A stretch of DNA of 60,528 nucleotides from Pseudomonadota bacterium. GTDB taxonomy: Bacteria; Pseudomonadota; Gammaproteobacteria; Burkholderiales; Rhodocyclaceae. The DNA lies in contig JAGTRX010000002.1 of NCBI GenBank assembly GCA_018262285.1, positions 1 through 60,528 on the forward strand, read 5' to 3'. Positions 1 through 60,528 of this stretch are shown piece after piece. Under the pieces are notes generated by a model. That model did no database searches. It was not told where the DNA came from and worked only from the letters and a program-made list of their open reading frames with translations. Every line of letters starts with the position of its first letter. The first letter of the stretch is position 1. A program made the translations under genes and the position numbers.

Positions 1-1083
1 GACCTCGGCGCCAAAACCTTCGGCGCGGGTTTTGCAGTACATGTCGTTGAGGTCGCTATAGTCGGTGGCGCGATAGCCGTAGCGCACGCCATCGAAGCGC
101 GAGAGATTGGAACTGGCCTCGGCCGGTGCGATAACGTAATAGGCGGGTACAGAAAGCCGCGAATTGGGCAGCGACACCTCGACAAAATTAGCGCCAAGCA
201 TACGGTATTCGGCAATTGCAGCTTGCACGACTTGCGTCACCATGGGGTCGCAAGCGGCTTTTTCGTTGTCCCCGAAAAATTCTTTGGGCAGGCCGATACG
301 CAGGCCGGCCAAGGGTTGATCGCCGGATTTTGGGGTCAGTTCGCGGGTGTAATCTTCGCAGGGGCGCTCCAGACTGGTGGAGTCGCGTGGGTCAAACCCG
401 GCCATTGCGTTGAGCAGGATGGCGCAGTCTTCGGCGCAATGTCCCATCGGTCCGCCCTGATCGAGCGAGGAGGCGAAGGCAATCATGCCGTAGCGCGAGA
501 CGACGCCATAGGTGGGCTTCAGGCCGGTCAGGTTACACAGCGCCGCAGGTTGCCGGATGGAACCGCCGGTATCGGTGCCAGTAGCGGCGGCCGCCAGTCG
601 TGCCGCCACTGCGGCCGCTGAACCACCCGAGGAGCCGCCAGGAACCCGGCTCAAATCCCAGGGGTTTTTCACCGCGCCGAAAAACGAAGTTTCGTTTGAC
701 GAGCCCATGGCGAACTCGTCCATGTTGGTTTTGCCGATATTGACGGCACCAGCGGCGTCGAGGCGTTCGATCACGGTGGCGTCGTAGGGCGCGATAAAAT
801 TGGCCAACATTTTGGAACCGCAGGTGGTGCGCCAGCCCTTGCTGCAAAAAATGTCCTTTTGCGCCAGTGGAATGCCGGTCAGGGGCGCGGCTTCGCCACG
901 GGCGATACGGGTATCGGCGGCGCGCGCTTGCGCCAGGCTCTTGTCTGGATCGACGGTAATGAAGGCGTTGATTTGCGGATTAAGTTTGGCAATGCGGTCA
1001 AGATACCACTGCGTCAACTCAACGCTGGAAACCGATTTTGCAGCCAGCGCGGCGGCGAATTCTTTCAAACTGGATTTGATCAT
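1..1083 (-). CDS. gatA: Asp-tRNA(Asn)/Glu-tRNA(Gln) amidotransferase subunit A, N-terminal part
   Basis: Amidase-signature subunit of the GatCAB transamidosome, which releases ammonia from glutamine to amidate mischarged Glu-tRNA(Gln) or Asp-tRNA(Asn). Translation of the complement gives 361 residues running off the window edge; the full protein is usually about 485. The Ser-cisSer-Lys triad is visible as K76 (in PLAQKDIF), S151 (PGGSSGGS) and S175 (TDTGGSIRQ), with the same spacing as characterised GatA. The ATG at 1083 was chosen because the reading starts with the family N-terminus; no strong ribosome site precedes it. gatC lies 53 bases upstream on the same strand, so they are probably co-transcribed. 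Confidence 0.96.
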
Positions 1084-1136
1084 TTTTGCGGTTGGACGCC
1101 AAACGCTTGCATACACTTGGCGTCACACACTCCTTG

Positions 1137-1424
1137 TTATTCAATCACCTTGGGTACCAGATAAAGGCCATTTTCAACTTCCGGCGCGATATTCTGGAAA
1201 AGATCGCGCTGATCGCTTTCGCTCACCGCATCCTGGCGCAGGCGCTGGCAGACATCCTGTGCATGCGCCATAGGCTCGACGCCTTTGGTGTCGACCGCCT
1301 GCATTTCTTCGATCAGGCTGAAAATGCCATCCAGGTGGCTACGAGTGGCTGTGGCTTCCTCGTCACTCACTGCGATGCGTGAAAGGAGGGCAATCCGGTG
1401 AATCTGTGCTTGTGTCAGTGACAT
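1137..1424 (-). CDS. gatC: Asp-tRNA(Asn)/Glu-tRNA(Gln) amidotransferase subunit C
   Basis: Small clamp subunit that holds GatA and GatB together. 95 residues, the normal length for the family, beginning MSLTQAQIHRIALLSRIAVSD and containing the typical HLDGIFSLIEEMQAVDTKGVEP stretch (shown in parts: HLDGIFSLIEEMQ, then VDTKGVEPMAHA). The frame stays open 33 codons further upstream, but the ATG at 1424 fits the known N-terminus. First gene of a leftward gatC-gatA unit, diverging from mreB with about 100 bases between them. Confidence 0.93.
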   Translation of the reverse strand: MSLTQAQIHRIALLSRIAVSDEEATATRSHLDGIFSLIEEMQAVDTKGVEPMAHAQDVCQRLRQDAVSESDQRDLFQNIAPEVENGLYLVPKVIE

Positions 1425-2568
<1,144 letters not shown>

Positions 2569-2598
2569 TTCGCAGTGGTGCTCTGGCGGTAACAAGTC

Positions 2599-3558
2599 AT
2601 GCCCGGTATCGATCATGCACCACCGCCGTTCTTCAAGCGTGGGCCGGCGCCACTGGCGCTGCTGAGCTTTTACGTTGCCGCCTCGGTGGCGCTTTTTGTC
2701 GTTGATCTCAAATACCATTCCGTCGATTTTCTCCGTCAGGGCGTGGCGTCCGTGGTCGATCCACTGCAGCGTCTGGCGCAAACACCGGGGGCGGCCATCG
2801 AGCAGTTCGGCGATTATTTTCAGGGCACTTATCGGCTACAGCAGGAAAATGCCCGCCTGAAACGTTCCCAACTCGATACGGCGCCCAATCTTGGCCGGTT
2901 GGCGCATCTGGAAGCGGAAAATGCTCGCTTGCGTCGTCTGTTGGACATGAAAACGCGCGAAAAAGCCAATGGCAAGGTGGCACAAATCCTTTATACGACC
3001 CGCGATCCCTTTTCGCGGCGCATTGTCATCGACAAAGGCCTGCAGGCTTCGGTTGAGGCCGGGCAGCCGGTGATTGATGAGGCCGGTGTGGTCGGGCAGG
3101 TGACGCGCACCTCCCTGCTGCATTCCGAAGTGACGCTGATTACCGACAAAAATCAGGTGGTGCCGGTGCAGGTGGTACGTACCGGTATGCGTTCAGTGGT
3201 GTACGGTCTGGGCGATGGACGGCTGGAGTTGCGTTATCTTCCGGCCAATGCCGATATCAAGGAAGGCGACGTTCTGGTCACTTCCGGCCTGGACGCAATT
3301 TTTCTGCCGGGTTTTCCGGTGGCGCGCGTCGGCAAGGTTGAGCGCGACAGCGCCTATTCGTTCGCCCGTATTTTTTGTGATCCTGTTTCCGGGGTTGAAA
3401 ATTTTGGTGAGGTCTTTGTCCTCAATGTGCCTACCCGGCCGGCACCATTGCCTGCCGAATTGACCAAAAGCACCCAGCCGGCAGAAGCCAAAGGGAACGA
3501 GGCAGAAAAAACCGAAACGCGTCCCAAGAAAAAGAACAAACCTGCCAGGAAACCTTGA
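2599..3558 (+). CDS. mreC: Rod shape-determining protein MreC
   Basis: Bitopic periplasmic scaffold of the elongasome that activates PBP2. 319 residues: short cytoplasmic start, a membrane helix near residues 18-37, a leucine/asparagine-rich coiled coil near 75-115 (YRLQQENARLKR, HLEAENARLRRLLD), then the two beta domains with the family motif DKGLQASVEAGQPVID. A lysine/proline-rich tail of about 40 residues follows the core and is variable in the family. mreD follows after 3 bases, so translation is probably coupled. Confidence 0.95.
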   Translation: MPGIDHAPPPFFKRGPAPLALLSFYVAASVALFVVDLKYHSVDFLRQGVASVVDPLQRLAQTPGAAIEQFGDYFQGTYRLQQENARLKRSQLDTAPNLGRLAHLEAENARLRRLLDMKTREKANGKVAQILYTTRDPFSRRIVIDKGLQASVEAGQPVIDEAGVVGQVTRTSLLHSEVTLITDKNQVVPVQVVRTGMRSVVYGLGDGRLELRYLPANADIKEGDVLVTSGLDAIFLPGFPVARVGKVERDSAYSFARIFCDPVSGVENFGEVFVLNVPTRPAPLPAELTKSTQPAEAKGNEAEKTETRPKKKNKPARKP

Positions 3559-3561
3559 TTC

Positions 3562-4083
3562 ATGCAACCTACATTCACTTCCTCGCGCATTCTGCAACCG
3601 GTAAGGCCGTGGTTCATCTACGTCAGCCTGTTCGTCGCCTTGATGCTCAATTTTTTGTCTACATCACACTGGGCCATGGTGCCGGATTGGATTGCGCTGG
3701 TGCTTTGTTTCTGGAGCGTGCGCGAATTCCGGCGCATCGGCATGGGCTGGGCCTTCATGCTGGGCATCATCATGGACGTCGCCAATAGTGCCGCCCTGGG
3801 TCAGCATGCCCTGGCTTACGTGGTTCTGGCCTATCTGGCATCGACTCTGTCGCGGCGCATTCTTTGGTTTCCGCTCGTGGAACAGGCGTTGCACATCTTT
3901 CCCCTGCTGTTGCTGGTTCAGTTCATTCAAGTTCTCATCCGGCTAATGGCCGGATCGACTTCGCCCGGACTCGAATACTTTGTCGGACCCATGATTGCCA
4001 CGCTCCTCTGGGTGCCGGCGACTTACCTGCTTTTGCTGCCGCAATACCGGCCAGCCGAACAGGATCCGAACCGGCCGATCTGA
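3562..4083 (+). CDS. mreD: Rod shape-determining protein MreD
   Basis: Polytopic inner-membrane member of the elongasome. 173 residues, mostly hydrophobic, with about five membrane segments; the GMGWAFMLGIIMDVANSAALGQHAL region matches the conserved MreD loop (glycine-rich GWAFMLGIIMD followed by LGQHALAYV). It starts 3 bases after mreC, and mrdA starts 12 bases after its stop. The identification rests on topology, length and position between mreC and mrdA. Confidence 0.93.
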   Translation: MQPTFTSSRILQPVRPWFIYVSLFVALMLNFLSTSHWAMVPDWIALVLCFWSVREFRRIGMGWAFMLGIIMDVANSAALGQHALAYVVLAYLASTLSRRILWFPLVEQALHIFPLLLLVQFIQVLIRLMAGSTSPGLEYFVGPMIATLLWVPATYLLLLPQYRPAEQDPNRPI

Positions 4084-4095
4084 TCCGGATAAGAC

Positions 4096-6033
4096 ATGGG
4101 TGATTTTCACAATCCGGAAAACGATATCGAGCGCTTTCGCTCCCGCGTTATTTTTTGCGCCATTGCCGTTTTTTTGTCCTTTGCGGTTCTGCTGATTCGT
4201 TTTGTCTGGCTGCAGGTTGTTCAGCACGAGTATTACCGTACCCGCGCCGAAGAAAACCGGATCTCGATGGTGCCGATTGTTCCCAACCGTGGCCTCATCG
4301 TTGACAGCAACGGCGTCGTCATGGCGCGCAATTATTCCGCCTTTACTCTGGAAATCACGCCGTCGCGGGTGGAAAGCCTGGAAGAAACCATCAATGCCCT
4401 GGCTGCACTGGTGGATATTCAGGCCAAGGATCGCAAGCGCTTCAAGCGTCTGCTGGACGAGGCCAAAAACTTTGAATCCATCCCCATCCGGACGAGGCTG
4501 ACGGATGAAGAGGTGGCGCGTTTTGCAGCGCAACGCTACCGTTTTCCGGGTGTCGAGGTCAAAGCACGATTGTTTCGCCAGTATCCGCTCGAGCATCTGG
4601 CCTCTCATGCCCTGGGCTATATTGGACGCATTACGGATCGTGACAATGAATGGATCGAAGAAGAAAACAAGGAAGCCAATTACCGTGGCACCGATCACAT
4701 TGGCAAGACCGGGCTCGAGCAGCATTACGAATTTGAACTGCATGGTCTGACGGGCTACGAGGAGGTTGAAATCGATTCCGGCGGGCGTGCCGTGCGCAGC
4801 CTCAAGCGCACGCCGCCGACTTCCGGCAATAACCTTACCCTGACCCTCGACACCAAGTTGCAGGAAATAGCCGAAAAGGCCTTTGGTAACCGTCGTGGCG
4901 CTCTGGTGGCCATTGAACCATCGACCGGCGGCGTGTTGGCGCTGGTTTCGATGCCGACTTTTGACCCCAATCAGTTCGTCGATGGCATCACGCCTGACAA
5001 CTGGAAGGAACTGAATGAGTCGATTGACAAACCCATGGTCAACCGGGCGCTCAACGGCGCTTATCCGGTGGGTTCGACTTTCAAACCCTTCATGGCGTTG
5101 GCAGCGCTGGAAACCGGCAAGCGCCGTCCCAACCAGTCCATTTCCGACCCCGGCTTTTTCAATTTCGGCGGCCATCACTTCCGCGATGACAAAAAGGGCG
5201 GCCATGGCATGGTGGATATGCACAAGTCAATCGTCGTTTCCTGCGATACCTATTACTATGTGCTGGCCAACGACATGGGGATCGACCTCATTTCCAGCTT
5301 TATGGGCTCACTCGGTTTTGGCCAGAAAACCGGCATCGACATCGGTATCAAGGGCATGGGCGAATCCGAAGGTGTCTTGCCATCGCAGGCCTGGAAGAAA
5401 AAACGTTTCAAGAAACCCGAGCAGCAGAAATGGTACGCCGGCGAAACTATCTCGATCGGCATTGGCCAAGGCTACAACGCATACACCATGATCCAGCTGG
5501 CGCAGGCAACGGCGACAGTGGCAAACGGTGGCGTCATGTTCCGCCCTCATCTGGTGCGCTACATTACGGATGCCAAGACGGGCGAGAAACGCTACGTCGA
5601 GCGGCAGCCGCTAAAAGATCTGAACTGGAAGCCGGAGCATGTCGAATTCATCAAGAACGCCATGCAGGGTGTAAATACGGCCGGTACTGGCACGCGCGCC
5701 TTTGCCGGTGCCACCTATACCTCCGGAGGCAAAACGGGAACGGCACAGGTTTTTTCGCTCAAGGGCGGCACCTACTCCGCCGGTAGGCTCAAGGAACGCC
5801 TGCGCGATCACGCCCTTTTCATTGCCTTTGCGCCCGTCGATAAGCCCAAAATCGCCTTGGCCGTACTGGTTGAAAACGGCGGTTTCGGTGCCCAGTCCGC
5901 AGCGCCGATTGCCCGCATGGTGCTCGATTACTATCTGGCCGGCAAGAAACCGGAAGGCCCGGCGGCCGAAGACGCTGAGGCCGAGGCGGAAGATGACAAA
6001 GATGAGGCGGTTGAAGAGGAAAAGAAGCCATGA
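4096..6033 (+). CDS. mrdA: Peptidoglycan transpeptidase PBP2
   Basis: Elongation-specific class B penicillin-binding protein that cross-links peptidoglycan made by RodA. 645 residues: one N-terminal membrane helix (about 20-40), a pedestal/dimerisation domain, then the transpeptidase domain. Catalytic motifs are S327-TFK330, S382-C-D384 (the SxD form normal for PBP2) and K546-TGTAQ. The extreme C-terminus is a strongly acidic tail (EDAEAEAEDDKDEAVEEE), longer than in Escherichia coli PBP2. Its TGA overlaps the rodA ATG (ATGA), implying coupled translation and a matched PBP2:RodA ratio. Confidence 0.97.
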   Translation: MGDFHNPENDIERFRSRVIFCAIAVFLSFAVLLIRFVWLQVVQHEYYRTRAEENRISMVPIVPNRGLIVDSNGVVMARNYSAFTLEITPSRVESLEETINALAALVDIQAKDRKRFKRLLDEAKNFESIPIRTRLTDEEVARFAAQRYRFPGVEVKARLFRQYPLEHLASHALGYIGRITDRDNEWIEEENKEANYRGTDHIGKTGLEQHYEFELHGLTGYEEVEIDSGGRAVRSLKRTPPTSGNNLTLTLDTKLQEIAEKAFGNRRGALVAIEPSTGGVLALVSMPTFDPNQFVDGITPDNWKELNESIDKPMVNRALNGAYPVGSTFKPFMALAALETGKRRPNQSISDPGFFNFGGHHFRDDKKGGHGMVDMHKSIVVSCDTYYYVLANDMGIDLISSFMGSLGFGQKTGIDIGIKGMGESEGVLPSQAWKKKRFKKPEQQKWYAGETISIGIGQGYNAYTMIQLAQATATVANGGVMFRPHLVRYITDAKTGEKRYVERQPLKDLNWKPEHVEFIKNAMQGVNTAGTGTRAFAGATYTSGGKTGTAQVFSLKGGTYSAGRLKERLRDHALFIAFAPVDKPKIALAVLVENGGFGAQSAAPIARMVLDYYLAGKKPEGPAAEDAEAEAEDDKDEAVEEEKKP

Positions 6034-7039
6034 ACAATTTCCTCAATTCCCTGCGTTATTACGCGCGGCAGTCCATCGTTCACATTGATTTCCCGCTGCT
6101 GATGATAGCTTTTGCCATCCTGGCCATCGGCGTGATGACCGTCCATTCGGCAACCTTTGATGGCGTTGATCGTTCTTGGTCGCAGGCCACCCATGCTGGC
6201 CTGGCGTTTATTCTGATGTGGTTCATCGCGCGCATGCCGCCGCAAAAATTGATGAGCATCGCTGTCCCGCTTTATGTGCTGGGGATCATCCTGTTGATTG
6301 CATGTTGGCCTGGTATTTCCAGCACTATGAAGCAGTCTTGAAGCTCAGGCATTACGCGCTGGCGGCACTGCTGTTGATGGTGCCGTTTGCCCTGATTGCC
6401 AAGCAGCCGGATCTGGGTACGGCCATTCTGGTCGGTGCGGCCGGGTTTTACGTCATCTTTCTGGCTGGTCTGCCCTGGAAATTCATCATTGGCCTCATGG
6501 CCGCTGGTGGTGCTGCAGCCCCATTCCTGTGGAATCTGCTGCATGACTATCAACGCAAACGCATTCTGACCCTGCTCGACCCGACCACCGATCCGCTGGG
6601 TGCCGGCTACCACATCATCCAGGCCACCATTGCCATCGGCTCGGGCGGAATTTTTGGCAAGGGTTATCTCAAGGGCACTCAAACCCATCTCGAATTCATT
6701 CCCGAAAAGCACACTGATTTTATTTTTGCCGTCTTTTCGGAGGAATGGGGGCTGATCGGCAATTCTATTCTGTTGGTGCTTTATTTCATGCTCATTGCGC
6801 GCAGCCTGATGATAGCCGCTGCCGCGCCAACCCTGTTTACCCGCCTGCTGGCGGGAGCCGTCAGTCTGGTTTTCTTTACCTACGCCTTTGTTAACATGGG
6901 TATGGTCAGCGGCATTCTGCCTGTAGTCGGTGTGCCTTTGCCCTTTGTCAGCTACGGTGGCACGGCTTTGGTTACCCTGTTCATTTGCATCGGGATACTC
7001 ATGTCCATCCATACCCATCGCATGTTGGTGAAGAAATGA
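6030..7039 (+). pseudogene. rodA: rodA, SEDS peptidoglycan glycosyltransferase, internal deletion with frameshift
   Basis: RodA polymerises lipid II during elongation and pairs with PBP2. The reading from 6030 matches RodA for 91 codons (three helices, through YVLGIILLIA) and then runs into a stop at 6339. RodA resumes in another frame from about 6302 (MLAWYFQHYE, then PDLGTAILVGAAGF, the LLHDYQRKRILTLLDP loop, GKGYLKGTQ, EFIPEKHTDFIFAVFSEE, PLPFVSYGG) to the stop at 7039. By comparison with Escherichia coli RodA about 34 residues are missing at the joint, including the GAQRWLDLG and QPSE signature; the lost DNA is about 100 or 103 bases. This is either a real null allele or an assembly error. 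It overlaps mrdA and rlpA by 4 bases. Confidence 0.88.
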
Positions 7040-8013
7040 AGCGTGCCTTAATCAGCCTGACCGTTATGACTGCCGTGTTGGCGGGCTGCGGCAGCGTGCC
7101 GATTACAGGTTCCTCTGAAGGTGCGTTGCCAGAGGAGGTGACGGCTAGACCCGGGTCGCGTCCGACTGCCAGGCCGGTACAGAAGAAAGGCGGCGGTTAC
7201 TACAAGGACGATGGCCCGGCCGATGATATCCCCGATAATCTGGAAGATATTCCGGATGCCCAGCCCAGGCTGGAACCCTTGCACAAGCCGGCGACGCGTC
7301 CGTATGTCGTCCTCGGGCGGCAATACATACCCAACACCACACTTAAACCCTACAAGGCACGCGGTATTGCCAGTTGGTATGGCAAAAAATTCCATGGCCA
7401 GAAGACTTCGATTGGCGAACCCTACAACATGTTTGCCATGACCGCTGCGCACACCACCCTGGCACTGCCTTCCTATGTGCGGGTGACCAACCCGCGCAGC
7501 GGCAAATCGGTGGTGGTGCGCATCACCGACCGCGGCCCCTTCCACGCGGGCAGAATCATTGATCTTTCCTATACGGCCGCTCACAAGCTTGGCATCATCA
7601 ATAGCGGCAGCAGCGAAGTCGAAGTCGAAGCCATTATTCCATCAGGCAGCCCTACTGTGCTGATTGCGGAAGCACCATCAGCCAAGCCGACTGTTAAGCC
7701 GCCGACAGCCGCTGAGGAGCGCGACGATATTGCCGAGTTGATGAAACGTCTGGAGCGCCAGGAAAATCAAGCCACTCCACAAAAAGGCCTCTTTTTGCAA
7801 CTCGGCGCTTTTTCCAATGCCGATAACGCCGAGAATCTGAAAAATCATCTGGCCAGCGAATTGGACTGGCTGGTCGAACCCATGTTGATACAGGCCAGTG
7901 GTGGCATTCACCGTCTGCAGGTGGGGCCATACGCCAGCCGTGAAGAAGCGCTCAAGGTCGCCGAGCGCATCTGGCAGGCGTTGGGCACCAAGCCGACTCT
8001 GGTTAACCGCTGA
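7036..8013 (+). CDS. rlpA: Septal ring lytic transglycosylase RlpA, lipoprotein
   Basis: Outer-membrane lipoprotein that in several species cleaves glycan strands lacking stem peptides. 325 residues: lipobox LAGC (Cys near residue 19), a double-psi beta-barrel domain near 110-210 with the conserved GIASWYGKKFHGQKTSIGE and ITDRGPFHAGRIIDLS stretches, and a C-terminal SPOR domain (about 255-325, GLFLQLGAFSNADNAENL) that binds denuded septal glycan. The ATG at 7036 overlaps the rodA stop (ATGA); upstream in-frame ATGs lie inside rodA and would destroy the signal peptide. Confidence 0.95.
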   Translation: MKRALISLTVMTAVLAGCGSVPITGSSEGALPEEVTARPGSRPTARPVQKKGGGYYKDDGPADDIPDNLEDIPDAQPRLEPLHKPATRPYVVLGRQYIPNTTLKPYKARGIASWYGKKFHGQKTSIGEPYNMFAMTAAHTTLALPSYVRVTNPRSGKSVVVRITDRGPFHAGRIIDLSYTAAHKLGIINSGSSEVEVEAIIPSGSPTVLIAEAPSAKPTVKPPTAAEERDDIAELMKRLERQENQATPQKGLFLQLGAFSNADNAENLKNHLASELDWLVEPMLIQASGGIHRLQVGPYASREEALKVAERIWQALGTKPTLVNR

Positions 8014-8023
8014 CCGTCTGATC

Positions 8024-8572
8024 GTGCCGACTGTCTTCACGCATCCAGCTTTACCGCTGGCGCTTTCCCTGGGTCTGGGGCGTTACTGGATTTCCGGACG
8101 CTTGCTGGCGCTGGGGATTTTTGTCTCGATTCTTCCCGATCTTGATGTCCTCGCCTTTCGGTTCGGCATTTCCTACGGTGCGGAATTCGGACATCGTGGC
8201 TTTAGCCATTCCCTGTTTTTTGCGCTGGGAGCGGCATTGCTCGGTGCCTGTTTTTATCGCCTGCTCCATTGCGGTTTTCTGCGCGCTTTTATCTTCCTTG
8301 CGCTGGTGACGGCTTCGCATGCCGTACTCGATGCCTTTACCAATGGCGGTCTTGGCGTCGCCCTGTTTTGGCCCTGGTCGGCGGAGCGGTTCTTTGCGCC
8401 CATCAAAGAGATCGAGGTTTCGCCCCTCGCTTTTTCCCGTTTTCTGGCGCCGCGCGGATGGGCGGTGTTGAAGTCGGAATTCATGTGGGTCTGGTTGCCG
8501 CTGATGAGTACGGCAATCGTTGCAGCCATTGCCTGCTATCTTTGGGTTCGTCGCAAACCCCCGGTGACTTAG
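8024..8572 (+). CDS. YdjM-type membrane-bound metal-dependent hydrolase
   Basis: 182-residue polytopic membrane protein of the YdjM/YfhO-neighbour metal-dependent hydrolase family; substrate unknown. The conserved motifs are a PDLD acidic pair near residue 38 and the GHRGFSHS histidine box about 15 residues later, both placed at membrane-helix ends. The GTG at 8024 was chosen because it gives the family N-terminus (M)PTVFTHPALPLAL; there is no in-frame ATG between the rlpA stop and this point. Its 3' end overlaps the convergent regulator gene by 4 bases. Confidence 0.78.
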   Translation: MPTVFTHPALPLALSLGLGRYWISGRLLALGIFVSILPDLDVLAFRFGISYGAEFGHRGFSHSLFFALGAALLGACFYRLLHCGFLRAFIFLALVTASHAVLDAFTNGGLGVALFWPWSAERFFAPIKEIEVSPLAFSRFLAPRGWAVLKSEFMWVWLPLMSTAIVAAIACYLWVRRKPPVT

Positions 8573-9459
8573 AGCGCGACGGATGCGACTGCCACATTCC
8601 CCTTGCCGGGGAATTCCAGGCCGGAGAAACTGGTCCTGCGTGCCAGAGCAATGCCGCGACCATTGGGGTCGAAGGCGCGCTCAGGGTCGAATTCCAGAAA
8701 GCGCCACCAGTCGAAACCATCGCCCTGATCGGTGATGGTATAGCGGATTTGTGTTTTTTCCTTTTCGATGCGGACAAAGGCAAAGCGATCACGGTTGGCG
8801 GGAAGGGTCAGGCGGCGGTCGATTTCGGCTTCCCAGCCGCCATCAAGCTTGAGCCGTGCCTTTTCCTGGTAAGTGATGCCGAGATTGCCGTGTTCGACGG
8901 CATTGACCATCAGATCAGCCAAGCCGGAAGCCGTCAGGTGCGGTTTTGGTGTGAATCCGGCCAGAATTGGTACCAGATGATTGATGTCGTGCAGATCGCG
9001 GAAACGATATTCAGCCCAGAGCAGTAATTGTTGCGCGGCTTCCTGGTGCTTGATGAGATGGCGGACAGAGCGCTGGTTGCGGTGATCCTCGATGGCGCCG
9101 CGCACAATGGAAATGAGCGCTTCCGGCCGGAAAGGTTTGAACAGGTAGTAGTAGGCTCCTGCCTGCATGCCCTCGCTGACTTTTTCCGGCGAAGTGGCCG
9201 AAGTCTGCATGATGACCTGAACGCCGCCAAAACGCGGGTTGGCGCGCAAGCGATGCAGGAAACCGAGGCCGTCCAAGCCGGGCATTGCGCTGTCGATAAT
9301 CACCAATGAATAGTGGTCGTTGGTCGATTCGAGTTTTTTCCAGGCAGCGCTACTGTCGGTCTGCAAATCGAGAATGAGTGGTTCGTTGGCCAGTAAACGG
9401 GCGATAAGGTTCAGATTGCTCTGTTCCCTATCGATGATGAGCACCCGATCACGGTTCAT
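8569..9459 (-). CDS. Receiver domain fused to RsbW-like ATPase domain
   Basis: Signalling protein of 296 residues. Residues 1-120 form a CheY-like receiver (phospho-acceptor D56 in VIIDSAMPG, K near 108 in LFKPF). After a helical linker, residues 150-296 carry a GHKL ATPase fold of the anti-sigma-factor type: N box NAVEHG, G1 box DQGDGFD, G2-like GRGIALARR. There is no DNA-binding, PP2C or histidine phosphotransfer domain. The ATG at 9459 has AGGAC 6 bases upstream; a further in-frame ATG at 9489 lacks a ribosome site. The partner is not in the window. Output by protein sequestration is an inference from the family. Confidence 0.82.
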   Translation of the reverse strand: MNRDRVLIIDREQSNLNLIARLLANEPLILDLQTDSSAAWKKLESTNDHYSLVIIDSAMPGLDGLGFLHRLRANPRFGGVQVIMQTSATSPEKVSEGMQAGAYYYLFKPFRPEALISIVRGAIEDHRNQRSVRHLIKHQEAAQQLLLWAEYRFRDLHDINHLVPILAGFTPKPHLTASGLADLMVNAVEHGNLGITYQEKARLKLDGGWEAEIDRRLTLPANRDRFAFVRIEKEKTQIRYTITDQGDGFDWWRFLEFDPERAFDPNGRGIALARRTSFSGLEFPGKGNVAVASVAL

Positions 9460-9548
9460 TGCTACGTCCTGCGATAACAGTCGGTTCATATTAACATGGC
9501 GTAAGCAACGCGATGCAAGGCTCTGACAAAATGCGGGATAATTCCGGC

Positions 9549-10556
9549 ATGTCTCGATTGCCAAAACTGATCTGCCCTGCCGGAAGCCTGCCTGCCCTGA
9601 AAGCGGCAGTCGACGAAGGCGCGGATGCGGTCTACCTTGGTTTCCGGGATGACACCAACGCCCGCAATTTCCCCGGTCTCAATTTGGGGCAACAGTCGAT
9701 TAGCGAGGGCATTGTCTATGCCCACCGGGCGGGGCGCGAGGTTTTGCTGGCGATCAATACCTTTGCGCAACCGGGGCGGGTTGACGAATGGCGGCGGGCG
9801 GTCGATGCTGCTGCCGGGTTGGGGGCGGACGCCGTTATCCTGGCCGACATCGGGCTGCTGGCCTACGCCTGCAAGCGATACCCTGAGTTGCGCCTGCACC
9901 TTTCCGTGCAGGGATCGGCGACCAGTTATGAGGCCATCAATTTCGCCCAGCGCGAGTTTGGTGTCCGGCGCGCCGTATTGCCGCGCGTGTTGACCTTGGC
10001 GCAGGTCGAGCAGGTGATCAATAACACCACGGTCGAAATCGAAATCTTCGGATTCGGTAGCCTGTGCGTGATGAACGAGGGGCGTTGCTGGCTTTCTTCC
10101 TACGCCACAGGTGAGTCGCCCAATACGGTGGGCGCCTGTTCGCCGGCACGATTCGTAAAATGGGAGAAAGGGCAGGGGATGATGGAAACCCGGCTTAACG
10201 GCATTCTCATCGACCGCTTTCGTGACGACGAACCAGCCGGCTATCCGACGTTGTGCAAAGGTCGCTTCGAGGTCAATGGCAGCACCTACTATGCGCTGGA
10301 AGAGCCGACCAGTTTGAACGTGTTGCCCATGTTGCCGGACATCGCCCGCATCGGCGTGACTGCGATCAAGGTCGAAGGCCGCCAGCGCAGCCCGGCCTAT
10401 GTGCGGCAGGTGACGCGGGTGTTGCGCGCGGCGCTCGACACGCTGCAGCGCGAAGGCGAACGTTATCAGGTGGCGCCGCATTGGCAGAGTGAATTGGCCA
10501 AGGTTTCAGAAGGCAGTCAGGTGACCTTGGGCGCCTATAACCGGCCATGGCGATAG
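9549..10556 (+). CDS. ubiU: Oxygen-independent ubiquinone hydroxylation protein UbiU (U32 family)
   Basis: With UbiV, inserts hydroxyl groups into the ubiquinone ring without O2, using prephenate as oxygen donor in Escherichia coli. 335 residues of the U32 fold. The four iron-sulfur ligands are present: FGSLC and EGRCWLSSY, then NTVGACSPARF and YPTLCKGRF. Other family signatures are LICPAGSLPALKAAVDEGADA, VKVEGRQRSPAYV-like IKVEGRQRSPAYV and the C-terminal LGAYNRPW. Of three in-frame ATGs (9513, 9531, 9549), 9549 gives the compact N-terminus of characterised UbiU. ubiV follows after 17 bases. Confidence 0.95.
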   Translation: MSRLPKLICPAGSLPALKAAVDEGADAVYLGFRDDTNARNFPGLNLGQQSISEGIVYAHRAGREVLLAINTFAQPGRVDEWRRAVDAAAGLGADAVILADIGLLAYACKRYPELRLHLSVQGSATSYEAINFAQREFGVRRAVLPRVLTLAQVEQVINNTTVEIEIFGFGSLCVMNEGRCWLSSYATGESPNTVGACSPARFVKWEKGQGMMETRLNGILIDRFRDDEPAGYPTLCKGRFEVNGSTYYALEEPTSLNVLPMLPDIARIGVTAIKVEGRQRSPAYVRQVTRVLRAALDTLQREGERYQVAPHWQSELAKVSEGSQVTLGAYNRPWR

Positions 10557-10573
10557 ATGGGGAGGGGTGAAGA

Positions 10574-11491
10574 GTGAAGGGTGAGGCTCGTTATCCGCGT
10601 TTGTCGCTCGGGCCGCTGCTATTTTTCTGGCCGAAGGAGCGGGTGTTTGATTTCTACGCCGAAATAGCCACTAATCCGGATATCGATATCGTCTACCTTG
10701 GCGAGGTGGTCTGTTCGCGCCGCCAGCAAATGAAGGCGGTAGACTGGCTTGATCTGGCGTGTCGCTTGAGAGATGCCGGCAAGGAAGTCGTGATTTCGGC
10801 GCAGGCTTTGCTCGAATCGGAAAATGACCTGAAAATCCTGCGTTTGCTGATTGACGGCCTGGCCGACGGCGGCATGATCGAGGCCAATGATCTGGGGGCG
10901 GTTTCGCTTGCCGCCGGGCGGCCGTTTGTCGCCGGGCCGCATCTCAACATCTACAACGAAACGACGCTGGCTACTTTTGCCAGCTACGGCCTCAAGCGCT
11001 GGCTGCCGCCGCTGGAGGCGGGGCGGCGCCTGGTACAAACCCTGCATTCATCACGGCCGCCGGGCGTCGAGACCGAAGTGTTCGTTTTTGGCAAATTGCC
11101 GCTGGCTTTTTCGGCGCGTTGTTTTACAGCAAGGCACTATGGTCTGAACAAGGACGATTGCCAGTTCCGCTGTCTCGAGCACGCGCAAGGGACGACCATG
11201 AAAACGCGGGAAGGGCAGGCATTCCTCACCATCAACGGCATTCAGACCATGTCGGCGCAAACTTTTAACCTGCTGGCCGAAGTCCCGGAATTGTGTGCGC
11301 TGCAAGTCGATGTTCTGCGCATCAGCCCGCAACCAAGCCACATGCAAGAGATCATTGCCGCCTTCGATCAGGCAAGGCAGAGCCAAAATGTCGAATCTCG
11401 GGCAGAATGGGGCGAAGAAGGATTCGCCAACGGGTTTTGGCATGGCGAAGCCGGTGTGATTCAACTCAACCAGATAGTGGAACGCGGATGA
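10574..11491 (+). CDS. ubiV: Oxygen-independent ubiquinone hydroxylation protein UbiV (U32 family)
   Basis: Partner of UbiU in the O2-independent hydroxylase complex. 305 residues with the family opening [13 protein letters not shown] and LGEVVCSRR. Four cysteine ligands are present: C in [10 protein letters not shown] in [10 protein letters not shown] and two in [24 protein letters not shown] is the conserved C-terminal stretch. The start is GTG at 10574, preceded by a strong GGGGAGGGG ribosome site. Its TGA overlaps the ubiT ATG (ATGA), so the three proteins are probably made together. Confidence 0.95.
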
Positions 11492-11949
11492 ACCTGCGCC
11501 CGAATATTCCTGCTTTCAAGCTGCCCGCATTGGTTGCCGTGCTGGGTGCGCGCTTGCCGCAATGGCCGCATAGTCTGGCTTTTGTCGCGGCGCTGAATGT
11601 TGGCGTTCGAATGAAGCTGTTTCCCGAGGATAGCCTGCAAACCCTGGAAAATAGCACCTTTCTGGTTGAGGTTTCAGACACCGGTGGCCGCGCCCAGTTC
11701 AGCTATCGCAACGGGCTGTTTCAGCCACTCTTTGGTAACTGCGGAAGCCATGACCTGGTTTTTCGCGCCAATCTTTCCGCCTTCACGCAATTGCTTTCCC
11801 GCCAGGAAGACCCGGACACACTCTTCTTCAATCGCGCCCTGACCATCGAGGGTGATACCGAACTGGGGCTGACCGTCAAGAACATGCTTGACGCCATCGA
11901 TTGGCCTGCGCTTCCGGTATTGCTGCGGCAGCACTGGCCAATCGGATAG
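11488..11949 (+). CDS. ubiT: SCP2-domain ubiquinone accessory factor UbiT
   Basis: Lipid-binding SCP2 (sterol carrier protein 2) domain protein that replaces UbiJ during anaerobic ubiquinone synthesis. 153 residues: short proline-containing N-terminus ([18 protein letters not shown]), then the SCP2 fold with [40 protein letters not shown] (in two parts: [12 protein letters not shown] and [13 protein letters not shown]) and the conserved [15 protein letters not shown]. It starts inside the ubiV stop. Position and fold together make UbiT the only reasonable call. It converges with the next gene 7 bases away. Confidence 0.92.
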
Positions 11950-11956
11950 TTGTTGA

Positions 11957-12508
11957 TTATTTTGCGGCGTCGCGGCTAACGATAATATTGATGTCGCTGC
12001 CAGAATCTGTTTTAGAGACATTGACCTGTGTTGAGTTCTTGCTGTTTTTGTCCGCTAGCATCAAATTGTAGCCGCCGTCGCCCGTGCTCATTTCCATGAA
12101 CTGCTTGTCTTGCGATTGGGGCTTGAGTTTTTCACGATAGAAGGCCGTAACCTTTTCGCTGGAATCGCTGCTTTGCAAGCTGGCCATCATGACTGTCGCT
12201 TCCGGCGTTACCACCTTGGAAGAAGCGCCTTCGGTAATCTTGGCGCCGGCGTAGAAAGGTACGCCGAGATCGGATTCGGTCACCTTGGCGCCGCCCCATT
12301 CCATTGTGGACGATTTGCCGGAGGCGTCCGTCGTCGTCACTTTGGCACTGCCTTCCGACAAGTTGATGCTGGCCTTGGAGCCATCCTTGGACTGCGACTC
12401 GAGGGCTTTTTCAGCCAGTTTTTCGGTGGCTTTCTCGGCAATTTTGCCGCAGGCGGCGAGAGCAATGGAAACCAACAGCAAGGCGAGGAGTTGAATTAAA
12501 CGTTTCAT
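11957..12508 (-). CDS. Small periplasmic lipoprotein, function unknown
   Basis: 183 residues with a clear lipoprotein signal: positive start, hydrophobic run and the lipobox LAAC (Cys near residue 20). The mature protein is rich in Lys, Ser, Ala and Glu; the first 50 residues look helical and charged (KIAEKATEKLAEKALE), followed by a globular part with PFYAGAKITEG, VTAFYREKLKPQSQ and a C-terminal beta-rich stretch. The second half resembles small secreted domains that pair a conserved PxYPGA-type motif with YREKL, but I cannot name the family with certainty. It lies alone, convergent with ubiT. Confidence 0.75.
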   Translation of the reverse strand: MKRLIQLLALLLVSIALAACGKIAEKATEKLAEKALESQSKDGSKASINLSEGSAKVTTTDASGKSSTMEWGGAKVTESDLGVPFYAGAKITEGASSKVVTPEATVMMASLQSSDSSEKVTAFYREKLKPQSQDKQFMEMSTGDGGYNLMLADKNSKNSTQVNVSKTDSGSDINIIVSRDAAK

Positions 12509-12611
12509 GGTTATCTTTCACGGATAATATGTCGAACGCGAAGTATCCTGTTGACGAGGTGACATCGTCAATTCCGAACCAGGCAAGAGCGGTAATTTTT
12601 GGCACTGCATT

Positions 12612-13640
12612 TCAGAAAAGCATGTTTTGCGGCACCGGAAGTCGCGGTTGATATTGTAATTTCCTGGTGAGTATGCGCTCACGTACGGCGCTGTCTTCAA
12701 ATTCGCTCAGCTTGCGGATCAGACCAAAACGACGGCCAGTGGTGAAGAGCGCCTTGCTCTCGGCCGAGAGCGCCAGATAGCGGTCGATAATGCCGAGCAG
12801 GCGTTCATGATCTTCTGGCAGGTGGCCGCGCAGTTCCATTAGCAGGTTGATGCGATGGTCGCTGATCAGTTCGGTTTCTGTGTGTTCAAGTTGATTCAGG
12901 AACAAGCGGATTTCGCGCACGGTTTCTTCCTCGGAGAGCGGTTCGAAATTGCCGGCCAGATACTCGTCGGCCAGTGGCGTGTCTTCCAGCACGAAGCAGG
13001 TGCGCAGGCGAACGCGGTCGGGGGCGATTTCGCTGATCAGGCGACATGAATCGAGCGCATGTTTTTCGGAAAAACGCTTGCCGCCCAGTCCCGGCATGTA
13101 ATAGCAGCACAATTCCAGACCGGCTTCCTTGACGCGCAGGCAAGCCGCTTTCTGCTCGGCGTAGGTCGTGCCCTTGTTCATGAAGCTCAGCACTTCGTCG
13201 CAACCGGATTCAAGACCGACATGGATACGATCCAGACCGGCAGCTTTCAGGCGGCGCAAATCCTCGACCTTGCGGTTGATCAGCATGCGGCTGCGCGAAT
13301 AGGCGGTAATGCGCTCGATATTGGGCAGATGCTCGTGAATCGCCGCCAGAATCAGCAGCAGATCATCGACTTTGGCGGCGAGGGCATCGCCATCCTGCAG
13401 AAAGGCAGCGCGAAAGTCGTGATTGGCCGTATCGGCAGCAAGCAGGCGAATGTCGGCGATGACTTCTTCAGCACTGCGCAAGGAGAATTTCTCGCCCTTG
13501 TAGGCCGGGCAGAATTTGCACTTGTTCCACGGGCAATTGCGCACGACGCGAATCAGCAGGCTGTGCTGTTCGCTGGGCGGGCGCAGGGCGCCGCGTTCGA
13601 CCGCTTTGGTGGCCACTAAATCAATTGTTTGCGCATTCAT
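12612..13640 (-). CDS. Radical SAM protein of the B12-less COG1032 type, CX4CX2C variant
   Basis: 342-residue radical S-adenosylmethionine enzyme; substrate unknown. The cluster-binding motif is NCPWNKCKFCPAY (four residues between the first two cysteines, not the classical three), as in other proteins with a C[PS]WN[RK]C[TK]FC signature. The TIM-barrel core shows AAFLQDGDALA, the HVGLESGCDEVL motif near the middle and YYMPGLGGKRFSEKHA. No cobalamin-binding or TRAM domain is seen. A GGAGG ribosome site lies before the ATG at 13640. It lies 18 bases downstream of the MaoC-like gene, same strand, so they may share a transcript. Confidence 0.85.
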   Translation of the reverse strand: MNAQTIDLVATKAVERGALRPPSEQHSLLIRVVRNCPWNKCKFCPAYKGEKFSLRSAEEVIADIRLLAADTANHDFRAAFLQDGDALAAKVDDLLLILAAIHEHLPNIERITAYSRSRMLINRKVEDLRRLKAAGLDRIHVGLESGCDEVLSFMNKGTTYAEQKAACLRVKEAGLELCCYYMPGLGGKRFSEKHALDSCRLISEIAPDRVRLRTCFVLEDTPLADEYLAGNFEPLSEEETVREIRLFLNQLEHTETELISDHRINLLMELRGHLPEDHERLLGIIDRYLALSAESKALFTTGRRFGLIRKLSEFEDSAVRERILTRKLQYQPRLPVPQNMLF

Positions 13641-13658
13641 TGCCGTCCTCCGGTTCGT

Positions 13659-14093
13659 TTAGCTTGGCAGTTTGGAGTCGACCAATAGCGTCGCCTGTCC
13701 TTCCAATACCTTGGTGTTTTCGACAAAGGAGGCAGTATCAAAAATCACGCGACGTTTTTCCGTCATCACTTCGCGCACGGTCACTGTGGTTTTGACGGTA
13801 TCTCCCGGATAGACAGGCGCCTTGAAACGCACTGACACCTCCAGAAGGATGGAGCCATGGCCGGGCAGCTTGTTGGAAAGAACGGACGACATTACTGAAG
13901 TTGTCAGCAAGCCCTGGGCGATCCGGCCTTTGAACTGCGTCGTCGCGGCATATTCACTATTGCAATGAACCGGGTTGTCATCACCGCTGACTGTCGTAAA
14001 CAAGGTGATGTCATTGTCGGTAATGGTTTTGGCAGTAGAAGCCGTCATGCCAGGGGCCAGGTCTTCCAGATAGAAACCGTGCAGTTCGTTCAT
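13659..14093 (-). CDS. MaoC-like (R)-hydratase, hotdog fold
   Basis: 144-residue single-hotdog protein of the MaoC/PhaJ group, which hydrates trans-2-enoyl-CoA to (R)-3-hydroxyacyl-CoA in characterised members. The hydratase-2 motif is visible as SGDDNPVHCNSEYA, followed by the GRIAQGLLTTS helix and the VSVRFKAPVYPGDTV strand. The ATG at 14093 follows AAGGAGA at 7 bases; a longer in-frame start at 14129 lacks this. Diverges from the LysR gene, which could regulate it. The exact acyl substrate cannot be read from sequence. Confidence 0.85.
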   Translation of the reverse strand: MNELHGFYLEDLAPGMTASTAKTITDNDITLFTTVSGDDNPVHCNSEYAATTQFKGRIAQGLLTTSVMSSVLSNKLPGHGSILLEVSVRFKAPVYPGDTVKTTVTVREVMTEKRRVIFDTASFVENTKVLEGQATLLVDSKLPS

Positions 14094-14152
14094 TGCGCTC
14101 TCCTTGAGAAAAATATTTCGTGTCACCATGATGTCACTTTATTTGATCTGCT

Positions 14153-14181
14153 TTTAAAGATAAACAAGCATGTAATATACT
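14153..14181 (+). promoter_or_regulatory. Candidate promoter for the LysR-family gene
   Basis: TTTAAA (14153-14158) and TATACT (14176-14181) are separated by exactly 17 bases and lie 30 bases upstream of the LysR ATG. Four of six -35 and five of six -10 positions fit the sigma-70 consensus. The surrounding 118-base divergent region is AT-rich, as expected for a shared regulatory region. Confidence 0.4.
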
Positions 14182-14211
14182 GACTGTTGCAAATTAACGA
14201 ACAATCAACCC

Positions 14212-15138
14212 ATGGAAGACCTCGCTTCAATCGCCGCTTTTGTCAAAACTGTCGAACTGATGAGCTTTACGGCGGCGGCCAAAGCCTTGAAATTGTCGAA
14301 AGCGGTGATCAGCCAGCGCATCAGTACCCTGGAAAGCCGCTTGCAAACCCGCCTGCTACAACGGACGACGCGCAAACTGAGCCTGACCGAAGCCGGTCAG
14401 GTCTATTACGAACACTGCAAGCGTGCCCTCGACGAAATGGCGATGGCGACCAATGCGCTGACCCGGCTGCACGCCGCGCCGCGTGGCCATCTGCGTCTGA
14501 CGGCGCCGGTCACCTTCGGGCAAATGCACATTGCCCCGGCGCTGCCGGAGTTCCTGGCGGCCAATTCGGAAGTGAGCCTCGATTTGATCTTGCTCGACCG
14601 CCGCGTCGATCTAGTCGACGAGGGTTTCGATATTGGCATTTCGTTGCGTGCCGACATTGCGCCCAACCTGGTGGCAAGAAAACTCGCGCCGATCTGCCGG
14701 GTGCTGTGCGCCTCGCCGGATTATCTGGAGTGGGCCGGCATGCCTAAAAACATTGCCGAACTGAGTACACATCAGTGCCTCTCTTACTCTTGGCAGACTA
14801 GTTGGCGTTTCACCACCGCGGAAGGCAAAAGCGAAGTTCGCGTCGGCAGCCGGTTCCGCGCCAACAGTGTCGATGCGCTGCGTGAAGCTGCCTTGCAGGG
14901 ACTGGGCATTACCCTGTTGCCTTCCTACGCTATCGGCCCTGATTTGGCGGCTGGCCGCTTGCGGCACGTTCTGCCCGATGTGTCACCGGCCACAGCCTTT
15001 GGCGATCAGGTCAGCGCCGTCTTCATGCCGGATCGTCATCTGCTGCCAAAGGTGCGGGCCTGCGTCGACTTTCTGGTCAGGCGTTTTCAGCCGGAGCCGT
15101 ATTGGGATTGCCCCGCAAGCACTGAACCTGCGGGGTGA
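14212..15138 (+). CDS. LysR-family transcriptional regulator
   Basis: 308 residues. The N-terminal winged helix (about 5-65) is typical: FVKTVELMSFTAAAKALKLSKAVISQRISTLE in overlapping parts (FTAAAKALKLSKAVISQRI, LESRLQTRLLQRTTR), followed by the effector-binding domain with GHLRLTAPVTFGQ and ALREAALQGLGITLLPSY. The pattern PVTFG...LDLILLDRRVDLVDEGFDIGIS is that of the CrgA/DsdC-like AaeR branch of betaproteobacterial LysR proteins. Divergent orientation to the MaoC-like hydratase suggests, by the common LysR rule, that this gene or its own promoter is the target. The effector is unknown. Confidence 0.93.
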   Translation: MEDLASIAAFVKTVELMSFTAAAKALKLSKAVISQRISTLESRLQTRLLQRTTRKLSLTEAGQVYYEHCKRALDEMAMATNALTRLHAAPRGHLRLTAPVTFGQMHIAPALPEFLAANSEVSLDLILLDRRVDLVDEGFDIGISLRADIAPNLVARKLAPICRVLCASPDYLEWAGMPKNIAELSTHQCLSYSWQTSWRFTTAEGKSEVRVGSRFRANSVDALREAALQGLGITLLPSYAIGPDLAAGRLRHVLPDVSPATAFGDQVSAVFMPDRHLLPKVRACVDFLVRRFQPEPYWDCPASTEPAG

Positions 15139-15150
15139 TTTCATAATCGC

Positions 15151-16266
15151 CTAGCTTTTCTCAGGCTCAGGTGCAGTCGTGCAAGCACAGGAGTTGCGTC
15201 TTGCCTTGCGGCACTTGCAGATTCGCCGCAACACCAGTACTCCGGCGATGATGATGAGCCACAGTGGCCACCAGCGCATCAGACCGATAAAGCAATTCAT
15301 CAGGCCATCCCAGCCATATTTCAGGGAATGACCGAGACGCGTGCCGAAATCCGGTCGGTTGCTGGCGAATACGGCATCCAGATCCTTGCTTTCGGTTTGG
15401 CGGATGCGGGCAGGTTGATACAGTGTGAAGCGAATGGTGCTGAAGGAGATCTGGTCTTCAAGCTGCTTGCGGGCAATCAGGGCTTCATCGCGTGCCGCCT
15501 TGGTGTCGCTACGTTGCGCGATGACCTCGGCCTTGTATTCCAGTTTGCCACCATCGCGCACGGCTTGCCCCAGTTCGGCCTGGGTTTCCTGATGGCGGAT
15601 GCGTTCGAGGTGCTGGCGGAACAGATCAAATTGAACGTCACGCGCTTCGAAATTGCGTTGTTGCAGGAACTCGATCTGGTTGGCGACGGCACGCAGGAAG
15701 TCCTGTGTTTTGGCGCTGGGGACGCGAACGATCAGATTGCCGGAAACGGTGAACTCGAACAGTTCGAGCACATTGCCGTCACCCTTGGGCAGGCGCTGGT
15801 GGCGCTGCGTGTCGCTGGTGATGTTGTTGCTGACGACAAAGCCGCCATGTGCACCGACCGCATCCTCGATGGCTAACGCCGAGACATAGACATCCTTGAC
15901 CGTGAATGTGGCGTTGGCAGTGCGGATGAATTTGCGCTCACCATCAACGTAGGTGGTAGTGCCGGAAACCAGTTGGGCGACCTTGCTGGCGCTGGTGCCA
16001 GTTTCTTTTTCGACCGTGGGTGCGCTAGGCGCCGGAGCGGCGGCAGAATCTGCGGCTCTCATTGATACAGCGCCAAGCTCTTCGTTGGTCTGGGATGCCA
16101 TTCTGGCCATGGGTTTCCCTTTGGCCGGTGGTTTTGCCACTTCACTCATCTGGGCGGGTGCGGGTACTGGCGCACTTTTTTCTTCACTCTTGCTGCAAGC
16201 GCCCAGTGCCAGGGCGAGAGAAAGAAGGAGAGGTAGGCTGTTACGGTAAACGAGAGCCAGGCGCAT
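15151..16266 (-). CDS. DUF4349-containing lipoprotein with C-terminal membrane helix
   Basis: 371 residues. N-terminal lipoprotein signal with lipobox ALGAC (Cys near 24), a low-complexity Pro/Ala/Lys spacer, then a DUF4349 region (about 110-290) beginning KFIRTANATFTVKDVY and containing a long helical pair, and a C-terminal membrane helix (WWPLWLIIIAGVLVL) followed by a Cys/Arg/Lys-rich tail. DUF4349 has no established biochemical role. The ATG at 16266 lies 9 bases after AAGG; an in-frame ATG at 16275 is too close to that ribosome site. An N-terminal lipid plus a C-terminal helix would tether both ends to membrane. Confidence 0.82.
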   Translation of the reverse strand: MRLALVYRNSLPLLLSLALALGACSKSEEKSAPVPAPAQMSEVAKPPAKGKPMARMASQTNEELGAVSMRAADSAAAPAPSAPTVEKETGTSASKVAQLVSGTTTYVDGERKFIRTANATFTVKDVYVSALAIEDAVGAHGGFVVSNNITSDTQRHQRLPKGDGNVLELFEFTVSGNLIVRVPSAKTQDFLRAVANQIEFLQQRNFEARDVQFDLFRQHLERIRHQETQAELGQAVRDGGKLEYKAEVIAQRSDTKAARDEALIARKQLEDQISFSTIRFTLYQPARIRQTESKDLDAVFASNRPDFGTRLGHSLKYGWDGLMNCFIGLMRWWPLWLIIIAGVLVLRRICKCRKARRNSCACTTAPEPEKS

Positions 16267-16396
16267 GATGTTCATCCTTTCCGAAAATGATGCTGTAGTG
16301 TAGAACCAATTGCGGCTGGTGTCACACAAGCTGTCAGACTGGCATTTGCCGCCGCCTGCGGGTAATGTCGACAATCTGTCATTCGCAGCCGAGAGC

Positions 16397-17392
16397 ATGG
16401 AAATCCTCAATACCCTGAAGGACTGGTTCAAACCCGCGCCGCCGCCAGACCCGGAGATTCAGAAGGCACTCGGACGCGTTTGTGCGCTGGTCGATCCCAT
16501 GCTCAACACGCTACCCGCCCTCGATCAAACTCTGCAGCCGGTGCTCGCGCATACCCTGAATTACTGTCAGCACATCGTCGACAATCTGCCGGGCCCCTTT
16601 GAGATTGATCGTCAGGCATTTTCTGTTTCACCCCTGGTGCACGCGCTTTTTGCCACGGTTGAGGATATTGCCCTCATGCTGGCCAAGAGCCAGGAAGCCT
16701 GTAAATGTCTGCTGACAGACAGTGAGCCGGGGGTGGAGTTTGTCTACGCCATGCTGGCGGCGCGCTGGCAGCGCAAGAAAGGCCTGGGAATGGCTTTGGA
16801 TGGCGAAATGCTGCAGGCCGACGCGCTGATCGAGACCCTGATTTTTGCCGATCATGTGTTGGTTCAGCCGGCCGACAGTCTGGAGGCGACACGCGAAAAA
16901 CTTTGCCAGACCGCCTTCGACAGCCTGCTCAAGACCTTTCGCGTCCGCCTGATCGAGAAACGCAACGAACGCGCGCTTCTGCAGGAAGAAAAGGCGCGAG
17001 AACGCGACCAGATCAACGTCATGCGCAGCATGGGCAAGGCGGACAAGCTGGAGGAACATACGCGGCGCTTGCAGGATGTTGAAACGCGCCTGCGCGAGAA
17101 TATCGAGGCCTTGCGGCCGGAAAATATCATCGCGCCGCTGACGGAATTTCTGGCGGCGCCGGAGAAAGCCTTGCGCCTCGAAGCAATGCGAATAACGGTC
17201 GATCGTTCCGGTATTGTTGCCGGGGATGATCAGGCGGGCTCACCAGGGCAGGCCGAAACGCTCGATTTCCAGGAAATCATTGGCCGTGATCGCCGCCGTT
17301 ACGTTGGCATGCTCGTCAAGATCAGGCGCAGCGATGTGCTGGAAGCCGCGCAAATAATGAAGGATGTGCAGCAGCGCTACCTGATTATTTAG
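16397..17392 (+). CDS. Hypothetical cytoplasmic protein with coiled coil
   Basis: 331 residues, not recognised. No signal peptide or membrane helix. The first 190 residues are predicted helical with PLVHALFATVEDIALMLA and VEFVYAMLAARWQRKKG; residues about 205-255 form a charged coiled coil (EKRNERALLQEEKARERDQ, LQDVETRLRENIEAL); the end (LDFQEIIGRDRRRYVGMLVKI, read as two parts) looks like a small alpha/beta segment. The ATG at 16397 has GAGAGC immediately upstream and an earlier in-frame ATG at 16310 overlaps the DUF4349 leader region. It converges on the GGDEF gene with an 8-base overlap. Confidence 0.7.
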   Translation: MEILNTLKDWFKPAPPPDPEIQKALGRVCALVDPMLNTLPALDQTLQPVLAHTLNYCQHIVDNLPGPFEIDRQAFSVSPLVHALFATVEDIALMLAKSQEACKCLLTDSEPGVEFVYAMLAARWQRKKGLGMALDGEMLQADALIETLIFADHVLVQPADSLEATREKLCQTAFDSLLKTFRVRLIEKRNERALLQEEKARERDQINVMRSMGKADKLEEHTRRLQDVETRLRENIEALRPENIIAPLTEFLAAPEKALRLEAMRITVDRSGIVAGDDQAGSPGQAETLDFQEIIGRDRRRYVGMLVKIRRSDVLEAAQIMKDVQQRYLII

Positions 17393-18617
17393 CGCCGAAA
17401 AAAACGTAGCTGCCGCGCCTGGTTTCCTTGGCGATCTGCTTGGCAGCATCGGCTGCCCGGTAAAGGGCGTCGGCATTGTCGCCAGAAGCCGGGAAGAGTG
17501 CGATGCCGATGCTGACACCGAGCCGGAATGCTTCGCCAGCGATCGTAATCGGCGCGGCAAGTGCTTCGCAGAGTTTTTGTGCGACGGGTTCGACATCATC
17601 GCCGAATAACAGGCTTTCGGCGATTACTGCAAATTGGTCGCTGCCGATGCGTGCCAGCGTGTCGGACGAGCGCAGGGTAGTGGCAAAGCGCTCAGCCGCA
17701 ATGCGCAACACATTGTCGCCAATATCCTGACCAGCGCGTTCGTTGACTTCCTTGAAGCCGTCAAGGTCGAGGAAAAGCAGGGCGAAAAGTTCATCGCTGC
17801 GGCGGGCATGGGCAATGACGCGGTGCAGGCGATCAAAGAGCAAAGTCCGGTTGGGCAGACCGGTGAGGGCATCGCAGGAAGCGCGCCGCTCCAGTTCGGC
17901 CTCGATTTGCTGGTGTTCGCTGACGTCGGTCACCACGCCGAGAAAAGCGCGATGGTTGCCGCGCAGGATGGCGCGCTCCTGAACCTTGGCGGAAAAGCGG
18001 CTACCGTCATGGCGCAGGGCAGTGAACGAGTATTGCGCTGCACCAGCCTGGGCGGCAAGGTGGCGCTGTTCGCTGACCACAGGCTGCTCTTCGGGAGCCA
18101 CCAGATCATCAGCCGAAACCAGGCCGGCCAGTTCTTCCGGGCGCTGGAAACGGAACAGGCGCGCCAGCCCACGGTTGGCAAAGCAGATGAGATTGTCCTC
18201 GCTGATATAGACGCCAGCTTGGCTTTGTTCAGAGAGGGCGTTGAAGTGTGCCTGCGCTTCGGCTTGCGCCGCTTCGGCCAGGCGGCACTGGGCGATCGCT
18301 CGGGCAAGGGTGGTGATGTAAGCGCGGCACAATTCCGGCGGGCAGGTATCTGGCGCGACCATGACCAGAACCATTTCAGGCTGGTCTGGCAGGGCGGATA
18401 GCGCCAGCTTGATTTCTTCGTTGCCGGGCAGGCGGATTTCGCCATAAGCCTCGGTCATTGCTTGCTTGATGGTGTCCGCCAACCAGGGCGCAGCTTTGTC
18501 CTCGCCTTCGGGTTTGAGAAGAGCCAAAAAGGCCGGGCTGCCTTCAAGTACGCGACCATCGGTCGCCATCAGGCCGCACGCCAGCGGCAGGCTCTCGTCA
18601 AAGAAATTGGAGGACAT
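17385..18617 (-). CDS. PAS-GGDEF protein with altered GSDQF signature
   Basis: 410 residues. A PAS-like N-terminal segment (about 1-110), a second PAS domain (about 120-240, FNALSEQSQAGVYISEDN and HDGSRFSAKVQERAI), and a GGDEF domain from about 245 (CDALTGLPNRTLLFDRL). The active-site loop reads RIGSDQFAVI: the second Gly is Ser and Glu is Gln. GGDEF proteins need GG[DE]EF for diguanylate cyclase activity, so catalysis is doubtful. The metal-binding Asp in LFLDLDGFKEVN is present. No membrane helix. Likely a cytoplasmic signalling protein; the ligand of the PAS domains is unknown. Confidence 0.87.
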   Translation of the reverse strand: MSSNFFDESLPLACGLMATDGRVLEGSPAFLALLKPEGEDKAAPWLADTIKQAMTEAYGEIRLPGNEEIKLALSALPDQPEMVLVMVAPDTCPPELCRAYITTLARAIAQCRLAEAAQAEAQAHFNALSEQSQAGVYISEDNLICFANRGLARLFRFQRPEELAGLVSADDLVAPEEQPVVSEQRHLAAQAGAAQYSFTALRHDGSRFSAKVQERAILRGNHRAFLGVVTDVSEHQQIEAELERRASCDALTGLPNRTLLFDRLHRVIAHARRSDELFALLFLDLDGFKEVNERAGQDIGDNVLRIAAERFATTLRSSDTLARIGSDQFAVIAESLLFGDDVEPVAQKLCEALAAPITIAGEAFRLGVSIGIALFPASGDNADALYRAADAAKQIAKETRRGSYVFFGAK

Positions 18618-18697
18618 GCGACAAGCCCAGAAGAAAATAGTGACGACTATTCAAGCACAAATCGGCCTTTGCCGCCATTTTCCTTGCGTTGCCGCGA

Positions 18698-19876
18698 TCA
18701 GCGACCGGCCGGCATGAGCTGACGCACCAGTTCAACCCAATAGCTGACCCCATGGACGATAACTTCATCGTTAAAGTCATAACGCGGGTTGTGCAGGGCG
18801 CATTCCGCCCCTTCTGGCTCTCCAGCGCGATCATTGCCCAGCCAGGCGTAACAGCCCGGTTTTTTCTGCAGCATGTAGGCAAAATCCTCGGCACCCATCG
18901 AAGGCATCAAGTCAGTGCGCACCTGCTCGGCGCCGAAGACCATCTGGGCGACCAGACGGCAGAAATCAGTGGCATTGGGGTCGTTGATGGTGGCCGGATA
19001 GCGCTGACTGATGCGCGCCGATATTTCCGTGCCGCTGGCGCTGGCAATGCCTTGGCACAGCTGGTTGATGGTTTCTTCCAGAGTGGCCTGCACCTCGGGT
19101 TTGAAGCTGCGCAGGGTGCCGCGCAGCACGGCCTCTTCCGGCAGGATGTTCCAGGCCTCGCCGGCATGGAATTGTGTCACGCTGACCACGGCTGCGTCGC
19201 TGGGATTGAGCTTGCGGCTGACGACGCTTTGCAGGGCGCTGACCAACTGGCTGCCCGCCAGGATGGTGTCGGTACCCTGTTGCGGCATGGCGGCATGGCA
19301 GCCGTGGCCGCGAATCCGGATCTCGAGGCTGCAGGTTCCCGCCATGATCGGGCCGGATTTGACGGCCATCTGGCCAGCCGGCAGACCCGGCCAGTTATGC
19401 AGGCCATAGACCGATTCGACCGGGAAAAGATCGAACAAACCGTCGCGTAACATGGCATCGGCGCCGCCCTCCGATTCCTCGGCAGGTTGAAAGATGAAAA
19501 CGGCGGTGCCGTCGAAATCGGGACTGGCAGCCAGATAGCGTGCCGCACCGAGCAACATGGTGGTGTGACCATCGTGACCGCAGGCGTGCATCAGGCCGGG
19601 ATGTTGCGAGCAATGGGTAAAGTCGTTTTTCTCCTGCAGGCGCAGGGCATCCATGTCGGCGCGCAGGCCGATCATGCGTGGGCTGCTACCGGCGCGTAAT
19701 ACGCCGACAACACCGGTTTTGGCCAGGCCGCGATGGACTTTCAGACCGTAGCGTTCCAGTTCGCTGGTAACCCGGTCGGCGGTGCGGGTTTCATTGAAGG
19801 CAATTTCGGGATGGGCGTGCAGATCGCGCCGGAAAGCCTTCAGTTCGTCGAGAAAGGGGATGTTCAAGGTGGGCAT
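18698..19876 (-). CDS. M20D-family amidohydrolase (hippurate/IAA-amino acid hydrolase type)
   Basis: 392-residue metallohydrolase that cleaves N-acyl amino acids in characterised relatives. Binuclear metal-site motifs: MHACGHDGHTTMLLGAA, QPAEESEGGADAML and HNWPGLPAG, with a second histidine in GCHAAMPQQGTDTI and the C-terminal MGAEDFAYMLQKKPG. The catalytic glutamate is the first E of PAEESEGG. The ATG at 19876 has GAGG 6 bases upstream; the frame remains open for about 100 codons before it without a coding look. Single gene, divergent from rapZ. Confidence 0.93.
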   Translation of the reverse strand: MPTLNIPFLDELKAFRRDLHAHPEIAFNETRTADRVTSELERYGLKVHRGLAKTGVVGVLRAGSSPRMIGLRADMDALRLQEKNDFTHCSQHPGLMHACGHDGHTTMLLGAARYLAASPDFDGTAVFIFQPAEESEGGADAMLRDGLFDLFPVESVYGLHNWPGLPAGQMAVKSGPIMAGTCSLEIRIRGHGCHAAMPQQGTDTILAGSQLVSALQSVVSRKLNPSDAAVVSVTQFHAGEAWNILPEEAVLRGTLRSFKPEVQATLEETINQLCQGIASASGTEISARISQRYPATINDPNATDFCRLVAQMVFGAEQVRTDLMPSMGAEDFAYMLQKKPGCYAWLGNDRAGEPEGAECALHNPRYDFNDEVIVHGVSYWVELVRQLMPAGR

Positions 19877-19957
19877 TTCGGCCTCAACGTTCATCAGGAT
19901 GGATAATAGTATTATGCCCGGCTTGCGGCGGGGCGTCGCCTTCATTATCCTGCGTCC

Positions 19958-20797
19958 ATGGAACTCATTCTGATCAGCGGTCTTTCCGGCTCTGGAAAAT
20001 CGGTTGCGCTCAACATGCTGGAAGATGGCGGCTACTACTGCGTCGACAACCTGCCGGCCTCGATGTTGAAAATTCTTGTCCACGAATTGCAGCAATCGGG
20101 CTACGAAAAAATTGCGGTTGCGGTTGATATTCGCAGCGGCAACAGTATCGAGCGTCTGCCAGTGGAAGTTGAAGCGCTGCGACAAAGTGATTTGCGTTTA
20201 CGCCTGATATTTCTCGACGCTCGCGATGAGACTTTGATCAAGCGTTTTTCCGAAACGCGTCGCACGCACCCTTTGGCGGCAAGTGGCCGCTCACTGCAGG
20301 AATCCATCAGCGAGGAGCGCGCTCGGCTCGAAGCGATCGCCGCCCTCGGCCACCGCGTCGACACCAGTGACCTCAAGGCCAACGCTCTGCGTGACTGGGT
20401 GCGGCAGTTTGTCGGGGTCGATCCTGGCGGTGAACTCCTGCTCGTTTTTCAGTCTTTCGGATTCAAGCACGGCATTCCGCTCGACGCCGATCTGGTTTTT
20501 GACGTGCGCTGCCTGCCCAATCCGCACTACGACCCGGTGCTCAGGCCGATGACCGGACGCGATGCCCCAGTGATCGCCTTTCTCGAAGAACACGACGAAG
20601 TGCGGCAAATGGGCAACGACATCCGCCATTTTGTCAGCACCTGGCAGGCGGCCTACAGTTCCGATGGTCGCAGCACCCTGACGGTTGCGGTTGGTTGTAC
20701 CGGCGGCCAGCACCGCTCGGTCTATCTGACCGAATGGCTGGGGCGTGAATTTTCGCGGCACAGCAAGGTGCTGATCCGGCACCGATTTCTGGCGTGA
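19958..20797 (+). CDS. rapZ: RNase adapter RapZ / nucleotide-binding protein
   Basis: In Escherichia coli RapZ delivers the small RNA GlmZ to RNase E and so tunes glucosamine-6-phosphate synthase. 279 residues: N-terminal P-loop domain with Walker A ISGLSGSGKS (G8-S15) and Walker B-like LRLIFLDA, and the C-terminal domain with DVRCLPNPHYDPVLRP, GCTGGQHRSVYL and KVLIRHR. All are diagnostic for RapZ/YvcJ. Whether the GlmZ pathway exists here cannot be seen. Its TGA overlaps the next gene's GTG (GTGA), starting a chain of overlapping genes. Confidence 0.96.
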   Translation: MELILISGLSGSGKSVALNMLEDGGYYCVDNLPASMLKILVHELQQSGYEKIAVAVDIRSGNSIERLPVEVEALRQSDLRLRLIFLDARDETLIKRFSETRRTHPLAASGRSLQESISEERARLEAIAALGHRVDTSDLKANALRDWVRQFVGVDPGGELLLVFQSFGFKHGIPLDADLVFDVRCLPNPHYDPVLRPMTGRDAPVIAFLEEHDEVRQMGNDIRHFVSTWQAAYSSDGRSTLTVAVGCTGGQHRSVYLTEWLGREFSRHSKVLIRHRFLA

Positions 20798-21171
20798 AGG
20801 CTTGGCTCAGTCTGGTCAAGCCCGGCGACATTGGGCTGGTCTTGCTGGTGGCCGGCGCAATCGGCATGACCCTCCCAACACTCTGGCAGGGCGGGTTGGC
20901 GGAGCGGGCAGTCATTCGTCAGGGCGGCAAATTGTTTACCGAACTTGATCTGCAATCCCGGCGTACCGTCAACATTCCCGGCCCGCTGGGGACGACCGTC
21001 GTTGCCATTGAGCCGGGGCGGGCGCGTGTCGTCTCCGATCCGGGCCCGCGCCAATATTGCGTGCGTCAGGGCTGGTTGCAGCGCCCCGGCGAAATCGCCA
21101 TTTGTGCCCCGAATGAAGTCAGTCTCGCCATTACCGGCCGCGCCCGCATGTATGACTCACTCAGTTATTGA
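20794..21171 (+). CDS. NusG domain II-containing protein
   Basis: 125 residues: one N-terminal membrane helix (about 10-30, GDIGLVLLVAGAIGMTLPTLW) and a soluble NusG-domain-II-like barrel (about 40-125) ending AICAPNEVSLAITG. Proteins of this build commonly sit beside the Gx transporter gene, as here; the job of the pair is not established. Two cysteines (QYCVRQGW and AICAPNE) are the known conserved pair in the family and could form a disulfide. GTG start overlapping the rapZ stop; the gene in turn overlaps the next by 20 bases. Confidence 0.82.
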   Translation: MKAWLSLVKPGDIGLVLLVAGAIGMTLPTLWQGGLAERAVIRQGGKLFTELDLQSRRTVNIPGPLGTTVVAIEPGRARVVSDPGPRQYCVRQGWLQRPGEIAICAPNEVSLAITGRARMYDSLSY

Positions 21172-21679
21172 AATCCGCATCAGCGCGGAAGATCATCGCA
21201 TCGCCAGGCTGGCTGCTGCTGCCGTCGGGCTGTCGCTGCTTGATGCTGCCATTCCGACGCCGCTGCCCGGCGTCAAACCGGGGCTGGCCAATATCATCAC
21301 GCTCTACGTCCTCGCCCGTCATGGCTGGCAGGCGGCAGCCTGGGTCACAGGGCTGCGCGTTGTGGTTGGCGCCCTCCTGCTCGGGCAATTCCTCGCCCCC
21401 GGTTTTTTCCTGTCGCTGGCAGGAGCCGTAGTGAGTCTGAGCGTCCTGGCCTTGGCGATTCGTTTGCCAAAGCGCTGGTTTGGTCCGGTGAGCTGGAGCA
21501 TACTGGCGGCACTTGCCCATATTGGCGGCCAACTGTTATTCGCCCGCCTGTGGCTGATTCCGCATAACGGAGTTTTCTTGCTGGCGCCCATCCTTGCGGC
21601 AACAGCGCTTTTTTTCGGTACCATGAATGGTCTCATCGTCGCCCGCCTGCTCAATGACGCCAAGTCCACAACGCCCTGA
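21152..21679 (+). CDS. Gx transporter family membrane protein (HepT/Hpre diP synthase component I-like)
   Basis: 175 residues with about five membrane helices after a short polar start ([20 protein letters not shown]). The glycine-rich [20 protein letters not shown] and [20 protein letters not shown] (in two runs: [25 protein letters not shown]) match the Gx transporter family, once annotated as heptaprenyl diphosphate synthase component I. Substrate not known. The ATG at 21152 lies inside the 3' end of the previous gene (20-base overlap) and its own 3' end overlaps ubiX by 26 bases, an unusually tight packing that argues for coupled expression. Confidence 0.82.
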
Positions 21680-22283
21680 ATCGATCTGTCTGGCCTTCAC
21701 CGGCGCTTCCGGCATGGCCTACGGGCTGCGCCTGCTCGATTGTCTGCTGGCGGCCGATTGCCGGGTATCTCTCGTCTACTCATCGGCGGCGCAACTGGTG
21801 GCGCGGCAGGAAAGCAAGCTGGAATTGCCCGCCGCGCCGTCAAGAGGGCGGACAGCGCTGCTTGAGCGTCTCGGTCGCGATGAAAGCACGGCGTTGCAAG
21901 TCTACGATGTCGAGGACTGGAAAGCGCCGATGGCCTCCGGCTCCAATCCACCACGGGCGATGGTGGTTTGCCCCTGCACCATGGGAACCCTCGCCGCCAT
22001 CGCGGCCGGCATGGCTGACAACCTGATCGAACGCGCGGCAGATGTGGTGATGAAGGAAGGCCGCAAGCTCATCCTGGTGCCGCGTGAGACGCCGTTTTCC
22101 GTCATCCACCTTGAAAACATGCTGCGCCTGGCGCGTGCTGGCGTCGTCATCCTGCCGCCCAATCCCGGCTTTTATCAGCAGCCGCAAAATGTGGGCGAGA
22201 TGGTTGATTTCGTCGTCGCCCGCATTCTCGATCAACTGTCGGTGCCGCACACCCTGGCGCCGCGCTGGGGTGAGGAGCACTGA
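21654..22283 (+). CDS. ubiX: Flavin prenyltransferase UbiX
   Basis: Makes prenylated FMN, the cofactor of the UbiD decarboxylase in ubiquinone synthesis. 209 residues, slightly longer than typical (about 190), with [19 protein letters not shown] at the start, [21 protein letters not shown] (read in two parts: [30 protein letters not shown]), [17 protein letters not shown] and [19 protein letters not shown]. The ATG at 21654 gives a short extra N-terminus compared with relatives. ubiX here is separated from ubiD. TGATG overlap with the Lon-like gene. Confidence 0.95.
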
Positions 22284-22903
22284 TGGGATTCTTCAGTTTT
22301 TTGCATCGTCCGCAAACGCCGCAGGAACAAGTCATTCCGCTTTTTCCGCTCAACACCGTGCTCTTTCCGGGCGGCATTCTCGGCCTCAAGGTTTTTGAGC
22401 CGCGCTATCTCGACATGACTGCGGTTTGCCTGCGCGAAAAAACGGCTTTTGGTATTTGTCTGGTTTCTGGCCGACAGGAAGACGATGTGTTGGCAACCCA
22501 TCCGGTCGGCACCATGGCCTGGATCAGCCAGGCCGATATGGAGCAGGCTGGTATCCTGATGCTCACCGTGCACGGCCGCGAACGCTTTCGCATCCTCGAA
22601 ACCACGCGCCAGGAAGACGGACTCCTGCGCGCCCGCGTTCAGTTGCTCACACCAGCTGAAAAAGTGTCGATGCCGCCCGAACGCAATCGTCTGCTGCCGC
22701 TGCTGACGCGTATCGTTAGCGACCTGGGTTCAGAAAAAGTGGTCGAACCCTACGACTTTGAAGACGCCGAGTGGGTTGGCTTCCGACTCACCGAAGTGCT
22801 GCCGGTGCAGAATCTTGCCAAACAGAAACTGCTCGAACTCGACGACGCTTTGGAGCGTCTGGAAATTCTGGAAAAGTATCTTGATCAAAAGAAATTGCTG
22901 TAG
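22283..22903 (+). CDS. Lon N-terminal (LON/PUA-like) substrate-binding domain protein
   Basis: 206 residues with the stand-alone Lon protease N-terminal domain: VIPLFPLNTVLFPGGILGLKVFEPRYLDM (seen as PLFPLNTVLFPGGIL and KVFEPRYLDM), LMLTVHGRERFRI and the C-terminal helix VQNLAKQKLLELDDALERLEIL. There is no AAA or protease domain. Members of this family are found in many proteobacteria with unassigned roles, possibly substrate binding. The ATG at 22283 shares its A with the ubiX stop (TGATG). Confidence 0.9.
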   Translation: MGFFSFLHRPQTPQEQVIPLFPLNTVLFPGGILGLKVFEPRYLDMTAVCLREKTAFGICLVSGRQEDDVLATHPVGTMAWISQADMEQAGILMLTVHGRERFRILETTRQEDGLLRARVQLLTPAEKVSMPPERNRLLPLLTRIVSDLGSEKVVEPYDFEDAEWVGFRLTEVLPVQNLAKQKLLELDDALERLEILEKYLDQKKLL

Positions 22904-23360
22904 AGAAAACTGCGGTCTGTCCCCTGTTTTCGCCGTGGTCTGCACCCTGTTTCTTCTGTTGTTACCGATGACCGCCTCGGCTTTTTGTTTCGAGCGTGCT
23001 GAAGCCACCTATGGCATCCATCGCGATTTATTGCGGGCGATTGCCCAGCAGGAATCGAGTCTCAATCCGGCAGCGATCAACAAGAACGCCAATGGCTCAG
23101 TCGATGTCGGGCTGATGCAGATTAACTCGCAATGGTGGCCGCGCCTGACCCGGGCCGGCTTCGATACTGCCTGGTTGCTTGATCCTTGCTACAACGTCAT
23201 GTTCGGTTCCTGGATACTGGCGCAGAACGTGGCGCGGCGCGGCATGACCTGGGAAGCGGTGGGCGCCTACCATTCGCCGACCGACTGGCGTGCTCGGCAG
23301 TATTCGGTGCAGATCGCCGGGCGGCTGGCAAAAATCCTGCGGCAACCGCCAAAACAATAA
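22881..23360 (+). CDS. Lytic transglycosylase (IagB/VirB1/PilT type), probable pilus-assembly muramidase
   Basis: SLT-domain enzyme that cuts peptidoglycan so that secretion or pilus machines can pass; in the R64 thin-pilus locus the corresponding gene is pilT. The domain opens with the catalytic E in AIAQQESSLNPAAINK, followed by GLMQINSQWWPRL, the conserved DPCYNVMFGSWIL and VGAYHSP. A signal peptide (LFLLLLPMTASA) precedes FCFERAEATYGI. The start is uncertain: TTG at 22881 gives a charged n-region and a GGAAAAG ribosome site; GTG at 22935 gives a shorter signal with none. Position next to the pilus genes supports the role. Confidence 0.85.
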   Translation: MIKRNCCRENCGLSPVFAVVCTLFLLLLPMTASAFCFERAEATYGIHRDLLRAIAQQESSLNPAAINKNANGSVDVGLMQINSQWWPRLTRAGFDTAWLLDPCYNVMFGSWILAQNVARRGMTWEAVGAYHSPTDWRARQYSVQIAGRLAKILRQPPKQ

Positions 23361-23530
23361 GAAAAACAATAAGCTACTAAGGGTTTTCCCTAGATTCAAT
23401 TCTTTGTCAGTTCCTATAGAATTCCCCTCCCTTGGCGGAAATACGCGCTCTGCGTGACAATGAGCATTTTTTGGGTACATAGTACGGCCTTGGACAGCTT
23501 GGGTGTTCCAGCGCAGTGAGGATCTTATCG
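23361..23530. promoter_or_regulatory. Region upstream of the pilus gene set
   Basis: 170 bases between the transglycosylase and the TcpQ-like gene, the largest gap before the pilus run. A small inverted repeat with a 4-base stem (AGGG TTTT CCCT, about 23378-23395) lies at its left end and is not followed by a convincing T-run. Possible -35 words (TTGTCA near 23404, TTGGCG at 23432) lack a well-placed -10. A promoter for the long pilus operon is expected here, but I cannot place it. Confidence 0.25.
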
Positions 23531-24166
23531 ATGAAACGAGTGATTAGCGTTGCCGCTTTGGCCTTGCTGGCAACGACCACGCTGGCGGCGGATTGCCCGC
23601 CGGTGGCGGAGTACAGGGTTGGGAACATTTCTTACCGGGCGCGACCGATGCAGCAGTCTCTGGATCACCTGCTGCGTGCGACGCCCTACAAAGGCGTGGT
23701 TGAGGCCAGGGCAGAAGTGGTGGTCAAGGCACGTCGTCTGGCCGGATCGCTTTCCCGTTCGCTCGATGCACTGGCGGTGCAGGCCGGCACCCGCTGGCGG
23801 CAAGAGGGTTGTGTATTGCGCTTTTCTGCCAAGGCCGCCGACGTTGTGGCCAGGCCGCTGGCGGCAGCGCCCAGAGTGACCGAGGTTGTGGCCGAAGCGG
23901 CCAAACCGGCGGCGGCCGTGTGGACGCTCAGAGCCGATGTGCCAATTCATTTGCAATTTGCCGAATGGGCGAGGCGCGCTGGCTGGCATTTTGAATGGAA
24001 GCTGGAAAAGAGCTGGATTGTTCCGGCCACAGCACAATTTTCCGGAACTTTTGATGAAGTCCTGTCGCAGGCTGTGGAAGGACTCTACGCGCAAGGCAAG
24101 CCGGTGCGGCTGATCATTTGGGAAGGCAATCGTTTTGCGGAGATCGTCGATGTCGATGCCAAGTAA
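23531..24166 (+). CDS. TcpQ/PilL-like thin-pilus assembly protein
   Basis: 211 residues with a signal peptide (MKRVISVAALALLATTTLA) and a C-terminal TcpQ/PilL-type domain (about 135-205): WTLRADVPIHLQFAEWARRAGWHFEW (as WTLRADVPIHLQF and WARRAGWHFEW), IVPATAQFSGTFDEVLSQAVEGLYAQG (as FSGTFDEVLSQAVE) and VRLIIWEGNRF. This domain binds secretins in type IVb pilus systems. GAGG lies 9 bases before the ATG. The next gene overlaps by 17 bases. Gene symbol left open because PilL of R64 is larger. Confidence 0.8.
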   Translation: MKRVISVAALALLATTTLAADCPPVAEYRVGNISYRARPMQQSLDHLLRATPYKGVVEARAEVVVKARRLAGSLSRSLDALAVQAGTRWRQEGCVLRFSAKAADVVARPLAAAPRVTEVVAEAAKPAAAVWTLRADVPIHLQFAEWARRAGWHFEWKLEKSWIVPATAQFSGTFDEVLSQAVEGLYAQGKPVRLIIWEGNRFAEIVDVDAK

Positions 24167-25805
24167 AAAACTCATTCTGGTTGGCTTGGCGGCGGTGCTG
24201 CTGGCGGGTTGCGCCACGTTCGAGGAAGTCGGCAAGAAAATCGCCGGTTCGCAAGTCAAGGCTGACGAAGCGCTGGCGCAGCAAAGCCAGATGCGCCGCA
24301 CCGGCGCGGTGGTGCGCATGCCGGGTGCCAAACTGGCGGGTGATGAGGTGATGGTCAAACAGTCCGGCCAATTGCCGCCCCTGTTTTCGCGACCCTTCTC
24401 CTATCTGTCAGCCCACCAGCCGCTTTCAGCCGTATTGGGTGAAATTGGCCGGCGAACCGGCGTCGGCACCGCCATTCAGCCCGCCGAAACCGGAGGCGCC
24501 ACAACAAGCCCGGCTGCGCCTGCAAACGCGAACATGCCCAGTTTTTCGGGCGGACAGGATGCGCCAATTGCGGTCGACTGGAGTGGCGATCTCAAGGGGC
24601 TACTCGATTATCTGGCGACATCGACCAAGATGTTCTGGAAATACGAGGATGGCCGGATTTATTTCTTCAAGACGGAAACCCGCAGCTTTCATGTCTTCCT
24701 GCCTGCCGGCAAGCGCACGATCAAATCGTCGATTTCGCTCTCCGGCAACGCCAGTAGTAGCGGTAGCGGAAGCAGCGGGAGTAGTGGCACGACCAGTGGC
24801 TCTTCCGGGTCTTCGGGCGGTTCAAGTTCAGGCACTGTCGATGTGGCCTCCAACATGGAAATTGATGCCTACGACGCCATTATCAAGTCGGTGCAGACCA
24901 TTGTTTCAGCAGCAGAAGGCGCGCCGGCATCCGGCACGCAAAGCGGCGCCTCTTCGAGCAATGGTGGCGCGGCCAGTTCAAAGAATGTCGTGGCCAACCC
25001 GGCGCTTGGCATCATTACCGTGACGGCTACCCCGGCCATTCTCGACCGGGTGGGCAGCTACGTGCGCAGTATCAACGAGCGCTTTGCACAGAATGTGATG
25101 ATCGGCGTGAAAATTTATAACCTGACGGTCAATAAGGGCGTCAATGCGGGTGCTTCGCTCACCCTGGCTTATCAGGATGTGGCGAAGAAATATGGTGCGG
25201 TGCTGACGGGTGCGCCCAATCTCGCACCACTCAATGGCGGCACGGCCGGGACTATGGTGGTGGATAAACTGGCCGGTAGCAAATTCACGGGTTCGCAGCT
25301 GATTGTGCAGGCGCTGGAACAGATTGGCGACGTGCAGTATGTCACTTCCGGTCAGGTGATCGCTGCCAACGGCCAGCCCAGCCCCTTGCAGGTGGCGACG
25401 GAATACACTTATGTGGCTTCACGCACGAATACGCCGGCTTCGCTCACGAGTCCGGCAGTCTCGGGGGTGACACCGGGATCGCGCACAGTTGGCTTTACCG
25501 CCAATTTTTTGCCGCTGATTTTGGGCGACAATCGCATTATGCTGCAGTACCAGATCAATTTGTCCGCGCTGCTTAGCCTGGAAACCTTCGGAGCCGGAAA
25601 TGATGCAATTCAGATTCCCAAGGTGTCAACGCAAAGTCTGCAGCAGCAGGCCTTTGTCAAAGATGGGCAGTCCATTGTGCTCCTTGGTTTTGAGCAGGAG
25701 CGTGCGACTTCGGACAAGGCCAACGGTCTCACAGGTATCAGCCGCAACGCCGGTTCGGAACGCAACCTGATGGTCATCGTCATGGAGGTCTACAGTGGCA
25801 AATAA
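24150..25805 (+). CDS. pilN: Type IVb pilus secretin PilN, lipoprotein
   Basis: Outer-membrane ring through which the thin pilus leaves the cell. 551 residues: lipobox LAGC (near residue 18), N-domains (PLSAVLGEIGRRTGVGTA, then the DLKGLLDYLATSTKMFWKY domain), a long Ser/Gly-rich loop (about 200-235) and the C-terminal secretin beta domain with VTSGQVIAANGQPSPLQV, IQIPKVSTQSLQQQAFVKDGQSIVLLG and MVIVMEV. It matches the PilN/BfpB type rather than PulD. Start at ATG 24150 with GGAG 8 bases upstream. PilN secretin genes of R64 are likewise followed by pilO, pilP and pilQ-type genes. Confidence 0.88.
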   Translation: MSMPSKKLILVGLAAVLLAGCATFEEVGKKIAGSQVKADEALAQQSQMRRTGAVVRMPGAKLAGDEVMVKQSGQLPPLFSRPFSYLSAHQPLSAVLGEIGRRTGVGTAIQPAETGGATTSPAAPANANMPSFSGGQDAPIAVDWSGDLKGLLDYLATSTKMFWKYEDGRIYFFKTETRSFHVFLPAGKRTIKSSISLSGNASSSGSGSSGSSGTTSGSSGSSGGSSSGTVDVASNMEIDAYDAIIKSVQTIVSAAEGAPASGTQSGASSSNGGAASSKNVVANPALGIITVTATPAILDRVGSYVRSINERFAQNVMIGVKIYNLTVNKGVNAGASLTLAYQDVAKKYGAVLTGAPNLAPLNGGTAGTMVVDKLAGSKFTGSQLIVQALEQIGDVQYVTSGQVIAANGQPSPLQVATEYTYVASRTNTPASLTSPAVSGVTPGSRTVGFTANFLPLILGDNRIMLQYQINLSALLSLETFGAGNDAIQIPKVSTQSLQQQAFVKDGQSIVLLGFEQERATSDKANGLTGISRNAGSERNLMVIVMEVYSGK

Positions 25806-26316
25806 ATTCTCCTGGCTGCTGCTGGCCATCCTTCCCGCCAGTGTTCTTGCGCAGCAGGTCGCGACGACACAGCCCGTCGCGCAGCCCAATTATCTTGACG
25901 AAATGGCGAAGATCGATGCCCAGATCGCCTATATCCAGAAGCAGAATGAGTTGAAGGAAGCTCTGAAAAATTCTTCCGGCAATGAAGGGTTGCCCAAAGT
26001 GGTTTCCATCCTGGTCGATGAAAAGGGTGGGGCGGCGCAAGTCATTTACGATTCCGGCATCGTGCGCTGGCTCAAGAGCGGCGATGTGCTGGCCGATGGT
26101 GTCAAGGTGCTGGCGATTAACAAGTCCTCGGTGCTGGTCGGCGCTGGCGAACGGCAGTTCCGGCTCGCTTTTGCTTCGCCCAAGGCGGGCGCAGCGACGG
26201 CCAACAGCGGCATGATGCCGCCGCTACCCAATATCAACATCCCCATGCCCTTGCCGCCTTCGGCTTCGCCGCCGGCAGCTTCTGCTGCGCCAGTGATACC
26301 CGCCGCAGCCAAATGA
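25795..26316 (+). CDS. pilP: Type IV pilus biogenesis protein PilP (R64 type)
   Basis: 173-residue exported protein: signal peptide (FSWLLLAILPASVLA), a helical segment (MAKIDAQIAYIQKQNELKEAL), then a small beta domain (VVSILVDEKGGAAQVIYDSGIVRW, LKSGDVLADGVKVLAINKSSVLV, in short runs) of the GspC/PilP type that couples inner-membrane components to the secretin, and a Pro/Ala-rich tail. GTG start at 25795 preceded by GGAGG at 6 bases; it overlaps the pilN stop. In R64 pilP follows pilN as well. Confidence 0.75.
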   Translation: MANKFSWLLLAILPASVLAQQVATTQPVAQPNYLDEMAKIDAQIAYIQKQNELKEALKNSSGNEGLPKVVSILVDEKGGAAQVIYDSGIVRWLKSGDVLADGVKVLAINKSSVLVGAGERQFRLAFASPKAGAATANSGMMPPLPNINIPMPLPPSASPPAASAAPVIPAAAK

Positions 26317-26364
26317 ATGGCATGAACATTTTTTTCTGCGACCTTGCCCTCTCCCCCGACCCCG

Positions 26365-26380
26365 CTCCCGCGCGCGGGAG
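26365..26380. repeat. Short GC-rich dispersed-repeat fragment with perfect palindrome
   Basis: CTCCCGCGCGCGGGAG is a perfect 16-base palindrome inside the 88-base gap between pilP and pilO. The flanking CCCTCTCCCCCGACCC resembles the common proteobacterial repeat in which a CCCTCTCCCC arm is followed by a CTCCCGCG...CGCGGGAG hairpin. It is the only sizeable gap inside the pilus run before the pilin gene and could act as a RNA stability or attenuation hairpin. No T-run follows. Confidence 0.5.
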
Positions 26381-26404
26381 TGGTGAGCATGCTGAGGCTG
26401 CTTG

Positions 26405-27628
26405 ATGCGGATTCTCAATAATTCTTCCATCGTCGTCGGCATCGAGTGGACGCTGCACGAATCGCTGGCGCAGGCCAAGAAAGCAGCGGGCGGCAAGAAG
26501 AAAGTGCTGGTCGCCCGCAAGGTCATTTCGGGCGAATGTGTGCAGGGTATTTGTGCTGCGCCGCCCAAGGCCAAAAAGTTACAGGCCGGTGCGCTGCTGG
26601 CTGCCGCTGTTGCCGATGATGTGTTGATCTATCACAGCCTGGGCGATGGCAACGCCTGGGTCTGTGCCGTGCGCGAAGGCATCCCCTTGCACGGCTTCGA
26701 CGTGGTGACGGACGAGGATAGCGCTCGCACCGTGCTGGCCGAAGTGATGTCCTATGTGCCGACAGCCGACATTTACGGCGATATTTCTGGTGCCAAGGGT
26801 ACGCTCGAAGAGCTTTTTGCCCAGCTTACCCCGCGCCACAAAAAAGCGGCCGCGCTGACTGTGCCGGAAAGTCCGGTGGTTGTCATTTTGTTGATTGTCG
26901 TTCTGCTTCTGCTCGCCGCCATTGCCGTGTTCGGTTTCCTGCTGCTCAAAAAGCCGGGTCAGGCTTCTGGCTTGCCGCTACAGAATGAGGAAGAGTTGCG
27001 CAAGGCGCGCATCGAATTCGAGGCGCGCGTGGCCGAACAGCGGCGGGTGTTCTGGCATGCCCGTATGCCCGGTCAGCAGTTCGTGCTTTGGTACGACCTT
27101 CTGCGGCAGCAGCCGATTTCGTCGGAGGGCTGGAGCATGGGTGCTTTTCGCTGTGATCCCGAACAGTGCACCGTGACCTGGAAACGTGACCCGCGCGCCC
27201 TGTTGTCGTCGGCCGCACAACTGCCGGGCAAGGCGGGTGCGCCGTCCTTCAATCCGGCGCTGAAAGAGACGGCCACTACTTTTATGCCGCAGAAAACGCC
27301 CGTCGTTGAACACAAGCAGGGGCTGCCCGACATCGACAAATTCCTGGTCGATCTGGGCGTGCGTACCACGCCGGTCAAGCTGACCATCAATCCGTCGCAA
27401 AGCCCGGTTGTGGTTCAGCCGCCTGCCGGAGTGCAGGGGCTGGCGCCGGTGACGCTCGGGCGCGAGGGAGCTTGGCGGCTGGAAAGCAACAATCCCCTGC
27501 TGGTGCCGGAATTTCTGGCCAGAATGGAGTTGCCCGGCATCACCGTCAGCAGCATGGACATCAAAAGCCTGAGTCCGGGGCGGCCATACCGGATTGAACT
27601 GGAGGGACGCTACCGTGTCGGAAATTGA
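26405..27628 (+). CDS. pilO: Type IV pilus accessory protein PilO (PAP_PilO type)
   Basis: 407 residues, bitopic: cytoplasmic actin-like or helical N-terminal part (IVVGIEWTLHES, VLVARKVISGE, HGFDVVTDEDSARTVLAEVMSYV in short runs), one membrane helix (about 160-182, VVVILLIVVLLLLAAIAVFGFLLL in part), and a periplasmic C-terminal domain (FEARVAEQRRVFWHARMPGQQ, VLWYDLLRQQPISSEGWSMGAF) ending in a two-stranded motif. This build and its place before the PilQ ATPase match the pilin accessory protein PilO of R64 and relatives. ATG at 26405 has GAGG 7 bases upstream. Confidence 0.75.
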   Translation: MRILNNSSIVVGIEWTLHESLAQAKKAAGGKKKVLVARKVISGECVQGICAAPPKAKKLQAGALLAAAVADDVLIYHSLGDGNAWVCAVREGIPLHGFDVVTDEDSARTVLAEVMSYVPTADIYGDISGAKGTLEELFAQLTPRHKKAAALTVPESPVVVILLIVVLLLLAAIAVFGFLLLKKPGQASGLPLQNEEELRKARIEFEARVAEQRRVFWHARMPGQQFVLWYDLLRQQPISSEGWSMGAFRCDPEQCTVTWKRDPRALLSSAAQLPGKAGAPSFNPALKETATTFMPQKTPVVEHKQGLPDIDKFLVDLGVRTTPVKLTINPSQSPVVVQPPAGVQGLAPVTLGREGAWRLESNNPLLVPEFLARMELPGITVSSMDIKSLSPGRPYRIELEGRYRVGN

Positions 27629-29282
27629 GAGCGCGCCGGTCAAGGCGATCATTGACAGCTATCGCGACATGCCCAAGGGTTATCTGCTGTCGCGTCCGGG
27701 TGGTGAATTCCCGATGAACGACGAATGGCGCGAGCACTTTGCCGTGCTGCGTTCCGGGACGGCGCACTATCTTGTCGTTGCTTCCTCTGCCTTTGGTTCG
27801 GCGCAGATGTTCGAACTGCGCCGCCGCATGAACGCCGCCGGGCTGGAAAAAATACAGATTCTGAACACCTCGCAGGACGTGGTCGAGCTGATGTACGAGG
27901 AAGCCGGTGCCGGCAAGGCAACGCGCGACGGCGAGCGTACCGACGTTGAGTCGCTGGCGGCCGAAATCATCAGCGCCGCTGCCGCCCAGGGTGCTTCCGA
28001 CATCCATATCGAAACGCGCGACCACCGCGCCAATGTCTTTTTTCGCGTCAATGGCACGCGCCGCTTCTATCGCGACCTCACTGCCGGCAACGCCCATTCG
28101 CTCGGCGTCGTCCTCTATTCGGTACATGCCGATGCCGGTTCCAAGGAAGTGTCGTGGGACCCTAACCAGGTCATGGACGGCGCGCTGGAATGGGTGACCA
28201 GCGATGGCGCCACCTACCAGTTGCGCTTCTCCTCCGCCCCCATCTACCCGACCGGCGGTTTCCACATCGTCATCCGCCTGCTGGCGATGGAAGCCAAGGG
28301 CTTGAGTCTGGATGCGCTCGGCTATTCCAAGGAACAGCTCTCGATGCTCGACATCATGAGTTCCGGTTCCTCCGGCATGCTCATCCTGTGCGGCCCGACC
28401 AACTCCGGCAAAAGCACCACTTTGCAAGCCCTGATGGGGCGCATTTACGACCGGCGCGGCGACACCATCAAGATGATCTCGGTCGAAGACCCGGTCGAAT
28501 ACATCATCCCCGGTGCCTGCCAGATTTCGGTGGCGCGCAAACGCAAAACCCTGATCGACCACAATTCCGGCTCCGCCTTTACCACCTTCCTGCGCGGCAC
28601 ACTGCGGCAAGACCCCGATCTGGTCATGGTTGGCGAAATCCGCGACCACGATTCCGCCAGTGTCGTCAAAGACCTGGTGCTGGCGGGCCGCAAGCTGCTG
28701 GCCACCCTGCACACCTATTCGGCGCTGTGGTCTTACGTCCGCCTCAGGGAAATCGGCGTGCCATGGGAAGTGCTGACCATGCCCGGTTTTGTTGCCGGTA
28801 TCGTCTATCAGCGACTCGTGCCGCTGCTTTGTCAGGATTGCGCGGTGCCGCTGGTCGGTGGCGGTTCGGCGCGTATCCCGCGTGAAACGCTCTATCGCGT
28901 CCAGCAGGTTTCCGATCTGGCCACCGACAAGGTCAAGGTCAAAGGCGACGGCTGCCCGAAATGCGCCCATACCGGCTTGATCGGCCGCACGGTGTGTGCC
29001 GAATTTGTCCTGCCCGATCGCGTTTTGCTGCGCCACATGTCGGAAGGCAATTTCCTGGAAGCCGAACGCTACTGGCGCAAATCCGGCGTCGGTGCCATTG
29101 ACGGCGGTGTTACGGCGCTGGCACACGGCATTTACAAAATGCGCCAGGGCTTGGTCAGCCCGATGGATATTGAAGACCAGATCGGCCTCTTGACCTCCGA
29201 CATGGTGCTGGAAGACAGCATTATCTCCAACAGCGAAATCACCGTGCTCTCCGGTACCGGCAAGCTCTCGGGGTACAAGTAG
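27615..29282 (+). CDS. pilQ: Thin-pilus assembly ATPase PilQ (GspE/PilB-like)
   Basis: Secretion ATPase that powers pilin polymerisation. 555 residues: an N-terminal docking domain, then the ATPase core with Walker A G260PTNSGKST268, the Asp-box region TIKMISVEDPVEYIIPGA, Walker B DPDLVMVGEIRDHDSA, the His-box LLATLHTYSAL, and a C-terminal four-cysteine zinc site (LLCQDCAVPL plus DGCPKCAHTGLIGR). Start is GTG 27615 (GGAGG 9 bases upstream), giving MSEIESAPVK; it overlaps pilO by 14 bases and its stop overlaps pilR by 1 base. In R64 the assembly ATPase is PilQ. Confidence 0.88.
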   Translation: MSEIESAPVKAIIDSYRDMPKGYLLSRPGGEFPMNDEWREHFAVLRSGTAHYLVVASSAFGSAQMFELRRRMNAAGLEKIQILNTSQDVVELMYEEAGAGKATRDGERTDVESLAAEIISAAAAQGASDIHIETRDHRANVFFRVNGTRRFYRDLTAGNAHSLGVVLYSVHADAGSKEVSWDPNQVMDGALEWVTSDGATYQLRFSSAPIYPTGGFHIVIRLLAMEAKGLSLDALGYSKEQLSMLDIMSSGSSGMLILCGPTNSGKSTTLQALMGRIYDRRGDTIKMISVEDPVEYIIPGACQISVARKRKTLIDHNSGSAFTTFLRGTLRQDPDLVMVGEIRDHDSASVVKDLVLAGRKLLATLHTYSALWSYVRLREIGVPWEVLTMPGFVAGIVYQRLVPLLCQDCAVPLVGGGSARIPRETLYRVQQVSDLATDKVKVKGDGCPKCAHTGLIGRTVCAEFVLPDRVLLRHMSEGNFLEAERYWRKSGVGAIDGGVTALAHGIYKMRQGLVSPMDIEDQIGLLTSDMVLEDSIISNSEITVLSGTGKLSGYK

Positions 29283-30352
29283 TGGAAGCTCTCAAGGCCT
29301 TCCTTTTTCGCCTCCGCCTTGCCCTCGCCTGGGGACCATCGGCGCGGCGATCCTTTTACGATCTTGCCGCCAACTTCATTTCCGACGGCGTGCCGGTCTA
29401 TGAAGCCCTGCAGGAAATCGGCAAGCGCTGGGAAGATCAGGGCAACGCCAAGGCGGCAATCGCCAATAGCCTGCTGGCGGGGCTGCGCGGTCAGGGCGGC
29501 ACTGCCCTGCGATTTGGTCAGGCCATCCAGCAGTGGGTGCCGTCGATGGAAGCCATGGCCATTGATTCTGGCGAACAGGCCGGCGACATCGCCAACGGCC
29601 TGCGTATGGCCTCGCGCCTGACCGAAGTAGCGGCACGCATCCGCAGCACCGTCATTGGCGAAATGATGTACCCGACCTTTCTGCTCATCCTTTTCGGCGC
29701 TTTTCTCTACATGATCAGCACCGCCGTCATTCCGGTCTTTGACGAGATTCTGCCGCGTGATCGCTGGCCGCAAGGGCCGCGCATTCTCGGTACGCTGGCC
29801 GATCTTGCCCCCTGGCTCTACGGCGCCGGCTTTCTCTTCATCGTTGTCGTCATGGCCGCCTTCTCCTTCAGCAAGGGGCCATGGACGGGCGAAGCGCGCA
29901 GCTTTTTCGACCACTGGATGCCGCCCTGGAGCATCCACCGCCAGATTTCTGGCGCCATCCTGATGACCTGCTTTGCGGCGCTGACCAAAGCCGGCATTCC
30001 CTTTTCCGCCATTATCGCCAAGCTGGCCGTCACTGCCAGTGCCTGGGATTTGAGCCATCTCGACCTCATGCGCAGCAAGATGCGGCGCGGCATGCGTGAC
30101 GGCGACGCCATGGCCGGCCCCTTGTTCGACGAAGACGTGCGCTGGGAAATCGGCGTCTACGGCCGCCTCACCGGTTTTGCCGTAGCACTCGAATCGCTCT
30201 CAGAGCGTGTTGTCGATCGCGTCATCAACCGGATCAAGGTTTTTGCCGGTTTATTGCGCAATTTCATCATGCTGACCATCGCCGTCATGATCGTCTGGGT
30301 CTATGGCTCGTTTTTCGCGATCACAACGGCGGTCAAACGGGCAGTTTATTAA
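29282..30352 (+). CDS. pilR: Type IVb pilus inner-membrane platform protein PilR (GspF family)
   Basis: 356 residues of the GspF/PilC family, which anchors the assembly ATPase to the membrane. Two copies of the family domain with membrane helices (MYPTFLLILFGAFLYMISTAV, LYGAGFLFIVVVMAAFSF, FIMLTIAVMIVWVYGSFFAI, in short runs) and the typical ASRLTEVAARIRSTVIG motif. Start is GTG at 29282 inside the pilQ TAG. The pilin gene follows after 36 bases. Confidence 0.88.
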   Translation: MEALKAFLFRLRLALAWGPSARRSFYDLAANFISDGVPVYEALQEIGKRWEDQGNAKAAIANSLLAGLRGQGGTALRFGQAIQQWVPSMEAMAIDSGEQAGDIANGLRMASRLTEVAARIRSTVIGEMMYPTFLLILFGAFLYMISTAVIPVFDEILPRDRWPQGPRILGTLADLAPWLYGAGFLFIVVVMAAFSFSKGPWTGEARSFFDHWMPPWSIHRQISGAILMTCFAALTKAGIPFSAIIAKLAVTASAWDLSHLDLMRSKMRRGMRDGDAMAGPLFDEDVRWEIGVYGRLTGFAVALESLSERVVDRVINRIKVFAGLLRNFIMLTIAVMIVWVYGSFFAITTAVKRAVY

Positions 30353-30388
30353 CCCTCTGTTTTTCCACACCACAAAAGGAGTACTCAA

Positions 30389-30931
30389 ATGCAAGCAAGC
30401 ATCAAGAAACAAAATGGTATGACCCTCACCGAATCCCTGCTGGTTCTGGCAGTCGGCGCGCTGATTGCTGTGCTGGCCTATGGCGCTTATCGTATGGCGA
30501 CCAGCGACGTCAAGGTGCAGTCGCAGGTGCAAGGCATCACGCAATTGGTTGGCAAGATCAAGCAGGTTTTTGGAACTGGTGCCACGTACGGAACGGCAGA
30601 TATGGTCAAAAGCATCGTCGATGCCAAGATTGTCCCCGCAGACATCAAGATTGGTGGCACTGCAGCTGCCCCGACCCTAAGTAATGCCTGGGGCGGTGGT
30701 GTCACAATTGTCGGCGCTGGCGCTGCTTTCACGATTACTATCGTTGGCGTTCCGTCTGAAGGTTGCATTCAATTTCTTTCTGGCATTTCCAGCGCGGCTA
30801 ATTCGATGACAATGGGTGGAACGTCGGTAAAGGCGACAGGTGCTAACTTCGATCCTGCGGCTGCTGCGACACAATGCGCTGCAAGTACAGGTTCTGGTGC
30901 CACTTCGACGGCTGTTTTGACCGCCCAATAA
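30389..30931 (+). CDS. pilS: Major type IVb pilin PilS
   Basis: 180-residue prepilin. The prepilin peptidase site is G10|M11-TLTE15, so mature residue 1 is a (methylatable) Met, with Glu at position 5 and a 20-residue hydrophobic helix (SLLVLAVGALIAVLAYGAYR). The globular part carries NAWGGGVTIVGAG and a Cys pair (VPSEGCIQF and ATQCAAS) that closes the C-terminal disulfide loop as in type IVb pilins. A strong AAGGAG ribosome site precedes the ATG. Prepilin peptidase is not in the window and must be elsewhere. Confidence 0.9.
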   Translation: MQASIKKQNGMTLTESLLVLAVGALIAVLAYGAYRMATSDVKVQSQVQGITQLVGKIKQVFGTGATYGTADMVKSIVDAKIVPADIKIGGTAAAPTLSNAWGGGVTIVGAGAAFTITIVGVPSEGCIQFLSGISSAANSMTMGGTSVKATGANFDPAAAATQCAASTGSGATSTAVLTAQ

Positions 30932-30946
30932 TCAGGAACCAACACC

Positions 30947-31954
30947 ATGCCTGACCGCAAGATGACGCCTCCTGCCGATGTTAATGGGTTGTTCAACGGC
31001 CTGGATAAATCGAGCGTGTTTGGCAATATCAGCGACATACACCTGTGCGATGCGCGGCTGGGGGAATCCCTGATTTTCCCCGGTCCGCGCCGGGTGTCTG
31101 CCCACCTGATGCCGGAAATGGAATCCCTGTTGTCGCGCTGCCGCGCCTGCGGCAAGGGCGACTTCATGGTGAGCATGAACGGCGAATTTTTCCGTGTCCG
31201 CCACGAAACCCATACCGTGGATGGCACCTGGTACCGGCTGCGGCGTATGCCGCCCGAACCGCCCGAACTGGACAAACTTCCCAGCAAGTTGCCGGCACCG
31301 CTGGTGCGCTTGCTGATGTCGCCCCGCTTGAGTCACGGAGGGCTGGTGTATGTGGTCGGCGCGCCGGGGCAGGGCAAGACGACGACCGCTTCCGCCACCC
31401 TCGTCTCCCGCTTGAAGGAATACGGCGGCTTTGCGCTGACGGTGGAAGACCCGCCGGAAATGCCCTTGAACGGCTGGCACAACAACGGTTACTGCTCACA
31501 GACCTGGGTGGCCGGCGATGATTCGACCGACTGGGCGGAATCCTTCCGTGGCGTGCTCAGGAGCCAGCCGGTCGGCACGCACACCCTGCTTTACGTCGGC
31601 GAAGTACGCGATGCCGAATCGGCGCACGCCATGCTGCGCGCGGCGGCCAACGGTTTTCTGGTCATCGCCACCGGCTTTGGCACCGACATCACTTCCGGGC
31701 TGGAAGCGCTCATCCATCTGGCTGGCGCGCAAGCGAGCTGGCTGGCCTCGCTCTCCGGCCTGCTGCGTCTGGTCATCCACCAGCGCATCGTCAATGAGCA
31801 GATGGTGGCCACCTCGCTCGCCTCGCTCAATGCCAAAACTTCAGTGGCAGCCAAACTGCGCGCCGGTTCGCTCAGTCATTTGCTGTCCGATATCCAGTTC
31901 CAGGCCAATCAGGCCATGCTGGGCGTTGATGTGTTCGAGGAACAGGCGGGCTGA
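30947..31954 (+). CDS. Secretion-type ATPase with altered motifs (second pilus ATPase)
   Basis: 335 residues of the PilT/VirB11-like ATPase superfamily. An N-terminal small domain (ISDIHLCDARLGESLIF) is followed by Walker A G138APGQGKTT146, Walker B LLYVGEVRDAESAHAML and a zinc-less core. Unlike PilT, the His-box (usually TxHTxSA) is replaced by IATGFGTDITSGLEAL and Walker A has PGQ. The N-terminal domain is close to PilT size. It lies just after the pilin gene, so it may be a second motor or a regulatory ATPase. Name left open. Confidence 0.72.
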   Translation: MPDRKMTPPADVNGLFNGLDKSSVFGNISDIHLCDARLGESLIFPGPRRVSAHLMPEMESLLSRCRACGKGDFMVSMNGEFFRVRHETHTVDGTWYRLRRMPPEPPELDKLPSKLPAPLVRLLMSPRLSHGGLVYVVGAPGQGKTTTASATLVSRLKEYGGFALTVEDPPEMPLNGWHNNGYCSQTWVAGDDSTDWAESFRGVLRSQPVGTHTLLYVGEVRDAESAHAMLRAAANGFLVIATGFGTDITSGLEALIHLAGAQASWLASLSGLLRLVIHQRIVNEQMVATSLASLNAKTSVAAKLRAGSLSHLLSDIQFQANQAMLGVDVFEEQAG

Positions 31955-31956
31955 TC

Positions 31957-32496
31957 ATGTGGCTGCTGATGGTCATCGCCGGTTTTCTTTCCATTTTTGT
32001 GCTGACCAGTGTTTTCAGCGATTATTCAAATAAACAGATTGATAGCAGCGCCACGCAGATGGCTTCGGCGCCGACCTCGCCGACGCTGGGCAACTACAAC
32101 GCCTTTGCCTATGGCGCTGTGCTCTATATGCGCGATAGCGACAGCGTCCCGCTTGCCGGCATCCCCATTTACTGGTCGGCGATCAAGAGCGGGGTGGAGA
32201 GCAAGGGTTTTGCCTCGCCCTTCCTGCAGGCCGATATACCGGCCAACTGGAAGATCGTTCCCAATGGCCAGAAGTTGTTTTCTGACGGTGACCAGCGCGG
32301 ATTTTATTTGTGCGCCGATATGCCGGACGCAGCTGTTGCCGTGCTTGCACGCAAGGTGCCGCCCGAGTTGGCGCTCAAAATGAACAATCTTGAGAAAACC
32401 AGCGGTAGCGAAACGATGCAACTGGCCGTATTCGACAGCAAATTCGCAACGCCTGCGGAAGTAGATACTGGAGCGACGGAATGCCTGAAAAACTGA
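31957..32496 (+). CDS. PilM-like membrane-anchored pilus protein
   Basis: 179 residues: one N-terminal membrane helix (MWLLMVIAGFLSIFVLTSV) and a soluble domain facing the periplasm (YNAFAYGAVLYMRDSDS, AGIPIYWSAIKSGVESK, RGFYLCADMPDAAVAVLARKVPPE in short runs), ending CLKN. It resembles PilM of the R64 thin-pilus locus in length and layout. Two cysteines (YLCAD and ECLKN) are spaced about 55 residues apart. It starts 2 bases after the ATPase gene and overlaps pilV by 16 bases. Confidence 0.6.
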   Translation: MWLLMVIAGFLSIFVLTSVFSDYSNKQIDSSATQMASAPTSPTLGNYNAFAYGAVLYMRDSDSVPLAGIPIYWSAIKSGVESKGFASPFLQADIPANWKIVPNGQKLFSDGDQRGFYLCADMPDAAVAVLARKVPPELALKMNNLEKTSGSETMQLAVFDSKFATPAEVDTGATECLKN

Positions 32497-33146
32497 AAAC
32501 CCAGCGGGGCATGACCATTGTCGAGCTGATTCTGGCGCTCGGCGTGGCGCTGATGACCCTCATCCTTCTGGTCAATATGCACAAGAACGCCAGCGATGAC
32601 CTGAAAGCGAAGCGCAGCGCCGATTACCTGCTGACCTTCACGCAAGCGGCCAGCCGCTACGCTGCGGCCAATCGTGATGGACTGGTCAAGGCCATGCGCA
32701 ACGATTCTGCCAGCCAGACCGATTTTTGCACCAGCACGGTCAACCTCGCGCTTTCCGGCAAAACCAGTTATACCTGCGTGACCGATCTGGCCAGACTGAT
32801 CAGCAAGAACGCCCTGCCTGCCTCATTCGCCGGCAGCACGAATGCCTACGGTCAGACCTTGTCCGCCATCTTCAAACTTGCCAATCCGGCCAGTGGCAGT
32901 GAGCTTGCCAACGGCGACAATCAGGATGTCGAGATTCTGGTCGTGGCCAACAATGGTGTTCCGATCACGCAAACCAGTGAACTGGGTCTGGCGGTGGAAC
33001 TGCTCGGCGGTGTTGGCGGTTTTGTGCCACCAGCCGGAACGAGCGGACTATGCCCGGCCGGCAAGGAAGTATGCGGGCCGGGTTGGGCAAGCACCCTGGC
33101 GGATTTTGGCGCCTGTCGCAAGGGAGTGGATGCGGGATGCAACTGA
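32481..33146 (+). CDS. PilV-like type IVb minor pilin, short form
   Basis: 221 residues with the prepilin site G10|M11-TIVE15 and a hydrophobic helix (LILALGVALMTLILLVNM). The following helix (SADYLLTFTQAASRYAAANRDGLVKAM in short runs) and domain match the constant part of PilV, the tip protein of the R64 thin pilus, which is usually larger (about 360 residues) and ends in a shufflon segment. Here the protein stops after a Cys-rich tail (TSGLCPAGKEVCGPGW, FGACRKGVDAGCN). The ribosome site is GACGG 6 bases before the ATG. It overlaps the next gene by 10 bases. Confidence 0.72.
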   Translation: MPEKLKTQRGMTIVELILALGVALMTLILLVNMHKNASDDLKAKRSADYLLTFTQAASRYAAANRDGLVKAMRNDSASQTDFCTSTVNLALSGKTSYTCVTDLARLISKNALPASFAGSTNAYGQTLSAIFKLANPASGSELANGDNQDVEILVVANNGVPITQTSELGLAVELLGGVGGFVPPAGTSGLCPAGKEVCGPGWASTLADFGACRKGVDAGCN

Positions 33147-33730
33147 AACTTTTCCTCATGACTTTGATGGCTGCCCTGACGATGCAGGTGCAGGCACAAA
33201 CCCGCGTGTTACCCGGGAGCTCGGCAGGGTATGTTTATTCGCCGGGAACAAGCACGGCCTCATCGTTGAATAACGGCGAGTATGGCTGCTACAAGTTCAA
33301 GATGGATCCATCTCAGATTGCGTTGATGGGCTCGCATGGACTGTTTAATCTGCCGCCCTATATTGCCGGCGCCACGGGCGATGCAAAATATACGAATATG
33401 GAATTGCTGTCGTTGGGTGTGGTCTCGGGAACACCACCAAAATTTTCTGGAATCCTGCGTCTGGCCGGCTGTTACGTCAAAATTGCGACCGTAATCAGGC
33501 CGCACGAAAATTCCTGTTCGACGATTGATACGCACATTGCGCGCTGCGACAGCACATGGTCGGGCGAGCCCAATTATGGCAAAGGCCTCTCGGCCTGCGT
33601 GTATACCCATGCCTCGGGCGTACTGACCAAAATGTATTATGTGGAAGTTGTCGATCTGCCGGTGAGCGGGGTGGTCAAGTCAGGTAGTTGCGCACCGTCT
33701 TCGGGTATGTGGGATAACACCTCATATTGA
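33137..33730 (+). CDS. Secreted pilus-locus protein A, candidate tip protein
   Basis: 197 residues with a signal peptide (MQLKLFLMTLMAALTMQVQA) and no prepilin site. The mature N-terminus carries VLPGSSAGYVYSPG, shared with the next protein (VVMPGSSAAYIFSPA); a GEYGCYKFKMD motif follows, echoed there as EDGYGCYKVL. Six to seven cysteines suggest disulfides. No catalytic motif seen. It overlaps pilV by 10 bases and has a weak GGGAG ribosome site. Not recognised as a named family. Confidence 0.62.
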   Translation: MQLKLFLMTLMAALTMQVQAQTRVLPGSSAGYVYSPGTSTASSLNNGEYGCYKFKMDPSQIALMGSHGLFNLPPYIAGATGDAKYTNMELLSLGVVSGTPPKFSGILRLAGCYVKIATVIRPHENSCSTIDTHIARCDSTWSGEPNYGKGLSACVYTHASGVLTKMYYVEVVDLPVSGVVKSGSCAPSSGMWDNTSY

Positions 33731-33820
33731 AGCGGGACGGGATCAAGTGATAATGCATCGCCACAGTTGTTGGCTGAAACTGAAAACCTCAAGAAGGAAA
33801 GCGGTTCTAAGGGTAAAACG

Positions 33821-34867
33821 ATGAAAAACCAAGCCATCCCGTATGTTCTGGTCTTGCTGTTGGGCGCCTCGCCTGCAGTCGCTCTGGCAAAAACCGTGGT
33901 CATGCCCGGCAGTTCGGCGGCCTATATTTTCAGCCCCGCAGCCAAGGGTTCAGGTGGTGCCATTGCGCCGGATACGGATGCACCCGTGTTGACCCTGCAA
34001 GACCCGGCCAACATCGCCGGAGTCAGCGCCAATATCAATGCCGCCATTAATGAGGCTGGCAAGGTGTATTTCGTCGTTCAACTCAAGAGCGTGGCTACTG
34101 CCCCGACATTGGCGCAGGTCGTGGCGGGTAAGAACAGCGGTGGAACGGCAGCGTTGTCTGCCGGCAGCAATTTGAGCATGACCAAAGATACACAAGCCAT
34201 CTTCAACATGACCGGACTGACGGAACTGACCGAATACAAGGTCTATTTCGTCGCCTGCGACAATGTCGCACCCACCGCAAATTGCACGGCCACACCATCT
34301 TCCAAGGAATTCAAGACGCTGGACGCGACGCCGCCGACGACAAGCGAGGTTGCGGTGACGAGTACTTTGGCAACTGGTGCCAGTTTTACCGCCAAAATTA
34401 CAGAGGATGGCTATGGCTGCTATAAGGTATTAGCTTCGGCAACCCCGCCGACTGTGGATGATGCTTTCAAGTCGTCATGTACCGGCCAAACGATGACGGC
34501 CAACACAATTAAAACCTTTGGCAGCATTGGCGGGCTGACGGCTGGTACAACCTATTACATCTATTTTCTCGCGCGCGATAACGCTGCGCCAAACAACAAT
34601 TGGCAAACTGGATTCCAACAAGTGAAGAGCTTTGCTGCGACAGATGTTTGTTCTAGTCAGGCGGTGGATGTTACAAAAGATACTTGCTGCTATGCCAAAA
34701 ATAGCGACCATGCCACTTACGGGCGTGCATCTTTAATATTTGGAACTTATTCAACCACCGGATCGGGAACCTCTTTGGGCACGTTAGGAACTACCATGAC
34801 CTATTTGAAGAAAACCAATTTGTATTCCCAGACCAACTGGTGGGATAAGGTTACGACTTGTCCCTAA
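33821..34867 (+). CDS. Secreted pilus-locus protein B with tandem Fn3-like repeats, candidate tip protein
   Basis: 348 residues with a signal peptide (YVLVLLLGASPAVALA) and AAGGG 7 bases before the ATG. After the shared VVMPGSSAAYIFSPA motif come two tandem beta repeats of about 90-100 residues; each starts with DT/DATPP or TDAPVLT-like entry strands and ends with LTxLTxYKVYFVACDN or LTAGTTYYIYFLARDN. This is the layout of fibronectin-III-like modules. A distinct C-terminal region (about 290-348) contains several Cys (CSSQAVDVTKDTCCYAK, VTTCP). Likely an exported binding protein; partner unknown. A 90-base gap separates it from protein A. Confidence 0.65.
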   Translation: MKNQAIPYVLVLLLGASPAVALAKTVVMPGSSAAYIFSPAAKGSGGAIAPDTDAPVLTLQDPANIAGVSANINAAINEAGKVYFVVQLKSVATAPTLAQVVAGKNSGGTAALSAGSNLSMTKDTQAIFNMTGLTELTEYKVYFVACDNVAPTANCTATPSSKEFKTLDATPPTTSEVAVTSTLATGASFTAKITEDGYGCYKVLASATPPTVDDAFKSSCTGQTMTANTIKTFGSIGGLTAGTTYYIYFLARDNAAPNNNWQTGFQQVKSFAATDVCSSQAVDVTKDTCCYAKNSDHATYGRASLIFGTYSTTGSGTSLGTLGTTMTYLKKTNLYSQTNWWDKVTTCP

Positions 34868-34893
34868 GAAAATAGGAGTCAGACCATTATTTT

Positions 34894-36378
34894 ATGGTTC
34901 TGATAACGAGATCGACAAAGAGCAATGAAAACTGTGAGATCGCCTTGGTAAATTGTGCGAACCCTGCTTCGTCGGATAACACCCCGCACCCTGAATTCCT
35001 TAACCATCTGTTCGATGGCGTGATTCTTGTGCGCGGCGGGCGCGTGGCCTGGGTGAATGAGGCGGCAAAATCCCTCCTTGGTGTTACCGACAACATTGAT
35101 GGGGCTGCGCTGCGCCTCTTGTCGCCTGAAGCGGACGAGGTCTTTTCGTCGCGCGAGCAGGGGCGTTACCACTTCTGGCGCCAGCGCCTCGATCCGGCCA
35201 CCAATATCTCGCGGCGTGATGTCTTTATTGCCGATACGCGCTGGATCAATGAGAGCAATGGCCAGTTGGATGGCAAACTGATCTTTCGCGATGCGACGGA
35301 TGTGGTCATCCTGGAAAAGAAGCTGATCAACACCTCATACAAGGATGATCGCAGCGGCTTGCTGACAGCAGTCGGCTTTGCCGAACTGGCGGGGACGCGC
35401 TTTTCACGTCGGCGCAAAGAGGATGGCCTGACGGTGATGATTGCCATGTCGGTTCCAGAGCTGGCGAATTACGAAATGCAACCGGCTGTTCAGGCCGGAA
35501 TTCTGAAGGATATTGCCATCCGCATCCGCGAGAGCTTGCGCGGTAACGATCTGGCGGCGTATCTGGGTAACAACCGGTTTTCTGTTTTGCTCAACAATAT
35601 TCCCCGTCTGGATCAGGCGCTGGGCGTGGCCAAACGTATTGGCGCGCTGGTTTCGGCACCTTTCGAGTGCAAGGGCGAGACGGTGCGTTTGCAGGCCATG
35701 ATCGGTCTGGCCATCCTGGGGGCGGACGGCGATTCGACCGATCCGCTGATGCAGGCGGCGCAACGCGCCAGCGACGAGGGCAGGCCGGCAAACGGCAAAT
35801 CCTACGCCATCACCTTTGCCAACAAGGAAATTCAGAAGACAGCGGAGGAGGAAGCGGCGCGGGCGGCGAAAATTTTGCAGGAAATCCTGCAGGGAAAGAC
35901 CGGCTTCGAGGTTTCCTATTTCCGCAACGCGGAAGGGCGGGCTTGTCTCATTCGGCCATGCCTGCCGGACTTCAGCGAGGAGGATGTCTGGGAAGCTTAC
36001 GATCAGGAGGGTATGGCGGCCGATCTGGTGCGTTCGGCCATCGATCGTTCGGCTTCGATCGAATGCGACTTTTTTGTCATCAGTTATCCGGCCAAATTCA
36101 GAAAAATCGGCAATAATGCGATGGCGTTATTGGCGGCCGAGCGTAATATGCCAATTTCCCGGTTTTATAGCTGCCATCAGTCGCTGCCGGTGGCGGCGGC
36201 GCCCGGTCACTCGGTAGGTTTGGCGGCGGCCTGGGATGGTGGTATTTCGCTGTCGCAACTCAAGAGTTTTGGTGTTGATCTGGTGTTGGTGCCGGCGGCG
36301 AGCGACAATCCGATTCTGGGCGCCGAGGTGGCGGTGGCCAGGCAGTTTTTCAAGGTTTTCAGCGGGGAGGCAAATTGA
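34894..36378 (+). CDS. PAS protein with degenerate GGDEF domain, inside pilus operon
   Basis: 494 residues: a PAS domain (about 30-140, FDGVILVRGGRVAWVNEAAKSLLG, LIFRDATDVVILEKK), a GGDEF-like domain (about 150-310) with G225NNRF in place of GGDEF, and a C-terminal region of unknown fold (about 330-494) in which GVDLVLVPAASDNPILGAEVAVARQFFKVF could be a remnant of an EAL-type or other alpha/beta domain. Catalytic loss is certain for diguanylate cyclase activity. It may bind c-di-GMP or act as scaffold. The ATG at 34894 lacks a well-spaced ribosome site (AGGAG is 15 bases upstream); TTG at 34945 is an alternative. Confidence 0.75.
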   Translation: MVLITRSTKSNENCEIALVNCANPASSDNTPHPEFLNHLFDGVILVRGGRVAWVNEAAKSLLGVTDNIDGAALRLLSPEADEVFSSREQGRYHFWRQRLDPATNISRRDVFIADTRWINESNGQLDGKLIFRDATDVVILEKKLINTSYKDDRSGLLTAVGFAELAGTRFSRRRKEDGLTVMIAMSVPELANYEMQPAVQAGILKDIAIRIRESLRGNDLAAYLGNNRFSVLLNNIPRLDQALGVAKRIGALVSAPFECKGETVRLQAMIGLAILGADGDSTDPLMQAAQRASDEGRPANGKSYAITFANKEIQKTAEEEAARAAKILQEILQGKTGFEVSYFRNAEGRACLIRPCLPDFSEEDVWEAYDQEGMAADLVRSAIDRSASIECDFFVISYPAKFRKIGNNAMALLAAERNMPISRFYSCHQSLPVAAAPGHSVGLAAAWDGGISLSQLKSFGVDLVLVPAASDNPILGAEVAVARQFFKVFSGEAN

Positions 36379-37454
36379 ACTCACTACTCAGCCATATCGT
36401 CGAGCTTTCTGCGTCTGACACTTCGTTTTCCGATGTTCAGGTCGAGCAGGGGCAAACCGTAATGTGCCGGCGGCCAGATGGCTGGACGGAATCCGGCTAC
36501 GGTGTTGCCGAGGCGGAGGACATCATTCCGGTGATGAACGCGCTCGACCGCGAATGGAAACTCCTGCTGAAGCAGGGCGGGGCCATCGACCGCGCCATCG
36601 ACCTGAGCCATGTGCGACTGCGCTGCAATGCCTACACGACCAACGGCGGAACACGCATTGCCATCACCATCCGCAAATTACCGCTTGAGGCCTTGTCGAT
36701 GGAGCAGTTGCGCTTGCCGGCGCAGGTGGCTCAATTTGCGGCCATGCCCAAGGGTTTACTGCTCCTTTCCGGCGCCACCGGTTCGGGCAAGACGACAACC
36801 ATCGCCGCCATTATCAAGCGTATCAACGAAACCCGCGCCGCGCATATCGTCACCATTGAGGAGCCGATCGAATACATTTTTAGCCGCAACAAGTCCATCA
36901 TCACCCAGCGCGAGATTGGCGCACCGGGTAGCGGCGCCGATTCGGTGTCTTTTTCGGCCGGTTTGCGGGAGGCGTTGCGCCAGCGTCCGGATGTGATCGT
37001 GGTGGGCGAGATCCGCGATGCCGATACGGCGGATACGGTGTTACGTGCGGCCGAATCCGGCCATTACATCATGGCGACAGTACATGCCCGCAATGCGGTG
37101 GGTGCCATCCAGAAAATGCTTTCATTCTTCCCCAACGATACGGCAACGCGGGCGGCAACACTGTCGAGTTCGTTGTGCGGTGTCATTTCGCAAACGCTGG
37201 TGCCTTCCGTGGATAACAAGCGTTTTGTGCCGGCGTTGGAAATCATCATCAATGCCGATTCGTCGACGACGGCCATGATTGCCAATGTGGATAAGCATCG
37301 GCAACTGGAAGAAAAACTCAAGTCCGGCCAGATGCCGGGCTGTGTCGGTGTCAATACGGTGCTTAAAAAACTGGTCACCGAGGGCGTGATTTCGCGCAAG
37401 GCAGCCATGGCCGCTTCCTATGCCCCTGAAGAACTCGATATCCTGAACAAGTAA
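36375..37454 (+). CDS. PilT-type retraction ATPase (PilT/PilU family)
   Basis: 359 residues of the twitching-motility ATPase family: Walker A G133ATGSGKTTT, Asp-box IVTIEEPIEYIF, Walker B PDVIVVGEIRDADTADTVLRAAE and the His-box MATVHARNAVGAI, all intact, so an active motor is expected. Start is TTG at 36375 with GGGGAGG just upstream, overlapping the stop of the PAS gene (TTGA). Thin pili of the R64 type are not known to need a retraction ATPase, so this gene is noteworthy in the operon; bundle-forming type IVb systems (BfpF) do use one. Confidence 0.88.
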   Translation: MNSLLSHIVELSASDTSFSDVQVEQGQTVMCRRPDGWTESGYGVAEAEDIIPVMNALDREWKLLLKQGGAIDRAIDLSHVRLRCNAYTTNGGTRIAITIRKLPLEALSMEQLRLPAQVAQFAAMPKGLLLLSGATGSGKTTTIAAIIKRINETRAAHIVTIEEPIEYIFSRNKSIITQREIGAPGSGADSVSFSAGLREALRQRPDVIVVGEIRDADTADTVLRAAESGHYIMATVHARNAVGAIQKMLSFFPNDTATRAATLSSSLCGVISQTLVPSVDNKRFVPALEIIINADSSTTAMIANVDKHRQLEEKLKSGQMPGCVGVNTVLKKLVTEGVISRKAAMAASYAPEELDILNK

Positions 37455-37843
37455 TGACAGCAAATCACTCAGAAAACGATCAGACTCTAGCGGCAAAAAA
37501 CGAAGGGTGGGATAATCCGCAGATGAACGATCCACAACCCGTTTCTCCCCGCCGTCGCATGCAGGAATTGCTGGATATCCCCGATAACCAGCGTACCGAG
37601 GCGGAGTGGGATGAGCTCAACGAGCTAGAAATCCAGTTGGCGCCGGTTAACCGCGAAGGTGCGCCCGAGCCGCGCGGCCAGCGCAGTGGTCAGGCGCCGC
37701 GTCCCAGGCAGCAGCAGCGTCCTCCCCCACAGCAGGTTTCGCATAACAACGCACAGCCGGGCGGCGGCGCATCCCAGCAGCCAAAACGCACGGTTAAGCG
37801 CTTTCGGCGGCGGCCGCCCAAAGCCGCTAGCCAGCCAAGCTGA
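37454..37843 (+). CDS. Small proline/glutamine/arginine-rich basic protein
   Basis: 129 residues, not recognised. The ATG at 37454 shares its A with the PilT-type gene TAA; an alternative ATG is at 37523. The first half is acidic/neutral (RMQELLDIPDNQRTEAEWDELNELE as a short helix), the second half is disordered and basic (RPRQQQRPPPQQ, KRTVKRFRRRPPKAA). Basic tails of this kind often bind RNA. It sits 7 bases upstream of a ProQ/FinO-domain gene, so an RNA-linked role is an inference. Confidence 0.6.
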   Translation: MTANHSENDQTLAAKNEGWDNPQMNDPQPVSPRRRMQELLDIPDNQRTEAEWDELNELEIQLAPVNREGAPEPRGQRSGQAPRPRQQQRPPPQQVSHNNAQPGGGASQQPKRTVKRFRRRPPKAASQPS

Positions 37844-37849
37844 CCTGAC

Positions 37850-38281
37850 GTGACCGAACCCAAAGTTTTACCTGTGCCAGATGCCATTCTGGCTTCGCGC
37901 GCCATGATCAAGGGCTGGCTGGAAAATCACGCCGTTTTCCGCGATTGTCTGCCGCTGGCCATTGGTATCGACAAGCAATTGCTGGCACTTTATCCGCAGA
38001 CGGAACGCAAAATCCTGCGCATGGCGCTGCGTTATCACACCAGCTCAATGCGCTATTTGAAGGCGATGGAGAAGGCAACGGTTCGCCACAATCTTGATGG
38101 CAGCGCAGCTGATGAAGTGCCGGATTCCCACCGTGAACACGCTGCCGAGCAGATGCGCGAACGCCTGCGCAAGGAGGCCGAGCGTCGCAAAAGCCAGCGT
38201 CAGGCCGAAGCGGCTGCAGCAGAAGAGCGCCAGCGCGCCGAGAAACTGGAGCAGTTGGCCGCCAAGTTTTCGCGGCGCTGA
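37850..38281 (+). CDS. ProQ/FinO-domain RNA chaperone
   Basis: 143 residues: an N-terminal ProQ/FinO domain (about 15-95) with AIGIDKQLLALYP and the helix ERKILRMALRYHTSSMRYLKAM, and a highly charged C-terminal tail (EAERRKSQRQAEAAAAEER...) that lacks the Tudor-like domain of Escherichia coli ProQ. Members bind small RNAs and mRNA 3' ends. GTG start at 37850. It is the last gene before the terminator. Confidence 0.85.
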   Translation: MTEPKVLPVPDAILASRAMIKGWLENHAVFRDCLPLAIGIDKQLLALYPQTERKILRMALRYHTSSMRYLKAMEKATVRHNLDGSAADEVPDSHREHAAEQMRERLRKEAERRKSQRQAEAAAAEERQRAEKLEQLAAKFSRR

Positions 38282-38302
38282 AGAGTAGAGAACGCAAAAA
38301 AA

Positions 38303-38333
38303 GGGGGCAGACTGATCATCTGCCCCCTTTTTT
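38303..38333 (+). terminator. Intrinsic terminator after the pilus/ProQ operon
   Basis: GGGGGCAGA (38303-38311), 7-base loop, TCTGCCCCC (38319-38327) and six T. The stem is perfect over nine pairs. A run of seven A before it would let it work on the minus strand too. It lies 22 bases after the ProQ stop and marks the operon end. Confidence 0.9.
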
Positions 38334-38414
38334 CTACCTGATTAGCAATGAATGAATGTCAGCTGTGTTATTACGGATCGCATGTGCTTTCGTAATGGCA
38401 ATGCGCGGGAACAT

Positions 38415-38488
38415 GTCATTACGAGAGCCGTCAGGCTCGTGGCAATCCCCAAGGCTGGATGAGATTGCTTCGCTATGCTCGCAATGAC
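38415..38488. repeat. Dispersed inverted-repeat element, type 1
   Basis: An element bounded by GTCATTACGAG and CTCGCAATGAC, which are reverse complements with one mismatch. A small hairpin GAGCC-GTCA-GGCTC lies inside the left part. The words GTCATTGCGAG and GAGATTGCTTCGC are those of a common interspersed repeat in proteobacteria. It sits in the non-coding 344 bases between the ProQ gene and the cysteine-rich gene. Confidence 0.6.
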
Positions 38489-38560
38489 GTTATTTACAGG
38501 CCGGCTGCCATTTCTTTCTAATCAAGTTTTTATATTGCTATCTCAACAGTCTGTCACATG

Positions 38561-38617
38561 GGCGAAAGCCGGTGTCCAGTTTTTGCTTCTCTGGATTCCG
38601 GCCTTCGCAGGAATGAC
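38561..38617. repeat. Dispersed inverted-repeat element, type 2
   Basis: GCGAAAGCCGG (38562-38572) pairs with CCGGCCTTCGC (38598-38608) with one mismatch, and CCAG pairs with CTGG inside, around a 10-base loop. The words GGATTCCGG and CTTCGCAGGAATGACG are familiar from the widespread repeat GTCATTCC...GGATTC. It overlaps the 3' flank of the cysteine-rich gene and could serve as its terminator-like structure. With the preceding element it fills most of the 38,282-38,625 gap; I see no gene there. Confidence 0.55.
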
Positions 38618-38625
38618 GAATGGGG

Positions 38626-38955
38626 TCAGTATCTCGGGCCGCGGTGATGACCGCGTTCGCGGAAGCAGGCGCGGCGTTCGGCTTCGGCCTGGCTGCGACA
38701 TCCACGCGCTGAGCATACGTTATCGGAGATCTGCCTGGCGTTACGACAATCATAACGGCTGCCGGAACGGCAGGCGCGGCGGGCGTCATGGCGGGAGTTT
38801 TCACACTGCTGCGCTCTGGCGGCGCGGCAATTTTGTATTGTGTCTTCGTAGATGCGATCACAGCGGCTGCCGTGATATTGCGCCATGGCGCTAAGCGGTG
38901 TGACCATGATGGCGGTTGCAAGTACGATGCCCTTCCACAGTGTTGATATACGCAT
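38626..38955 (-). CDS. Small exported protein with eight cysteines
   Basis: 109 residues, not recognised. Signal peptide (KGIVLATAIMVTPLSAMA) then a mature chain of about 85 residues rich in Arg and Cys: eight cysteines (RCDRIY, NCRAAR, QCENSR, ACRSGS, DCRNAR, VCSARG, GCRSQA, ACFRER), most followed by a basic or polar residue at regular intervals of about 8-11. The regular spacing suggests four disulfides. ATG at 38955 with GGAG 7 bases upstream. Flanked by a repeat and ybeD. Confidence 0.7.
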   Translation of the reverse strand: MRISTLWKGIVLATAIMVTPLSAMAQYHGSRCDRIYEDTIQNCRAARAQQCENSRHDARRACRSGSRYDCRNARQISDNVCSARGCRSQAEAERRACFRERGHHRGPRY

Positions 38956-38991
38956 GCTGGTTCTCCATTGAGGGTGGTTGATGACGTACGA

Positions 38992-39020
38992 AAAATAATC
39001 CTTTGGCGGTAACAGATCAA
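38992..39020 (-). promoter_or_regulatory. Candidate promoter of the eight-cysteine gene
   Basis: On the minus strand TTGATC (39020-39015) and TATTTT (38997-38992) are separated by 17 bases and lie about 36 bases upstream of the ATG. Four of six -35 and four of six -10 positions match sigma-70. It suggests that the gene has its own promoter and does not depend on ybeD transcription. Confidence 0.4.
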
Positions 39021-39070
39021 CTGTAATTTGTAAGGAATTGTCTGAATTTTCACATCTTCGGCGAAAAAAA

Positions 39071-39337
39071 TCAGAGAACCACTTTGACGAGCGGATGACC
39101 GCTCAATTCGCGGTAAAGCGCGTCAAGTTGCGCTCGCGAAGTGGCGGTGATGGTGCAGGTCAGGCTGACGTAGTTGCCGCCCGAACTGGCGCGCATTTCC
39201 ATGCTGGCACCGTCGAAATCCGGGTCGTGACGGCAGACAATTGCTAGCACGGTTGTGGCCAGGTTGTCGTTCGCCTGACCCATAACCTTGATGGGAAAGG
39301 CGCTAGGATATTCGATCAGCGATTCATTTTCGGCCAT
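39071..39337 (-). CDS. ybeD: DUF493/YbeD family protein
   Basis: 88 residues of the small alpha/beta YbeD family, whose fold resembles an ACT-like regulatory domain. Signatures: IEYPSAFPIKVMG, VLAIVCRHDPDFDG and the C-terminal TSRAQLDALYRELSGHPLVKVVL (partly quoted). Role not established; usually found between dacA/dat and lipB. Here lipB is absent from the window. It overlaps the aminotransferase by 14 bases. Confidence 0.9.
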   Translation of the reverse strand: MAENESLIEYPSAFPIKVMGQANDNLATTVLAIVCRHDPDFDGASMEMRASSGGNYVSLTCTITATSRAQLDALYRELSGHPLVKVVL

Positions 39338-40193
39338 GGCGCATGACCGTACTTTTGAAACCCTGATACCAGGTTTGCAGTTGTCGCGTTACCGAGCCGA
39401 CCTGGCCATCGCCGACCGGTTTACCGTCAAGTTGAGTCACCGCCAGCACTTCCTTGGTCGAAGAGGTGAGCAGGATTTCATCGGCGCTGCGCAGTTCGGC
39501 TTCGGTCACCGGTCGATGCGCCATCGGCAGATTGTTCTGGCTAGCCAGTTCGAGGATGACTTCGGAAGTAATGCCGGGCAGGATGAAATTGCTGGCAGGT
39601 GGCGCGATCAGCGTGCCTTGCTGGACGATGAGGACGCTGGAGGTTGAGCCTTCGGTCAGGTAGCCGTCACGCAGCAGAATGGTTTCGGCGTGGCCGCCAT
39701 CGGCGCTTTCCTGACGCAGCAGGACGTTGGCGAGCAGGGCGGTGCTTTTGAGGTCACAGCGCGACCAACGGGTGTCTTGAGCCGTGATGGCGGATACACC
39801 TTGCTCAAGAAGCGTCGCAGGCGGCGCGGCAAGGGGCATGGTCATGCCGAAAACTGTGGGCACAACTTTGGCCGGGAAAGGATGGTCGCGTTTGCGATCG
39901 ACGCCGCGTGTGACCTGCAGATAAACACCTTGATCTTCCCATGCGGCCTCTGTAACAAGGTAGCTGATGATGTCCAGCCACTCGCCGCGCGAAAGTGGGT
40001 CGTCAAGGCGGATGCCGGCCAGGCTGAGGGCAAAACGCTCCAGATGTTGCTCGGCGCGGAATGGGCGGTGCGAATAGACCGGTATGATTTCATAAACGCC
40101 GTCGCCGAAGAGAAAGCCACGATCAAGCGGTGAAATGCGCGCTTCCAGCAGGGGCTGGAAACGGCCATTGAGGTAGATGGTTTTTCCGATCAT
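39324..40193 (-). CDS. D-amino-acid aminotransferase (class IV PLP enzyme)
   Basis: 289 residues. Makes D-glutamate or D-alanine from the keto acid in characterised D-aat enzymes, giving precursors for peptidoglycan. Class IV PLP signatures: RGFLFGDGVYEIIPVYSHRP (in two runs: RGFLFGDGVYE, PVYSHRPF), VYLQVTRGV, the PLP-lysine in RCDLKSTALLANVLL, ILLRDGYLTEGSTSSV and LLTSSTKEVLAV. Start at ATG 40193 with AGGGA 8 bases upstream. Known gene order is dacA-dat-ybeD-lipB; here the dacA end has one extra gene inserted. Confidence 0.9.
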   Translation of the reverse strand: MIGKTIYLNGRFQPLLEARISPLDRGFLFGDGVYEIIPVYSHRPFRAEQHLERFALSLAGIRLDDPLSRGEWLDIISYLVTEAAWEDQGVYLQVTRGVDRKRDHPFPAKVVPTVFGMTMPLAAPPATLLEQGVSAITAQDTRWSRCDLKSTALLANVLLRQESADGGHAETILLRDGYLTEGSTSSVLIVQQGTLIAPPASNFILPGITSEVILELASQNNLPMAHRPVTEAELRSADEILLTSSTKEVLAVTQLDGKPVGDGQVGSVTRQLQTWYQGFKSTVMRHGRK

Positions 40194-40198
40194 GTGCA

Positions 40199-40741
40199 TT
40201 ATCCCTGAAGTGTCGGGAGGCTTTCGAGAAAAGCCTTGCCGCAGCCTTTCAGCCTGACTTGGCTTTTGTCGATGCCTGCCGGAGTGAGCAGGCGAGAAAA
40301 AATGATGGCACAAATGAATCCGACTGGAATCAGGATTACGCCGGGAATGATCAGGAAATCAATGTTATATGCGGCCGAAGCAATGATCAGGACGATTCCG
40401 GACAGGAAAGCCAGCCAGCACGCCAATAGCGTATGGAAACGGCGGCGACGATGTGCAATGCAAAGCCCTACGGTAACTTTAGCCTGCTTTTGCACTGCCA
40501 TGGCGACGATGGCGTAAAGCAGAATGTTGACCAGTATGAAAAAGTAGTAGGCCGGGTGGTGCCAGCGAAAAGTGCGTTGTTTCATCGGCAATTCGGCCGG
40601 CGCGTTGCATTTGATACAGCGTGGCGGCAAGACAGAGCCTGGACGCGTGATCAGCATTTTGCCTTCTGCCCAGTGCCCTTGCTGATTGCCAGGTTCGAGA
40701 GAGGCTTTTGGTGGTGCAAAGGGGTTGTGGGTTTCTGCCAT
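40199..40741 (-). CDS. Small zinc-ribbon membrane protein, unknown
   Basis: 180 residues. N-terminal NPFAPPKASLEPG motif and a likely zinc site: CIKCNAP (CxxC) and LCIAHRRRR (C-x2-H), typical of this group. Three hydrophobic helices (YYFFILVNILLYAIVAMA, TLLACWLAFLSGIVLIIAS, IIPGVILIPVGFICAIIF). No catalytic motif. It lies 20 bases after dacA and 5 bases before the aminotransferase start, so it probably shares a transcript. Confidence 0.7.
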   Translation of the reverse strand: MAETHNPFAPPKASLEPGNQQGHWAEGKMLITRPGSVLPPRCIKCNAPAELPMKQRTFRWHHPAYYFFILVNILLYAIVAMAVQKQAKVTVGLCIAHRRRRFHTLLACWLAFLSGIVLIIASAAYNIDFLIIPGVILIPVGFICAIIFSRLLTPAGIDKSQVRLKGCGKAFLESLPTLQG

Positions 40742-40761
40742 GTCAGTTTGCCAGGGTCAGA

Positions 40762-41898
40762 TTACTGAAACCAGAGCCGCATGCTGTCGTAGGCACGGCC
40801 GAAGAAACTGGCTACCGGCACAGGCGAGAGCGCGACGGTAGGGAAGTCGCCGAAAGGCTTGCCATCGACCACCAGTTTGACGCTGCCAATTTTCTGACCT
40901 GCGATGATTGGTGCCATCAGCGGTTGCTGGACGATAAATTGGGCGTCGATCTTGTTGGCGTAACCCTTGGGTACGGCGACGATAAAATCGCGCTCGAAGC
41001 CAATTTTGACGGTGTTTTCTGCGCCCTTCCAGACGCGTGGCGTCGAAACGGGCTGGCCTTTGCCGTAAAGCTGCACGGCGTCGAAGAACTGGTAACCCCA
41101 GTTGAGCAACTTGAGCGATTCGGAAGCGCGGGCGGCGTCGGAACTGGTACCGAGGACGACGGAAAGCAGACGGCGCGGGCCGCGCTTGGCGGAGGAAATC
41201 AGGCAGTAACCAGCGGCTTCGGTAAAGCCGGTCTTGACGCCATCGACGGTCGGATCAGCCCACAGCAGGCGATTGCGGTTGTGCTGGGTGATGTTGTTGT
41301 AGCGATATTCCTTCATCGAGTAATACTTGGCGTACTCGTCCGGAAAGTCGCGAATGAGGGCGGCGGCCAGCAGGGAAAGATCGCGTGCCGTGGTGCGCAG
41401 TTTGGGATCAGGCAGGCCGGTGGAGTTGGTGAACTGGCTGGAACTCATGCCAAGTCGCGCGGCTTCGCGGTTCATCAGGGCGGCGAAGGCTTCTTCGCTG
41501 CCGCTGATGGCTTCGGCCAGGGCAACGCAGGCGTCGTTGCCGGATTGGACGATCATGCCCTTGATCAATTCCTCGACCGGAACCTGGTCGCCGATCTTGA
41601 TGAACATCTTGGAACCGCCGGTACGCCAGGCTTTTTCCGAGACCGGCACGGCCTGGTTGAGTGCAATGGTTTTCTGGCGGATGGCCGAGAAGGTGAGGTA
41701 GGCCGTCATCAGCTTGGTCAGCGAAGCGGGTTCGATGCGTTCGTCCGGAGCTTGCGAGGTGAGCAGTTGGCCGGAGCTAACTTCAAGCAGCAGCCAGGAT
41801 TTGGCGGCAAGCGATGGCGCAACCGGGAGTTGCTGGGCGTGGGCAGGGAGTGCCACCAGAGTGAGCACAGAGAAAATCAGGGCAATAAGCTTGGTCAT
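40762..41898 (-). CDS. dacA: D-alanyl-D-alanine carboxypeptidase (PBP5/6 family)
   Basis: 378-residue exported serine enzyme that trims the last D-Ala of stem peptides. Signal peptide (LIALIFSVLTLVALPAHA) and motifs S59LTK62, SGN (IVQSGNDACV) and KTG (VDGVKTGFTEAAGYC), followed by the C-terminal beta domain and an amphipathic membrane-anchor helix (ASFFGRAYDSMRLWFQ). Length and motif spacing match PBP5/PBP6. Confidence 0.95.
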   Translation of the reverse strand: MTKLIALIFSVLTLVALPAHAQQLPVAPSLAAKSWLLLEVSSGQLLTSQAPDERIEPASLTKLMTAYLTFSAIRQKTIALNQAVPVSEKAWRTGGSKMFIKIGDQVPVEELIKGMIVQSGNDACVALAEAISGSEEAFAALMNREAARLGMSSSQFTNSTGLPDPKLRTTARDLSLLAAALIRDFPDEYAKYYSMKEYRYNNITQHNRNRLLWADPTVDGVKTGFTEAAGYCLISSAKRGPRRLLSVVLGTSSDAARASESLKLLNWGYQFFDAVQLYGKGQPVSTPRVWKGAENTVKIGFERDFIVAVPKGYANKIDAQFIVQQPLMAPIIAGQKIGSVKLVVDGKPFGDFPTVALSPVPVASFFGRAYDSMRLWFQ

Positions 41899-41932
41899 GG
41901 GATTCAGAGCCGGTTCAGGAAAACAAGGCGTG

Positions 41933-41961
41933 ATTATAACCTATGACGCAGTGCAGCAATT
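41933..41961 (-). promoter_or_regulatory. dacA: Candidate promoter of dacA
   Basis: On the minus strand a perfect TATAAT lies at 41938-41933, 35 bases upstream of the dacA ATG. AATTGC (41961-41956) gives a 17-base spacer but poor -35 fit; TTGCTG (41959-41954) fits better but leaves only 15 bases. Confidence 0.4.
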
Positions 41962-41988
41962 TGCCGACTGGCTGGAAGTGATTGGTCA

Positions 41989-42010
41989 GATGGGCAACAA
42001 GTTGCCCATC
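41989..42010. repeat. 22-base perfect palindrome between ahpF and dacA
   Basis: GATGGGCAAC-AA-GTTGCCCATC: ten perfect pairs around a 2-base centre, 16 bases after the ahpF stop (minus direction). No T-run follows, so it is not a canonical terminator. It could be a weak terminator, RNA stability hairpin or a protein site. Confidence 0.5.
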
Positions 42011-42025
42011 CGGTGCCAATGTCGG

Positions 42026-43576
42026 CTACACAGAACTGCGAATCAGGTAGTCGAAAGCGCCGAGCGAGGCTCTGGCGCCTTCGCCCATGGCGATGATGAT
42101 CTGCTTGTAGGGGACGGTGGTGACATCGCCGGCGGCAAAGACGCCCGGAATTGAAGTCTGGCCGTGGGCGTCAATTTCAATTTCGCCGAAGTGGTTGAGT
42201 TTCAAGGTATCTTTCAACCAGACAGAATTGGGTAGCAGGCCAATCTGGACGAAAATGCCTTCGACTGACAGATGCTTTGCGGCACCACTGTCACGTTCGC
42301 GGTAGTTGAGGCCGCTGACTCTCTGGCCGTCGCCGATGACCTCGGTGGTTTGGGCATTGGTGAGAACGGTGACGTTGGCCAGAGTGCCGAGTTTTTTCTG
42401 CAACACGGCGTCGGCGCGCAGGCGTTTCTCAAATTCGATCAGGGTGACGTGTTCGACAATACCGGCCAGGTCGATGGCGGCTTCGACGCCGGAATTGCCG
42501 CCGCCAATGACCGCAATGCGCTTGCCCTTGAAGAGCGGGCCGTCGCAGTGCGGGCAGTAAGCTACGCCCTTGCTGCGGTATTCGCGCTCGCCCGGTACCT
42601 TCATTTCTCGCCAGTGGGCGCCGGTGGCGATGAGCACCGCTTTGGCCTTGAGGCTGGCACCGCTTTCGAGTTCGACCTCAAACAGTTTGCCGGTGCGCAG
42701 TGCGGCGGCGTGCTGCAGGGTCATCACATCAACGTCGTAAGTCTTGACGTGTTGTTCCAGCGCTGCGACCAGTTTGGGGCCTTCGGTTTCCTGCACCGAA
42801 ATGAAATTTTCAATGGCCAGGGTATCGAGTACCTGACCGCCGAAACGTTCGGCGACGATGCCGGTGCGTATGCCTTTGCGGGCGGCATAGATGGCGGCGG
42901 CCGCGCCGGCCGGGCCACCGCCGACGACGAGCAGGTCGTAGGGCGCTCTGGCACTGATCTTTTCTGCTTCGCGGTGGCTGGCGCCGGTATCGACTTTGGC
43001 CAAGATTTCCGGCAATTCCATGCGACCTTGGCCAAAGGCTTGGCCGTTCAGGAAAACAGTGGGGACGGCCATGATTTGCCGGCTATTAACCTCGTCCTGA
43101 AAAAGCGCGCCATCAATCATGATGTGCTGAATGCGCGGGTTTTGCGCCGCCATCAGGTTGAGCGCCTGCACAACGTCAGGGCAGTTGTGGCAGGAAAGGG
43201 AAATGTAGGTCTCGAAGCGGAAATCGCCTTCCAGGTTGCGGATTTGCTGCAGTACGGATTCTTCCGTCTTGGGCGGGTGGCCGCCACTGTGCAGGAGCGC
43301 CAGTACCAAAGAAGTGAATTCGTGACCAAGCGGGATGCCGGCAAAACGGATGCGGGGCGCTTCGCCCTGGCGTGCAATGGCGAATGAGGGCGTGCGCTCA
43401 CTTGCGTTTTGTGTCATGCTTAACGTGATCTTGTCGGAAAGCGTGGCAATGTCGTCGAGCATGGCCTGCATTTGACTGGAGGCTTCGCCCTCATCGATGA
43501 AGGCGCTGATTTCGATGGGTTGCTGCAGGCGTTCGAGATAAGCCTTGAGCTGCGTTTTCAGGTTGTCGTCCAGCAT
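42026..43576 (-). CDS. ahpF: Alkyl hydroperoxide reductase subunit F
   Basis: Reduces AhpC using NADH. 516 residues: N-terminal tandem thioredoxin-like domain with redox CxxC (SCHNCPDV) and the FAD/NADH part with [21 protein letters not shown], a second CxxC (YCPHCDGPL), NAD site [15 protein letters not shown] and FAD end [11 protein letters not shown]. Length (516-530) normal. Separated from ahpC by a terminator. Confidence 0.96.
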
Positions 43577-43600
43577 TGGTCACGCTTTCGTCGGAGATAT

Positions 43601-43629
43601 AAAAAACCTCCGGGAGTGCTTCCCGGAGG
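43601..43629 (-). terminator. Intrinsic terminator between ahpC and ahpF
   Basis: On the minus strand CCTCCGGGA-AGCAC-TCCCGGAGG (nine perfect pairs) is followed by TTTTTT (43606-43601), 18 bases after the ahpC stop. It sits before the ahpF start, so read-through may set a higher ahpC:ahpF ratio. Confidence 0.88.
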
Positions 43630-43647
43630 CAATGGCTTGCGAGGAGA

Positions 43648-44211
43648 TTAAATCTTGCCAACCAGGTCGAGCGAGGGTGCCAGCGATGCAGCGCCCGGCG
43701 TCCACTTGGCCGGGCAGACTTCACCCGGATGGCTGGCAACGTATTGTGCCGCTTGGACTTTGCGCAGCAATTCCTTGGCATCGCGACCTATACCGAGATC
43801 GTGGATTTCACAGACCTTGATGACGCCTTCCGGGTTGATGACGAAAGTGCCGCGCAGAGCCAGCCCTTCCTCTTCGATCATTACGCCGAAGTTGCGCGAA
43901 ATGGTGCCGGTCGGGTCGCCCAGCATCGGGTACTGGATTTTCTTGATCGTGTCCGAGGCGTCATGCCACGCTTTGTGGGTGAAATGGGTGTCGGTAGAAA
44001 CCGAGTAAATCTCAACCCCAAGTTTCTTGAATTCCGGGTAAACGTCAGCAAGATCACCGAGTTCTGTCGGGCAGACAAAGGTGAAATCGGCCGGGTAGAA
44101 GAACACGATAGCCCACTTGCCCTTGAGGTCAGCGTTGGTGACCGGTACAAACTTGCCCTCATGGTAGGCGGTGGTCTTGAAGGGTTTGATTTCAGTGTTG
44201 ATGAGTGACAT
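43648..44211 (-). CDS. ahpC: Alkyl hydroperoxide reductase subunit C (2-Cys peroxiredoxin)
   Basis: Reduces organic and hydrogen peroxides. 187 residues with peroxidatic C47 ([10 protein letters not shown]), the conserved HFTHKAWHD, resolving C166 ([10 protein letters not shown]) and the C-terminal SLDLVGKI. Strong AAGGAG ribosome site upstream of the ATG. OxyR-type palindrome upstream suggests induction by peroxide. Confidence 0.97.
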
Positions 44212-44294
44212 GGCAGTGCTCCTTGTGGGTTGTTTGACGAAGTGATGTTACGCCTGCCAGCAAAGGGGAACAAATTGAATGATGTAATGCTTTT

Positions 44295-44311
44295 GATAGC
44301 CAGAGGCTATC
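44295..44311 (-). promoter_or_regulatory. OxyR-type operator upstream of ahpC
   Basis: GATAGCC-AGA-GGCTATC is a perfect palindrome holding ATAG-N7-CTAT, the OxyR half-site consensus. It lies 84 bases upstream of the ahpC ATG in the 115-base pmbA-ahpC gap. A clear second half-site at the expected spacing was not found. Confidence 0.6.
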
Positions 44312-44326
44312 AGCAGCGTTGGCCAC

Positions 44327-45673
44327 TCATTGGCCGCCAATGGTCATCTGCTTGATGAGTATGGAGCCGGTTTGCTTGGATCCGCGCACCAGCATGTCCT
44401 TGCCGATGGCGGTGATGTTGGCGAACATGTCGCGCAGGTTGCTGGCGATGGTGATTTCCTCCACCGGGTAAGCGATACGGCCATTTTCGACCCAGAAACC
44501 GGCAGCGCCGCGCGAATAGTCGCCGGTGACGATATTGACGCCGTGGCCGAGCAATTCGGTGACGAGCAGGCCCTTGCCCATAAGCCGGAGCAGGCCGTCA
44601 AGGTCATGTTCGCCTGGTTCAAGAATGAGATTGTGGCTGCCGCCGGCATTGGCCGTGGTCTGCATGCCCAGTTTGCGGGCGCTGTACACATTGAGAAAAT
44701 AGCCCTGCAGGATGCCGCCATCGACCACTTCACGGTCGCGGCTGGCCACACACTCGTTGTCGAATGATGAGCTGGCAAGGCCGCGCGGCAGGTGTGGGCG
44801 CTCACTGATGCGAACGAAGTCCGGGAAAATCCGCTTGCCGAGGTGGTCGAGCAAGAAAGAAGATTTGCGATAAAGGGCGCCACCGCTGACCGCATGAACG
44901 AAATTGCCGAGCAGGCTGGCGGCGATAGGCGCTTCAAAAATGACCGGAAACTCGCCGGTTTTGATCCTCTGGCCATTCAAGCGGGCGACGGCGCGGCTGG
45001 CGGCCTTGGCGCCAACCGAGGCGGGCGAATCCAGTTCGGCAGCATTGCGGCGCGTGCTGTACCAGTCGTCGCGTTGCATGCTGTCGTTTTTGCCAGCGAT
45101 GACGGCGCAGGAGAGGTAGTGCCGGGAAGTCGGATAGCCGCCCATGAAGCCCAGGCTGTTGGCTGAAACAAACTGTGATTCCTGGGTGGAAACCGCAGCG
45201 CCTTCTGAATTGCTGATCAGCGGACTGGCATCGAAAGCGGCTTCTTCGATCTGGTGAGCGATCTCGATGGCGGCATCAATTGGTTGTCGCCAAGGGTGAT
45301 AGAGGTCAAGTTCCGGGCAATCACGGGCGAGAAGTTCAGCTTCCGGCAGGCCGGCGCAGGGATCGGCAGCGGTGAAACGGGCGATGTTGAGCGCTGCTTC
45401 AACCGTGTCGCGCAATGCTGCCGGCGAAAAATCCGAGGTGCTGGCATAGCCTTTGCGCTGGCCGGCATAAACAGTCACGCCGATGCCTTTGTCGCGGTTG
45501 TATTCGATGGTTTCGACCTCGCCGCAGCGTACCGTCACCGAGTGGCCGAAGCCTTCCGAAACATCCGCGTCACAGGCGGTAGCGCCGGATTTGCGGGCAT
45601 GATCAAGGACGTCTTGCGCCAGTTGTTGCAAGTCGGAAAAGGCATAGGAAAAGCGCGCGTTGGGGCTGGACAT
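44327..45673 (-). CDS. pmbA: Metalloprotease-related protein PmbA (TldE)
   Basis: Partner of TldD in the heterodimeric zinc protease that matures microcins and modified peptides. 448 residues. TldD/PmbA features: GFGHSVTVRCGEVETIEYNRDKGIGV (in parts: RCGEVETIEYNRDKG), ASVGAKAASRAV, and the C-terminal GHGVNIVTGDYSRGAAGFWVENG. PmbA lacks the HExxxH zinc site of TldD; none seen. ATG at 45673 abuts a terminator hairpin (see finding). Confidence 0.93.
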   Translation of the reverse strand: MSSPNARFSYAFSDLQQLAQDVLDHARKSGATACDADVSEGFGHSVTVRCGEVETIEYNRDKGIGVTVYAGQRKGYASTSDFSPAALRDTVEAALNIARFTAADPCAGLPEAELLARDCPELDLYHPWRQPIDAAIEIAHQIEEAAFDASPLISNSEGAAVSTQESQFVSANSLGFMGGYPTSRHYLSCAVIAGKNDSMQRDDWYSTRRNAAELDSPASVGAKAASRAVARLNGQRIKTGEFPVIFEAPIAASLLGNFVHAVSGGALYRKSSFLLDHLGKRIFPDFVRISERPHLPRGLASSSFDNECVASRDREVVDGGILQGYFLNVYSARKLGMQTTANAGGSHNLILEPGEHDLDGLLRLMGKGLLVTELLGHGVNIVTGDYSRGAAGFWVENGRIAYPVEEITIASNLRDMFANITAIGKDMLVRGSKQTGSILIKQMTIGGQ

Positions 45674-45706
45674 AAAAAATGGCGGCTTTCGTCAAGAAAG
45701 CCGCCA
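45674..45706 (-). terminator. Intrinsic terminator directly before pmbA
   Basis: Minus strand: TGGCGGCTTTC-TTGAC-GAAAGCCGCCA (eleven perfect pairs, 45706-45680) then TTTTTT (45679-45674) ending one base before the pmbA ATG. It ends the upstream transcript of 45,768-46,103 and leaves no room for a ribosome site for pmbA. Confidence 0.85.
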
Positions 45707-45767
45707 TGATAGCAGTCCGGACCGCCGTATTCACTCTGCCGGCGCAGAATGAAGCCTGTGCAGTCAA

Positions 45768-46103
45768 TTACTGCTGGACGGCTCGCCAGCCTTCAGGGCA
45801 GTAGCCGACTTGCGGGTAGTACTGCCCGGCCGATGCGCAGTAGTACCAAGTACCGCCGGGAGAGTAAGTTGGTTGCGGCGGCGCAACTTCGACCTGTTGT
45901 TGCTGGCTGTTGGCGATGGCGGCGGCAATCAGCCCAGTGACGATGACGGCGGCGGCGACGCCACCCCAGTTGTCATGGCTGCGATGCGAATAATGTCCAC
46001 GTTGGGAATAATGTCCCCCATGGCGCGGCCCCGCATAAGCCGAGCCGGCCAATCCAAATACCAGAATAACCGACAGTAGTGCGGATTTGAATTTATTGTT
46101 CAT
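45768..46103 (-). CDS. Small exported His/Gln-rich protein with CxxxG motif
   Basis: 111 residues: signal peptide (FKSALLSVILVFGLAGSAYA), a His-rich segment (GPRHGGHYSQRGHYSHRSH), a hydrophobic run (VAAAVIVTGLIAAAIA), QQQQ and a C-terminal motif WYYCASAGQYYPQVGYCPEGW that is shared by many proteobacterial exported proteins. The Cys pair in that motif probably forms a disulfide. ATG at 46103 follows GAGGAGATC. Confidence 0.75.
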   Translation of the reverse strand: MNNKFKSALLSVILVFGLAGSAYAGPRHGGHYSQRGHYSHRSHDNWGGVAAAVIVTGLIAAAIANSQQQQVEVAPPQPTYSPGGTWYYCASAGQYYPQVGYCPEGWRAVQQ

Positions 46104-46174
46104 GACGATCTCCTCGTGCTTTGGTCTGGCGCGGCGCGCCTGTCCACGAGCATCATTGAAGCACAAGGATGTAA

Positions 46175-46780
46175 TCAAAGCTTTTCCGGCGCACCCTGCT
46201 TTGTTTCAAATGATTTCTGTGCTTGCGGGTTTTCTCCCTCGCCCAGTAGCGCCAGTGCATGGCGGGCGTGGCTGGCGAATTCACGAGAAAATTCAAGAAT
46301 GTTTTCCGGCAAGAAACGTTCTTCGCTCGCCACAGTAGAGGTCAATTCACCGTTGCCATTGCGGTGCACCCAGCCTAATTCGATGAGTTTCTTGATTTTG
46401 CGGCGCACGGTTTCATTGGGAACGCCAAGTGATTGGCTGATCGAATAAGTGTTGCAGGGCGGCAGAAGGGTCTGGCGGCGCTCCTGGTGGTTGAGGTCGG
46501 GGGCGTTGTTTTCGCAGCCGGCCCGGGAGAAATAACGGCCGAGATTGTATTGCCAGATTTCGCACATGACGATCGCCATGATCAGGTCGCCGTCAAAGGT
46601 GCGGTAAAGCAATTTCATGTACTTGCTGAGAAAGGTCTGGATGACAAACAGCGGCGGATGCCAATTGTGCTGCAAGGCATTCTCATCCAGGTGGCCGCAA
46701 TCCTGGCAGTGGCCACCGAAGAGAAATGGCTTGATTTCGCCGTTCTGGCAACAGTCTTTTCCATCCTTTTGTTTTGGCAT
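46175..46780 (-). CDS. Winged-helix regulator with Cys-rich N-terminus
   Basis: 201 residues, family not named. N-terminal Cys motif CCQNG...HCQDCGH (CC plus CxxC with His) may bind metal. A helical middle (FVIQTFLSKYMKLLYRTFDGDLIMAIVMCEIWQYNL in short runs) and a winged helix (about 115-165): SQSLGVPNETVRRKIKKLIELGWVHRNGNGELTST. No ligand domain is obvious. Confidence 0.72.
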   Translation of the reverse strand: MPKQKDGKDCCQNGEIKPFLFGGHCQDCGHLDENALQHNWHPPLFVIQTFLSKYMKLLYRTFDGDLIMAIVMCEIWQYNLGRYFSRAGCENNAPDLNHQERRQTLLPPCNTYSISQSLGVPNETVRRKIKKLIELGWVHRNGNGELTSTVASEERFLPENILEFSREFASHARHALALLGEGENPQAQKSFETKQGAPEKL

Positions 46781-47047
46781 GGAGCTTTCTTTTTATCGCA
46801 ACTATGCGGAAAGTAATAGAAAAAGCACTTTTTAGTGCAAAAAGCCAGCAATGATTTGATTGTATCGGCCAGAATATTAGAAAACCACATGATATTGCTC
46901 ATTTTGGGGAGAGAAATTTTTCTCGGAGTCTGCTTACCCAAAACGGGAAATTAGATGTCCGATTGGCATGGTAATTGTCCTAGAATCGCAAGCGTGCAAT
47001 CGGTGTAGTACAAAATAAGTCGAGCATGCAAAGGTGAGGCGAGTTTA
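46781..47047. other. AT-rich intergenic region with inverted repeats
   Basis: 267 bases between two divergent genes. Contains GCACT-TTTT-AGTGC (46827-46840, T-rich), GAGAAATTTTTCTC and a wider inverted pair TTTTGGG (46903-46909) with CCCAAAA (46937-46943). A -35/-10 pair could not be set. No gene seen. Confidence 0.4.
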
Positions 47048-47326
47048 ATGAAAACTGTAAATTTCGAGTCTGGGCAGCAGGGTCGCATTGAGCTATTGGG
47101 TCTGCTGACAGCGGCCGAGGATCTCGAAGTGCGTCTTGAGCGCTTTTTTTCCCGTTTTGGAGAAATCCGCAAAATTGCCAAGTTTGATCACCATGGCAAG
47201 GGTCATTTTTATTCTGTCGACTTTGCCAGTGGTACATCGGCGGTCAACGCAGCCAATGCAACGGGCTGCTGCAAATTCGGCTTTAATGCCGTGCTGGTTG
47301 ATCCCGCCAGGCTCAAGTCCAACTAG
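47048..47326 (+). CDS. RRM-like small protein
   Basis: 92 residues, not recognised. The order of strand and helix (RIELLGLLTAAEDLEVRLERFFSRFGEIRKIAKFDHHGKGHFYSVDF in short runs, then ASGTSAVNAANATGC) resembles an RNA recognition motif: EIRKIAKFDHHGKGHFYSVDF corresponds to strands 2-3. RNP-1 is not strict. Confidence 0.5.
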   Translation: MKTVNFESGQQGRIELLGLLTAAEDLEVRLERFFSRFGEIRKIAKFDHHGKGHFYSVDFASGTSAVNAANATGCCKFGFNAVLVDPARLKSN

Positions 47327-47399
47327 ACTGCTGGTTTTTTGAGCGGCTGGGTACTGAAAACGGCTATGATGATAGCCCTTGGTATTTTCAGAATGCTCC

Positions 47400-47948
47400 A
47401 TGCGAAGGCAACAAACCATTATTGACGACGATAACGTTGTCTCCAAAACCCGTAAAAAAGAAGAGATGCACGAGCTGCAGGAGCTTGGTTCCGCGCTGGT
47501 GGCGCTTTCCCGCGACCAATTGAAGCGTATCAATCTGCCGGAAGATTTGCTGGCGGCACTTCTCGATTGGCAGCGCTTTACCAAGCACGAGGCCAAACGT
47601 CGGCAATTGCAATACATCGGCAAGTTAATGCGCCAGAATGACCCGGAGCCTATTCGTGCCGGTTTGGCCTTGTTGCGCGGCGAATCGGCAGTAGAAACGG
47701 CGCGCTTGCATCGACTCGAACGCCTGCGCGAGCGCTTGCTCGAAGATGAACAGGCGCTGCACGAAATCGCTGAAACCTGGCCCGGCGCTGACCTGACCCA
47801 TTTGCGCAACCTGCGCCGCAATGCCCTGAAGGAAAAGGAAGGCAATAAACCGCCAAAAAGCTTCCGCGCCATTTTCCAGGCCTTGCAGGCGCTGGATGCA
47901 GAAACAAAAAGCCTGCCAGCGTTGCCACCCGAGGACTCTCAGGGATAA
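47400..47948 (+). CDS. darP: Ribosome-associated protein DarP (YjgA, DUF615)
   Basis: 182 residues, mostly helical. Characterised DarP/YjgA binds late 50S assembly intermediates. Family words: SKTRKKEEMHELQELGSALVALS (in parts), LPEDLLAALLDWQRFTKHEAKRRQLQYIGKLMRQ and LRNLRRNALKEKE. ATG at 47400; TTG at 47379 would add 7 residues. Converges on dnaE with a 10-base overlap. Confidence 0.9.
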   Translation: MRRQQTIIDDDNVVSKTRKKEEMHELQELGSALVALSRDQLKRINLPEDLLAALLDWQRFTKHEAKRRQLQYIGKLMRQNDPEPIRAGLALLRGESAVETARLHRLERLRERLLEDEQALHEIAETWPGADLTHLRNLRRNALKEKEGNKPPKSFRAIFQALQALDAETKSLPALPPEDSQG

Positions 47949-50900
47949 ATCACCCGGGCGTTTTCTGACCCCAGCCAGGCGGTCAGTTCAGAGAGCAGTG
48001 CGTCGTCGAGGCGAACCCGCAGGCTGTCGCCCAGTACCATTTCACATTCGGCGGACTGATTGCGGTAACGCAGGCGCACCGGCGCTGTGCCCGGACAAAA
48101 GGGCGAGAGCAGGGATTTGAGGCGGCGCATGTCAGCCATGCCGTTCATGTTCAGCAGCAGGTGACTGGCAAAGCGGGCGCGTGCCTCGCCCAGGGTCATC
48201 AGTTTGTCGGCAACAATGCGGTTGCCCCCGGAAAAGTCGTCGTAACTGACCTTGCCCTCGACCACCAGCACTTCGTCAACCTCGATCTTGCTGCGTTCGG
48301 CCTCGAACAATTCGTTGAAGACGGAGACTTCGAGCGTGGATGTGCCGTCGTCTATCTGGACAAAGAGCATTTTTCCACGGCGGGTCATCTGGCTACGCAT
48401 GCCGACGACGATGCCGGCCAGAACAGTCATCTCCTTGGACGGTTCGATTTGCGCCAGGCTGCGTCGCACAAAGGCGGAGAGCTCCTGGCGGCAGGCGTGG
48501 TAGGGGTGGCCGGAAATGAAAAAGCCGAGCGCCTGTTTTTCTTGCGCCAGGCGTTCTTTTTCGCTCCAGGGCGGCGTTTCGATGTACTGCGGCGCGTGTT
48601 CGTCGACAGTATCGTCAAAGTCGAACAATCCGGCCTGCAAGGCGTTGCGTTCAGCCTGTTCGGCGGCGTCGATGGCGAGGCCGACGCTGGCGAGCAGGCG
48701 GGCGCGATTGCTATCGAGGCTGTCAAAAGCACCGGCTCTGACCAGCGCTTCGATGGTGCGGCGGTTGACCATGCGCTTGTCGCAACGGCGGCAGAATTCG
48801 AATAAATCTTTGAAAGGCCCGTCGTTCTTGCGCGCTTCCAGAATGACATTGACCGCCTGTTCGCCTGTACCCTTGATGGCACCCAGGCCATAGCGGATGG
48901 TCTGTCGGTCGACCGGCTCGAATTTGTAGGCCGAAGCATTGATGTCCGGCCCCAGAATTTTGAGCTGGTTATGGATGGCGTCGTCGTAAAAAATCTTGAC
49001 TGTGTCGGTGTTGTCCATGTCCGACGACAGGGTCGCTGCCATGAAGGCCGAACAATGGTGCGCCTTCAGCCACGCCGTGTGATAGGTGACGACGGCGTAG
49101 GCGGCGGTGTGCGACTTGTTGAAGCCGTACTCGGCAAACTTGGTCATCAGGTCGAACAGGTGTTCGGCCAGCGCCGGTTCGTAGCCCTTTTCTTTGGCGC
49201 CTTCGGCAATGGTGGCGCGGTGCTTGGCCATTTCCTCCGGCTTTTTCTTGCCCATGGCGCGGCGCAGCATGTCGGCGCCACCGAGCGTATAGCCGCCGAT
49301 GATCTGCGAAATCTGCATCACCTGTTCCTGATAAACAATGACGCCGTATGTCGGCGACAGGCAGGCGGTCAGGTCGGGGTGGAAATAGTCGATTTTCTGC
49401 TGACCCTTCTTGCGCAGGATGAAGTCGTCAACCATGCCCGAACCGAGCGGGCCGGGGCGATAGAGCGCCAGCACGGCGATGATGTCTTCAAAACGGTCGG
49501 GCGCGAGCTTCTTCAGCAGCTTTTTCATGCCTTCCGATTCGACCTGGAAGATGGCCGTGGTATTAGCCTCTTTCAAAATCTGGTAGGCCGCCGGGTCATT
49601 GAAGCCTAGGCTCATCAAGTCAAGCTTCTCGCCAGTCAGGCGCTCAACGTATTCGAGCGCCAACTGGATGATGGTCAGGTTGCGCAAACCCAAAAAGTCG
49701 AATTTGACCAGACCGGCTTTTTCGACATCGTCCTTGTCGAATTGCGATACCGGCGAGGCATCGTTGCCAGCGGCCTGATAAATCGGACAGAAATCGGTGA
49801 TGCGCCCCGGCGCGATCAAAACGCCGCCAGCGTGCATGCCGACGTTGCGGGTTAAATCCTCCAGTTTTTCGGCCAGGGCAAACAATTCGCCGAGCGATTC
49901 ACCGTCCTGCTCATCTTTCAGCATCGCTTTCAGCGCTGGTTCCTTTTCCAGCGCTTCGGCCAGCGATAATGGCTTGTTCTGCACCACCGGAATGAGCTTG
50001 GAAATTCTGTCGCACAAGGAGTAGGGCAAATCGAGGACGCGGCCAACGTCGCGCACCACTGCCTTCGAAGACATGGTGCCGAAAGTGACGATCTGGCTGA
50101 CGGCATCTGAACCATAGCGTTGCCGGACATACTCGATGACGCGCCAGCGGTTGTCCTGACAGAAATCGACGTCGAAGTCGGGCATCGACACCCGTTCCGG
50201 ATTGAGAAAACGCTCAAAAAGCAGGGCGTAGGCCAGCGGGTCGAGATCGGTGATGCCCAGACTGTAGGCGACCAGAGAACCTGCGCCGGAGCCGCGTCCG
50301 GGTCCAACCGGCACGCCGTTTTGTTTGGCCCAGTTGATAAAGTCGGCGACGATCAGGAAGTAGCCGGGAAAACCCATCTGGATGATGGTTTTGCATTCGA
50401 AGGCCAGTCGTTCCTCATACTCGGCACGTTTGCTCTCGCGTTGTGCCGCGTCGGGGTAAAGCTGAAGCAGGCGTTTTTCCAGCCCTTCCTTGGCCAGATG
50501 TACCAGAAAATCGTTGAGGGTCATACCCTCCGGGGTCGGGAAATCGGGGAGGAAATTTTTGCCCAGCGTCAGCTCGATATTGCAGCGCTTGGCAATTTCC
50601 AGCGTATTTTCGAGCGCTGCCGGTAGGTCGGCAAAAAGCTCGGCCATTTCAGTCTGGCTTTTGAAATACTGCTCTTCAGTAAAAACCTTTGGTCGGCGCG
50701 TATCGCCCAAGCCATAACCTTCAGCAATACAGACGCGTGCCTCGTGGGCGCGAAAATCCTCGCGCGCCATGAACTGTACCGGGTGGGTCGCCACCAGCGG
50801 CAGCCCCAGTTCTCCCGCCAGACCGGCCATGGCCTGCACCTGAATTTCCTGTTGTTCCTGGCCAAAGCGCTGCACTTCCAGATAGAAAGAATCGGGAAAA

Positions 50901-51406
50901 ATGGTAGACCATTCCTTGCAACGTTTACGTGCCAAGGCATGATTGCCAGCCGATAGTGCATCGCCAACATCGCCCAGTTGGGCGCCGGAAAGCGCAATCA
51001 GGCCGTCGCTGCCGATGTCCCGGAACCACTCGCGCTGGATGATGGCCTTGTCGCGCCGTTCTGGTGCCAGGTGGGCGCGAGTCAGTAATTCGCACAGTTG
51101 TTGATAGCCCTGGCGATTTTTGACCAGCAGGAGCAAGCGGAAAGGAGCTTCTGGCGCGTTGCGGTTGCTGATCCAGACATCGGCGCCGACGATGGGCTTG
51201 ATGCCCTTGCTGCGGGCGCCAGAATAAAACTTGAGCAGGCCGAACAGGTTGCCGAGATCAGTCAGCGCCAGGGCCGGCATGCCGTCGGCGGCTGCCCGTT
51301 TGACCGGCGGGCAGTCATGGTTCTTGCCAACGTCAAGGCGAACCATACCGTCGGTGATCGAATATTCGGAATGCAGGCGGAGGTGGACAAAGCGCGGAGA
51401 GTGCAT
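47939..51406 (-). CDS. dnaE: DNA polymerase III subunit alpha
   Basis: 1155 residues, full length. PHP domain (FVHLRLHSEYSITDGM, GLLKFYSGARSKGIKPIVGADVW in short runs), polymerase palm with catalytic acidic residues (RVSMPDFDVDFCQDNRW), GRGSGAGSLVAYSLGITDLDP, and the C-terminal OB fold and tail. Start at 51406 with GGAG 12 bases upstream. Replicative polymerase. Confidence 0.98.
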   Translation of the reverse strand: MHSPRFVHLRLHSEYSITDGMVRLDVGKNHDCPPVKRAAADGMPALALTDLGNLFGLLKFYSGARSKGIKPIVGADVWISNRNAPEAPFRLLLLVKNRQGYQQLCELLTRAHLAPERRDKAIIQREWFRDIGSDGLIALSGAQLGDVGDALSAGNHALARKRCKEWSTIFPDSFYLEVQRFGQEQQEIQVQAMAGLAGELGLPLVATHPVQFMAREDFRAHEARVCIAEGYGLGDTRRPKVFTEEQYFKSQTEMAELFADLPAALENTLEIAKRCNIELTLGKNFLPDFPTPEGMTLNDFLVHLAKEGLEKRLLQLYPDAAQRESKRAEYEERLAFECKTIIQMGFPGYFLIVADFINWAKQNGVPVGPGRGSGAGSLVAYSLGITDLDPLAYALLFERFLNPERVSMPDFDVDFCQDNRWRVIEYVRQRYGSDAVSQIVTFGTMSSKAVVRDVGRVLDLPYSLCDRISKLIPVVQNKPLSLAEALEKEPALKAMLKDEQDGESLGELFALAEKLEDLTRNVGMHAGGVLIAPGRITDFCPIYQAAGNDASPVSQFDKDDVEKAGLVKFDFLGLRNLTIIQLALEYVERLTGEKLDLMSLGFNDPAAYQILKEANTTAIFQVESEGMKKLLKKLAPDRFEDIIAVLALYRPGPLGSGMVDDFILRKKGQQKIDYFHPDLTACLSPTYGVIVYQEQVMQISQIIGGYTLGGADMLRRAMGKKKPEEMAKHRATIAEGAKEKGYEPALAEHLFDLMTKFAEYGFNKSHTAAYAVVTYHTAWLKAHHCSAFMAATLSSDMDNTDTVKIFYDDAIHNQLKILGPDINASAYKFEPVDRQTIRYGLGAIKGTGEQAVNVILEARKNDGPFKDLFEFCRRCDKRMVNRRTIEALVRAGAFDSLDSNRARLLASVGLAIDAAEQAERNALQAGLFDFDDTVDEHAPQYIETPPWSEKERLAQEKQALGFFISGHPYHACRQELSAFVRRSLAQIEPSKEMTVLAGIVVGMRSQMTRRGKMLFVQIDDGTSTLEVSVFNELFEAERSKIEVDEVLVVEGKVSYDDFSGGNRIVADKLMTLGEARARFASHLLLNMNGMADMRRLKSLLSPFCPGTAPVRLRYRNQSAECEMVLGDSLRVRLDDALLSELTAWLGSENARVIYP

Positions 51407-51714
51407 GGCGCAATTTTACTCCGGCTACTTTGGCTTGGCCTTCCTAAAAGGCATTCTTCTTCCAAATCCAAGATCCTCTCGTTCATGCATTGAACAGGAT
51501 TTTCCTTTGTGGCGCGATACAAATTTTGTGTTCAGCAGAAACAAGTGCTTTGATTTGAGGGGTTCGCTGAGGACAAGCCCTCCAAAACGACATTCTTTCA
51601 TCGCAGCTCAAAACAATTCATCCCGCGCTTTTTGCATTTCGTCGCAAGGCGGCTGACCTTGTCCGCGAGCTTCCCTAGTATGCCTCCAAGTTCAACCCAC
51701 TTTGGAGGATCACC
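51407..51714. other. Intergenic region dnaE / envelope operon, with ribosome-site hairpin
   Basis: 308 bases. Near the right end CCTCCAA (51683-51689) pairs with TTGGAGG (51702-51708), which is the ribosome site of the next gene. CTGACC (51653-51658) and TAGTAT (51676-51681) have a 17-base spacer, so they may be the promoter; if so, the transcript starts inside the left arm. A short palindrome ACAAATTTTGT lies near 51527. No gene seen. Confidence 0.4.
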
Positions 51715-52401
51715 ATGCACTCCCGTATTGCCGCTCTCGTTTCGGCCCTTGTCCTGACTTTTTCCCCACTTGCTGTTCAAGCCCAAGGTGCGGCGCAGGT
51801 CGCGCAACAGCCGGTTTCAGCCGCTGAATCGGCTTTTCTGTCGGCTTTTTCGCTGTTCCAGCGCGTCAGCAGCGGCGACAAGGATCAGGTCGAACCGACC
51901 ATCGCCGCCTTTGAAAAACTGAGCGCCAGCGACCCCAGGCAGCCGCTGTTCGGTGCCTATCTGGGCAGCGCCCTCAGTGTCCGGGCGCGTGACGCGCTTA
52001 TGCCATGGAACAAGATGAAAGCGGCTGAGGAAGGGCTGGATCACATCGATAAGGCACTGCGCCAGCTCAAGCCCGAGCACGATACGCAAAGCCTGCGCGG
52101 CGTCCCGGTCAGTCTGGAGACCCGCATGCTGGCTGCCCGTACTTTCCTGATTCTGAAGGATGACATTTTTCATCGCCGCAGCAGCGGCAAATCGCTACTG
52201 GAACAGATTCAGAAAAATCCGGCGCTGGCGACGACGCCCACGAATTTCCAGGCTTCCGTGTTGATCACGGCCGCACAACTGGCCAAACAGGAAAAACGTT
52301 CCGCCGATGAAGCCGCCCTGCTCAAGCAAGCGCTGGCCAAACAGACAACCGGCCCCGAAGCGGACGGCGCGCGCGCCCGCCTGAAGGAACTCGGGCAATG
52401 A
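51715..52401 (+). CDS. Exported helical-repeat (TPR-like) protein
   Basis: 228 residues: signal peptide (ALVSALVLTFSPLAVQAQ) and a helical domain with TPR-like pairs (AAFEKLSASDPRQPLFGAYLGSALS, AAEEGLDHIDKALRQL, ALLKQALAKQTTGPEADGARARLKEL in short runs). Strong GGAGG ribosome site. ATG of the ABC gene overlaps its stop (ATGA). Periplasmic partner of the following transporter by position. Confidence 0.75.
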   Translation: MHSRIAALVSALVLTFSPLAVQAQGAAQVAQQPVSAAESAFLSAFSLFQRVSSGDKDQVEPTIAAFEKLSASDPRQPLFGAYLGSALSVRARDALMPWNKMKAAEEGLDHIDKALRQLKPEHDTQSLRGVPVSLETRMLAARTFLILKDDIFHRRSSGKSLLEQIQKNPALATTPTNFQASVLITAAQLAKQEKRSADEAALLKQALAKQTTGPEADGARARLKELGQ

Positions 52402-53087
52402 GTGCAACCATTCCCAACAGCGAACGGGTGCGCCTCACCGGCATCCGCAAGCGCTACAACACCGGCGACACGGCGGTCGAGGCGCTGCGCGGCGTCAGCC
52501 TGAACGTGGCAGCCGGCGAACTGGTGGCGCTGACCGGCCCTTCCGGCAGCGGCAAAAGCACGCTGCTCAACATCTGCGGCCTGATCGATCACCAGGACGA
52601 AGGTGAGCGCTTTCTAGCTGGAACGGCGATCAATGGCATGGCGGAAGCGCAACTAACTCGCCTGCGACGCGAGAAGGTCGGCTTCGTTTTCCAGAATTTC
52701 AATCTGGTGCCGGTGATGAATGTGCACGACAACGTCGAATATCCGCTGCTACTGCTCGGCGTTCCTGCTCAGGAAAGGCATGAGCGGGTGCGGCAGGCCT
52801 TGGCCCGCGTCGGTATCGAGCAATTCGCCCGCCGTTTGCCGGATGCCTTGTCCGGTGGCCAGCGTCAGCGCGTTGCCATTGCTCGGGCGCTGATTAAGGT
52901 GCCATATTTAGTCATCGCCGACGAACCGACGGCCAATCTCGACTCGGTCACCGCCGCCCAGATCGTCGATCTGCTGCGCCAATTGGCGAGCGAGCAGGGC
53001 AGCGCCGTCGTCGTCGCCACCCACGATCACCGCATGGCAGATCACTGCGACCGTGTTGTCCAACTGGTTGATGGAGAAATGCGATGA
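52398..53087 (+). CDS. ABC transporter ATPase, LolD/MacB type
   Basis: 229 residues. Walker A TGPSGSGKSTLLN, Q loop FQNFNLVPVMNV, signature LSGGQRQRVAIARAL, Walker B YLVIADEPTANLD and His switch VVVATHDHRM. This order and the FQNFNL motif are typical for MacB/LolD ATPases that drive lipoprotein or large-substrate transport across the envelope. Confidence 0.93.
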   Translation: MSATIPNSERVRLTGIRKRYNTGDTAVEALRGVSLNVAAGELVALTGPSGSGKSTLLNICGLIDHQDEGERFLAGTAINGMAEAQLTRLRREKVGFVFQNFNLVPVMNVHDNVEYPLLLLGVPAQERHERVRQALARVGIEQFARRLPDALSGGQRQRVAIARALIKVPYLVIADEPTANLDSVTAAQIVDLLRQLASEQGSAVVVATHDHRMADHCDRVVQLVDGEMR

Positions 53088-54298
53088 AATGGCTTTTATT
53101 CGCCTGGAAAAATGTGCTGCGCAATCGCCGCCGCGCACTGCTGGCCCTGCTGATCATCGCAGTCGGCACGGCGGCCGGCTTGATCGGTGGCGGTTTTGCG
53201 CTCTTTACTTATGAGTCGCTGGCGGAAATGACTGCCCGCGATACCGGCCATGTCGTTGTCGCCCACAGCGCCTATTTTGGCGATGACGAGGATCTGCCCA
53301 TGAAAAACGGCTTGTCCGGTGCCGGCAAGTTGACCGAAAAATTCGCCGAGATGCCCGGCGTGCGCGCTGTGGTGCCACGCCTGCACTTCTCCGGCCTCAT
53401 CTCCAATGGCGACAAGTCGAGCATTTTTGTTGGCACCGGCGTCGATCCGGAAACTGAATTTCGCCTGCGCGGCCCGCAAATGACTTTTGTTTCCGGCGAG
53501 GTGCTTTCTTCACCCGCGCCTTCAGTGCCGGAAGTCGTCATCGGCAACGAGCTGGCCAGGCAGATGAAGGCCAAACCGGGCAGTTCGCTGACCCTGCTCG
53601 CCACCACGACGGAAGGCAATCTCAACGCCGTCGATGTCACCGTCAAGGGCATCATCAGCGTTGGCGTGCCGGATATCGACAAGCGTCTAGTGCTCACCGC
53701 CCTGCCTGCCGCGCAGAAACTGCTATTGACCGACAAGGTCAGCACGCTGTCGCTCTACCTCAAGGACACCAGCCAGACCGACGCCACCCTGGCGCTGGTG
53801 AAGACTGCCGAGCCGCAACTGGCGGCGAAAACCTGGCTCGATCTGGCGGTGTTCTACCAGTCGGTCAAGGAGTTGTACAACCGAATTTTCGGTATTCTCG
53901 GCGCCATCATGGTCGTCATCATCCTGTTCGCCATGATCAACACGCTGGGCATGGCGGTAGTCGAACGCACCCGCGAAATCGGCACCCTGCGCGCCATCGG
54001 CAGCCAGCCCGGCGAAATCGTTCGCAATTTCGTGCTGGAAGGGCTGGTGATTGGCGGGGGCGGTGCGGTACTCGGCATGCTGATGGCGTTAGCAATCACT
54101 GTTTTCCTGATGTTCGCCAATCTCCAGATGCCGCCGCCACCCGGACGTTCCACCGGCTATGCCTTGCTGATCAATTATTCCACCCCGCTTTATCTCGGCG
54201 CCGCGCTGACAGTGCTGCTGGTTTCCGGCATTGCGGCCTGGCTTGTCAGCGTCAAGGCGGCGCGCAAACCCATTACGGAGGCTCTCGCTCATGTTTAA
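53084..54298 (+). CDS. ABC transporter permease, FtsX/MacB type
   Basis: 404 residues: one N-terminal helix (RALLALLIIAVGTAAGLIGGG), a large periplasmic domain (about 45-260), and three C-terminal helices of the FtsX fold (ILGAIMVVIILFAMINTLGMAV, IGGGGAVLGMLMALAITVFLMF, LYLGAALTVLLVSGIAAWLV, in short runs). EIGTLRAIGSQPGEI is the conserved cytoplasmic coupling motif. ATG overlaps the ATPase stop. Confidence 0.92.
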   Translation: MKWLLFAWKNVLRNRRRALLALLIIAVGTAAGLIGGGFALFTYESLAEMTARDTGHVVVAHSAYFGDDEDLPMKNGLSGAGKLTEKFAEMPGVRAVVPRLHFSGLISNGDKSSIFVGTGVDPETEFRLRGPQMTFVSGEVLSSPAPSVPEVVIGNELARQMKAKPGSSLTLLATTTEGNLNAVDVTVKGIISVGVPDIDKRLVLTALPAAQKLLLTDKVSTLSLYLKDTSQTDATLALVKTAEPQLAAKTWLDLAVFYQSVKELYNRIFGILGAIMVVIILFAMINTLGMAVVERTREIGTLRAIGSQPGEIVRNFVLEGLVIGGGGAVLGMLMALAITVFLMFANLQMPPPPGRSTGYALLINYSTPLYLGAALTVLLVSGIAAWLVSVKAARKPITEALAHV

Positions 54299-55028
54299 TC
54301 GCAAAACCGCTCTTTTCCTGGCCGCGCTGCTGGTTTCCGCGACCAGTTTCGCCGCCGATGTCAAAACACTCTTGAAGCAGGCCGACGAGTTCCGGCTCAA
54401 TCTCGAATCGGCCCGCGTCGATACCGAGGTGCGCGTTTTCAAGGGTGAAACCCTCGATAAAACCCGGCTCTACAGCGTATTTATCAAGCCCGAACGCCGC
54501 TCGCTGGTGGTCTTCCGCTCCGCGGTCGAGCGCGGCCAGAAAATGCTGATGCTCGGCGACGATTTCTGGCTGGTCATGCCGAGCAGCGCCCGGCCCTTGC
54601 GCATCACGCCGATGCAGAAATTGCTGGGCGATGCCTCCACCGGCGATGTCGCCACGCTGACCTGGTCGGGCGACTACGATGGCAAGATCGTCGGCGAGGA
54701 AAAAGTCGGTGACATTGTCTGCTACAAGCTCGATATCGTCGGCCAGCGCAAAGGCGTCAGCTATCCGCGCATCGTGCTGTACGTGGCCAAGAACGGTAGC
54801 TTTCCGGTCAAGGCCGAGTTGTATGTCGCTTCCGACAAACTCGCCAAAATGGCCGAGTTCAAGCTGGGTAATGTCGATGGCCGCAAGCTGGTGACAACGA
54901 TGACTCTCACCGATCATTTGCAAAAGGACCGGCGCACCGAAGTGCATTATTTGTCGCGCAGCGCCAAGACCTTGTCCGATGAGTACTACAACCCGGCCTT
55001 CCTGGTACGGGCGGAGATCGACAATTGA
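54291..55028 (+). CDS. Outer membrane lipoprotein-sorting protein (LolA/LolB fold)
   Basis: 245 residues: signal peptide (ALFLAALLVSATSFA), then a beta-clamp fold: TRLYSVFIKPERRSLVVFRS, GQKMLMLGDDFWLVMPSSARPLRITPMQKLLGDASTGDVATL (short runs), FPVKAELYVAS, KLVTTMTLTDHLQ. Members of this PF17131-like group sit beside MacB-type transporters. Overlaps the permease by 8 bases. Confidence 0.87.
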   Translation: MFNRKTALFLAALLVSATSFAADVKTLLKQADEFRLNLESARVDTEVRVFKGETLDKTRLYSVFIKPERRSLVVFRSAVERGQKMLMLGDDFWLVMPSSARPLRITPMQKLLGDASTGDVATLTWSGDYDGKIVGEEKVGDIVCYKLDIVGQRKGVSYPRIVLYVAKNGSFPVKAELYVASDKLAKMAEFKLGNVDGRKLVTTMTLTDHLQKDRRTEVHYLSRSAKTLSDEYYNPAFLVRAEIDN

Positions 55029-56287
55029 AACCGCTTTGCATCCTTGCTTTGGGCGGGCTGCTCACCCTGCCTGCCCAGGCCGAAAACGGCGTCGACCTAA
55101 CCATGACCAGCCGCCTTATCGGCGAGTTTCACCAGATTCGCCCGGACAGCCCCTTCGCTGCCGGACTGGCGCGGACCGGCTTCGGCCGCGACAACGGCCG
55201 TTTCGAAGAGGAAGTGCGCGGCAAACTTGGCTCAGTCTCGGTCTTGCTGACGGGCAGTTTTTCCGGGCAGGAAGGGCAAAACCCCAAAACCAGGCTGGTA
55301 GCGAACGAAGCCTTTATTGACTTCGGTTCCGGCGCTGACCGCTTCACCATCGGCAAGAAAATCCTCTCCGGCGATGTCGGCTACGCTTTCCGGCCCATTG
55401 ACGTTGTGCAACGCGAAGCCCGCATGCAATTGATCCCGAAAGCCCTGGAAGGCATCCCCAATCTGATGTGGGAACACTACTCCGGCCAACAAGCCTGGTC
55501 GCTGATTATCGCCAACCCGGATCGCAACCGGGGGCCGGAGCCCAACAAGGACGGCTCGCTGACCCTGCGCTATTTCAACCGCATCGGCGTCACCGACCTG
55601 CACGGCGTCGCCCGTTATTCCTCGCGCTACCGTCTGGAAGCCGGCGCCGCTTTTTCCAGCGTGCCGGAGTCCAGCCTGGAAATTCACGGCTCCTTCCTGG
55701 TGCAACAACGCGGCGAGCGCACCGTGCCCATCCGCTTGCCCGCCAATGCCAACCCCATCCTGCTGCTCGCCAGAAGCGCCGACGATCCCAATATTATGAT
55801 CAGCGAATCGCTGAAGAATCCGGCCAAAGCCTTGCTCGGCGCCACCTGGACAACCGACAACGGCTGGTCGGTGCTGGCAGAAACCTGGTGGGACGGCACA
55901 GCGCCCAAACCTGCAGACTGGCAGAATCTGGTGCGTCAGACCCAAATACGCAACGCTATGCTGGGCATGCCCGGTATTCCGGCGGAAGGCGTCAACGGCG
56001 CCTTGGCGTTGAGCACGCGCATGTTCCAGAACCCAAGCTCGACCCGGCGCGGCAATCTGTTGCGCGTCTCCTGGACTGATCCGGCCGGCAGCGGCTGGTC
56101 GACGGCGCTCGATGTCCTGCAGCGCCCACAAGGCGGCGGCTGGATCGCCACACTTTCCGCCGCCTGGGTCGCCGACAAGCTGCGCATCGAAGGCGGTTAC
56201 CGTCGCTACGGCGGCAGTGCCAATTCCGTTTATCGCCTGTTACCGGAACATCAAGTAATATTCGCCGGGATTAGCCTGGCGTTTTAA
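55025..56287 (+). CDS. Outer-membrane beta-barrel protein
   Basis: 420 residues. Signal peptide (PLCILALGGLLTLPAQA) and a chain of alternating strands (aromatic girdles: WSVLAETWWDG, GWSTALDVL, GWIATLSAAWVADKLRIEGGYRRYGGS) ending in the C-terminal Phe (GISLAF), the BAM recognition signal. TTG start at 55025 with GGAG 7 bases upstream; overlaps the sorting-protein stop (TTGA). The fifth gene of the transport set. Confidence 0.78.
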   Translation: MKPLCILALGGLLTLPAQAENGVDLTMTSRLIGEFHQIRPDSPFAAGLARTGFGRDNGRFEEEVRGKLGSVSVLLTGSFSGQEGQNPKTRLVANEAFIDFGSGADRFTIGKKILSGDVGYAFRPIDVVQREARMQLIPKALEGIPNLMWEHYSGQQAWSLIIANPDRNRGPEPNKDGSLTLRYFNRIGVTDLHGVARYSSRYRLEAGAAFSSVPESSLEIHGSFLVQQRGERTVPIRLPANANPILLLARSADDPNIMISESLKNPAKALLGATWTTDNGWSVLAETWWDGTAPKPADWQNLVRQTQIRNAMLGMPGIPAEGVNGALALSTRMFQNPSSTRRGNLLRVSWTDPAGSGWSTALDVLQRPQGGGWIATLSAAWVADKLRIEGGYRRYGGSANSVYRLLPEHQVIFAGISLAF

Positions 56288-56356
56288 GCAGAGTTCGTAA
56301 AATAGCCACAACAAACCCGATAGTCCTACAGATTTTGCCGCATACTATTTAGTGCC

Positions 56357-57364
56357 ATGCATTCTCTTGTCAACCTCGCCTTTACCATTGCGGCCAATGC
56401 ACTGATCGCCGTTTTGCTGACAATCATTGGTTTCGGTCGTGGCTTTGCTATCAACCTGCTTTTTTCGCAATGTATCGGCTTGAGCATCCTCTTTTCCATA
56501 GGATTTTCAGTACGCAGAAACATGTTGGGATGGCAACGCTGGTTGGCAATTGTTCTATCCATAATTTGCGGCAGTCTCATTGGTTCATTTCTGGCGCGCT
56601 GGCTGGCTGACTTGCCAATCGGGGTCGACCATGTTGCGCTTCAGACAACCCTGATTAGTCTCGTTTTCGGCAGCACGATTTCCATTTTTTTTATTCTGCG
56701 CGAACGCAATGCACGTTTGCAGGCCGAATTGCGCCAAGGCGAAATTGACAGACTTGAGGCTGACAAGCGCAGTATCGAAGCCCAGCTCAGAATGCTTCAG
56801 GCACAAATCGAACCGCATTTTCTCTTCAACACGCTCTCCAACGTCAGTGTCCTGATTGATTCCGAGCCCATGCTGGCCCGCCAGTTGCTGGACGCCTTGA
56901 TCCTCTACCTGCGTTCCTCCCTTGCGCGAACACGTTCAGAGCGCGCCAGTTTGAAAGACGAAATCGAATTGCTCCGCGCCTATCTGGAAATCCTCAAGAT
57001 TCGCTTGGGAGAACGACTCAATTACACTTTTGCCATCGACCCCGAATTGTGTTCGCAGCCCTTTCCACCCATGCTACTGCAACCTTTGGTCGAAAATGCC
57101 GTCACCCACGGCATTGAACCAAAACGCGGTGGCGGGGAAATCACGGTCACAGCACATCAGAAAGACGGTTGTTTGAATCTGACGGTTTGCGACAATGGGA
57201 TTGGCTTTGCCAAGATGGGGAAAATGGGCATTGGCCTCGAAAATATTCGATCCAGACTTCATGTCTTATATGGGGATACAGGCAAGCTTGAATTGAGTGA
57301 AAATGCCGACGGCGGTGTCATTGCCTCAATCCGGATTCCATTATGTACTACGAAGGAAGCGTAG
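56357..57364 (+). CDS. LytS-type sensor histidine kinase
   Basis: 335 residues: four N-terminal membrane helices (about 5-115), a short coiled coil and the His_kinase domain with the phospho-His in QIEPHFLFNTLSNVSVL and the ATP site (LVENAVTHGIEPK, DNGIGFAKMGKMGIGLENIRSRL in short runs). Its partner follows after 12 bases. Ligand unknown; this build is the LytS/YehU branch lacking a GAF domain. Confidence 0.92.
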   Translation: MHSLVNLAFTIAANALIAVLLTIIGFGRGFAINLLFSQCIGLSILFSIGFSVRRNMLGWQRWLAIVLSIICGSLIGSFLARWLADLPIGVDHVALQTTLISLVFGSTISIFFILRERNARLQAELRQGEIDRLEADKRSIEAQLRMLQAQIEPHFLFNTLSNVSVLIDSEPMLARQLLDALILYLRSSLARTRSERASLKDEIELLRAYLEILKIRLGERLNYTFAIDPELCSQPFPPMLLQPLVENAVTHGIEPKRGGGEITVTAHQKDGCLNLTVCDNGIGFAKMGKMGIGLENIRSRLHVLYGDTGKLELSENADGGVIASIRIPLCTTKEA

Positions 57365-57375
57365 CTTAAACGACT

Positions 57376-58140
57376 ATGCAAGATCTGATGGTGCAGCATC
57401 CAACCGCGCTTATTGCCGAGGACGAACCACATCTGGCCAAGTACCTTTCTTCCAGGATGGCCACATTATGGCCGGAACTCGACATTCGCTTCATTGTGGA
57501 TAATGGCGACGACGCCCTGAAACTGATCGAACAAGAAAGCCCGGACATCGCATTTCTCGACATTCGCATGCCCGGGCTTACCGGACTGGAAGTCGCCGAA
57601 CGAATGAGCAGACCCTGTCGCATCGTTTTTGTTACGGCCTACGACCAATATGCCCTTGCCGCGTTTGAACAGGCTGCCATTGACTATCTCCTGAAGCCGG
57701 TCAGCGACGAACGACTCTCCAATACCATCGCACGGCTCAAGAAGGATTGCCGGCCCCATCACGCAGACACACTTTCCGAATTGCGCCGCTTCCTGGTGAC
57801 TGCGCACCCCCCGACCTATCTGCGCTGGATACGTGCTCAATGTGGCAGCAATGTCCGTTTGGTTGCCGTTGAAGAAATATGCTATTTCCAAGCCTCCGAT
57901 AAATACACTCTGGTTGTCACGGCCGAGGCGGAACTGCTGATCCGCACGCCGATCAAGGAGCTCAGCGAACAGTTGGATCCCGAACTGTTCTGGCAAATCC
58001 ATCGCGGTACGCTGGTCAATTGTCGACAGATTGTTGCGGCGCGCCACGACGAACAGGGCCGTATTAATCTGAAATTACGTAATCGCCCTGAAACCTTGGC
58101 TGTCAGCCGTGGCCATGCCCACCTGTTCCGCCAGATGTGA
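57376..58140 (+). CDS. LytTR-family response regulator
   Basis: 254 residues: receiver domain with D62 (IAFLDIRMPG), T and K (FVTAYDQYALAAFEQAAIDYLLKP in runs), and a C-terminal LytTR DNA-binding domain (about 150-254; EEICYFQASDKYTLVVT, PELFWQIHRGTLVN). This fold binds direct repeats. The upstream kinase is its likely partner. Confidence 0.94.
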   Translation: MQDLMVQHPTALIAEDEPHLAKYLSSRMATLWPELDIRFIVDNGDDALKLIEQESPDIAFLDIRMPGLTGLEVAERMSRPCRIVFVTAYDQYALAAFEQAAIDYLLKPVSDERLSNTIARLKKDCRPHHADTLSELRRFLVTAHPPTYLRWIRAQCGSNVRLVAVEEICYFQASDKYTLVVTAEAELLIRTPIKELSEQLDPELFWQIHRGTLVNCRQIVAARHDEQGRINLKLRNRPETLAVSRGHAHLFRQM

Positions 58141-58233
58141 GAGGCGGCAACCCTTTGGCTTGAGACAGGTTTTGCGTGTTTATTGACGGAGGCAACCCCC
58201 AAAGGGCGCTGCACGCCATCGCCTTTCAAGTTC

Positions 58234-58239
58234 TATAAT
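58234..58239 (+). promoter_or_regulatory. -10 box of probable promoter for the TPR gene
   Basis: A perfect TATAAT 31 bases upstream of the ATG. The best -35 word upstream is CTGCAC with a 19-base spacer, a poor fit; therefore only the -10 box is marked. Confidence 0.35.
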
Positions 58240-58269
58240 CCGACAAAACTTATTTGGCCAGGAGTCTTT

Positions 58270-59013
58270 ATGCCGCTGCTCGGAATCATTGTCCTGCTCA
58301 TCCAGTTTTCCTTTGCCTACCATGTCTTCAAGACCGGTAGGCCGTATTGGTGGATTTTCGTCATCATGTCCTTTCCGGTCATGGGTTGCCTGATCTACTA
58401 TTTTGTCGAAGTTTTCCCCGGCTCTCGTCAGCAGCGGCAGGCGCACAAGACGGCGCGCAATCTGATTAAAAAGCTGCAGCCCGACGTCGATCTCAAACGG
58501 CGGGCGGAAGAACTGGAAATCTGCGGCAGCGTGGACAACAAAATGGCGCTGGCGGAAGAGTGCTTCAACCACCAGATGTATGCCGAAACCGCTAGTCTTT
58601 ACGAGAGCTGTCTGCAAGGGGCTTTTGCGACGGACGGGGCATTGCTCTATGGCTTGGCGCGGGTGGCGGTCGAGGGTGAATACTGGGACAAGGCGGAAAT
58701 GGCGATTGCACGGCTCAATGCCGATGCGCCGAAATTTCGTCCGCAGGAAGTTCGACTTTTGGCCGCGCGCCTTTTGCAGGGACGTGGCAAGACTGACGAA
58801 GCGCTTGCCGCCTATCGTGCTTTGATTCCCGAGTTTGTCGGGTTGGAAGCGCGCTTTCGCTATGGCGAATTGCTGCAACAGCTCGGCCAGCACGAAGCAG
58901 CGTTGCAGATGTTCAACGAAGTCATTACCCAGGCCAAACGTTTTACCTCTCCGATCGAGGCGGAGCAGCAATGGGCGGCGGCTGCCCGGCAAGCGATCAC
59001 GCCAAGCCGGTAA
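58270..59013 (+). CDS. Membrane-anchored TPR protein
   Basis: 247 residues: two membrane helices (LLGIIVLLIQFSFAYHVF and YWWIFVIMSFPVMGCLIYYFVEVF in part), then TPR repeats (MYAETASLYESCLQGAF, EYWDKAEMAIARL, KTDEALAAYRALIPEF, QHEAALQMFNEVITQAKRF). ATG follows AGGAG 7 bases upstream. It converges with the kinase gene 5 bases away. Confidence 0.85.
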   Translation: MPLLGIIVLLIQFSFAYHVFKTGRPYWWIFVIMSFPVMGCLIYYFVEVFPGSRQQRQAHKTARNLIKKLQPDVDLKRRAEELEICGSVDNKMALAEECFNHQMYAETASLYESCLQGAFATDGALLYGLARVAVEGEYWDKAEMAIARLNADAPKFRPQEVRLLAARLLQGRGKTDEALAAYRALIPEFVGLEARFRYGELLQQLGQHEAALQMFNEVITQAKRFTSPIEAEQQWAAAARQAITPSR

Positions 59014-59018
59014 AAGGT

Positions 59019-60476
59019 TTATTGTCCTGGGAACCAGAAACGCCAAGCGGTGGCTGGTGCGCCGAGCCAGACCCCCAGCAAATCTGTGTTCGATAGCTGA
59101 ATACCGGCATGACGTGACTGCGTTGGTGCCAGGAGCCGTGTCGACAAATGGCGGAAAAAATGGACGGCGCCGCTTTCGAGTAGTACCGCGTCCACGCTGG
59201 CTTGCTCGGAGATGTCGGCCACCACGCCAGAGAGGGTAAGCAGCGCCTTGCGGAAAAGTACGAGTTCATTAGGGAAGTTTGCCGTCGCCTTACTGGCCAG
59301 ACGATCAAGGAGATTGGTTAGCCAGTCGAAACCGGGGAATCTCCCCCAGCGCACGGCGGTCAGCGACTCTGCCACAGCAGCTTGCAAGGCAGCCGGGTCG
59401 CGCACTGAACCCAGTTCTACCACTGCCCGGCAAACTTGGGCGTTATTCAGGCTGAGTGCAGCCAGCATCAGCCGCATGACGGCCTCACGCTGGGTTTTGT
59501 TGAGTTGTGTCATGAGCGCCCAGTCGAGGATGGCGAGGCGGTTATCCGGGGTGATCATCAGGTTGCCAGCGTGCGGATCGGCGTGAAAAGCGCCGCTCTG
59601 CCAAAAAGGACGCGCTAGCAAGGCATCGACGACGAGTCGGGCGCGCTGGCGAAGGCTCCAGGGCGATGCCGCAATCTCGGTGATTTTGTGGCCATCGACA
59701 CGTTCCATCGCCGTTATTTTCGGCGTACAAAAGGGGAATAGCTTCGGAATCAGCACCTGCGGCCAATCGCCGTAAGTGTTTTGGGCTTCGGCCAGGTGTG
59801 CCTGCTCCTGTTCCAGTCGAATTTCATGGGCGAGCAGGCGGGCAACGCTCTCCAGAGTGTCGCGGAAACTGAAATTGGGCAGGCCATGCACCACGCAGCG
59901 TTCCTCCAGATAGGCACCGAGTTGCGACCAGATGGGCAGTTCTTCCGCCAGTTTTTCGACAACGCCGGGGCGCAGCACCTTGAAAACACCGCGCTGCGGC
60001 AGCTCAGCCGGCGCATCTGGCCAGGTGAAGGGAATGACAATTGCGACGCTGGCTTCGGCCAGAGCACGCTGGCTGACTTTCAAACCGGCAATGTGGCGCG
60101 TTGCTTGGCGGATTTGCGGCAGGACTTTTTTAATCGGGGTTGTGGGCGGCAAGGATTCCAGTGTTTGCAGGCGTTGCCGCAGTTCCAGGTCCAGGCGGCG
60201 GTCATGTGCCACCACTTGCCCCAGTTTGTGCAGGGTAGGGCATTGGCGAAAGAGGGCAATTAGTCGCCGCAAATTCGAGGCGTTGGGTGGCAGGGCAAGC
60301 TGCTCGGCGATGATGGCTTCAAAACGCGGCGCTGGTAGCTGGCCCAGAAAAAACATCAGTCCGTCACTGACCAGCGGCCGGTAGGCGGCATGGGCCGCTG
60401 GAACGAGCGCGGCCAGCCCTTGCAGGCGGGAAAGTGCCTCGGCGAAAAAAAGGTGGGTGCTGGACTTCAAGGTCAC
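59019..60476 (-). CDS. ABC1/UbiB-like atypical kinase
   Basis: 485 residues. KxGQ motif KLGQVV, the Ala-rich loop (AEASVAIV), the Lys in RGVFKVLRPG, catalytic FHADPHAGNLMI and ILDWALM at the place of the DFG/DxG metal motif, with Ala for Gly. UbiB-type kinases/ATPases support ubiquinone synthesis. Start is GTG 60476; the frame is open to the window edge but without another ATG. May be a member outside UbiB proper. Confidence 0.8.
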   Translation of the reverse strand: MTLKSSTHLFFAEALSRLQGLAALVPAAHAAYRPLVSDGLMFFLGQLPAPRFEAIIAEQLALPPNASNLRRLIALFRQCPTLHKLGQVVAHDRRLDLELRQRLQTLESLPPTTPIKKVLPQIRQATRHIAGLKVSQRALAEASVAIVIPFTWPDAPAELPQRGVFKVLRPGVVEKLAEELPIWSQLGAYLEERCVVHGLPNFSFRDTLESVARLLAHEIRLEQEQAHLAEAQNTYGDWPQVLIPKLFPFCTPKITAMERVDGHKITEIAASPWSLRQRARLVVDALLARPFWQSGAFHADPHAGNLMITPDNRLAILDWALMTQLNKTQREAVMRLMLAALSLNNAQVCRAVVELGSVRDPAALQAAVAESLTAVRWGRFPGFDWLTNLLDRLASKATANFPNELVLFRKALLTLSGVVADISEQASVDAVLLESGAVHFFRHLSTRLLAPTQSRHAGIQLSNTDLLGVWLGAPATAWRFWFPGQ

Positions 60477-60528
60477 GCTTTTTGTGAATGCAGGCGGTTC
60501 AAAGACATCATTGTAGTCTCTGCGTTTT

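What the first reader, a model, noticed from the sequence alone, without database searches (positions are those of the whole stretch)
33137..34867. Two new secreted proteins that may be a separately encoded tip of a thin pilus
Seen: both follow pilV, have Sec signal peptides and not prepilin sites, and share PGSSAxYxxSP right after cleavage and a GYGCYK-like motif further on; the second adds two Fn3-like repeats. Known: in R64 the tip protein PilV carries a long variable part switched by a shufflon. Here PilV is short (221 residues), and no recombinase or inverted repeat is present. Inferred: the adhesive part has moved to separate exported proteins.
Basis: partly seen in the sequence, partly recalled or inferred. 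Interest (0 to 1): 0.7.

Follow-up and report, generated by a model that had tools for sequence, protein, structure and literature searches.

The report
Pilus-linked exported proteins sharing N-terminal tag
Next to a thin type IVb pilus with an unusually short minor pilin, some bacteria encode otherwise different exported proteins that all begin with the same short tag, which probably plugs them into the pilus for display or release.

Summary
P1 (33137-33730) and P2 (33821-34867) follow a short pilV in an R64-like type IVb pilus locus. Just after a Sec-type signal peptide both carry a ~16-residue tag, about V..PGSxA[GA]Y[VLI][YF]xP. The second shared motif (GYGCYK) looks accidental.

I found five more loci with a short PilV. 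Tagged proteins directly follow pilV in 6 of 6 short-PilV loci and in 0 of 14 related long-PilV loci. A matrix built from relatives only ranks P1 and P2 first and second in the window, 27.3 and 26.6 bits; next 9.7. A tag profile found the sixth locus before its pilus genes were seen. Noviherbaspirillum galbum has five more tagged genes away from its pilus locus. Payloads differ: Fn3-like, Lcl_C-like, glycine-rich, unknown.

Best reading: the tag is a pilus docking/secretion signal, analogous to that of TcpF and CofJ, with exchangeable payloads. Binding to PilV, tip position and secretion are inferred; the lectin-like domain that binds such signals elsewhere is absent from this PilV. The six loci are one clade, hence one evolutionary association.

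The parts
24135..25805 (+). PilN-type secretin of the type IVb pilus
   Evidence: TIGR02520 E 8e-67, 226 bits, below its cut-off of 288
27594..29282 (+). PilQ-type assembly ATPase
   Evidence: GspE/PilB-family matches below equivalog cut-offs; 51-84% identical to PilQ of the five other short-PilV loci
30389..30931 (+). PilS major pilin
   Evidence: PF08805 E 4e-18 and N_methyl
30947..31954 (+). second ATPase of the locus (ATP2), used to find related loci
   Evidence: T2SSE PF00437 E 5e-16; 51-75% to the other short-PilV loci
31957..32496 (+). small membrane-anchored protein between ATP2 and pilV
   Evidence: no meaningful Pfam match; 26-27% relatives in L047 and L185
32481..33146 (+). short PilV minor pilin, 221 aa, pilin domain plus a C..CGxGW tail; proposed docking partner
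   Evidence: PF04917 Shufflon_N E 8e-4, below cut-off; alignment of five short PilVs; AF2 model mean pLDDT 66, best match the TCP pilus chain 8uhf_B, Z 5.3
33137..33730 (+). P1, exported tagged protein, payload unknown
33197..33244 (+). tag of P1, QTRVLPGSSAGYVYSP, after a putative 20-residue signal peptide
   Evidence: 27.3 bits with a relatives-only matrix
33821..34867 (+). P2, exported tagged protein with two Fn3-like repeats
33890..33937 (+). tag of P2, KTVVMPGSSAAYIFSP, after a putative 23-residue signal peptide
   Evidence: 26.6 bits with a relatives-only matrix
34013..34624 (+). two Fn3-like repeats of P2 (residues about 65-171 and 167-268)
   Evidence: 35% and 43% matches to the repeat of L047a
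34649..34867 (+). C-terminal cysteine-containing region of P2, similar by eye to the C-terminus of L185a (GRAS..F, LGTLGTT, CP end)
   Evidence: sequences; inspection only
36375..37454 (+). PilT-like ATPase, possible retraction motor
   Evidence: T2SSE PF00437 E 3e-47; relative after the tagged gene in L048

Best explanation
P1 and P2 are cargo or tip proteins of a type IVb pilus. Sec takes them to the periplasm; signal-peptide cleavage exposes an aromatic N-terminal tag; the tag docks on the pilus, most likely on the short minor pilin PilV at the tip; pilus growth through the secretin then displays the protein on the pilus or releases it outside. The tag is the constant part and the payload is exchangeable, so one pilus can carry several different proteins without a DNA-inverting shufflon. 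Shown: the conserved tag, its place after the signal peptide, its linkage to short-PilV loci, and the diversity of payloads. Inferred: docking on PilV, tip location, secretion, adhesion.
For: Tag right after a signal peptide in proteins directly behind short pilV in 6 of 6 loci (gap from -9 to about +26 nt) and in 0 of 14 long-PilV loci. Relatives-only matrix: P1 27.3, P2 26.6, next 9.7 bits; in about 2.9 million translated positions of the loci the best non-training site is 13.6. A tag profile found G527, then a sixth short-PilV locus was seen beside the hits. No tag core in the other 398 genomes of the order sample. Aromatic at the core position in 16 of 16, G or A before it in 15 of 16, second aromatic two residues on in 15 of 16. 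TcpF and CofJ bind minor pilins through an N-terminal segment with a critical aromatic, and the CofJ-type motif has small residues before it (PMC9565799, abstract and passages). Secretin, assembly ATPase and PilT-like ATPase are in the locus.
Against: No binding, localisation or secretion data. In TcpB and CofB the signal binds the C-terminal lectin-like domain, for which this PilV has no room. Five of 16 tagged proteins are unlinked to the pilus locus. The six loci are one clade, so the tag/short-PilV link is one association, not several independent ones. L050a's signal peptide failed my simple test (10 of 11 pilus-linked tagged proteins passed).
Confidence: 0.62

Rival explanations
1. The tagged proteins are permanent structural tip subunits, working like PilY1 of type IVa pili: PilV and a tagged protein form a priming complex needed for assembly, rather than a shipped cargo.
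For: Tight coupling to pilV (overlap or short gaps); PilY1 and minor pilins prime type IVa pili (abstract of PMC7541494 in the listing).
Against: Payloads change completely between loci while the machinery is conserved; N. galbum has five extra copies elsewhere. No shared payload that could be an assembly factor.
Confidence: 0.15
2. The tag is recognised by something other than PilV (a surface anchor, another pilus protein or another export system) and its genes sit by the pilus only because they act with it.
For: Five N. galbum tagged genes lie apart from the pilus; PilV lacks the domain that binds signals in TcpB and CofB.
Against: In the genomes searched the tag occurs only with short-PilV loci, and pilus-linked copies follow pilV directly in 6 of 6 loci.
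Confidence: 0.18
3. The tag is only inherited similarity: all tagged proteins descend from one ancestral secreted protein whose N-terminus changes slowly, without a docking role.
For: One clade of loci; P2/L047a/L185a and the four Lcl_C-like proteins are homologous among themselves.
Against: P1, L047b, L048a, the Fn3 group and the Lcl_C group show no payload similarity to one another at E 1 or better; retention of just ~16 residues across them suggests selection on the tag.
Confidence: 0.04
4. The shared N-terminus of P1 and P2 is chance.
For: The other shared motif, GYGCYK, does look accidental.
Against: Relatives-only matrix and discovery of G527.
Confidence: 0.01

Closest known systems
TcpF (V. 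cholerae TCP) and CofJ (ETEC CFA/III), soluble proteins carried by type IVb pili through an N-terminal secretion signal, T4bP-SS (PMC9565799; abstract and passages seen)
   Same: Encoded in a type IVb pilus operon, exported by signal peptide, N-terminal segment with a key aromatic; CofJ-type signals have small residues before it.
   Different: Motif differs; here one tag is on several unrelated payloads and, in one genome, on six proteins, five unlinked; the minor pilin is short and lacks the lectin-like domain used by TcpB and CofB.
PilV of R64/TP114-type thin pili with a shufflon (PMC9045228; abstract and passages seen)
   Same: Same kind of pilus locus; variable part is presented by the minor pilin end of the system; 14 related loci here have long PilV.
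   Different: TP114 PilV has a constant part of 345 aa and a variable end of 69-113 aa within one protein switched by recombination; here PilV is 221 aa, no shufflon-like repeats, and the variable parts are separate exported proteins.
PilY1/PilC of type IVa pili (abstracts in listing)
   Same: Separately encoded protein at the tip working with minor pilins.
   Different: Type IVa system and a large conserved protein (recalled); P1 and P2 match no Pfam family at E 1.

Membership tests
Type IVb pilus secreted proteins (TcpF/CofJ type) | Encoded in a type IVb pilus operon | tested here: met
   true of 11 of 16 tagged proteins, the other 5 are unlinked
Type IVb pilus secreted proteins (TcpF/CofJ type) | Sec-type signal peptide | tested here: met
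   Simple script: 10 of 11 pilus-linked tagged proteins pass, L050a does not; SignalP not available
Type IVb pilus secreted proteins (TcpF/CofJ type) | Mature N-terminal segment with a conserved aromatic | tested here: met
   16 of 16; the motif itself differs from those printed for TcpF, CofJ and Citrobacter
Type IVb pilus secreted proteins (TcpF/CofJ type) | Partner minor pilin with C-terminal lectin-like domain that binds the signal | tested here: not met
   PilV is 221 aa, pilin domain and short tail only
Type IVb pilus secreted proteins (TcpF/CofJ type) | Binding to the minor pilin and pilus-dependent secretion | not testable with these tools
R64-type PilV with shufflon | Long PilV with variable C-terminus in one protein | tested here: not met
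   221 aa against 455-554 from the prepilin site in 14 related loci
R64-type PilV with shufflon | Inverted recombination-site repeats | tested here: not met
   No multi-copy inverted repeats in 31900-37500
R64-type PilV with shufflon | Shufflase (rci) gene | tested here: inconclusive
   None among 8 flanking window proteins scanned; whole window not scanned
PilY1/PilC tip adhesins | Recognisable PilY1-type domains in P1 or P2 | tested here: not met
   No Pfam family at E 1 or better

The most novel reading that the evidence does not exclude
A plug-in tip system: a minimal type IVb minor pilin is a general socket, and any Sec-exported protein with a ~16-residue aromatic tag is mounted on or secreted by the pilus, including genes far from the pilus locus. 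N. galbum, with six tagged genes, would hold a repertoire of alternative tips, doing with separate proteins what shufflons do by DNA inversion.
Probability: 0.45. Interest if true: 0.82.

Novelty: new variant of a known kind. Interest (0 to 1): 0.72.

Why it matters
In the paper that defines the type IVb pilus secretion signal, each pilus recognises its own secreted protein, with no cross-binding between the TcpF and CofJ partners (PMC9565799, passages). Here one tag sits on at least four kinds of payload and, in one genome, on six proteins, five of them unlinked. If right, a short sequence can be used to find pilus cargo outside pilus operons, pili could vary what they carry without DNA inversion, and it becomes testable whether a minor pilin without the lectin-like domain can still receive such a signal.

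Tried and rejected
P1 in 150 relatives: of the matches I aligned (8) most are one HG.LPPYI segment that I read as QueA (recalled) and the rest look like chance. The G001 PilV match has no pilus context and looks like chance. P1 and PilV found nothing on plasmids; P2 found five records, only its repeat region in large DUF4347 proteins. Homology of the P1 payload to L047b/L185b is unsettled: MAFFT 29% for P1 and L047b, tag included; hhalign probability 1.6%, BLAST E 0.008 over 50 residues. GYGCYK as a shared motif: rejected. P1 model, pLDDT 31: not used. PilV against the PDB: type IV pilins and pseudopilins first, then weak rows; an unlisted family is not excluded. P2 in solved structures: none. 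C-terminus of L185a on plasmids: none.

Tag hits that were not tags: G729, G741 and G722 (E about 7e-5) are TonB-like proteins (recalled name) with the match inside the protein and no pil genes in the 20, 20 and 6 kb fetched, so E-values near 1e-4 need context. The 24 weak rows (15 rows, 14 genomes; 2; 7) were read; none shows the aromatic tag core.

Dropped before counts: one search kept 80 of 102 relatives. Of L065-L126, only L069 and L074 showed a type IV pilin by my pattern, L082 one false match; the others were not counted. L062 (no PilV seen), L063 and L069 (PilV cut by a contig end) were left out. L054 appears to be the record of L038 and is counted once. L057, L058 and L061 are near copies in the PilQ tree, so the 14 long loci are not 14 independent cases. 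L051's tree row probably is not the locus's own PilQ (placed elsewhere in the locus, very long branch).

Full report
What is there. The window holds a type IVb (R64-like) pilus locus from about 22.8 to 37.5 kb: a lytic transglycosylase (SLT domain), a TcpQ-domain protein, the PilN-type secretin, PilP- and PilO-like proteins (by position), the PilQ-type ATPase, a PilR/GspF-like protein, PilS, a second ATPase (ATP2), a small membrane protein, a short PilV, P1, P2, a PAS/GGDEF protein and a PilT-like ATPase. Ordinary genes flank it: a LON-domain protein before, ProQ, DUF493, an aminotransferase and a DacC-type carboxypeptidase after. The genome is a draft of 229 contigs, 93.7% complete, 5.2% contaminated.

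P1 and P2 each begin with a Sec-type signal peptide and share a tag right after it. They resemble each other only there: P1 against its own genome found P2 over P1 residues 6-41, E 0.03. The second shared motif, GYGCYK, lies in an Fn3-like repeat in P2 (homologues: GTGYYQL, GVGYYLV, GIGYYLV) and not in one in P1, so I treat it as coincidence, although the DNA matches at 14 of 15 nt.

Relatives. Direct searches with P1, P2 and PilV gave nothing useful. PilQ at E 1e-60 or better was found in 2 of 399 genomes of the order: the own one and G138. An ATP2 alignment against the collection of 84,980 species genomes found 102 relatives, 80 kept. Four are close: L047 (Burkholderiales MAG, ATP2 73%), L048 (Noviherbaspirillum galbum, 58%), L049 (Comamonas composti, 51%), L050 (Ventosimonas gracilis, 52%). 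Their PilV is 224-233 residues from the prepilin site, and one or two proteins with the tag directly follow.

Test against chance. A loose pattern fitted to these proteins matches 7 times in loci L033-L126, always right after a signal-peptide-like stretch downstream of a short PilV. The fairer test is a matrix from the 7 relatives only: in the six frames of the window it ranks P1 (27.3 bits) and P2 (26.6) first and second, next 9.7; in about 2.9 million translated positions of the loci the best non-training site is 13.6.

Finding a new case. The window and four relatives' genomes were searched with a tag alignment: besides the nine known proteins, N. galbum showed a cluster of five more on another contig, the weakest at E 0.66. 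The fetched 20 kb around it and 17 kb beside it hold no relative of the window's pilus proteins other than the tag itself. A profile of 14 tags was then run on 399 genomes of the order (only the window's own genome below E 0.002), 120 relatives of N. galbum, 115 of V. gracilis and 149 of C. composti; the sets overlap. One new genome with real hits came up, G527 (E 2.3e-6 and 1.4e-4). Its DNA shows a sixth short-PilV locus (PilQ 84%, ATP2 75%, PilV 42% identical) with the two tagged genes directly after pilV. All 24 weak rows were read and lack the tag core; three rows are TonB-like false positives.

Counts. Tagged proteins: 16 in 6 genomes (window 2, L047 2, L048 1, the separate N. galbum cluster 5, L049 2, L050 2, L185 2). 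Short-PilV loci with tagged proteins directly after pilV: 6 of 6. Long-PilV loci (455-554 residues from the prepilin site; L035, L051-L061, L064, L074) with a tag: 0 of 14. My simple signal-peptide test passes 10 of the 11 pilus-linked tagged proteins; L050a fails it. The six short loci form one branch of an unrooted PilQ tree, support 100/99 (19 rows, L054 had no PilQ), so this is one evolutionary association without known direction, and several long loci are near copies.

Payloads. P2, L047a and L185a share Fn3-like repeats, two, one and three in number by inspection and BLAST. L049a, L049b, L050a and L050b show Lcl_C matches below the cut-off (E 2e-5 to 0.04) and resemble one another. L048a and the five N. 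galbum cluster proteins are glycine-rich; 3 of the 5 match Gly_rich_2 below its cut-off. L047b and L185b look alike. P1 stands alone or is a distant relative of these two (unsettled). The tag stays while the rest changes.

Mechanism. In TcpF and CofJ an N-terminal segment with a critical aromatic hooks onto the minor pilin trimer and is defined as the type IVb pilus secretion signal; the CofJ-family motif has small residues before the aromatic (PMC9565799, abstract and passages). The tag here has the same position and character: aromatic in 16 of 16, G or A before it in 15 of 16. I therefore propose docking on PilV, then carriage through the secretin by pilus growth. The main difficulty: TcpB and CofB bind the signal with a C-terminal lectin-like domain, and this PilV has only a pilin domain and a short tail. 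Its model (mean pLDDT 66) best matches the TCP pilus chain 8uhf_B, Z 5.3, rmsd 3.6, 138 aligned. Docking could use the tail (C..CG..W, invariant in the five aligned short PilVs) or another protein.

Novelty. A search for the term T4bP-SS returned one paper; searches on PilV with shufflon and minor pilin, TcpF with substrates, and Noviherbaspirillum with type IV pilus (no paper) showed no description of this tag in their listings. That covers only the held open-access library and listings, not full readings. I file it as a new variant of the pilus secretion-signal kind and not as a member of the TcpF/CofJ family, because the partner's binding domain was tested and not met.

Noticed in passing
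L147 (G482:C29:160000-179999), 5778-11877 minus strand: Cluster of five tagged glycine-rich proteins in N. galbum with no pilus genes nearby; each ends in a similar QFEG-type C-terminus.
   Followed up: partly
L057, L058, L061, L060, L074: Two or three long pilV-like genes in tandem after ATP2, perhaps alternative tips without a shufflon.
   Followed up: no
window 34894-36378: PAS/GGDEF protein with an apparently degenerate GGDEF motif, kept behind the tagged genes in L047 and L185 (55-57% identical).
   Followed up: no
window 37850-38281: ProQ/FinO-family RNA chaperone directly after the pilus locus.
   Followed up: no
L065-L126: Most of these ATP2 relatives, largely alphaproteobacterial, showed no type IV pilin near the ATPase by my pattern; what system they belong to is unclear.
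   Followed up: no
window 34649-34867 and L185 5218-5400: P2 and L185a share a C-terminal cysteine-containing region after the repeats; it recalls substrate-binding ends of extracellular depolymerases (recalled, no search supports it; one search found nothing).
   Followed up: partly
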